From: a virus
Length of the DNA stretch: 32,852 nucleotides
IMG/VR virus record: IMGVR_UViG_3300040801_002347
Span: 1-32,852 of that record
Strand: one strand, 5' to 3'
A program made the position numbers and the translations under genes. How positions within the stretch are numbered: position 1 is the first letter of the stretch; each line of letters opens with the position of its first letter. Below, in pieces: positions 1-32,852 of this stretch. The notes below the pieces were generated by a model. That model did not search any database, was not told where the DNA came from, and saw only the letters and a program-made list of their open reading frames with translations.

Positions 1-1107
1 AACGGGTGTTACGGAGATTGGTGCAGAGGTGAACGTTTTAATACCAGAGATTAATTCGTTACCTGATACATGCACATAATCAGCTTCTGTGAAATCAGTA
101 ATATCGGATTTAGATACACTACCCACTGAGGCTACTGTGGTTGAAACTTGAGGGAACAACGCTGGTCCAAACAGAATTTCTTGAGGACCCGTCACAACCC
201 CAACAGGAAGTTGTTCGCCGACAACTGGTGTTAGTGTGATTTCACCTGTTGATGATACATATACAGGAGTGTTGGCTGAAGCACCTTGTGCTGCCCAGTC
301 CCATTCTGTGTTAGATACCATACCTTCTGTAATAAAGTTAACAACATCACCGATGACAGCATCTTCTTCAATAATACCAAATACTCTAAGCCCTTGAATA
401 AACGGATTTGCTGGTCCTATTGAATTAAATGCGTTGTATTGCACAACAGAGTAGGCAGCGACATTTGAAGTCACCTTACCGGTAAGCAGGATGCTATTGA
501 TTCGTAGTGCTGCTGTGGTAGGTACACCTGTTAAGAACGTATCTTCTGTCGTGAACAACTTATTGTTATCACCGCGGATGGGTACACCCGTTGCTGAATA
601 CAACAAAGCACCTACCCGCGCCGGTGTTGTTAGTCCAACCTGTGTTCCAGTAAATTTGGGTGCATCCATTGACATACTGGACAATGTTGTGCCGCCTTGC
701 AGCTTTGCAGCAAACACTCGAACAACTTCCACAAAACGTGTTCCTGTGAACTCGAACCATTGTACCTTACTGCTGTTAAACCACATCTGTCCAATAGATG
801 GAGACGATGGCATAGCTGACGACACAACAGGTTCTATGTCCGTGAACCCCCTGGTGAGTTTACCGGATGCTATATCTAGATCCCAGTACAACCAGTAGTC
901 AGCAGTCCCAAAAGGACCCCACGCCGCTGCTACGGATACCTTTTCTGTGAGAAGATAATTTGAAGTCCCGTGAACCATGGCAATTGTGGTAAAATCGGGT
1001 GATACGATCAAATCAACGTTAGCACCCGATACTGACAAAAATGCAGGGTTGTTCGAAGAATCTGTTTGGTGACGTACAATACCTTGTCTAAAATTTAACC
1101 GAGCCAT
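1..1107 (-). CDS. Fibre/appendage protein, family A (C-terminus beyond window)
   Basis: Open reading frame of 369 codons starting at ATG 1107 and still open at the left edge, so the C-terminus is missing. Its first ~100 residues (MARLNFRQGIV, then a segment with YWLYWDLD and an IEP motif) match the N-termini of the proteins at 6802-8271 and 8271-10940. This defines family A, probably the module that docks the protein on the virion. The next ~170 residues also match the 6802-8271 protein (GQMWFNSS, RVFAAKL, FGIIEEDA, NFITEG). Near the window edge is a degenerate copy of the fibre motif, ending SGIKTF. A perfect TATAAATA late promoter lies 28 nt upstream of the ATG and overlaps the stop codon of the preceding gene. 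Role in host recognition or appendage structure is inferred; no enzymatic motif is visible. Confidence 0.85.
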   Translation of the reverse strand, partial: MARLNFRQGIVRHQTDSSNNPAFLSVSGANVDLIVSPDFTTIAMVHGTSNYLLTEKVSVAAAWGPFGTADYWLYWDLDIASGKLTRGFTDIEPVVSSAMPSSPSIGQMWFNSSKVQWFEFTGTRFVEVVRVFAAKLQGGTTLSSMSMDAPKFTGTQVGLTTPARVGALLYSATGVPIRGDNNKLFTTEDTFLTGVPTTAALRINSILLTGKVTSNVAAYSVVQYNAFNSIGPANPFIQGLRVFGIIEEDAVIGDVVNFITEGMVSNTEWDWAAQGASANTPVYVSSTGEITLTPVVGEQLPVGVVTGPQEILFGPALFPQVSTTVASVGSVSKSDITDFTEADYVHVSGNELISGIKTFTSAPISVTPV

Positions 1108-1134
1108 GTTCAATATCCTGATGTTTGTGTTAGG

Positions 1135-1142
1135 TATTTATA
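1135..1142 (-). promoter_or_regulatory. T4-type late promoter TATAAATA
   Basis: Perfect TATAAATA on the minus strand, 28 nt before the ATG at 1107. It overlaps the TAA stop of the 1138-3513 gene, so the partial gene can be transcribed independently. T4 late promoters are read by the phage sigma gp55; use here is inferred. Confidence 0.75.
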
Positions 1143-3513
1143 CCCAGTCCATAAAAACGTCTTGTCCAACAACGCTAGACACTTGCAGTTGTTTGCCAAC
1201 CACAGGTTTTGTTGTTGGCATCACAATGTTGTATTCAACAGATAGATTGGAAGGAACCTTTATTCCTAGTGATCTGCTCTCAGTGCCAGTATACGCTGTT
1301 AAGTACAACCCAGAGTTGGATGTTGTTGTGGTTGATGACGGGTATACCAGAAGAGCGTGTGTTGTACCTACGATACCCAGTTTGGTGTGAGCTTGTTCAT
1401 CTCTATATGATAACCAATCCGAATCTACAACAACTGCGAATGTTTCGTCATCACTGCTGTTGAATTGTCGAACAATATTCGCTGATGGTGTCGCTTCTAT
1501 TTCAGATGTTCGGTTTCCATTTCGCTGCCATTGTATCATACTATTGCCGGTTGTGGCGTTTATTACCATAGTATTGTCAGCAGCACTGAAAGTCTTCATG
1601 CCGCCAATTATCTGGTTGGTTGTTAAATCTACGAAGTTGTCATCAACGTAACCTTTCGTTGTAAACGAGGTGTTGACGGTTCCGTCAACACCTCGCATCT
1701 CTTTGGATACAGTGATATAAGTAGGATATAAATTTAAATCTGTATCAGTGCCTCCCGATCCACCTGGGCGACGAATTAGGAATCTGCCATCAAGTCCAAT
1801 CAGTTGCCCCTGGGTTGTCAAGTTGTTACGCATTGTGAAGTATGACAGATCAGTGTCTCCACTTGACCGAAGTGTTGTAGATGCAACACCACTTGATGTG
1901 GTTACGTTGATGTTACCAGTAAACGTATCGCCAGCTTTCTTTGCGTAGTGGGGGTGATCGTCGTCGGCGAGACCTGTCAAGGCACCGTGATCCGTAACAA
2001 CAGACGGGATGGACGCAATCAGGGCATCCACATAATCCTTGCGAGTCAGGTGCGCACTATCGGTTGGGGTTGCGACCAACGATCTGAACTGCTTGTTTGA
2101 AACAACCCCACCGTCATCGAAAGTAACGGTGGTATCGGTACCACCAGCAACCTCAACTTTAAACAACATCTGTTCATCGTCGTGATGGTACTTAATGAAA
2201 CCTTGCTCTACACCATCTGTCTGAAAAGATATTTGGTGAAGACCATACACCGAACCAGCGTTTGTTCGGTTAAGCGTTAGTGATGGATAACCATCACGTT
2301 GAACCAGTGGATTGACATTAAATCTAGCACCCACGTTAAACGTCGCATAACCATTAAATTGGGCTGTGCTTGAAAACGTTTTTGTGCCGCCAATTGTCTG
2401 GTTGGTTGTTAAATCAACGAAGTTATTGTCAACATAACTCTTGTAAATTAGGTCATTGTTATTGACAACGCTGCTGATTGCGGCAGCCGAATATCTGATC
2501 GGGGCTGTGTTGAATATAAACGCCGCACTGTCAGCACCAAGACTGTCTGTCTTAAATGAACCATCAACGGTCAGGTTTCCTGCTACTATTCCACCTGTTA
2601 ACGGTAAGAATCCACCATCAACATATGCTTTCGTTGTCAAGCTCGCTGAACTGGTGCCCATAACTGCCGTTCTCGGATCATCTAACGACGTATACCCATT
2701 ATTCAACACAAAAGTGTTATCTACCGTTCCGCCAGTCCGCTTTCGCATGATAACCCGTTGGTCACCACCACTCTCCACATACAAATCGCCTGTAATGGCG
2801 TTAGCAGAATCTTTGAATTGAAGATTGGTTGATTGACCCGTCCCTGCCGCTTTAATAACTAAAATCGGTGTGGCGGTGTCAATAGTTAGGTTCCCAGTTA
2901 ATGTTCCGCCACCAATTGGCAAATAGCTACCCATATCACTAATCTGCGATTCGGTAATAACCAATGCACTCTGGTGTTGTGTGACGTTTCCAACACTGAC
3001 GCGAGCGTTAGGTAACGTTCCAGTTGTAATATCGGTGGCATCATGAACGTGAGCTGTTGGAACACGCGTGTCTGTCAACCGTGAATCATCATCAAGAACA
3101 ATTGTGAGTAACGCTCCAGCAATACCACCCTGCCAGCGATCAACACTTTCATTCCACAATAATTGTGCATTGGTTGATGTTCCACGCTCTATTTCAATAC
3201 CTGCATTGACGGATGGTGTACCAACCTCGCCAGCATTTAGCGTGACAATTGCATCACCAACATCCAGTTCGCCCGAACTCTTAATCGTAGCGTTGTTTAG
3301 AATCGCTTCACCATCAACAATGATATCACCTGTAAAGGTCTTTGTTCCGCCTATTGCTTGGCTAGTCGTTAAGTCTACAACACTGGTGTTGTTGTTGTTA
3401 TCCACACGCAAATATTCAGCATCCAGTAGTGCCACCGCCGCAACGTCTGTTGTTAACTCCGTCGCGATGCTCGGTATGTTTAATTGCTTGCCTGAAGGTT
3501 TTATTGATGTCAT
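1138..3513 (-). CDS. Tail-fibre-like protein with KTF repeats
   Basis: 791 residues without a recognisable enzyme. The protein is a chain of phage fibre modules. Three copies of the motif VDLTT-x-Q-x-I-x-G-x-KTF occur near residues 45, 370 and 660. TK-x-YVD type linkers and a HGALTGLADDDHPHY segment typical of tail fibres are present. A DSRLTDTRVPTAHVHD segment and a WNESVDRW module are also present; the latter resembles the WNEATD module of the 4673-6778 protein. The ATG at 3513 lies 6 nt after the stop of the 3520-4548 gene, and a GGATAA sequence before it is a plausible ribosome site. The C-terminal end (MPTTKPVVGKQLQV...DW) looks like a capping or trimer-exit segment. Role as a host-recognition fibre is inferred from the modules. 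Confidence 0.85.
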   Translation of the reverse strand: MTSIKPSGKQLNIPSIATELTTDVAAVALLDAEYLRVDNNNNTSVVDLTTSQAIGGTKTFTGDIIVDGEAILNNATIKSSGELDVGDAIVTLNAGEVGTPSVNAGIEIERGTSTNAQLLWNESVDRWQGGIAGALLTIVLDDDSRLTDTRVPTAHVHDATDITTGTLPNARVSVGNVTQHQSALVITESQISDMGSYLPIGGGTLTGNLTIDTATPILVIKAAGTGQSTNLQFKDSANAITGDLYVESGGDQRVIMRKRTGGTVDNTFVLNNGYTSLDDPRTAVMGTSSASLTTKAYVDGGFLPLTGGIVAGNLTVDGSFKTDSLGADSAAFIFNTAPIRYSAAAISSVVNNNDLIYKSYVDNNFVDLTTNQTIGGTKTFSSTAQFNGYATFNVGARFNVNPLVQRDGYPSLTLNRTNAGSVYGLHQISFQTDGVEQGFIKYHHDDEQMLFKVEVAGGTDTTVTFDDGGVVSNKQFRSLVATPTDSAHLTRKDYVDALIASIPSVVTDHGALTGLADDDHPHYAKKAGDTFTGNINVTTSSGVASTTLRSSGDTDLSYFTMRNNLTTQGQLIGLDGRFLIRRPGGSGGTDTDLNLYPTYITVSKEMRGVDGTVNTSFTTKGYVDDNFVDLTTNQIIGGMKTFSAADNTMVINATTGNSMIQWQRNGNRTSEIEATPSANIVRQFNSSDDETFAVVVDSDWLSYRDEQAHTKLGIVGTTHALLVYPSSTTTTSNSGLYLTAYTGTESRSLGIKVPSNLSVEYNIVMPTTKPVVGKQLQVSSVVGQDVFMDWV
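1599..1652. repeat. Direct repeat copy 1 (pairs with 2385-2438)
   Basis: 54-bp segment repeated at 2385-2438 with about 6 mismatches, 786 bp apart and therefore in the same reading frame. It encodes part of the DLTTNQ-IGG-KTF motif plus the YVDDN/YVDNN linker of one fibre gene. Confidence 0.75.
2385..2438. repeat. Direct repeat copy 2 (pairs with 1599-1652)
   Basis: Second copy of the in-frame 54-bp intragenic repeat, about 89% identical to the copy at 1599-1652. It encodes the same fibre motif and linker. Confidence 0.75.
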
Positions 3514-3519
3514 TTTATA

Positions 3520-4548
3520 TTATCCAAATCCGTAAAATTCAACATCATCGCCAGAGTCGGGAATGTTGCCTGTTGTAAATGTTACCACTGATCCTGATAC
3601 CGTATACGCTTTTGTGGCACCTTCGATTTGCTTTAGGCCGTTGACGAAAACCTGCAATGTAGCCTTACCCGCCGTAGCTGTAGCTGGTGTGAAAGATAAA
3701 GTGTACGATGCGCTACCTGTTCCTGTTACAAGCTCGTAGTCGGGTTGTACGGCACCTCCAGCAGTGATCTTATCTAACACCCATTGTTTGGTCGTTAAAG
3801 TTGTTGCTGCGTCCCCATCAACGGTAGCTGTAGCTCTTACCGGTACGTTAAATTGAAATCGTGGAGTACTCTCCTCATAACTGAAAACATTAACACTGTT
3901 CATGCTCATCGAGAAGTTGTTGCTGTTTGGCTCAAATCTGAAATCAGAATCAGAGCCCACGTCTGACATTATCACCTCGCCAGCAGCAACAGAAAGAGAT
4001 GTTCTGTCCACAAATCCAGTATTATAAAATGTTAAATCCATACCAGATGCAGTAAGATTTAAACGGTTTTCTTGCACCAGAGCCCCGGCTTGTTGGGTCT
4101 GTAGTTGTATCAAGCCACCGCCCGATACCAGTATTTTAGCCAGCTTGGTGTCATCATTATCTGTGGAAGTAACTTGGAACTGATCGCCGTCAATTTCAAC
4201 TTCCGTGTCCCTATCTGACGAGCTGTTATATCCTCGCAAAAATACGTCATTGGTATCCGTTTCGATTACCTTCAGTGCTCCACGTTGAACGGTGAACACA
4301 TCATCAGTGAACGTTTTTGCGCCGGCAATCTGCTGTGGTGTTGTTAGGTCAACAAAGTCAGTATTGTCTGGAATATCAAGCACTGTGGCCCACGTGGTGC
4401 CGTTCCAAGTGAACTCTTGATTCATGTCCGTATCATATACTTTGTACCCTTTCTGGGGTGGGGTATATGATGTACGGCTTGCTGTGGTGTGGCGGGGTAA
4501 TCCGAATCCAACACCAATCTCGGCTTCGCCGCGAATTTTGTACGTCAT
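3520..4548 (-). CDS. Fibre/appendage protein, family B (short form)
   Basis: 342 residues. The N-terminal ~55 residues (MTYKIRGEAE...GFGLPRHTT...YTPP...DTD...FTWNG) match the start of the next gene upstream (4673-6778), defining family B. One VDLTT-Q-I-G-KTF fibre motif follows at about residue 66. The C-terminal ~75 residues form a beta-rich domain (YELVTGTGSASYTLSFTP ... LQVFVNGLKQ ... GDDVEFYGFG) of a kind common at the ends of phage virion proteins. The ATG at 4548 is preceded by GAGGAT as ribosome site, a 7-bp hairpin and a TATAAATA promoter, so it begins its own late unit. It probably shares its attachment site with its longer paralogue. Confidence 0.85.
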   Translation of the reverse strand: MTYKIRGEAEIGVGFGLPRHTTASRTSYTPPQKGYKVYDTDMNQEFTWNGTTWATVLDIPDNTDFVDLTTPQQIAGAKTFTDDVFTVQRGALKVIETDTNDVFLRGYNSSSDRDTEVEIDGDQFQVTSTDNDDTKLAKILVSGGGLIQLQTQQAGALVQENRLNLTASGMDLTFYNTGFVDRTSLSVAAGEVIMSDVGSDSDFRFEPNSNNFSMSMNSVNVFSYEESTPRFQFNVPVRATATVDGDAATTLTTKQWVLDKITAGGAVQPDYELVTGTGSASYTLSFTPATATAGKATLQVFVNGLKQIEGATKAYTVSGSVVTFTTGNIPDSGDDVEFYGFG

Positions 4549-4563
4549 AGTTTATCCTCAACA

Positions 4564-4580
4564 GAGAGCAAAATGCTCTC
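4564..4580 (-). promoter_or_regulatory. Leader hairpin just upstream of ribosome site
   Basis: Seven-base-pair stem (GAGAGCA/TGCTCTC) with a 3-nt loop, between the TATAAATA promoter at 4599-4606 and the GAGGAT ribosome site of the 4548 start. It may stabilise the transcript or modulate translation. Function is inferred. Confidence 0.45.
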
Positions 4581-4598
4581 AACAAAACTTCTCTACCG

Positions 4599-4606
4599 TA
4601 TTTATA
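4599..4606 (-). promoter_or_regulatory. T4-type late promoter TATAAATA
   Basis: Perfect TATAAATA in the 124-bp gap between two family B genes, about 50 nt before ATG 4548. The predicted start of transcription falls just before the leader hairpin. Confidence 0.75.
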
Positions 4607-4624
4607 TCTCCTACCCCGAACGCA

Positions 4625-4648
4625 AGAGAGGACCCGGGGGTCCTCTCT
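4625..4648 (-). terminator. Strong 10-bp hairpin after the 4673-6778 gene
   Basis: Perfect inverted repeat AGAGAGGACC / GGTCCTCTCT with loop CGGG, 25 nt beyond the stop at 4673. GC-rich and in the right place for a terminator, but no U-tract follows on the minus strand. It may instead be an mRNA 3'-end stabiliser or processing site. Confidence 0.5.
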
Positions 4649-4672
4649 GCTCATGCTATGGTAGGGTGAAAA

Positions 4673-6778
4673 TTAAGCCTTGGCAATAACAATCGAACCG
4701 TTGAATACTGCGCCAACAGTTTGGATTGTGACGTCGCCAGTGGTTTCGTCGATTACCGTGTCGACAGTGGTGAGTGAAGCAACACCACCAGCAGATTCAT
4801 AAACCTGAACCATGAACACATCACCTGCAGTATATGCAATACCGTGTGTGAGAGCAGAAACAAGGAACGTACTTGGAGTTCCGGCAATCCAATCACCTGT
4901 GTTGAACGACGTTTGGTATGAGCTGGCTGCGACGTCTTCAGCAAGTGCAAAAGCCTTGAACGTAGCAATGTCAACAACACCTTCGGTAACGCCATCTTCA
5001 TACGCTTGACCAAAGCTATCCGTAGCTTCGTTCCAGATCATGAATGCATCTGATTCCGTACCACGCTTAATTTCCAAACCAGCTTGGTTAGGAGTTGTTA
5101 CACCAGCGCCTGTTTCACCAACGTTTAGAGCAATGATTGAATCAGCAATATCAGTGTTGGTTGAGTTAACAGTTGTTGTTGTACCTGAAACAACTAGGTT
5201 ACCAGCAACGACAACATCACTTGAAAAGTTAACATCATCATTGAATGTCTTCACACCACCAATGTTTTGAGCAGTTGTTAGATCAACAAATGCGTCATTG
5301 TTTGTTAGCAGGGAAGTAGCATCACCTGGCTGAACGGCCGTATCGGCAAGTGCACCTTGTGCAAAAGTCGCGTATGTAGTTGCAATATCAGTGATATCAG
5401 CAACAACAACACTACGGTTAACCCAATTGGTACCATTGTAAAACAGTGCTTCGCCACTAATTGGTGCGGATGATGTAGTATCAACGTCGGTTAGATCATC
5501 AATAGCCAGTGTTGCACCAGAGGTGATTGCAGCGTCAACATAACTCTTAGTTGTCAACGTGCTATCGACAGAAGCTCCAGTAGTAAGATGTGTGTTTCTG
5601 ACATCAACACCGCCAGAGAATACGATATCATCTCCGTATAGTGCAAGGTTGGTAGCGCCGACGCCTGCGCCCGTATAGTTTAGTTCCAAACGGTCATCGC
5701 CGACTACACCAACAACAGAAACGGAATCACCTGAAAGTGATGTAAATCCGATTTGTGGTGAAAAGCCTTCCAGTACCAATAGTTCCTGTGAACCAGTCGT
5801 AGAAGAAATTTTGACAACATTGCCAGCTGCACTCTTGCTAAATTCAGTTGTTTCGCCAGTAAGTAACGTAAAAGTCTTCTCGCCAGCAATAGTCTGTGCT
5901 GTGGTTAGGTCAACAAATGCGTCATTATTTGTTAGCAGGGAAGTAGCATCACCTGGCTGAACGGCTGTATCAGCAAGTGCGCCTTGTGCAAATGTTCCAT
6001 ATGTAGCCGAGATGTCGGGAATGTCAGCAGCTACAATTGGTGTATCAACCCAATTGGTGCCATCAAATCGCAAGAAGTCACCCGCATCCGCTAATGTGAT
6101 AACTACGTCGTTTAGTTCTCCGAGTGTGTCAATTCCGCCAACCTGAGCGTCAACATATTCCTTAGAAGCTGCACCAGTGGCAGAAGGAACAGCTGGAAGA
6201 CCAGTGATCTCGTTTCCACCCATCGCAAGGTCACCAGTCATTGTATCACCAGCAACGTCTACAAACAGTGAGTCAGCTTCTGTTTCTGTGTAATAACGAT
6301 TGTCGAGTTGACCAGCATCTAGTTCTACTTCTGTGTAGTAGCGAGCATCACCTGTTGCTGTGGTTAGGTAACCAGCATCGTTGGCAAGATCGCTAACGTT
6401 GTCGCCTGGCTGTACAGCTGTATCAGCAGCAGTACCCTGAGCAGCTGTAGCAAAAGTAGCTGCGGAAGCACCAGAATCTGTTAGGTTACCAGCGGCGTCC
6501 AGCCCTGCAAAGTTCCCGGCCGTGGAGCCTGCAACTTTGTCAGTTTTGGCACCAGCTGCACCAGCTACACCGTCCGATTCAACCTTGGAGTAGGATGTTG
6601 TGCCAGCAGCTGCTTGAATCCACGCTGAACCGTCCCATGTGAATACGGCTACAAGATCGGTATCAAATACCTGATAACCAACCGCTGGTGGTGTGTATGC
6701 TGTACGACTTACTGTAGTATGGCGCGGTAAACCAAAACCAACTTCAACTTCCGCATTGCCTCGAATTATATATGTCAT
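4673..6778 (-). CDS. Fibre/appendage protein, family B (long form)
   Basis: 701 residues. It starts with the family B module (MTYIIRGNAEVEVGFGLPRHTT ... FTWDGSAW). Next comes an Ala/Gly/Asp-rich shaft with repeated TFAQGALADTAVQPGDA segments. Two VDLTT-Q-I-G-KTF motifs are about 209 residues apart. A module with IALNVGE and IWNEATD resembles one in the 1138-3513 protein. The C-terminal ~75 residues (YQTSFNTGDWIAGTPSTF ... HGIAYTAGDVFMVQV) match the end of the 6802-8271 protein (YQAAFTQSLWSVGSPRVF ... HGLPLNTLYHVTV), so it is a chimera of family B head and family A tail modules. A strong GAGGAGAC ribosome site precedes ATG 6778. Function as a long host-contact fibre is inferred. Confidence 0.85.
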   Translation of the reverse strand: MTYIIRGNAEVEVGFGLPRHTTVSRTAYTPPAVGYQVFDTDLVAVFTWDGSAWIQAAAGTTSYSKVESDGVAGAAGAKTDKVAGSTAGNFAGLDAAGNLTDSGASAATFATAAQGTAADTAVQPGDNVSDLANDAGYLTTATGDARYYTEVELDAGQLDNRYYTETEADSLFVDVAGDTMTGDLAMGGNEITGLPAVPSATGAASKEYVDAQVGGIDTLGELNDVVITLADAGDFLRFDGTNWVDTPIVAADIPDISATYGTFAQGALADTAVQPGDATSLLTNNDAFVDLTTAQTIAGEKTFTLLTGETTEFSKSAAGNVVKISSTTGSQELLVLEGFSPQIGFTSLSGDSVSVVGVVGDDRLELNYTGAGVGATNLALYGDDIVFSGGVDVRNTHLTTGASVDSTLTTKSYVDAAITSGATLAIDDLTDVDTTSSAPISGEALFYNGTNWVNRSVVVADITDIATTYATFAQGALADTAVQPGDATSLLTNNDAFVDLTTAQNIGGVKTFNDDVNFSSDVVVAGNLVVSGTTTTVNSTNTDIADSIIALNVGETGAGVTTPNQAGLEIKRGTESDAFMIWNEATDSFGQAYEDGVTEGVVDIATFKAFALAEDVAASSYQTSFNTGDWIAGTPSTFLVSALTHGIAYTAGDVFMVQVYESAGGVASLTTVDTVIDETTGDVTIQTVGAVFNGSIVIAKA
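5277..5365. repeat. 89-bp direct repeat copy 1 (pairs with 5904-5992)
   Basis: 89-bp segment matching 5904-5992 with 5 mismatches (about 94% identity), offset 627 bp (209 codons). It encodes the FAQGALADTAVQPGD / SLLTNNDAFVDLTT stretch of one fibre gene. The high DNA identity suggests recent duplication or gene conversion. Confidence 0.85.
5904..5992. repeat. 89-bp direct repeat copy 2 (pairs with 5277-5365)
   Basis: Second copy of the near-identical in-frame repeat. Unequal recombination between the copies would delete or duplicate exactly 209 codons without breaking the frame. Confidence 0.85.
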
Positions 6779-6801
6779 TAATTTGTCTCCTCAGACGTGG
6801 G

Positions 6802-8271
6802 TTATGAAATTCTAATTGTACCAGCGAATGTTGCGCCAGTTGTTTCTATTGTTACAAGACCTGTTGTTGAATCTATTCTTGTTGTTACACCAACATTCGC
6901 CCCTGTTGAAGCATCTCTTACCGTAACATGGTATAGTGTATTTAGTGGAAGTCCATGTATGGCTTGAGGAATTGAAAATACCCGGGGAGATCCTACGGAC
7001 CACAAGCTTTGTGTAAAGGCTGCCTGATACCCAACAGCCAAATTGGTGTTGTTGTCAACGTAATCTTTTGTCACTAACGTATCACCACTATCACCTGCAT
7101 CTGTGGAAGGTGATGTCAATTTACCGGTAAGCGAATCACCTGCTTTCAACACTCGGCCGTTTATATCTGATATCAGATTGGGCAAGTCAATGGTGTTTAA
7201 TTGAGCGATGGCAGTGGCGTTAATGGATGTGTTTGTGGTGTTTTGTTGAATGGCAGCCGCTTGGGCTGGAGTTATTCCACCCGAGTTACTTCCAACCACA
7301 TTTATGGTAATAAAGATTTTCGGACTAAAGAATATGTCTCTACGTCCCAACACGATGCCAACTGGACTTGCTGACGCGAACGTATTCGCAAGGGACAGCT
7401 GGCCACCAGCGTCTATATACACTGGATCGTTGGCGTTAGCTCCTGCTGCGATCCAATCCCAACTTTCGTTTGTTATAATACCCTCTGTAATAAAATTGAC
7501 AACTTCATTGGTCGTTGCGTCTTCTTCGATTATACCAAAAATGCGCTTGCCCTCAAAAGCTGGGTTGGCTGGCGATACGCTATTAAAATCATCATACTGA
7601 ACACATTGGTAGGCAGCGATTGGTGATTGAGCCTTGCCGGTAATAAACGTGTTGTTTATTTTGTGTGACCCTGATGTGGGGACGCCCGTTACAAAACTAT
7701 CTTCAGTTGTAAAAAATTTGTTGGTGTTGGTGTTTCGGAGTGGTTTTTTGTTCTTACCGTACACCAACGATCCGACTCTACGCTTGCTAGTCAGTCCCGT
7801 CTGGGCTCCAGTATAAGTTGGTGAATCTATAGACATAGACTGGAACGACGTCCCGCCTACCACCTTGGCAGCGAATACTCGGACGACTTCAACGAATCGT
7901 GAACCGTTCCATACGAACCAGGTATTCTTTTGTGAGTTATACCACATCTGACCTGTTGCGGGATTTGGTGGCCGCGCAGCTGACTCAATAGGCTCAAGAG
8001 TTGTGAGTCCCCGAGACAATTCACCTGAATCCAGTGCCAGATCCCAATACAACCACGTGGTTAAACCGGTTGCAACTGGACCCCATGCCTGGCTGACTGA
8101 AACATGTTCGGTGTATAGGTAATCGCTATCATCATGGACAAATGAAATTATTGTTGGGTCTGGAGACACAACCAAATCAACATAATTGCCTACCTTATTC
8201 AAAAATACCGGATTTCCAGCTGTGTCTGTTTGGTGACGAACTATGCCCTGTCGGAACGATATCTTAGCCAT
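6802..8271 (-). CDS. Fibre/appendage protein, family A (489 aa)
   Basis: 489 residues. The N-terminal module MAKISFRQGIVRHQTD ... TTWLYWDLALDSG ... LEPIE is shared with the genes at 1-1107 and 8271-10940. Residues ~105-270 (GQMWYNSQ, RVFAAKV, FGIIEEDA, NFITEG) match the 1-1107 protein. A central DSLTGKLTSPS...TLVTKDYVD segment is a standard fibre linker. The C-terminal ~75 residues match the end of the 4673-6778 protein. The ATG at 8271 overlaps the stop of the upstream gene by one base (TAATG), so translation is probably coupled. Confidence 0.85.
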   Translation of the reverse strand: MAKISFRQGIVRHQTDTAGNPVFLNKVGNYVDLVVSPDPTIISFVHDDSDYLYTEHVSVSQAWGPVATGLTTWLYWDLALDSGELSRGLTTLEPIESAARPPNPATGQMWYNSQKNTWFVWNGSRFVEVVRVFAAKVVGGTSFQSMSIDSPTYTGAQTGLTSKRRVGSLVYGKNKKPLRNTNTNKFFTTEDSFVTGVPTSGSHKINNTFITGKAQSPIAAYQCVQYDDFNSVSPANPAFEGKRIFGIIEEDATTNEVVNFITEGIITNESWDWIAAGANANDPVYIDAGGQLSLANTFASASPVGIVLGRRDIFFSPKIFITINVVGSNSGGITPAQAAAIQQNTTNTSINATAIAQLNTIDLPNLISDINGRVLKAGDSLTGKLTSPSTDAGDSGDTLVTKDYVDNNTNLAVGYQAAFTQSLWSVGSPRVFSIPQAIHGLPLNTLYHVTVRDASTGANVGVTTRIDSTTGLVTIETTGATFAGTIRIS

Positions 8272-10940
8272 TATACACTCACCTCGTCTTTAAGTTTTAG
8301 TGAGAAAAATAAGTCTGAACTACTATTCATCCCAACGGTTGTTACTTCAATGTAGTCACCAGCAGTGAAAGTTTCGGATGTTGTGTCAAATAGACAAACA
8401 TTTGTTCCGTCCACCACGGTGATTGTGCAGAATGTTGTTAAACCATTCTTTTTTAGTATTAATGTTGCGTCTCCACCTGACGGCGCAATTTGTGATCGCC
8501 CTCTGTGTGATCCTGTTCCTGTGGTTGACTCCGTTGCAACAGAATATGCACTCGTTAACATCACGTTAGTTATTGTTGTCGCGTCAGGTAATACACCAGT
8601 AAAGCTCACAGGGATCTCTCTGTATTTAGTTGTTGGTTGCCACCCATTTGTTGAATCAAACGTCAACATGTCACCATCTGATGGAAGAATGGTGCTTGTA
8701 TCAACATCAGTCAAATCATTTAGCACCGAAACGCCACTAGCGGCGTCAACGTATGATTTTGTGGTTAGGACGTCTGGGTCATCACCAGAAACGGTTAGTG
8801 GCATTTTTATTTTCTTGCGTGCCATTATGACATCTTCTTCACCGACAATACCAGCGCCAACTTGCCACTCAAGAACAGGGGTGAAACCACCAGAACCATC
8901 TTGGTCATTTAAAGACCACTTGCGAACGCCAGTGTTCTGTACATATAAACCAACACGATTCATATCAGTACCTGTCGTTAGTTCAGCAAAGGCGTCGCTG
9001 AGCTCTAAGTTAGTGTGAAACCCACCATTGTGTTTAATAATCAACGTTCCTGATTCCATGTACATATCAAAACCAATAGTGCTGTTATATTCCGAAAACG
9101 TTAACTTCGGAGCACCAGTGTTTCCAGCTCTGAAGATATCCACAACTTCTGTGAATGTTTTATTACCAGCGATTTCTTGGTCTGTTGTTAGGTCAACAAA
9201 AGAACCACTAGCAGAATTGTTGTCAACATATTGTTTTGTTGCTATTCCCAACAAGTCGGTTGGATCAGCTGACATTAATACAGGGCCTGTGAATGTACCG
9301 CCCGCTTTTGATACGGAATATGTGTCAACGTACTGCTTGGTAGCAGCTTCCAGAGGGGCTGATGGTGCACCAGACAATACCAACGGACCCGTGAAAGTTG
9401 CTCCTGTGGTTGATACTGAAGTTTGTTCTATTTGTCCAATAGCTGTTTGTACGTTCGTTGCGGTTAGAGCCCCTGTTGGAACAAATAACACTTCACCTGC
9501 TGCATGAGTGTGAAATGCCGAGGCATACGGTCCACCGACAAGGCGAGGATCGTTATCACCCACAACTATTGGAATTGCCGAATTTAACGCTGGTGTTGAC
9601 AACACAACCGCTCCCAATGCAGATGGTGTGGCTGCTGGAAGATTGGTTATAGATCCTGTTGGTCCTTTTGGTCCAACTCCACCCAAACCTTGCTCAAACA
9701 AAATACCCGTTCGTGATAATACACGAGCGACGGGTGGTTTTGAGGTCGGATACAATACAGTATTCGTTACGTGTGGATCTACAGATGTTAGTGTACCATT
9801 ATCAACCCACATTGCAGTTCCAACTGGCAGTGCTGAAAAATCCCAATCATCATTGTAAACTACACCTTGCGGAACAACCGTACCTACTGCGTTTAATACC
9901 AACGATTCCGTAAGAACGGCACATATTGTAGATTGGGCGTCATTGTATTGTGCTGTTCGAATTTCACCTTCACCTGAAAATGCAACGATGGTGTGAGCAG
10001 CCATGGCTACTTCGGTCGATTTAGCTCTAATGACATTTGCTTCAAGCCTGATGGCTGACGACGTTCCTGCATCGATGAAGAATTGGTCCTCAGTGGTGAA
10101 ACAAGTATTATCATCTTTGCGTACAACCTTTCCGCTAGTGAGGTATACGACTCGGCCTGCCAGCACAGATGACGTGTTACCGATCTGTGTTCCTGTGTAT
10201 GCGGGAGCACTTGCTGACACACTTGACAATAATCCATTATTTAAACGGGCGGCAAATACATAATATACCTTCTTCCACGCTGCTCCAACATATTCAAACA
10301 TCTCATTACGAGTTGTGTCAAACCAAACTTGACCAACTCGCAAACCACTAGATTTGTTAGCTGCACCGACGGTAATAGAGAATGCTGAACCGTTGCCTGT
10401 TGTACTTGTCTGTGATAACAACTGTCCGGTGGTAACAACTGTACTACCACGCTCCAATACTTCAAAATCCGTAACATCACCACTTGAGTCAACAGCTGTA
10501 ACAACTATTTGGGCATTGTTTGATAGAGTTATGGTGTCGCCTGCAGCATAAAAGTTTGGCCCTACACCATCACCTCCTGTAAATGTTCCATTGTTTCCAG
10601 AGCCATTATAATCATTTTGCGTTTGTGATGTTCGCAATAATATGGCGTTAGGTTCCGTCGGTTGAACAATAGGTTCAAGGTCCGTATATCCGAACGATCT
10701 TGTAAAGTTTGTTGTGTCGAAATTCCAGTAAAGCCAATAACTAACACCACTGGCGAAAGGTCCGATCCATGCATTAGCAACATTTAAATCTTCGGTGAAG
10801 AGGTAGTTGCTAGATTTATCCGCAACAGCGAGTGTTACAGGTCGGGTGGTGGCTACTATGGATACGTTGCCGAGGCCATTGAAATTGAGAAAACCGCTCG
10901 CCTGGTGGCTGACAATGCCTTGTCTAAATTGAATCCGCAC
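8271..10940 (-). CDS. Large fibre/appendage protein, family A (889 aa), GTG start
   Basis: 889 residues, longest product in the window. The start is GTG at 10940: an in-frame TAG lies directly before it and the protein aligns with its paralogues from the FRQGIV motif onward. GGGAG about 10 nt upstream is the ribosome site. Domains in order: family A head (1 to ~100); a ~100-residue insert (GNNGTFTGGDG...TGNGSAFSITVG) absent from the shorter paralogues; the shared VWFDT/YVFAARL region; a Gly-rich VGPKGPTG patch; TKQYVD linkers with TFTGP repeats; one VDLTT-Q-I-G-KTF motif near residue 605; and a beta-rich C-terminus. Probable long tail fibre or adhesin; specificity cannot be read from the sequence. 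Confidence 0.85.
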   Translation of the reverse strand: MRIQFRQGIVSHQASGFLNFNGLGNVSIVATTRPVTLAVADKSSNYLFTEDLNVANAWIGPFASGVSYWLYWNFDTTNFTRSFGYTDLEPIVQPTEPNAILLRTSQTQNDYNGSGNNGTFTGGDGVGPNFYAAGDTITLSNNAQIVVTAVDSSGDVTDFEVLERGSTVVTTGQLLSQTSTTGNGSAFSITVGAANKSSGLRVGQVWFDTTRNEMFEYVGAAWKKVYYVFAARLNNGLLSSVSASAPAYTGTQIGNTSSVLAGRVVYLTSGKVVRKDDNTCFTTEDQFFIDAGTSSAIRLEANVIRAKSTEVAMAAHTIVAFSGEGEIRTAQYNDAQSTICAVLTESLVLNAVGTVVPQGVVYNDDWDFSALPVGTAMWVDNGTLTSVDPHVTNTVLYPTSKPPVARVLSRTGILFEQGLGGVGPKGPTGSITNLPAATPSALGAVVLSTPALNSAIPIVVGDNDPRLVGGPYASAFHTHAAGEVLFVPTGALTATNVQTAIGQIEQTSVSTTGATFTGPLVLSGAPSAPLEAATKQYVDTYSVSKAGGTFTGPVLMSADPTDLLGIATKQYVDNNSASGSFVDLTTDQEIAGNKTFTEVVDIFRAGNTGAPKLTFSEYNSTIGFDMYMESGTLIIKHNGGFHTNLELSDAFAELTTGTDMNRVGLYVQNTGVRKWSLNDQDGSGGFTPVLEWQVGAGIVGEEDVIMARKKIKMPLTVSGDDPDVLTTKSYVDAASGVSVLNDLTDVDTSTILPSDGDMLTFDSTNGWQPTTKYREIPVSFTGVLPDATTITNVMLTSAYSVATESTTGTGSHRGRSQIAPSGGDATLILKKNGLTTFCTITVVDGTNVCLFDTTSETFTAGDYIEVTTVGMNSSSDLFFSLKLKDEVSV

Positions 10941-10981
10941 CTATTATTTCTCCCTTTTAGACCATCTACGGTTAGTTCCTG

Positions 10982-10989
10982 TATTTATC
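10982..10989 (-). promoter_or_regulatory. Late promoter variant GATAAATA
   Basis: One mismatch from TATAAATA, in the 75-bp gap about 42 nt before the GTG at 10940. Placement fits a late promoter for the 8271-10940 / 6802-8271 pair. Confidence 0.6.
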
Positions 10990-11015
10990 ACCAGGGGTGG
11001 TTTTGTGCAAATATG

Positions 11016-11267
11016 TTACCCAAAAGCCAGTTCCATCACTTCTAATCTGTAATCTTCTGCCATTTCAGCGTCTGCAAACTCCTGTTCATGAGTTTGTCCA
11101 CCAATGGTGTATATTATTACTTTAGACTTAGCTCCAGGTGTGAATGGTGTGAACACATCCGACACGCTCTCGATGGCGCTGGGGCGGATTGTGTGTCGTG
11201 AACATTTAACAACGTCTACCGTACTGGATGGTTTACCGTTCTTTGTCTCTAATTTTATAACTGGCAT
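11016..11267 (-). CDS. Small conserved-looking protein, unknown function
   Basis: 83 residues, no recognised domain. It has a beta-rich centre (SKVIIYTIGGQTHEQEF) and an acidic helical C-terminus (DAEMAEDYRLEVMEL). It sits 13 nt after the 11281-12273 gene in the fibre block and is preceded by AGGGAC as ribosome site. Similar size and position to the 80-residue protein at 20555-20797, but no clear sequence similarity between them. It could be a fibre chaperone or a minor virion component; this is a guess from position only. Confidence 0.7.
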   Translation of the reverse strand: MPVIKLETKNGKPSSTVDVVKCSRHTIRPSAIESVSDVFTPFTPGAKSKVIIYTIGGQTHEQEFADAEMAEDYRLEVMELAFG

Positions 11268-11280
11268 GGTTGGTGTCCCT

Positions 11281-12273
11281 TTATGGTGAGTATGTTACTT
11301 CGCGGTACAGTTCCATTAAAACGGAACACGTCCATACGGTATTTGAATTATTGTCTGCCACAATTCGGGCAAAATAACCAGGAAGCAACTCGGTAGTTTC
11401 ATCTGATGACATGCTGAAATATGTGGAGCAATCTTTGTATATTGGAACTCTGTTTACGTAACGGTGAACGACTTGTTCTTTATCAGACATCTTAAACCGG
11501 CCTGTTCCTTCGAAATTGGGAGTTAAACCTGTGGATGGTGAATAATTCCAATCACCATCCTGCTGAAAAGCTCGGTCAACTAGAACAATTTTGGTTGGAT
11601 CTGCAAATCCATGAGTTCCTGTTCCAGGTCCACTTACGGAATACTTAATCCAATCACCGTCCATAACAAGGTCGAGGTGTGCTACTGTTTGTAGAGGTAC
11701 TGGATATGATACAATCACGCTAGAAATTGTATCCCCAACCCCACCATCAGCAAACTTTAGATACGCTTCGTGCAACCACACCCTACCATATATTGGATTG
11801 AATTCAATATCAATCACAGTCTGGGGCTCGCCTATTGCTGTTTGGATAAACAACAACGGTCCGTTGCCATTGCCTCCAACGTCGTCTGTCATATCATCAC
11901 CAGCACCCGACCACACAGCAAAAGTATCACCACCTTCTATTTCAGGTTTGTATGATGCGTGAACCGCTATAGGATTACCGGCAAGTTTCGATTTTGGAAA
12001 GTTGTCATTGATATCAACTTTGATTTCACCTATATTTGACTGCACTACCCCCTTTGCTGAATATTCATCAACAAGCAACTGTTCCGTTGCAGTCATTGGT
12101 AGTATAGTCCCGGAAGTTCCATCCCACTTCCAATAAGACGTCGGAACGCCTTCGACAGCCGAAAAGTCAGGATCGTGTGCCCATTCGCTTAATGGATAAT
12201 CCACTTCATTGGCATCGTATGCAATCGGATATTGTAGGTTAGCTTCGGGAGTCTTTTTTATTGCGATAGTCAT
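11281..12273 (-). CDS. Virion appendage protein, family D (330 aa)
   Basis: 330 residues, no enzyme motif. The N-terminal ~75 residues (AIKKTPEANLQYP ... WAHDPDFSAVEGVPTSYWKWDG ... MTATEQLLVDE) are paralogous to the start of the 12273-13064 protein (IRKTPDVNG ... WDFDPDVTKLEAANIPQKHWKF ... MTDAEKLAVNQ). The rest is beta-rich, with ISSVIVSYPVPLQTVAHLDLVMDGDW resembling a jelly-roll or carbohydrate-binding type fold. Its ATG overlaps the stop of the upstream gene by one base (TAATG). Probably a receptor-binding or decoration subunit; confidence in function is low. Confidence 0.8.
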   Translation of the reverse strand: MTIAIKKTPEANLQYPIAYDANEVDYPLSEWAHDPDFSAVEGVPTSYWKWDGTSGTILPMTATEQLLVDEYSAKGVVQSNIGEIKVDINDNFPKSKLAGNPIAVHASYKPEIEGGDTFAVWSGAGDDMTDDVGGNGNGPLLFIQTAIGEPQTVIDIEFNPIYGRVWLHEAYLKFADGGVGDTISSVIVSYPVPLQTVAHLDLVMDGDWIKYSVSGPGTGTHGFADPTKIVLVDRAFQQDGDWNYSPSTGLTPNFEGTGRFKMSDKEQVVHRYVNRVPIYKDCSTYFSMSSDETTELLPGYFARIVADNNSNTVWTCSVLMELYREVTYSP

Positions 12274-13064
12274 TATGATGAGGTCTCTTCGTTGATGCTG
12301 ATGATATCATATCTAAATGTTGACATAATGTATCTGGTCGCTGTGATATTACCCACAGGTTTGATGTATAGTGATAACCACCCATCAGCTGGCATTTGAT
12401 AATCTAAATTGATCGTTCGACGGTGATGCAAATTCATGTTACCAGTGAATGGAAGGTCCCAGTTTGGTGTGTCGACAGGATTCATAAACATGTCGTTCAG
12501 TAGTATTGTATTAGTCATATTAGCATCACCCGATAGTCCCGTTCTCCACTTATCCGGATTTGTTGGAAATCTAGCATATACACGTATATTAAAGTCTGTT
12601 ACTTCATTGCTGTTGGATCGTGCGTTGAAAGTCAGGCGGCGGACTGTTTCACCTTTATCCAAAATAATACCTTGATGCTCCCACTCGAGTATAGGATTAT
12701 CAGCCTTTCCACCACTCTCGGCGAATTGATAATAGTTGCTTCCGTAGTTGTCATCACTACTGGAGATCCAACGATTGTCTGTATAACAGTAGAACCGTCC
12801 AGATTGTTGCTGAACGTACATGTATTCAGCGTGTTCTGGTAGTAAGCTCTGGTTAACAGCAAGCTTTTCAGCATCAGTCATCTCGACAACGTCTGGTGCT
12901 ACAAACTTCCAGTGCTTTTGTGGAATGTTTGCAGCTTCAAGTTTAGTAACATCAGGATCGAAATCCCAATCATCCCTACTCAACTGATTGCTTCTAACAC
13001 TCGTAACGTATTCGTATATTCCATTAACGTCAGGAGTTTTTCTAATCGCGTTTACAATAGGCAT
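12273..13064 (-). CDS. Virion appendage protein, family D (263 aa)
   Basis: 263 residues. It shares the ~75-residue KTP...WxxDPD...WKW/F...MTxxEKLxV head with the next gene, then continues with a different beta-rich body (EWEHQGIILDKGETVRRLTF ... NLDYQMPADGWLSLYIKPVG). The arrangement of shared head and divergent body suggests two subunits docking at equivalent sites. It overlaps both neighbours by one base (TAATG), so the three genes from 14563 to 11281 form one coupled operon. Confidence 0.8.
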   Translation of the reverse strand: MPIVNAIRKTPDVNGIYEYVTSVRSNQLSRDDWDFDPDVTKLEAANIPQKHWKFVAPDVVEMTDAEKLAVNQSLLPEHAEYMYVQQQSGRFYCYTDNRWISSSDDNYGSNYYQFAESGGKADNPILEWEHQGIILDKGETVRRLTFNARSNSNEVTDFNIRVYARFPTNPDKWRTGLSGDANMTNTILLNDMFMNPVDTPNWDLPFTGNMNLHHRRTINLDYQMPADGWLSLYIKPVGNITATRYIMSTFRYDIISINEETSS

Positions 13065-14563
13065 TATTCTAATCTCTCAATTGACAGGAAGCTGGTGCCG
13101 GAAGATCCAAGTGTAGTGGCGGTTGTGTTATTGGAATTTCTAATGCCGCGGACGTCTACTTGTTGCCCTGCTGTAATCTGGAACAATTCGTCACAAAACA
13201 TGGAACCGTGGTTATCGCCTGACCCGCTTCTAATGTAGCTGTTCTGTATGGCGCCGACGGGTAGTCCATTAATATGAACTCGCATATTAATTAAGTTCCG
13301 AACTCCAGAAGACCTGATATACATGGCATATGACACTTTGTACCAGCCAGTTTCTGTTACTGTGATGCGGCTGTTTACAGTATCTACTGTATACAAACCA
13401 GCAACACCATTGTTAAACACTTGTGTTCCACACAACGGAATAATAGTGTATGAAGTAGTATTAAAGTTTGTTGTGGTGTTGGTGTTGATTGCTTTAACTA
13501 TTTCAAGCCGCGGACGCCAGGCTGCGCGACCAAATGTGTTTTCGGAAGTCAACACTTGGCCAACTGCACCCGATCCAACTTCTTGTTGGAGTTGGCCGTT
13601 TGCTATCACAAATTCACCATTTTCTATTCTAACATCGCCATAAGTAGGCGCACCCGCGGTTCTGTTGGCATTAAATGATATATTATCATCAACTCCCAAT
13701 ATGCGAATATAATCCAAGTAGTTTGCCCCGTCTTCACGACGAAGAATTAGCGTGGATTCACCTGCCGCACCGGCTGTATCCTTTTCGAGTAACCACATTC
13801 TCCGGTCTGTGCCGCCAGGACCAGCAACCGTATTTGTCATTCCAACTATCGATCGAGAAAACTGATCAGAACTATCGTTAATCATATCAACAGCAGCTCC
13901 TCCACTCCCCATTAGTGTAAAGAATCCACTCTGGAGAGTTGCTATCTCATTATTAGCTTGCTTCCACGAAAACCCAAGGGCGACATCACCCACAGGGCCA
14001 TATGATCCAAAGCTGCTTTCAAACTGAGGTGCTGTTGGTGTGCCTGTCCCAATAGTCTGGAAGCTGATGTATGGAGGATCATCGTCTTCGTCAACCATCT
14101 TAATATATGGCGTATTTCCATCATAAGCGTATGATATCCACCCACTAATATTAGCTGCGGTTCGGTTAAAATAAGTCGTCAATCCATCAACTTCACCCGA
14201 AGCGATAACTTCAATATATAGCGGGGCTGTGGTGATACTTGACTGAAGTAATGTATCGCCTCCAATGTTAACCATGTTGGTAGCATTTACGCCACGTATT
14301 TCCAGTGTGCGGTCGTTTTCGTTTCTGATAATATCAGACGATCCGTCAAATGCACCGGCTGTATTGAATTGTAAGCTTCCCACAGGAGCTGCTGGATTAC
14401 CACCTGTGCCCACAGTGGGTTGATCAATCCATTCTAGGTCATAGTCGTTTGCTGTTGATGCTTTCGCTAGTAATTGTCCTAACGTTCCAGCAGGCGGAAT
14501 AATATCTACCCCGTCGAGTTGGGGCATTTTAGCGAAATTATCTTTGCCTTTTACGTTTGCCAT
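13064..14563 (-). CDS. Fibre protein with C1q-like C-terminal domain
   Basis: 499 residues. The head contains PPAGTLGQLLAKAS...DYDLEWID, a short segment common at fibre domain borders. The centre holds beta-repeat material (NDRTLEIRGVNATNMVNIGG ... YGDVRIENGEFVIANGQL). The last ~140 residues resemble a C1q/TNF-like jelly roll: TETGWYKVSYAMYIRS, NMRVHINGLPVG, LFQITAGQQVDVRGIR, SFLSIERLE. C1q-like trimeric heads occur on many phage fibres and adhesins and would bind the host surface; that assignment is by eye. The ATG at 14563 lies 18 nt after the previous stop. Confidence 0.8.
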   Translation of the reverse strand: MANVKGKDNFAKMPQLDGVDIIPPAGTLGQLLAKASTANDYDLEWIDQPTVGTGGNPAAPVGSLQFNTAGAFDGSSDIIRNENDRTLEIRGVNATNMVNIGGDTLLQSSITTAPLYIEVIASGEVDGLTTYFNRTAANISGWISYAYDGNTPYIKMVDEDDDPPYISFQTIGTGTPTAPQFESSFGSYGPVGDVALGFSWKQANNEIATLQSGFFTLMGSGGAAVDMINDSSDQFSRSIVGMTNTVAGPGGTDRRMWLLEKDTAGAAGESTLILRREDGANYLDYIRILGVDDNISFNANRTAGAPTYGDVRIENGEFVIANGQLQQEVGSGAVGQVLTSENTFGRAAWRPRLEIVKAINTNTTTNFNTTSYTIIPLCGTQVFNNGVAGLYTVDTVNSRITVTETGWYKVSYAMYIRSSGVRNLINMRVHINGLPVGAIQNSYIRSGSGDNHGSMFCDELFQITAGQQVDVRGIRNSNNTTATTLGSSGTSFLSIERLE

Positions 14564-14581
14564 GTTAGTATATATCCGGAG

Positions 14582-15199
14582 TTAAATAATCAGTTGATGG
14601 GTTTGTGTAATCAGATCCGTTCCCACGATGGAAATTGTATCTAATCCATAATCGCAGTGCCAATGTGTGTCGGTGGCTTCGTTTGGTGGGGTTGCTATTC
14701 GAAATCTGATAACTGTAGATGCGTTAGTCACAATTCCTGTCAAGTCAACCTCTCTCAATACCCAAACATCAGTACCATTAGTAGCAATTTTATCAGGATC
14801 AAGTGGTCCACCGAAAGTGGCTCTTGTTATCCACCCCGCTCCGTTTTCGTTTGTTTGAAATTCACACACTGCATCATTATCGTTCCCGCGTTGGTTTGTA
14901 TAAAAAGAAACGACCACATTGTCGGTGGATGCATCAAACGGGGCAATCAGTGTCATCGTCCAGAATTCTATTGCTGTTGGGAAGTTTCCAGTTGAAGATT
15001 CTGGATACACGAAACCATTGGTTCCGCCTTGCCCACCTGAAGGCCCAACACCTACCGATGGTGTTCCTCCCGAGGCTTGATACGTCCAGCGACGGTATTG
15101 ATTTACAGCTGTTTGCAATCCACCCCCAGCTGGGGCGTCAAAAGACCAGTCAGATGCTTGAGCACTCGTTGACCAATTATATAAAATATTAAAGGCCAT
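14582..15199 (-). CDS. Beta-sandwich (MAM/jelly-roll-like) virion protein
   Basis: 205 residues, opening directly with MAFNILYNWSTSAQASDWSFD. The alternating pattern (IEFWTMTLIAPFDASTDNVVVSFYTNQRG ... WVLREVDLTGIV...STVIRFRIATPP ... DYGLDTISIVG) resembles the MAM/laminin-G type sandwich found in adhesive proteins, where a bystander ending in WHCDYGLDTISI is typical. It has no fibre shaft, so it may be a tip subunit. Its start overlaps the upstream stop by one base (TAATG). No specific family is claimed. Confidence 0.75.
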   Translation of the reverse strand: MAFNILYNWSTSAQASDWSFDAPAGGGLQTAVNQYRRWTYQASGGTPSVGVGPSGGQGGTNGFVYPESSTGNFPTAIEFWTMTLIAPFDASTDNVVVSFYTNQRGNDNDAVCEFQTNENGAGWITRATFGGPLDPDKIATNGTDVWVLREVDLTGIVTNASTVIRFRIATPPNEATDTHWHCDYGLDTISIVGTDLITQTHQLII

Positions 15200-17097
15200 T
15201 ATTGTGTATACTCAATAAACATCGTCATTGATAAATTTTGCGGAGCACCGTTAACAGCTGTAACTACCAGTGCTAGTTGGTCATCATTTGATAGCACGAT
15301 GTCAGCAGGATCTGTATTGGTTGCGGTTGTTGTGGCTAACATGTTAGTGAATCCAGGCACATCAGCTCCATTGCGTTGCAGTTTAAATGTGACAGATGTG
15401 CCGCCATTTATTCTATAACGACATTTGACGAGTGCGGCTGTTTGTCCTGCTGCAAAGGACACAAACATTGGTAATATAAATCCTGTTTGTCCAACAGGGA
15501 CTTGTATTGGTCCAGAGATGCCCCACGTATGAGGTACACGGTACACGTGTGTGTGTCCCGTGGCAGTAGTTTTGCTGTTGAGTTGTGTTTGTATGTTTGA
15601 AGTGACGTTGTCGAGACGTCCCAATTCGGCTGGTGATATTGAAGTTGTTCCAGCTAAAATAGCGAAGTTGTTCATATCCAAAACACCACCAAGTTGTGGA
15701 GATGTATCGCTAACTACATCAGATATTCCTCCACCCGGAATGGATACTACAACCTGGTCGGGTGATGGTTCGGTGACTGTTACACCCGCACCGACGAAAT
15801 TCATTTGTGCGACGTCTGTTGTTAGGGAGGTTCCTTCGTCTTGTATCGTTAATGCTGCACCAGGGCCTGGAGGTCCTTCTTCTCCTTGTGGTCCTGATCC
15901 AGACACGACATTACACACGATATCTTCTACATTCCCATCAACTACTACTCGAATCGTATTACCGTCAAGAATTTCTGTGTATTCTGCTTCTATTTGTCTG
16001 TTGTCAGCGAATTCACGCAGGTGTACCGCAATGCTTGTGGTGTCTAGATTATGAGCGAAGTCGTTGTAATATAAATCACCAGACAATAATGTCCAGGTAT
16101 TCATTCGTTTCGATGCACCACCTGCTGCTGTATTGGCAACGACGTCACCGTACCGCAACTCACCTACAGCATTTACGTACAGAGCTTTTGTTGTTGTTCC
16201 ATCGTCTCTTGAGTTTGGGTATGCTGTCAGTTCGAGTGTGTTGTTTAATCTAGTTTGTTGAAATCCAAACACTGCGGCAGTAGCACCACCCGCAGCAATA
16301 CCCAACTCATTGTTGTTAGGTCTATACAATCCAGTATTTTCGTCGTTGTTGAATGAAAAACTTGGATTTAATTCGGTACCGAAACTCGTCTCAACAACTC
16401 CCGTCCCAGTAATCACAAGACCACCAGAGTTAGTAAAAATCACATCTGATGTTCCATCCATCACAAGATCCCCCGATCCTGTTTGGAACTGAATAAAGGA
16501 GCCAGGTGCAATCAGCAACGGACCTGTCATCGTGTCACCAACTTTCTTCACATATTGTGTATGGGGATCGCCCGTCGTTAAGTTGGACAGCGATGAGTGA
16601 TTAATTGTTGGTATATTACCGGCGTCAATGTTAGTTGCGCCTTGATCAATAGTCCAATCAATGTTCCCGTTAGGATCATAATTGGTTAGATTTATTATGT
16701 TCAATTCTGATTCAATTTCAGCAGCTACTTCACTGGGGGTAGCACGCACGAAATTGGTACCTGTGTATCGTAAGTACGTTCCTGGATTTGTTAAATCTAC
16801 GTCTATCGCATCCGCTATTCGTCCACCTGGTGGCATCCTGTAGTGTGTGTCATTATGGGTTTGGACAGCTACTAACGCGTCTGCAATTGATAAATCCGTG
16901 GTATCATCCAGTGGATCTTTAACCACTATGGAAGCTGAAGTTATTAGTGCGTTTAAATCCCCAACCGCACCACTAACTGCAACAGCCAATGCATCAGCTT
17001 CGATAGCTAGATCCATTGACCCGCCGTCAGCAAGTCCAAAGCCCAGATCACCTATATCTAGCTCCGTACCTGATATGTTTTGAATTACCAATCCCAT
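15199..17097 (-). CDS. Fibre protein, family C, with short collagen-like tract
   Basis: 632 residues. The N-terminal ~90 residues (LVIQNISGTELDIGDLGFGL ... IVVKDPLDDTTDLSIADALVAVQTHN) are paralogous to the start of the 17362-19890 protein. Following parts: SLSNLTTGDPHTQYVKKVGD fibre linker; DENTGLYRPNNNELGIAAGG, a common fibre module; a short collagen-like GPQGEEGPPGPG near residue 405; GGVLDMNNF; and a C-terminal ~110-residue beta domain (HTWGISGPIQVPVGQTGF ... TMFIEYTQ) probably acting as the tip. Collagen-like triplets in phage fibres usually link trimeric domains. The ATG at 17097 follows a GAAGGCTGGGG ribosome-site region. Confidence 0.85.
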   Translation of the reverse strand: MGLVIQNISGTELDIGDLGFGLADGGSMDLAIEADALAVAVSGAVGDLNALITSASIVVKDPLDDTTDLSIADALVAVQTHNDTHYRMPPGGRIADAIDVDLTNPGTYLRYTGTNFVRATPSEVAAEIESELNIINLTNYDPNGNIDWTIDQGATNIDAGNIPTINHSSLSNLTTGDPHTQYVKKVGDTMTGPLLIAPGSFIQFQTGSGDLVMDGTSDVIFTNSGGLVITGTGVVETSFGTELNPSFSFNNDENTGLYRPNNNELGIAAGGATAAVFGFQQTRLNNTLELTAYPNSRDDGTTTKALYVNAVGELRYGDVVANTAAGGASKRMNTWTLLSGDLYYNDFAHNLDTTSIAVHLREFADNRQIEAEYTEILDGNTIRVVVDGNVEDIVCNVVSGSGPQGEEGPPGPGAALTIQDEGTSLTTDVAQMNFVGAGVTVTEPSPDQVVVSIPGGGISDVVSDTSPQLGGVLDMNNFAILAGTTSISPAELGRLDNVTSNIQTQLNSKTTATGHTHVYRVPHTWGISGPIQVPVGQTGFILPMFVSFAAGQTAALVKCRYRINGGTSVTFKLQRNGADVPGFTNMLATTTATNTDPADIVLSNDDQLALVVTAVNGAPQNLSMTMFIEYTQ

Positions 17098-17133
17098 ATT
17101 ATACCCCAGCCTTCGTTTTTGCAGCCATACACG

Positions 17134-17141
17134 TATTTAGG
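17134..17141 (-). promoter_or_regulatory. Weak late-promoter-like CCTAAATA
   Basis: Two mismatches from TATAAATA but with the same AAATACG continuation as the box at 20825-20832. It lies about 37 nt before ATG 17097, the right distance for a late promoter. Confidence 0.3.
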
Positions 17142-17274
17142 TGCTTTAGACCGATCGTGGCACTTCCTAGTTTTACCAGAGCATATTCACCACAACTGGC
17201 AAATGTTGGAGGTAGTTTGCGGTGATGAATATTTCGCGTTCTGCGTTGGACGTGACTGCGTTTTATATTTTTAG

Positions 17275-17308
17275 CCAAACCCACATAACAGATGTTATGT
17301 GGGTTTGG
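17275..17308 (-). terminator. 16-bp inverted repeat after the 17362-19890 gene
   Basis: Perfect repeat CCAAACCCACATAACA / TGTTATGTGGGTTTGG separated by 2 nt (about 14-15 bp of usable stem). It lies 53 nt after the stop at 17362. The sequence that follows on the minus strand is A-rich, not a U-tract, so it is not a textbook intrinsic terminator. It could also be a protein-binding palindrome. Confidence 0.5.
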
Positions 17309-17361
17309 GTGTTCGTATGATGAATAAGTCATTACACGGTTGCGCTAAACCTGTTGCCGTG

Positions 17362-19890
17362 TTATGAAGCTCTCCACTTACAAAAGACTGAACATACGGT
17401 GTCATTGATGTTTCCAGTACCAGCTCCAACAGCTCGCAAACGTAGCTTTTGTCCTTGGTTAAAATCAAAGTTGATGGTGTTATCGTTATATTCAGCGTTG
17501 GCTCCACCAGCAAGTGTACCAAGCGACCCTTGATCGACACCATCTATAAACAGATGAATATCTTTGCTATTTGCAGCGGTGTTTTCACAATGACCCGTTG
17601 AATATACAATGGTTCCATCCATCGGCATAATGAATCCAGATTCAGCATCAGTAGCATTGCCACCAATCTGCAACCAATCGAGGTTAGATAGTCCATTTTC
17701 ACCCCACGTGAATACAACCGAATCAATTGATAGAATCTTATTGGAACGTGTTGTGTCAGCTAGCGTAACAATAGGCTGTCCGTTGATGGTAGATACTGTC
17801 ATCGCTGGTAGGTTAAGAATGTCAGCAACGCCGTCGGCTATTTGTTGACCCGATACTGAAACGTTATTAGCTCCATCATACGCAATCAACTCGTCAGATG
17901 CTGATAGGTTGTCAGCAGAATCTGTTAGGTTATCAATATCAACACCAACTTCAATATTGCCTGATACACCATCACCGTTATCAACGCTAGCTCCTTCAAG
18001 AGCTGATGTTGTTGATGCAACTACTGAACGTGAGGTATATGTGTCTGGATTTTCACCTGTCTTGACCAGGATGCCAGTACCTGTACCAAACGTATCCTGT
18101 GTGACAATTTCATTATCGTTGATGAAATCAGCAATTGTTGTTGTAACAGGAGCATCACTATTAGAAGCATCAAAGAATGCGAACCTATCTGTGCCTGTGG
18201 ATGTTGTGTCGGTTAAATTTGCACTTGTTAGGCTAAATTCAATTGTATCTGATGTTGCATCAAAGTTTACATTGATGGCGGCACCACCCGAAATCGTAAC
18301 GTTATCGGTAGCATTATCTGCAACAAGAGAATTATCACCAGTGAAATTTCCTGACGCAACCCACGTTTCGAATGAGTTCGTAGCAGCTACTGAACCAGCA
18401 ATTTCTCCGACGGTGTAGTATACATTGGCGTTTGCTGTTTGGTCCCAAACAGCAACCCTGTCGTTAGTAGCATCAATAGCTGTTTGGCTCGGCAGGTTTT
18501 GAATATCGAGACCAAAAATTGGATCACCAGCTGTACCGGTACCGTTGCTAACAGACAGACCATCAAGAGGTCCGGCACCTTCAATGGTTAGGGTTCGGTT
18601 AGTGAATACACCGGGAGCTGTTTCAGTAGCAAACCCACCAACACCTGAAGATGTAACAATATCCATATCACTAATAAAATTAGCGACTGTTGTTTTGTTG
18701 GAAGTGCCGTCGGAAACGTCGTTGAATGCTAGCTCATCAGCTCCCACGATAGTGTCGGTGGCTAGATTGCCAACGTTAAGTTGGAATGTTGTACCCGATA
18801 GTGTGAGACCTGTTCCTGCAGTGTAAGTCCCAGCTCCTGAAAATTGAACCCAAACAACATCATCCGTGTTTAGAGCTAGCTGTCCATCGCCTTGTGTTAC
18901 CCAACCTGTTGAACCGTTCGTGATACCGTTTTCAACGTATGTAAAGTTACCCGCTGATACTTCAGAAACGGGAGATCCGTCTTGGTCTTCGGCACGTGTT
19001 AGAACCGTAGCTGTTCCTGCGCCAGCATCAGATACGGTGTAGATACCATTTTGTGTTGGGTCAATTTGGTCCTTAACAAGAACTCGATCACCATCTTCAA
19101 GCGTGATACCATCAACGATAGTTTCGCCAGCAATTGCTGATGTTAGTGAGTCACCAACGCCGCCGTTGTCGGCGTATACGAATCCCAGATCCGTGGTTGT
19201 ACCTGCTTGCACGGATTCTTTCGCATCAAGTCCTGAAGCAACACTATCGACGTACGCTTTGTTAACAGCGTCAGTAGCGTTTACAGGGGCGTCAGTAATT
19301 GTTAAATCACCACCTGCTCCAATCGCAATTGTCGCACCAGGGGCAACTGTGAGAGTCCCGGAGTCCAGAGTGTCACCCGTGTTGCGTAGGAATGAATCAG
19401 CAACATTGACGGAAACGGTGCCAGCGACGTCGTCATAGCTTGTTGTGGTGTCGGTACCTGCAACAAGCATTGCACCTACAATATCTTCTACTGCTTCTGT
19501 CGCGCCAGGGGAGTTGATGATTGTTTCAGGAGCTACTTCTTCTGCATCTCCGCTAGCACTGACGACTACAACGTTACCTGTTACAGGTACGTAACTGGGA
19601 TCGTCGATTGCGCCGAAACGTCCGCCAGCGATACCGAAGTGAGTTAGGTTGTGGTTTTGGATTGCAAGAATTGAATCAGCAACAGACAGAACAGTTGTAT
19701 TGTCTCTGGGATCCAACACGATCAACAACGACGCTGTGATTGCTGCTACTGTATCTGTTGACAATGATACGTTTTCAGCTGATTCACTCATCAAGTCAAA
19801 TTCGGTGCCGATGACACCCTGGATAGTTAAACCAAGATCGTCAAGGACGATGTCGGTGCCGATTAGCTTGCGAATAATTAATGATGCCAT
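17362..19890 (-). CDS. Large fibre protein, family C (842 aa)
   Basis: 842 residues. Family C head (IRKLIGTDIVLDDLGLTIQG ... LIVLDPRDNTTVLSVADSILAIQNHN) over the first ~90 residues. Residues ~215-365 carry the widespread fibre module SGLDAKESVQAGTT ... DGDRVLVKDQIDPTQNGIY ... FSGAGTYTAGTGL. Two related ~150-residue repeats then follow (ADELAFNDVSDGTSNKTTV... and TDRFAFFDASNSDAPVTTT...), each with an IDNLT/IQNLP segment. The C-terminal ~145 residues (INGQPIVTLADTTRSNK ... CKWRAS) are duplicated as a separate gene at 20050-20553. ATG 19890 has an AAAGGAC ribosome site and a perfect TATAAATA promoter 44 nt upstream. Confidence 0.85.
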   Translation of the reverse strand: MASLIIRKLIGTDIVLDDLGLTIQGVIGTEFDLMSESAENVSLSTDTVAAITASLLIVLDPRDNTTVLSVADSILAIQNHNLTHFGIAGGRFGAIDDPSYVPVTGNVVVVSASGDAEEVAPETIINSPGATEAVEDIVGAMLVAGTDTTTSYDDVAGTVSVNVADSFLRNTGDTLDSGTLTVAPGATIAIGAGGDLTITDAPVNATDAVNKAYVDSVASGLDAKESVQAGTTTDLGFVYADNGGVGDSLTSAIAGETIVDGITLEDGDRVLVKDQIDPTQNGIYTVSDAGAGTATVLTRAEDQDGSPVSEVSAGNFTYVENGITNGSTGWVTQGDGQLALNTDDVVWVQFSGAGTYTAGTGLTLSGTTFQLNVGNLATDTIVGADELAFNDVSDGTSNKTTVANFISDMDIVTSSGVGGFATETAPGVFTNRTLTIEGAGPLDGLSVSNGTGTAGDPIFGLDIQNLPSQTAIDATNDRVAVWDQTANANVYYTVGEIAGSVAATNSFETWVASGNFTGDNSLVADNATDNVTISGGAAINVNFDATSDTIEFSLTSANLTDTTSTGTDRFAFFDASNSDAPVTTTIADFINDNEIVTQDTFGTGTGILVKTGENPDTYTSRSVVASTTSALEGASVDNGDGVSGNIEVGVDIDNLTDSADNLSASDELIAYDGANNVSVSGQQIADGVADILNLPAMTVSTINGQPIVTLADTTRSNKILSIDSVVFTWGENGLSNLDWLQIGGNATDAESGFIMPMDGTIVYSTGHCENTAANSKDIHLFIDGVDQGSLGTLAGGANAEYNDNTINFDFNQGQKLRLRAVGAGTGNINDTVCSVFCKWRAS

Positions 19891-19934
19891 GGTGTTTAAA
19901 GTCCTTTGGGTTGGATGTTGTGATTACTTTCCCC

Positions 19935-19942
19935 TATTTATA
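19935..19942 (-). promoter_or_regulatory. T4-type late promoter TATAAATA
   Basis: Perfect match in the 159-bp gap before the 17362-19890 gene, 44 nt from its ATG. The remaining part of that gap (about 19966-20049) shows no feature I can support. Confidence 0.75.
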
Positions 19943-20049
19943 GTCCCACCTAGTTTTCGTTCATGAGTTGGAGTTTCTGTTCGGTTGAGGGATTTACGCG
20001 TCCTACCACCATGAATAGCAATCACATTGGGAGTCGTGGTGTTAAAATG

Positions 20050-20553
20050 CTAGACAAGCCTCCACTTCACAGTCAGTTTAATAACTGTGTCTTCAATTGG
20101 TCCTGTTGTATTACCAAAAGCTTGTAAGCGTAGGCGTTGACCCTGAACGAAGTCTATGTTTAACGTTGAATCGACAGCTATACTATTAGCACCACCCGTT
20201 AGAGAAGCTATAGTGCCTACATCAGTATTGTCTATAATTAAATGAAGATCTTTGCTGTTGGTGCCTGAATTTTCACAATGAGCTGTAATACTCATTACTG
20301 TACCATCAAAGTCAGCTATATATCCCGATTCAGCGTCTGCTGTCGTTGCAATGCGAATCCAATCCAAATGTGCAATTCTGTTTTCTGCGAACACTAGTAC
20401 CTGCTCCGATACACTTAACACCTTATTGGACCTGGTGGTGTCTTCTAGTGTTAGCATAGGTTGTCCGTTGATTGTCGTCGTTGTCAATCCAGGAAGCGTA
20501 GAACCACCTGTTCCTGCGCTAATCGGGCGTGTTAAAACTATTGCAGAAGTCAT
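20050..20553 (-). CDS. Stand-alone fibre tip domain (paralogue of a C-terminus)
   Basis: 167 residues. After a ~25-residue leader, the whole protein aligns with the C-terminal domain of the 842-residue neighbour: INGQPMLTLEDTTRSNKVLS, DWIRIATTADAESGY, SITAHCENSGTNSKDLHL, VQGQRLRLQAFG, KWRLV. It therefore looks like a separately encoded copy of a fibre tip or trimerisation domain. It could be an accessory head or an alternative cassette for exchange by recombination. The ATG lies 1 nt after the stop of the 80-residue gene upstream, so the two are probably translated together. Confidence 0.8.
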   Translation of the reverse strand: MTSAIVLTRPISAGTGGSTLPGLTTTTINGQPMLTLEDTTRSNKVLSVSEQVLVFAENRIAHLDWIRIATTADAESGYIADFDGTVMSITAHCENSGTNSKDLHLIIDNTDVGTIASLTGGANSIAVDSTLNIDFVQGQRLRLQAFGNTTGPIEDTVIKLTVKWRLV

Positions 20554-20554
20554 A

Positions 20555-20797
20555 TTATAGTCCAGTTATCCCTCTGAACTTATGAAGTAGACGCTTAACG
20601 TCCGACGTCACAACGACAGTGTATTCATTGAGTGCTTCAGTAAATTCTACTGACGTAGATGTTGGAACGTGGACTTCCATATTACCTGCGCCATATGTGC
20701 TGATTATCATGGTGTCGTATCTGATTCCTACAGGCAGCTTTGGGGTGTCTATCCGTTTGGGGTTCCGCACTTCCTCAATAAGCTCATACTTCGACAT
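20555..20797 (-). CDS. Small protein at head of fibre block, unknown function
   Basis: 80 residues from ATG 20797 (MSKYELIEEVRNPKRIDTPK); a GTG four codons earlier (20806) is possible, but the ATG has a GGGTGG sequence at proper distance. The sequence ends in a basic segment (DVKRLLHKFRGITGL). No domain recognised. First gene of a late unit, downstream of a GATAAATA box, and it overlaps functionally with the fibre-tip-like gene 1 nt downstream. May be a minor virion or assembly protein; unproven. Confidence 0.7.
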   Translation of the reverse strand: MSKYELIEEVRNPKRIDTPKLPVGIRYDTMIISTYGAGNMEVHVPTSTSVEFTEALNEYTVVVTSDVKRLLHKFRGITGL

Positions 20798-20824
20798 TAT
20801 AACCACCCAGTATTTGTGTTAACG

Positions 20825-20832
20825 TATTTATC
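20825..20832 (-). promoter_or_regulatory. Late promoter variant GATAAATA (minus)
   Basis: One mismatch from TATAAATA, 28 nt before ATG 20797. It heads the leftward fibre block, back-to-back with the rightward promoter at 20881-20888. Confidence 0.6.
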
Positions 20833-20834
20833 CT

Positions 20835-20873
20835 TTGTAGTATTTAGTGCTTGTAGTATTTAGTGCTTGTAGT
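20835..20873. repeat. 16-bp tandem repeats between divergent late promoters
   Basis: Two exact copies of TTGTAGTATTTAGTGC plus a 7-base partial third copy. Read on the minus strand, each full unit holds CTAAATAC, a late-promoter-like box. Confidence 0.85.
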
Positions 20874-20880
20874 CTGTTGG

Positions 20881-20888
20881 TATAAATA
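20881..20888 (+). promoter_or_regulatory. T4-type late promoter TATAAATA (plus)
   Basis: Perfect match 30 nt before ATG 20918, followed by a GGAG ribosome site. It drives the rightward three-gene cluster. Confidence 0.8.
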
Positions 20889-20917
20889 AGTAAAATGCAA
20901 TACAACCGGAGATTCGG

Positions 20918-21658
20918 ATGGCTGAGATCATAATTACATCATTTTTCACAAATGGTGGAAATCCAATCACAACGTTGTCACCGACTATCCGTATTTGGGA
21001 AGTGGAAGCTGGTGATCAAACGCTACTGATTGGCGCGCCGGAAGGCACAAACGACCCGGGTCCTGCGGGTGGTGGATCTGTGCCTGGTGCTGGAACCGGA
21101 ACAAACGGTATCATGATTCCAATGTTTGACAATACAATAGGAACTGCTGGCAGTGGTGCCACGCAAGGTGGGTCCGAGGATGGATTTTATAAATACACGT
21201 TCGATGCCGTCAACGGATATGACCCTGAAAAATGCTATTTGTTTAGGGTTGATGGTGGATCTACTCAACCGGCTGGAGAACGTTACCAGGTTGGGGAATT
21301 TGATAAATCAGACAATGTTGATGCATTGGTAGATGCCATTTATGACGAACCGAGATTGGATCACCAACTTGCGGGCTCTGTGGGTGAGGCTATCAACCAG
21401 GATAGAGCTAACCTAACCCAGATGGTGTTGGACTTGTCCGACGTAGAAGCGTTGGTGAGTTTATTGCTCAAATTTGAAACGGGGCGGACGAAAATCGACG
21501 GTATTAACAGCACGCTGATCGTATATGATGATGATTGTATAACCCCACTGCGAACATTTCAACTGAAGGATTCCAATGGAGCGCCAAGTACCGCTGAAGT
21601 GTGTGAACGTCTGCCACTTGCGGCAGGTACCACCGATGGTCTAGGTACTTGCGTTTAA
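20918..21658 (+). CDS. Virion structural protein (unassigned)
   Basis: 246 residues. The N-terminal ~120 residues form a beta-rich, Gly-rich domain (MAEIIITSFFTNGG...TIRIWEV ... GFYKYTFD ... CYLFRVDGG). This is followed by a helical stretch (NVDALVDAIYDEPRLDH ... NLTQMVLDLSDVEALVSLLLKFETG) and a small C-terminal beta domain TKIDGINSTLIVYDDD...PLRTFQLKDSNG. That last domain type is familiar from structural proteins of T4-like marine phages, from memory only. First gene of a rightward cluster with its own perfect late promoter and GGAG ribosome site. Its late expression and position beside the fibres suggest a tail or fibre-attachment part. Confidence 0.75.
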   Translation: MAEIIITSFFTNGGNPITTLSPTIRIWEVEAGDQTLLIGAPEGTNDPGPAGGGSVPGAGTGTNGIMIPMFDNTIGTAGSGATQGGSEDGFYKYTFDAVNGYDPEKCYLFRVDGGSTQPAGERYQVGEFDKSDNVDALVDAIYDEPRLDHQLAGSVGEAINQDRANLTQMVLDLSDVEALVSLLLKFETGRTKIDGINSTLIVYDDDCITPLRTFQLKDSNGAPSTAEVCERLPLAAGTTDGLGTCV

Positions 21659-21659
21659 C

Positions 21660-22127
21660 ATGAGTATTGGTCTCGCAGGTCAAGTTATAATCATGAAAGG
21701 ACTCTCTTGTGGCAAAACCACAGCATGTCAGTCCGGTACGATGATAACAGCTGGCCGATTCTCATTGTTCTGTGTGATCCCACCACCGCGTTCTGAACCA
21801 ATTGGTGGTGGTAGTCGCCCGATGATGCCTGGTGAAATCAGCCAGTTGTATCAGCCAGTTCCACCACAAGATCAATATTATGTGGTCCCCCGTGAGCTGG
21901 AAGCTGAATATTTCCGCAAACGCGTGCCTGTTAAAATATTGTGGCGTATGGGTGATAAGTCTATCGAAAAGGAATACATGGTGCCTGAGGACAAAGCTCA
22001 TTACATTGTGAATGTGGCAGCAGCATATAATGTAACCAGAGAACGGATTTCTGCTAAATTGTCAGGCATGAAGCGGTTATATACTAGGGCAACCGTCAAA
22101 CTTACAAACTTCCGACGTACCCGGTAA
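21660..22127 (+). CDS. Uncharacterised late protein
   Basis: 155 residues; no domain recognised. It starts 1 nt after the previous stop, so it is probably co-translated. The N-terminus is Cys/Gly-rich (LSCGKTTACQSGTM), followed by a Pro-rich linker. The basic C-terminus (AAYNVTRERISAKLSGMKRLYTRATVKLTNFRRTR region) could contact nucleic acid or an acidic partner. A later ATG (MKGLSCGK...) is a possible alternative start. Confidence 0.65.
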   Translation: MSIGLAGQVIIMKGLSCGKTTACQSGTMITAGRFSLFCVIPPPRSEPIGGGSRPMMPGEISQLYQPVPPQDQYYVVPRELEAEYFRKRVPVKILWRMGDKSIEKEYMVPEDKAHYIVNVAAAYNVTRERISAKLSGMKRLYTRATVKLTNFRRTR

Positions 22128-22130
22128 AGT

Positions 22131-22138
22131 CATAAATA
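22131..22138 (+). promoter_or_regulatory. Late promoter variant CATAAATA (plus)
   Basis: One mismatch from TATAAATA, 32 nt before ATG 22163. An AGGA ribosome site at 22148-22151 follows. Confidence 0.6.
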
Positions 22139-22162
22139 ACGTTAACCAGGACCTAAACACCA

Positions 22163-22912
22163 ATGAACAATTTCGTATCAATTAACAACACGAGAGAAAA
22201 CATCATCAGTTTTGATATTTCCATACAGGGAATCAGCAACAATGACGTTCGGGTGTGGTTGAATATTAAAGCTGGTCCAATGGACGTTAGTTTCCCGTGC
22301 AATAAAATGGAAGGCGAAAAATGGGAGTGTGTTATTCCCCCTCTACCGTTTATACAGAAAACAGCATATCCGTGCAGCGTTACAATGGTTGCCGATGGGT
22401 ATTACTTTGAGCCAATGACTGGAACAATAGATGTCCATGGTTCAGCTGACATATACACCAACAACATGCAAAACGTTACATATGGTCCTAAACATGAGCC
22501 GGGTGCTCGTATTGTTACTCCACCAACATCAGCATCCACTGTTCAGGTAACCAAACCTGAAGATAATTCACCTTTTAGTTCTATCACTCAGGCAACTCTT
22601 CGCGCAGCCGCTACACGTGACGCTAATGAGTCAAACGGCGCTGATAAGACAATTATAGACATTCTAAACAAGGTTGCTACTGAAGCGAGGAAACCTAAAG
22701 AAGCGTTGAACGCTTCCGAGCCTGAAAAAAAGAAAGAGGCGACGTTGTCGGAAGCTTTAGCAACGAAAATCCTGAATGAAACATCTCAGGGTGCTGATCC
22801 CAAAGAGTCAACACACGTTCCAAGCAAAATTGATGTTGTTCTTGGGGCATTGGGTATTGAGGTTCCTGAACCAAAGAAGAAGAAGAAGTCGCGTTTTACA
22901 CTCAAGAAATAA
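22163..22912 (+). CDS. Late protein: beta domain plus charged helical tail
   Basis: 249 residues. The first ~105 residues form a compact beta domain (ENIISFDISIQGISNNDVRV ... WECVIPPLPF ... VTMVADGYYFEPMTGTIDV). After a Pro/Thr linker comes a long Ala/Lys/Glu-rich, probably helical region with a very basic end (PKKKKKSRFTLKK). Beta head plus charged helical tail is seen in some phage scaffold or head-associated proteins, but I do not recognise a family. Its stop codon directly abuts the stop of the convergent minus-strand gene, with no intervening base and no terminator hairpin. Confidence 0.75.
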   Translation: MNNFVSINNTRENIISFDISIQGISNNDVRVWLNIKAGPMDVSFPCNKMEGEKWECVIPPLPFIQKTAYPCSVTMVADGYYFEPMTGTIDVHGSADIYTNNMQNVTYGPKHEPGARIVTPPTSASTVQVTKPEDNSPFSSITQATLRAAATRDANESNGADKTIIDILNKVATEARKPKEALNASEPEKKKEATLSEALATKILNETSQGADPKESTHVPSKIDVVLGALGIEVPEPKKKKKSRFTLKK

Positions 22913-23464
22913 TTATTTAACAACACCTTCTCGTTGAAGTTCTGTAACCGTCTTTATCAGATGTTTACAAACCCCTGGCGTCTGTTTCTTATTTACAGGC
23001 GGACGATCTGTCTTTTTCGCATATGGTGATGGTGGTTGTCCGTGTAAGCTTCCGTCTTTTGAGTTGAAAGGTGCGAATCTCCAATAAAAATCCAGACATT
23101 CACAAGACACCTTAACATTATGCTTCATAAGATTGATTGGCATAATATGATGCTCATCACCATCAGACCCTGTGAAAGATACGTTATCAGATTGATCTGA
23201 ATCTTCATATACCACATCTTCAAACATTACTGTTGTTTGATATGTCTTGCCAGCACTGACCGTGGTTGCTGAAACTTCCAGTTGTCCAGTGTTCCGGTAT
23301 GGCTTCATTACCAAATTCTGAACTTGCACAGATGCTGTAACATTTTGGCGCTTGGAGGTTTCAGGCTCAAAATTTTGTGTGTTCGATTCGAGCTCCGAAT
23401 ATGTTGTTTCTGTCAGCAACTGATTGAGGATGCGAGGTCCTCTGATGCGATGGAGTTTGTTCAT
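22913..23464 (-). CDS. Protein with CxC...CxH (SWIM-like) zinc site
   Basis: 183 residues from ATG 23464, which has GGTGA 11 nt upstream. A GTG at 23479 would add five residues but lies inside a hairpin stem and lacks a ribosome site. The C-terminal third carries VSCECLDFYWRFAPFN and, about 40 residues later, PGVCKHL: a CxC...CxH arrangement as in SWIM zinc fingers, with a Pro-rich insert (QPPSPYAKKTDRPPVN). Similar proteins are common in T4-like marine phages and are usually labelled structural; that is recollection. The N-terminal half is Thr/Val-rich and beta-like. Possible roles are DNA or protein contact inside the virion. Confidence 0.75.
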   Translation of the reverse strand: MNKLHRIRGPRILNQLLTETTYSELESNTQNFEPETSKRQNVTASVQVQNLVMKPYRNTGQLEVSATTVSAGKTYQTTVMFEDVVYEDSDQSDNVSFTGSDGDEHHIMPINLMKHNVKVSCECLDFYWRFAPFNSKDGSLHGQPPSPYAKKTDRPPVNKKQTPGVCKHLIKTVTELQREGVVK

Positions 23465-23471
23465 GAGCTTA

Positions 23472-23501
23472 TTTATCACCGATCACAGGATCGGTGATAA
23501 A
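23472..23501 (-). terminator. 13-bp perfect hairpin after the HD-Pnk gene
   Basis: TTTATCACCGATC / GATCGGTGATAAA with a 4-nt loop, one base after the TAA at 23503. The position suggests a terminator or 3'-end stabiliser, but no U-tract follows. The right arm contains GATAAATA by composition. Confidence 0.55.
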
Positions 23502-23502
23502 C

Positions 23503-24651
23503 TTATCGGAGGTTCTGTTGACGAACAATGATCTCATCAAACTCACCGAACTGTGGCTGCTGCAGCTGTGAGTATTGTCTTTCAACAATATCACGATGTA
23601 AAGTCTTATCAGTCCGTGTTTGTTGACGATCGATGACCGTTTGCAGTGGCGTTGGAGCAACTACTGCAACACAGTGGTATCCATTGCGGCGGGCTTGGTC
23701 CAAGAAGAATCGACGACGCTTTGCTGACAGGTTGATGTTGTCAACGTAGATATCCTGCTTGGTGGCAGCCATGTCAGTGAATACTTTGTTCACACGATTG
23801 CCAAACCCTTTATCATCACATGATGCCTTGAACGCTTCACTGTAGTCATCTGTGCCGTAGAATTCCAAACGCAGATTGTCCCACGAGTAGTGAAGCACGT
23901 CATGTCCGACTTCTTCCTTGATCGTTGACAAGAATGTTGACTTACCAGTTCCTGAAACTCCGATTGCCACGTACAACGTAGGCGCTTCGGTGTCGTGGAT
24001 GTGCTGAGGCAGGTGATCTGTATCTTCCCACACATCCATTGGAACCTGGTGGACCATCTCATTGAACTCAGCGATCCACGACTCAACCTGAGCTTGGTTC
24101 TCAGCTTGTGTATCACCAATGCGACCCCAGTTGTCAGCTTTCAACATCCGAGTGAACGGAGTTAGACCACAAACATTCACAGCCGTTAGGAACAGGTTGC
24201 GGCGTTTGTCAGCGTGTTTCAGTCCCCATGGACGATGATGTTCAATCATCCAGCTGACACGAAAGATGTCGTCAACTTCAAGACCAAGAACGGGTGATAC
24301 TGTAGACCAGTTTGTAGCTACCCAATCTTCCCACAACCGTGCTGAAGCGATTTCATGCCCTGAGAATGAGAAGTATTGACCACGCTGCTCGCTGAACTTT
24401 TCCTGACGAGCTACAGGCTTGCCAGTATCATGGAAAGCGCAAGCAATAGCGCCAAGCAGGTCTGCCTTCGACCACATACCTCCACAGCGTGACAAATATT
24501 CACCAACGACCATGTTTGTATGGACGCCGACGTTCTTTTCTCGATGCCACTTTGAACCCTCAACGCATTGGTTCATAGCCTCAAACAACGGCGTTTGGGT
24601 GAACACGTTGAAGTACCACGCGACGAAGGATTGATTTGTGTTAGTTGTCAT
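23503..24651 (-). CDS. HD-Pnk-type end-healing enzyme
   Basis: 382 residues with two domains. The N-terminal half is an HD phosphohydrolase: H44, the H74-D75 pair in FHDTGKP, H99 in SGHE, H138-H139 and D173 in KADNWGR. The C-terminal half is a P-loop 5'-OH polynucleotide kinase: GVSGTGKST at 231-239, SWDN at 256-259, the DNIN motif at 304-307 and a lid with RQQTR near 342. This order matches the HD-Pnk family characterised by Shuman's group (Runella), where HD removes 2',3'-cyclic or 3' phosphates and the kinase phosphorylates 5'-OH ends. T4 Pnkp does the same job with a different phosphatase at the other end. Likely role: repair of tRNA or DNA cut by host nucleases. A sigma70-like promoter ends just before the ATG and no ribosome site is visible. 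Confidence 0.85.
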   Translation of the reverse strand: MTTNTNQSFVAWYFNVFTQTPLFEAMNQCVEGSKWHREKNVGVHTNMVVGEYLSRCGGMWSKADLLGAIACAFHDTGKPVARQEKFSEQRGQYFSFSGHEIASARLWEDWVATNWSTVSPVLGLEVDDIFRVSWMIEHHRPWGLKHADKRRNLFLTAVNVCGLTPFTRMLKADNWGRIGDTQAENQAQVESWIAEFNEMVHQVPMDVWEDTDHLPQHIHDTEAPTLYVAIGVSGTGKSTFLSTIKEEVGHDVLHYSWDNLRLEFYGTDDYSEAFKASCDDKGFGNRVNKVFTDMAATKQDIYVDNINLSAKRRRFFLDQARRNGYHCVAVVAPTPLQTVIDRQQTRTDKTLHRDIVERQYSQLQQPQFGEFDEIIVRQQNLR

Positions 24652-24660
24652 AATGTCTGT

Positions 24661-24689
24661 AGTATACCCTACGGTTTATGTTGTGGCAA
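24661..24689 (-). promoter_or_regulatory. Sigma70-like promoter for the HD-Pnk gene
   Basis: TTGCCA (24684-24689) and TATACT (24661-24666), each 5 of 6 to consensus, spaced by exactly 17 bp. The predicted transcript start lies only a few bases before ATG 24651. This implies early or host-polymerase expression, unlike the late promoters elsewhere, and a nearly leaderless mRNA. Confidence 0.45.
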
Positions 24690-24771
24690 CTTCATCGAGC
24701 ACTTTAATACGATTCACTTGAGTCTGTTTCCAGTCGCGATACTCTTCGTGCTTTTTGCTAGTGGCTTTCAC
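24676..24771 (-). CDS. Possible 31-codon ORF after the receiver gene
   Basis: GTG at 24771 to TAA at 24676. The product has a strongly charged helical composition (KKHEEYRDWKQTQVNRIKVL). It is in the same frame as the receiver gene and begins five sense codons after that gene's TAA, so it may be a lost C-terminal extension rather than a gene. No ribosome site is visible. Confidence 0.2.
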   Translation of the reverse strand: MKATSKKHEEYRDWKQTQVNRIKVLDEVATT

Positions 24772-24786
24772 TGTGTATTTGCTATT

Positions 24787-25233
24787 TTATTCAGTGTGTT
24801 CAGTGTCAACAACCAACGAAACCCTGATGTTTTTGTTATATGGGTATGTTTCAAAAATTTTGTACTGATCCATAGGTTTCACCACATACCCCAGGGCGCC
24901 ATATTCTTCGGCGACCTCCATGTCGTTCTCTTCGTCTGAACCTGTTAGCATTAGTGTAGGAATTTTTGATAGTTCAGGATCTGCTTGCATCACAGCGAGG
25001 ACTTCTGTGCCCTTCATCATCGGTAGATGTAGATCCATGTAAATAAGATCAGGTGTCGGCGCATCCTCAAAGCCATTGCGCTTATATAAGAAGTCCAGCG
25101 CCAGATCGCCCCGTCCAACGTTATATAACTTGTTTGTGATACGAGCCCGCTTGAATATAAGCTTCACAAACTGGAACGATAGTATGTCATCTTCCACAAT
25201 AAGGATTACCGCTTCCCTGGTGTTGTTTGTCAC
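24787..25233 (-). CDS. Single-domain response regulator receiver (Rcp1/CheY-like)
   Basis: 148 residues, one receiver domain. All catalytic positions are present: acidic E14-D15-D16 in ILIVEDD, phospho-acceptor D67 in IYMDLHLP, T97 in LTGS and K119 in VVKPMD. The spacing and the segments ALDFLYKRN...PDLIYMDLHLPMMKGTEVL...DPELSKIPTLMLTGS are those of Rcp1-like stand-alone regulators, which accept phosphate from a histidine kinase and have no output domain. The GTG start overlaps the stop of the upstream membrane-protein gene (GTGA), so the two are coupled. A receiver gene amid virion genes is unusual. It may drain or redirect a host phosphorelay; that is inference. No kinase is encoded in the window. 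Confidence 0.9.
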   Translation of the reverse strand: MTNNTREAVILIVEDDILSFQFVKLIFKRARITNKLYNVGRGDLALDFLYKRNGFEDAPTPDLIYMDLHLPMMKGTEVLAVMQADPELSKIPTLMLTGSDEENDMEVAEEYGALGYVVKPMDQYKIFETYPYNKNIRVSLVVDTEHTE

Positions 25234-25445
25234 GGTGTCGGATACCCCAAATAATGTAGAGTCATTCCTGCAATGAACAACACACTAACAAGGACGAGAA
25301 GTCCCCGCCAAATACCACGTGTGATTTTATTAGCAGCTTGCTGTGATTTGTGTAACTCAACAATGGCTGTTAAATCGGGTTCGAGCTCGATTAATTTGTT
25401 GACCTTTTGAGCGTCGGTGCGGTCGACGGACCTGATGATTTTCAT
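25230..25445 (-). CDS. Small one-helix membrane protein coupled to receiver
   Basis: 71 residues: a charged N-terminal region of ~45 residues with a probable amphipathic or coiled segment (AQKVNKLIELEPDLTAIVEL), then one hydrophobic helix at about 47-67 (GLLVLVSVLFIAGMTLHYL) and a 4-residue tail. No signal-peptide cleavage site is evident. The ATG at 25445 has a clear AAGGAA ribosome site. It overlaps the receiver gene by 4 nt, which suggests a joint function, for example anchoring the receiver at the membrane. It could alternatively be a holin- or spanin-like protein, but a single helix with a long charged N-terminus is not diagnostic. Confidence 0.75.
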   Translation of the reverse strand: MKIIRSVDRTDAQKVNKLIELEPDLTAIVELHKSQQAANKITRGIWRGLLVLVSVLFIAGMTLHYLGYPTP

Positions 25446-25470
25446 GCGAGGTTTCCTTGAATTGTTAACA

Positions 25471-25478
25471 TATTTACA
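25471..25478 (-). promoter_or_regulatory. Late-promoter-like TGTAAATA
   Basis: One mismatch from TATAAATA, in the 55-bp gap downstream of the terminase, 26 nt before ATG 25445. Plausible late promoter for the membrane-protein/receiver pair. Confidence 0.4.
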
Positions 25479-25500
25479 AGGATGGTGTACAAGTTGTTGG

Positions 25501-26601
25501 TTAAAATACTATCGGGTCGTAGTCGTAGTCGTTGTGGTTACCATCCCCTTCATCAAAGTCGTCCCAGTTGTTGGCTGCAATCTCGGTGCCTGCACTGGAG
25601 TATAGCTTATCGAACGCATCCTGATCAAATTGAGATATTTCACTCAACAACCGTATAATAATCAGCACAGCGGAAATGCTATCATCTGTTGAACCTGTCT
25701 GTGCGTTGTAAGAACCTCTTGACCTAGCATAGGCCTTTAGCTCCGCCAACAATACGTTTGATTTGATTGTGAGTGTTCGCTTTTCTAACATCTCTTTCAG
25801 ATTGACACAGGCCTTCATTTTGGACTTATTAGTGGTCGTTAACCCACGACGCTTGGCACCTTCCTCGGAAACAAACTCTGAATTCACCGGTGGTTCTTCA
25901 TCTGCTTCATACAGGGAGATGACACCTTCACCAACACCGTTGTTCTCCACAGAGAAGTATACGACTGTTTCCATGCGCTCCAAATAAGTCAACAGTCCCT
26001 TTAGAACACCGTACAACCCATTCGTGGACATCGTATTCTTCCGCCACTCAGCTACTTGTACTAAAGAAGGAAACTCGAACACGGTGATGACACTGTAATC
26101 TTCACCTGATCCTGTCGATGGGTCAACACCAACCAGGTACGTTTTGCCACGCTCTATAGTTTGCCAAAATATAACACCATGGTTGGTGGCAACGGGTGTT
26201 ATTGATGCCATCTCCATCGTCAGGTCAGCGAGGAACTTGGAGTCAATCAATAGAGCATCTGATGTTAAGAATTGACAATTGTGGTGTAACACACCATTGC
26301 TATAGTAGTGGTGTGTTTCAGACTCTATTATGTCATATGTTTGATGAGCTCCCAACCTTGTTATGTTGGTGACAACCATATTAGGTTTTAGTCCGAGAAC
26401 CTCCGTACCGATCGAAAGCTCACATACCTCTATTGGTCGACCATCAGGTGTAAAAACTCTATGGTGTCTGGATGCTTGAATCACCGATTTATCGGAAAAT
26501 TCAATCTCAAAACACACCTTTTTGCCCATTTCAGCAACGCCCTGAAAATTGACGTAACCGCTAGATGTTTTTATCTTAAATCTGTTATTATTATATTTCA
26601 T
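25501..26601 (-). CDS. terL: Large terminase gp17, nuclease half with split-intein C fragment
   Basis: 366 residues from ATG 26601, which shares its A with the TGA of the endonuclease gene (TGATG). A GTG four codons earlier is possible. Residues 1-108 are an intein C fragment: block B-like IQASRHHRVFT, block F-like TYDIIESETHHYYSNG, and the end HHN before Cys109. From C109 (CQFLTSD) the protein is the C-terminal part of T4-type terminase with an RNase-H-like nuclease: D160 in GVDPS, E219 in SVENNG, D306/D307 in STDDS. The product must be joined in trans to the 27995-28915 product to give a ~528-residue terminase, which cuts and packages concatemeric DNA at the portal. The acidic tail (DDFDEGDGNHNDYDYD) is unusual but plausible. 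Confidence 0.9.
   Translation of the reverse strand: MKYNNNRFKIKTSSGYVNFQGVAEMGKKVCFEIEFSDKSVIQASRHHRVFTPDGRPIEVCELSIGTEVLGLKPNMVVTNITRLGAHQTYDIIESETHHYYSNGVLHHNCQFLTSDALLIDSKFLADLTMEMASITPVATNHGVIFWQTIERGKTYLVGVDPSTGSGEDYSVITVFEFPSLVQVAEWRKNTMSTNGLYGVLKGLLTYLERMETVVYFSVENNGVGEGVISLYEADEEPPVNSEFVSEEGAKRRGLTTTNKSKMKACVNLKEMLEKRTLTIKSNVLLAELKAYARSRGSYNAQTGSTDDSISAVLIIIRLLSEISQFDQDAFDKLYSSAGTEIAANNWDDFDEGDGNHNDYDYDPIVF
26278..26601 (-). other. Split intein C fragment (IntC, 108 residues)
   Basis: Encodes residues 1-108 of the nuclease-half product, from the ATG to Asn before the +1 Cys. It contains intein block B (S44-x-x-H47), block F, and the terminal His-Asn of block G. It carries most of the intein fold, because the split lies between blocks A and B. 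Confidence 0.85.
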
Positions 26602-28022
26602 CACAACATCCACTCAAATACATCATTTCCGCAGTTCCATAACCGGTCGTAACCGTTATTAACCATGTTTTCCCATTCTGTTTTCGTATCATCAAATGAA
26701 CTCAACTTTGTTGGAAGTTTGTGTTTTTGAAATTTATTCCTTGATTCTAATTTCAACGGATTGTTTGTTTGAAAATATTGATATCCTGGTGCTGATCTGT
26801 GTTTATAATTAAACCCCATATGGATATAAGCATTTCCTGTATTCCAACCGACATCACTGTAAGTTATTATTGATGATGGTGATTGGTCACTAACAAATCT
26901 CTTGAATAGCTTGGATGCGCCACCTATAACATTTGTGTTCAGCTTGTTAGCAAATCTTATCAATTCCCACTCGTGCTGTTTGCTGAATCTACTCTTACCA
27001 AACGACATCATTGATACAATCTCTTTGTTGTATATTAGTGCATAAGCAACACTTGCTGGACAATACCCTTGTATGTGCGAGAGGTTAAAAAATTCTGCTT
27101 GCGTTTTTGAACCAACTTGTGTTATTGTTGTTTGTCGACCGTATATTCTTTCGTTGAATCCCAAAAACGAACTCAGTCTTGATTTGACTATATCTTTTTT
27201 TGATACCCATTCTAACTCATTTATGTGAATTAACCTAAAACCGTTGGCATTAGCGGCATTCGTTTTTGATATGTGATATTGTTTATCGCGTCCCCTCAAT
27301 TCACCGTGCCAGTAAATTCCGTTATATTCTATGGCAAGATTGTTCGTTGGTAGTACGATATCCAACTCCATGGGTGCTATCGTCTTTCTATCATTCGACA
27401 ACACTTCAGCGGTTGTCAATGTTTTGATGTAATCGACAAGTTCTCTGTGTCCCTGTGATGTTGCAAATGCTCGTATGGTGATGTCATGTCGGTGGAGCCA
27501 ATTAGTCGCTGTCGTTATTCCAACATCCAAAATGGAAGCAATCTCGACGGCTGTTTTCTCTTCATCAACGTGCTTTGTTGTCATCCAGTTTTTGTCTTGA
27601 AGCAACGACAAACTTTCAGGATTAACTTGTTGCTGCAACCTGTGTTGAACGCCATATTTTTTAAAATAGTTTAAGTTCTTTCGTTTCTGTATATCATCCT
27701 TTTGGCTCTGTGTTTTTTTGGACATAACAGTTTGAAATTTAACAACTCTTTCTGCTTCTTGTTCTGGAGTTCGTTTGCTTTTACCCTCACTTATCAAGCG
27801 ACCAATACACTTTCGTGAGTTACAAGTTTTCTTATAATTAATTAGTTTGTTATCAAACGCGCACGGTTCGCCACATTCACAAATCGTTGGTGAGGCGATA
27901 TATTTGTCATAGTATTCCTGATACGAAGACAGACCTTGTGCTTTTATGTGTAATAGAAATTTTCCGTTCGATTTGCAGTATTCCACGCCATCAATCAAGG
28001 ATGTTTCGTAACGTCCAGACAT
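26601..28022 (-). CDS. Free-standing Vsr-like homing endonuclease in the terL break
   Basis: 473 residues. Parts in order: Cys cluster (C48, C50, C54, C67, C72) of a possible zinc finger; one KKYGVQHRLQ repeat near 121; a helix-turn-helix-like segment (EIASILDVGITTATNWLHRHDI, ~160-181); a Vsr-like nuclease core with MELDIVL (E219, D221), IEYNGIYWHGE (E232, H239) and HINELEW; and a C-terminal ~170-residue region (FFNLSHIQGY ... RFANKLNTNVIGG ... DTKTEWEN) shared with the 28931-30508 protein. It sits between the two terminase halves, overlapping the first by 28 nt and the second by 1 nt. AGAGGA inside the IntN codons is its ribosome site. Free-standing Vsr-related homing nucleases in genes broken by split inteins are known (Dassa et al., fractured genes). 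It probably spreads the split-intein arrangement into intact terL genes. Confidence 0.85.
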   Translation of the reverse strand: MSGRYETSLIDGVEYCKSNGKFLLHIKAQGLSSYQEYYDKYIASPTICECGEPCAFDNKLINYKKTCNSRKCIGRLISEGKSKRTPEQEAERVVKFQTVMSKKTQSQKDDIQKRKNLNYFKKYGVQHRLQQQVNPESLSLLQDKNWMTTKHVDEEKTAVEIASILDVGITTATNWLHRHDITIRAFATSQGHRELVDYIKTLTTAEVLSNDRKTIAPMELDIVLPTNNLAIEYNGIYWHGELRGRDKQYHISKTNAANANGFRLIHINELEWVSKKDIVKSRLSSFLGFNERIYGRQTTITQVGSKTQAEFFNLSHIQGYCPASVAYALIYNKEIVSMMSFGKSRFSKQHEWELIRFANKLNTNVIGGASKLFKRFVSDQSPSSIITYSDVGWNTGNAYIHMGFNYKHRSAPGYQYFQTNNPLKLESRNKFQKHKLPTKLSSFDDTKTEWENMVNNGYDRLWNCGNDVFEWML

Positions 28023-28915
28023 TTGTACAATTCCTCTATTGTTAGGGTGATTTCTTCACCTGTTGATGTGTCTAACAATTGTACACTATTTATGCCAGTA
28101 AGACACTCGTATTCTTGATCCCACTTTCTCTGTCCCAGCCGTCCTATTTCATCCTGCTTGAATTGCTCATCACGGCCTGGGGGTTCATCCCACGCTACGA
28201 ACTGACTAGCGAAACCGTTAACACCAACCCCTGGGGTATTTTCGTGGGGGATTCTTGCACCTCGCCATAGAGTAGCGAATCTGTCCAAATCACCATTGGG
28301 CGTGGAAGTGATGATACAAGCACCACCTGTTGATAGAGTAGGTGCGATAGATGTCCAGAACTCTTCCTGTACCGAACGCTTTACAAATGCAAATTCATCC
28401 AAGAACACCAATGAGATAGACAAACCACGGCCAGAGTTTTCTGTGGTTGCTTCCGATATTATGCGGGATTCATTATCAAAAGCTATATTGTGTTTGTTCC
28501 AGCCGTCATCTTTAACTCCGGGTTTCATCCACATGGGTAAATTTTCATAAGCATACCGAATGCGAAAGATCATTTCCATGGCGTTAGAGTTTTTATTTGA
28601 TGCAATGAGGATCGTCTTGTCATCGTGGAAGGTAGCAAACCACAACAGAAATGCTGCTGATGTAATGGACTTGCCTGTCTGTCTGGCGGATAACGCTATA
28701 CAATATCGGTTATTTTGGTACATCCGTAACAGGTCTTCCTGAAACGGATATAGGTTAAATTTGATTGCTCCTTTTGTTGGATGTTGTATTTTTACATAAT
28801 GTTTGCAAAAATACACAGGGTCGTGTGCACACTTGTCCAACTCCAAAAGTTGGTCGTACGTAAGCTCAACTTGTATATTGGCTTTTTTTAAATTGGGGTT
28901 GCTTCCACTTGCCAT
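27995..28915 (-). CDS. terL: Large terminase gp17, ATPase half with split-intein N fragment
   Basis: 306 residues. Residues 1-270 are the T4-type terminase ATPase: Walker A SARQTGKS at 76-83, Walker B LVFLDEF at 169-175 and coupling motif TSTPNG at 203-208. After QEYE, Cys271 starts a 36-residue intein N fragment (CLTGINSVQLL ... IEELYKCL, block A), then a stop. No nuclease domain is present, so the protein needs trans-splicing with the 25501-26601 product. It powers DNA translocation into the head with gp16. The start at 28915 lies 15 nt after the stop of the second endonuclease gene. A CATAAATA only 6 nt upstream is too close to serve as its promoter. Confidence 0.9.
   Translation of the reverse strand: MASGSNPNLKKANIQVELTYDQLLELDKCAHDPVYFCKHYVKIQHPTKGAIKFNLYPFQEDLLRMYQNNRYCIALSARQTGKSITSAAFLLWFATFHDDKTILIASNKNSNAMEMIFRIRYAYENLPMWMKPGVKDDGWNKHNIAFDNESRIISEATTENSGRGLSISLVFLDEFAFVKRSVQEEFWTSIAPTLSTGGACIITSTPNGDLDRFATLWRGARIPHENTPGVGVNGFASQFVAWDEPPGRDEQFKQDEIGRLGQRKWDQEYECLTGINSVQLLDTSTGEEITLTIEELYKCLDVTKHP
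27998..28105 (-). other. Split intein N fragment (IntN, 36 residues)
   Basis: Starts at Cys271 of the ATPase-half product: CLTG (block A), a Ser/Thr-rich turn, then ITLTIEELYKCL. Far shorter than the IntN of DnaE-type split inteins and comparable to the ~25-residue IntN of AceL-TerL. The last residues may be read-through of the endonuclease insertion rather than intein. Confidence 0.85.
28087..28094 (-). promoter_or_regulatory. Late-promoter-like CATAAATA inside IntN codons
   Basis: One mismatch from TATAAATA, within codons for Gly-Ile-Asn of IntN and 65 nt before the endonuclease ATG at 28022. It could give the nuclease its own late transcript; it could equally be a chance product of the codons. 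Confidence 0.35.
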
Positions 28916-28930
28916 ATTATTATTTATGGC

Positions 28931-30508
28931 TTACATTTGTCGCTGGTCCAGTTGATATTTGTATTTACCACAATCCCATATTCTCAGCATTCCAGCATTC
29001 TCACAATTTTCACGTTCCGTCTTGGTCTCATCATACTCATCCAACAATCTTTGCAAATGCTTCCGTCTGTACTTAAACTTATGGCTGCGCAGACCGTTTT
29101 TGACATAACTATAATCAGGTGGTAGTGTATCCACTAGTACAAAATTGTTGGTGGTGTATAAATCCCCCGTACTCCACCTTCTATCAGCAAACGTTATTAG
29201 TGGTTTGCTGATATGATGTTTGGCAAAGTGTTTTAGTAACTTACTGAAACCACCAACCACGATTCTAGATGTCGCGTATCGGTTAAGAATGTACCTATCG
29301 TTGTATTCTATTACCCCCATTACTGCTACAACATTATTGTCTCGGTCAACCAAACCATAGTTTATACCACTCGGTCCGTTGCGTTGAATATGGTTGGTGT
29401 TGAAGAATACCGTTTTTGCATGTGTGTCTACCGTAATAACCTTGGTGCGTCTGGCATATATTTTGGGTGTTGTTGCTTTTCCCACCATGTATAATATTTT
29501 ATTATAAATTTGATCAACTGCGTTATTCCACTCATCTTCAAATATTGTTAATAACTGCAGTCCAACAGTCTCGCATTTTTGCATTTTGTTAAAATGTGTC
29601 CACTTGTCTATTCTGTTATGAATATCCGCATGCCAGTACAAACCACACAATTCTATGGCTATGTTGTGCTCTGTTAATATGAAATCAAGTTCCTTTCCGT
29701 TAAGCACACACCTGTCGTTCTGCACGAAGTGTATATTGTGATGTGTTAGAAACTCTGCCAATTCTCGTTCCCACATTGTTGTGGAAAACCTAACAATACT
29801 GATATTATGTTTGTTGCAGTATGAGGCTACGGTAGTGGAGTCTACAGATAATTCTTCAGCAATTTTTGTTATTGTTGTTTGTTTTCTTACGTGCTGGTCG
29901 TATAACCATTCACTGTTTTGCAATTTATTTAAGCTATCTGTTGGTACACTGGCCTGTGAAATGAAATCAACACCATACCGCTCTTTGCAAGTGTTTCGTG
30001 TTTTTGTTCTGTACGCGTCGCTTTGCGTGAATGCTTCTGCCCCATATCGTTCAATGCACGTCGTCTTATATTTTTCCTTTACAATTGTGCTTTGGCGAGG
30101 ATGGTTGGTACCATATTTTCGTTGACTAGTGGCTTTCACCTTCTCCAAGAATTCAGAACTCTCCGTGTAGTGGTTGACGCCATGTGTGTCTAACATTGTT
30201 TGCCGTCGTTGTACTTTTGTATTAATTGAGTTACACTTTGGTCCACAAACGTTGCGATATCTGCTCGTGGTGTTGTCCCATTTGGTGGGCTGGTTACACA
30301 CAACACAGGGGTTGAATTGTCGATGAGTTTTAATATGCCACAACCGTTGTGTGGCTTTAGCACTTGTTGGCAAAAAATCTGTAGCTTCCACCAATTGTTG
30401 GTATAGTGGCTGTTCCCATCGCGTGAAGTTGCTAGTTGGGTTGCTCTGTTTAAATCTCTCAACCAAAAATTGAACTTCATCGGGTATGTTTTCTGGAAAT
30501 GACTTCAT
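28931..30508 (-). CDS. Second Vsr-like homing endonuclease, between terS and terL
   Basis: 525 residues of the same architecture as the 26601-28022 protein. A CxxC...CxxxC cluster (C68, C71, C88, C92) is followed by four ~25-residue repeats with a THGVNHYTE / KYGTNHPRQ / RYGAEAFTQ / RYGVDFISQ core (~105-185). Then come a helix-turn-helix-like segment (IAEELSVDSTTVASYCNKHNI, ~216-236), the Vsr-like core KELDFIL (E273, D275) ... IAIELCGLYWH (E286, H293), and the shared C-terminal region (FFNTNHIQRNGPS ... VVGGFSKLLKHF ... ETKTEREN). It lies in the gap between the small and large terminase genes rather than in a gene. A palindrome at 30522-30533 lies just before its ATG. Confidence 0.8.
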   Translation of the reverse strand: MKSFPENIPDEVQFLVERFKQSNPTSNFTRWEQPLYQQLVEATDFLPTSAKATQRLWHIKTHRQFNPCVVCNQPTKWDNTTSRYRNVCGPKCNSINTKVQRRQTMLDTHGVNHYTESSEFLEKVKATSQRKYGTNHPRQSTIVKEKYKTTCIERYGAEAFTQSDAYRTKTRNTCKERYGVDFISQASVPTDSLNKLQNSEWLYDQHVRKQTTITKIAEELSVDSTTVASYCNKHNISIVRFSTTMWERELAEFLTHHNIHFVQNDRCVLNGKELDFILTEHNIAIELCGLYWHADIHNRIDKWTHFNKMQKCETVGLQLLTIFEDEWNNAVDQIYNKILYMVGKATTPKIYARRTKVITVDTHAKTVFFNTNHIQRNGPSGINYGLVDRDNNVVAVMGVIEYNDRYILNRYATSRIVVGGFSKLLKHFAKHHISKPLITFADRRWSTGDLYTTNNFVLVDTLPPDYSYVKNGLRSHKFKYRRKHLQRLLDEYDETKTERENCENAGMLRIWDCGKYKYQLDQRQM

Positions 30509-30521
30509 ATGACATTCTACA

Positions 30522-30533
30522 CCACTATAGTGG
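30522..30533. repeat. 12-bp palindrome upstream of second endonuclease
   Basis: Perfect CCACTATAGTGG 14 nt before ATG 30508, in the 36-bp gap after terS. It could fold in the RNA near the translation start or be a recognition or binding site. Confidence 0.5.
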
Positions 30534-30544
30534 CGTATGGCAAC

Positions 30545-31051
30545 TTATTGGTCATCAACAACTTTGTTTCGTTCTGCTTCACGTTCGGCACGTAGAGCAC
30601 GAAGGATGTCATTGCGATCACCCACTATCAAGTTGTTGTTTGTGGTTCCACCCGGTTTAGCAGAGGCAGCAACTTTCTTGGCGGCGATTGCCAGCTTCTC
30701 TTTGTTGTTCTTTAGCGTACCTTTATTGGCTGCGGCATTGAGAGCTGTGTTCAAAAATTGGACAGCAATCTCTTGATTTCGGGCTTTGTATTTGCCTTCA
30801 ACCAATTCAGCTTCCTGTGATTGAACACCAAATGCTTCAAGCGCGAGGTCGTATATTTCCTGAAACTGATCATCAATCTCATTATCTTTGTCATCATATG
30901 GGTGATCAACCGAAGTTGATAATTCCGTTGTACGCTTCACAGCAGGTACGGTTTCGCGGTTAACGCCTGGGACGTTGGTTGGTGTGCTGTTGGATTCAAT
31001 GTCAAAAAAATCTTCCAGAGGATGCTCTGTTGTGTTGTTATTGTCTGTCAC
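30545..31051 (-). CDS. terS: Small terminase gp16-like
   Basis: 168 residues, GTG start at 31051 overlapping the gp4 stop (GTGA); GGAG about 10 nt upstream is the ribosome site and no internal Met is available. The centre (DDQFQEIYDLALEAFGVQSQEAELVEGKYKARNQEIAVQFLNTALNAAANKG region, ~58-113) is the helical oligomerisation region of T4-type gp16, which forms a ring that recognises DNA and stimulates gp17. The N-terminus is acidic and disordered, the C-terminus Lys/Arg/Glu-rich. Located directly upstream of the terminase block, separated from it only by the endonuclease gene. The product contacts both viral DNA and gp17. Confidence 0.85.
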   Translation of the reverse strand: MTDNNNTTEHPLEDFFDIESNSTPTNVPGVNRETVPAVKRTTELSTSVDHPYDDKDNEIDDQFQEIYDLALEAFGVQSQEAELVEGKYKARNQEIAVQFLNTALNAAANKGTLKNNKEKLAIAAKKVAASAKPGGTTNNNLIVGDRNDILRALRAEREAERNKVVDDQ

Positions 31052-31551
31052 TTGAACATACTCCGCTCTGTTAGAATTTTAAATTTAATACCTGCTGATT
31101 GACACATCTCAGCCGCTGCTTTCCATTTTGCTTGATTTACCGCCCAAGCGATTTGTTCGTGAAGTATTGTTTTTTTGCTTTTGCGGCCCCGGTTGGTCGG
31201 CTGTTTGGTCTGCGCTTCCGGTTTAACCTCAATTATTTCCTGATGTTCATTACCATTTTTATCAATATATTTTATCCAATAATCAGGATAGTACTTGTGT
31301 ATTTTTCCTGTTGTTGGTTTAACGTATGGGATACCGAACGGTTCTGAGCTCCACTCTAATACATTTGGATTCGTATCAAGAAATTTATTCATATGAAGTT
31401 CCCACGATGACCTGAAAGTTATCTTCGTTAAATCACCTTTGTACTTATCTGGATTTATCGGTTTGTATTTGCCCGTGCTGTGATTATTCAATGGTGTAAC
31501 CTTTGTGTTGTTTGTACCGTCCAGCTGCGACGTGCCGCATATAACACTCAT
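31048..31551 (-). CDS. 4: Head completion protein gp4-like (PD-(D/E)xK fold)
   Basis: 167 residues. The YKPINPDKYKGD...ITFRSSWE start (~29-51) is the signature of T4 gp4-type head-completion proteins. Conserved acidic/basic positions E51 (SSWE), D90 (YYPD) and E108-x-K110 (IIEVK) look like a TnsA/PD-(D/E)xK nuclease site. T4 gp4 acts after packaging and before tail joining. The final basic/aromatic region (AWAVNQAKWKAAAEMCQSAGIKFKILTE) fits the family. It overlaps gp16 by 4 nt. The N-terminal ~26 residues (MSVICGTSQLDGTNN...) lie before the gp4-type core. No ribosome site is obvious at the ATG at 31551. A damaged copy of the gene's start lies directly upstream. Confidence 0.85.
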   Translation of the reverse strand: MSVICGTSQLDGTNNTKVTPLNNHSTGKYKPINPDKYKGDLTKITFRSSWELHMNKFLDTNPNVLEWSSEPFGIPYVKPTTGKIHKYYPDYWIKYIDKNGNEHQEIIEVKPEAQTKQPTNRGRKSKKTILHEQIAWAVNQAKWKAAAEMCQSAGIKFKILTERSMFK

Positions 31552-31593
31552 TTAGTTCGTGGGTTTTACAAAATTGGGTCAAATTGGTAATTT

Positions 31594-31676
31594 TCAACAA
31601 ATGTTCTCAACACTACCGACATACTTCTCGGGATGTCTTGGTTTATATTTACCTTGGTTTTTGACTGGTAGCCCAT
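31594..31676 (-). pseudogene. 4: Frameshifted remnant of a second gp4 5' end
   Basis: ATG 31676 overlaps the stop of the upstream tail gene (TAATG), and its first codons read MGYQSK. One base out of frame, at an AAAAA run, the sequence continues KNQGKYKPRHPEKYVGSVEN and then meets TGA at 31594. This matches gp4 residues ~27-44 (GKYKPINPDKYKGDLTK). A gp4-type gene start thus lies just before the intact gp4, lacking the rest of the gene. It is most simply a relic of duplication or of recombination that replaced gp4. Confidence 0.6.
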
Positions 31677-32851
31677 TATATCTTCCGAGCTGGACCACGG
31701 TCCACGATAGCACGCTTGCCACCCGCTCGGGAAGGGGTGGTCTGAATGTCCCAACCATCCTGTACATATCTGTTGTCAGTTACGATAGGAATTGCTTGTG
31801 GTCGGGAAGTTGGTGATGTGAATGCTTCTTCCAATCCTGGAAGTATTGAACTGTTTTCGGGTGGCAAAGCTTTTCCTGTTTGTCCAGGGTGGCGCTTCTG
31901 TCCAGGAGCAACACCCGATTGTCCTGTTCCAGCCTTTGTATTCTCACCTGTCCCAATAGGCATCAATGGGTATGTAGCGCCCGCATTTCCGCCAGATTTA
32001 TCAAACAGAGCTTCCAATCCAAATTCACCAATCGGTTGGTTAGGCTCAACATATAAACTATCATATGTGAATTCAAACGATAATTCAGAACCGTCACCAT
32101 TATCAGCCATGTTAACTTCATCTGGTTGCAGTGATGTTATCTTTGGGTTAAACATCACATATGATGTTATGCTATCACCATAATTACCTATGTGGTATAG
32201 TGTAACACTTTCCAATACCGTCTTTGTGTTTCCTTTTAATGCTCCTAATGAGGCTCCGTACGCTTTCGTTGAGACTGATGTTGAACCACCTGTTGGGTTA
32301 TTCTGTCCCTGATCCTGTTGTTGAGCTGCGATCGTTGCCTTCTTCTCATTCCACGATTGTGTTGGATTTCTAACTGTGTCGTATATTCCCTGAGCTGCCA
32401 ACTTCGCTGTTTCAACGGCGTTGCTGAATTGCTCTGTTATTCCTTGGCTGCTGGGTCCTCCCAAGTCACGACTAGTGAACCCAGTGTTGGATAGTGGCAG
32501 GCGCTCAGAGAATGAAATAGTGTTATCGGCTTGAAAATCCATACTACTGTCCTCAAACATTCCAACCACACCTGATGCTACGGGAGACATGCTGGCGATT
32601 GGAGACATTGCCTTCAAGTATAGTTCATAGAATCTAGTTGTTGTTCCTGTTTGGTCATCTATGAACCGCATCGTCATCGGTTGGAAAATTGTTCTCTTGG
32701 GAACGTGGGTTCTATAGTTGTACATATTCACCTCCTCATATTCAAAATCAACCTGTGGTCGTGTTGAGCTTTTAGTAATGAATGCCATGCCAGATGCTAT
32801 GCCATTAAATTCAGCATATGCTGGTGCGAACTTCACATCAACAATATACAT
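31676..32851 (-). CDS. Tail-tube-fold virion protein (gp19/gp54-like)
   Basis: 391 residues from ATG 32851 at the window edge; an upstream extension cannot be excluded. Segments EEVNMYNYRTHVPKRTIFQPM, MRFIDDQTG, and ESVTLYHIGNYGDSITSYVMFNPKITSLQPDEV ... LSFEFTYDSLYVEP match the layout of T4 tail-tube and baseplate tube-initiator folds (gp19, gp54). Between them is a ~110-residue Ala/Gln/Ser-rich insert, and a Gly/Pro-rich tail follows. It would form part of the tail tube or its end. The stop at 31676 overlaps the gp4 remnant's ATG. Confidence 0.75.
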   Translation of the reverse strand: MYIVDVKFAPAYAEFNGIASGMAFITKSSTRPQVDFEYEEVNMYNYRTHVPKRTIFQPMTMRFIDDQTGTTTRFYELYLKAMSPIASMSPVASGVVGMFEDSSMDFQADNTISFSERLPLSNTGFTSRDLGGPSSQGITEQFSNAVETAKLAAQGIYDTVRNPTQSWNEKKATIAAQQQDQGQNNPTGGSTSVSTKAYGASLGALKGNTKTVLESVTLYHIGNYGDSITSYVMFNPKITSLQPDEVNMADNGDGSELSFEFTYDSLYVEPNQPIGEFGLEALFDKSGGNAGATYPLMPIGTGENTKAGTGQSGVAPGQKRHPGQTGKALPPENSSILPGLEEAFTSPTSRPQAIPIVTDNRYVQDGWDIQTTPSRAGGKRAIVDRGPARKI

Positions 32852-32852
32852 G

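Follow-up and report, generated by a model that had tools for sequence, protein, structure and literature searches.

Fractured genes, reportedly described by Dassa et al. in 2009, are enzyme genes that a split intein breaks in two, the gap between its halves being taken up by a free-standing EDxHD-type homing endonuclease. The AceL NrdHF locus has a fractured-gene layout with an intervening GIY-YIG endonuclease (PMC7891396). In the terminase inteins AceL-TerL and GOS-TerL the split is at S2, after the first intein helix (PMC13014065), and IntN has 25 residues in the former and 37 in the latter (PMC11766414); in Cat, an engineered consensus of these two, it has 30. All three share a terL host, an IntC of about 104 residues (PMC13014065, PMC11766414), Cys or Ser at position 1 (Ser in GOS-TerL) and Cys at position +1. 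VidaL (6VGV), which together with Cat served as the characterised intein for comparison, is split at S1, after the second strand, and its IntN has 16 residues (PMC13014065). Aeromonas phage PX29 (genes 17A/17B), Serratia phage 92A1 and Providencia phage PSTRCR_127 have a broken terL with a short IntN, an IntC on the nuclease half and a GIY-YIG endonuclease in the break. The endonuclease is fused to IntC in PX29, whose GenBank annotation gives N-intein, C-intein and GIY-YIG. In 92A1 and PSTRCR_127 there are three genes, one of them for a free-standing SegE-type GIY-YIG nuclease.

The window analysed here, a linear IMG/VR record of 32,852 bases, contains a terL whose break falls practically at the junction used in these three phages, in which the insertion, as read from the sequences, lies one codon earlier. 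With a probability of about 0.9, the locus is a fractured terL whose atypical S2-split intein would trans-splice to give a whole terminase, with an EDxHD homing endonuclease as the gene in the break. The S2 split of AceL-TerL and GOS-TerL, together with the fractured AceL NrdHF gene, assigns it to a known kind; the arrangement is already known from other phages, and the window holds a genuine and well-formed new case of it. It resembles AceL-TerL, GOS-TerL and Cat in host gene, split position, short IntN (36 residues), IntC length (108 residues) and Cys+1, but it is a natural member from another phage with low identity to them and carries Cys1 where GOS-TerL has Ser1. With the fractured genes it shares the split intein halves and the free-standing EDxHD-type endonuclease between them; it differs from them in the site of the split, S2 in place of the canonical endonuclease position, and in an endonuclease whose model has a GNAT/Mom-like C-terminal domain.

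The terL locus and its relatives

The terL region is read from the minus strand, with the order, in the direction of transcription, of tail tube-like protein, head closure protein, small terminase, an endonuclease (28931-30508), TerL-N, the break endonuclease and TerL-C. The features are as follows.

30545-31051, minus strand: terminase small subunit (PHROG 445, 2.3e-7; synteny, with the same order in the related locus L026)
28931-30508, minus strand: second endonuclease of the same family, diverged, free-standing, 525 aa, 15 nt upstream of terL-N
27995-28915, minus strand: TerL-N, 306 aa, a 270-residue N-extein plus a 36-residue IntN
28106-28915, minus strand: TerL N-extein, the ATPase half, 270 aa, with Walker A ARQTGKS, Walker B LVFLDE and the end KWDQEYE
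27998-28105, minus strand: IntN, 36 residues, CLTGINSVQLLDTSTGEEITLTIEELYKCLDVTKHP, next to the stop TGA at 27995-27997
28032-28037, minus strand: Shine-Dalgarno-like AGAGGA, 9 nt ahead of the endonuclease ATG and within the IntN coding sequence (direct reading)
26601-28022, minus strand: EDxHD (Vsr-like) homing endonuclease, free-standing, 473 aa (PHROG and profile against 3R3P)
25501-26613, minus strand: TerL-C, open reading frame from GTG 26613, IntC plus nuclease half
26278-26601, minus strand: IntC, 108 residues from ATG 26601, ending GVLHHN (Cat match and model)
25504-26277, minus strand: TerL C-extein, the nuclease half, 258 aa, starting CQFL, with the stop at 25501-25503

The initial annotation had described an ATPase half ending in a 36-residue IntN that begins CLTG, a 473-residue endonuclease filling the break and a nuclease half preceded by a 108-residue IntC that ends HHN before Cys+1, and all three are present. 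For IntC the start has to be chosen between GTG 26613, which gives 112 residues, and ATG 26601, which gives 108; the latter fits the start positions of relatives and lies within a TGATG that also contains the stop codon of the endonuclease. The TerL-N and endonuclease frames overlap by 28 nt. This tight packing, with its overlaps, suggests translational coupling across TerL-N, the endonuclease and TerL-C, and the AGAGGA may be the Shine-Dalgarno sequence of the break endonuclease.

Scanning IMG/VR with a pattern made from TerL-C alone gave no match because no close relative is present there, and an alignment of IntC was needed; with it, 197 contigs were recovered and 80 kept. Since the +2 residue is part of the pattern, the scan is biased towards terL. 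Both halves are found at this junction in 64 loci, which form 40 clusters at 95% identity, 33 of them split and seven contiguous. A free-standing ORF lies in the break in 23 of the 33 split clusters, two of which also have members without it, and the loci that lack any break ORF still retain both intein halves. Among the ORFs and fusions at the break are Hef-like/EDxHD, GIY-YIG, DUF559/Vsr-like and HNH types as well as unclassified ones, and some of the natural pairs are Ser1 versions. A closely related intein-free allele showing the empty site at the nucleotide level was not found. A split-intein terL with an ORF in the break is thus not rare but common in phages, commoner than the initial annotation implied, and in PX29 it is already annotated in GenBank.

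Intein halves and the predicted rejoined terminase

The IntC half matches the Cat intein (6DSL) by sequence with an E value of 6.5e-8, and VidaL at 0.005. The intein models of Pfam and NCBIfam gave weak matches, below cut-off, for the window IntC, so that curated models alone would overlook it. When TerL-C was modelled with AlphaFold2 from an alignment with 29 relatives, pLDDT was about 90 across most of IntC and the nuclease domain. In Foldseek the best inteins for the IntC part are Cat and VidaL, the latter being the best HINT fold match (rmsd 1.4 over 102 columns). In TerL-C numbering, with a 112-residue IntC, His51 (block B), Asp94 (block F), Gly107, His111, Asn112 and Cys113 are invariant in 30 TerL-C proteins, and the window keeps every one. 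Block B reads S48-x-x-H51, Ser replacing the usual Thr of T-x-x-H. The class 1 catalytic set of Cys1, block B His, block F Asp, penultimate His, Asn and Cys+1 is present.

IntN consists of 36 residues of non-TerL sequence (CLTG...KHP) after QEYE in TerL-N, with Cys as residue 1; the median length of this tail in relatives is 32. On a profile built from about 40 relatives, the window sequence excluded, it scores 23.5 bits, whereas the best of 5000 shuffles reaches 13.1. A PDB search with IntN alone gave no intein match, and its block A is unusual, with I5-N6 against D/S-T in relatives. IntN contains the segment IEELYKCL, which is aligned with the first intein helix (by alignment, not in a model of IntN). 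The S1 split of VidaL therefore does not fit the window, whose 36-residue IntN includes this first-helix segment. Taken together, the sequence, the structure models and the comparison with some 80 related loci confirm both halves of the AceL-TerL-like intein, the split between blocks A and B, the conserved extein junction and the intervening homing endonuclease, as initially proposed.

The joined exteins form a TerL of 528 aa and 59.4 kDa, somewhat above the initial estimate of about 58 kDa. Alignments to T4 gp17 (E 4.8e-51) and, at 52% identity, to the TerL of Xanthomonas phage XacN1, which is unbroken, run along the length of this product and place the break between the ATPase and nuclease domains. 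The conservation claimed for the QEYE/CQFL junction is confirmed by the intein-free XacN1, which has QEFECMF where the window has QEYECQF, so that the Cys directly after the break is also present there. The N-extein, 60% identical to XacN1 TerL, matches Pfam Terminase_6N (2.4e-12), PHROG TerL (8e-58) and T4 gp17 (3ezk, 3e-37), and its Walker A and Walker B motifs are kept. The C-extein matches Pfam Terminase_6C (3.5e-7), and its model matches the T4 gp17 nuclease (6.8e-12), gp17 being first in Foldseek for the nuclease part. The nuclease residues Asp164, Glu223, Asp310 and Asp311 are invariant across the 30 TerL-C proteins and are all kept in the window. The phage had been called T4-like, a loose label that suits the gp17-type TerL, but the nearest GenBank TerLs come from the jumbo phages XacN1 and CM1/RAS14.

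Proposed trans-splicing and its alternatives

From homology with these systems we infer trans-splicing, DNA cleavage and homing. TerL would be made as two polypeptides, an ATPase half with a C-terminal IntN and a nuclease half with an N-terminal IntC, which would associate so that one folded HINT intein is formed. Trans-splicing would then proceed from a thioester at Cys1 through transfer to Cys+1 and cyclisation of Asn112 to ligation at QEYE|CQFL, and the predicted product is an ordinary 528-residue terminase of the T4 gp17 type. The endonuclease should cut intein-free terL alleles, and repair of the cut allele would copy IntN, endonuclease and IntC together.

The position of the break between the two domains and the frames, which would permit two stable polypeptides, also allow that the TerL halves act as separate subunits without splicing, the intein parts being inert remnants. 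PMC10448857 cites a precedent in a phage ribonucleotide reductase that is split by a homing endonuclease and works as two peptides. Inert remnants should decay, yet the intein catalytic residues are intact at both ends even though IntC is only about 44% identical to its nearest relative, and both halves are kept even in loci without a break ORF; this explanation is therefore considered improbable. Still less probable is that this terL is decayed or non-functional and that an intact copy lies elsewhere in the same genome. The record, at 32.9 kb and linear, is incomplete, but no second terL is present on the whole of it, the Walker motifs and the acidic residues of the nuclease are intact, terS and the head closure gene stand in normal synteny with it, and the terL region has neither a frameshift nor an internal stop.

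Endonucleases often adjoin or interrupt terL. A plain insertion of an endonuclease gene or an intron, with RNA splicing, as reported for terL in phage ICP1 (PMC10448857), or an assembly chimera behind it and the intein likeness incidental, can nevertheless be dismissed almost entirely, as no Rfam match suggesting an intron was found at the locus, the model of the HINT domain is of high confidence and many independent contigs show this structure, which strongly disfavours a chimera.

Endonucleases in and beside the break

The break endonuclease matches PHROG 3339, homing endonuclease, with an E value of 1e-103 and has Hef-like relatives in GenBank; Hef-like phage proteins match it over the whole length. 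A family profile of 12 relatives finds I-Bth0305I (3R3P), a solved EDxHD endonuclease, at 1.7e-8, as expected if the locus is a fractured gene of the kind initially proposed, whereas the single sequence reaches 3R3P at 0.33 only. The likeness to 3R3P, which is named a mobile intron protein, concerns the catalytic nuclease domain only. D221, E232, H239 and K253, a set defined by conservation alone, are invariant among the relatives. The endonuclease model has a pLDDT of 84, with a GNAT fold in its C-terminal half (about residues 295-473) whose best PDB match is Mom of phage Mu (E 3e-5); the viral matches likewise contain a Mom protein. The G+C content is 0.36-0.39 in the endonuclease against about 0.44 in terL, which is consistent with a separate acquisition.

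The upstream endonuclease (PHROG 3e-109, DUF7487 3e-17) shares about 40% identity with the endonucleases that occupy the break in L014 and L026, the nearest TerL relatives, and is closer to them than is the window's own break endonuclease. A sister relationship of the window break endonuclease to those of L014 and L026 is rejected (p-AU 0.011), while a clade of the upstream endonuclease with these two has a p-AU of 0.33. L026 has the same gene order as the window but without the upstream endonuclease. Some loci that are otherwise almost identical differ only in having an endonuclease. L055 has a 246-aa ORF in the break that L064 lacks, although their flanks are 90-96% identical and they have about 10 nt in common at the breakpoint; L088 and L091 are another such pair. 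In a comparison of the IntC tree with endonuclease type (112 columns), support is too weak to date the split.

These comparisons raise the prospect, for which we see an even chance, that phage terL has in its A/B break a docking site that is inherited. The split intein would be handed down by descent. Endonucleases from several superfamilies (EDxHD/Vsr-like, GIY-YIG, HNH, DUF559) would meanwhile come, go and take one another's place in it, the gene never being re-fused. The window's counterpart of its relatives' break endonuclease may then adjoin terL upstream, with another lineage in the break.

With the window, a class that is used in protein labelling because of its short IntN gains a complete natural S2-split pair together with the endonuclease, and the comparison supplies dozens more natural split-intein pairs. 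The turnover of endonucleases in the break is of more interest than the arrangement itself, and with natural loci that have or lack the endonuclease, the order of events, whether the split or the endonuclease came first, becomes testable.

The break endonuclease and neighbouring genes

The break between the two terL halves holds a Hef-like enzyme, a member of the EDxHD/Vsr-like phage homing endonuclease family (26601-28022, minus strand). In its structural model, residues ~295-473 adopt a GNAT fold, and the best PDB match of this C-terminal half is Mom of phage Mu. The model is consistent with a possible fusion of a nuclease with a DNA-modification-like domain. Other genes lie beside the terminase:

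28931-30508, minus strand, a further member of this endonuclease family, 15 nt upstream of terL-N
24787-25233, minus strand, response-regulator receiver protein, adjoining the terminase genes
23503-24651, minus strand, protein with HD-like and polynucleotide kinase-like AAA regions, adjoining the terminase genes

The nearest relatives of the upstream endonuclease include the break endonucleases of L014 and L026, the loci with the closest TerL relatives; L026 carries no upstream endonuclease at the matching position. Elsewhere, several large tail/fibre genes (1138-10940, minus strand) have repeated motifs in common, for example FVDLTTNQTIGGTKTF, the sequences suggesting repeated modules or duplication.

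Inteins of related terL loci

In the related loci of the IMG/VR scan, terL consists of at least three ORFs in L015, L023, L035, L043, L052, L067 and L091. Inteins occupy two or three positions in these genes: close to Walker A, close to Walker B and at the domain junction. In L035, L043, L057, L060 and L067, IntN begins with Ser rather than Cys, as in GOS-TerL, and Cys+1 is present.

Break contents of related terL loci

ORFs of ~240-370 aa occupy the break of L042, L047, L055, L062, L070, L072 and L073. Those scanned (L042, L047, L055, L070 and L072) gave no clear family match; all seven are possibly unrecognised endonucleases. The terL loci of L055 and L064 are almost identical, one with and one without an endonuclease ORF in the break; the almost identical L088 and L091 differ likewise. 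The breakpoint has ~10 nt in common in both pairs. In L021/L022, the sole break content is a 72-residue Hef-like remnant (4692-4910), apparently a decayed endonuclease.
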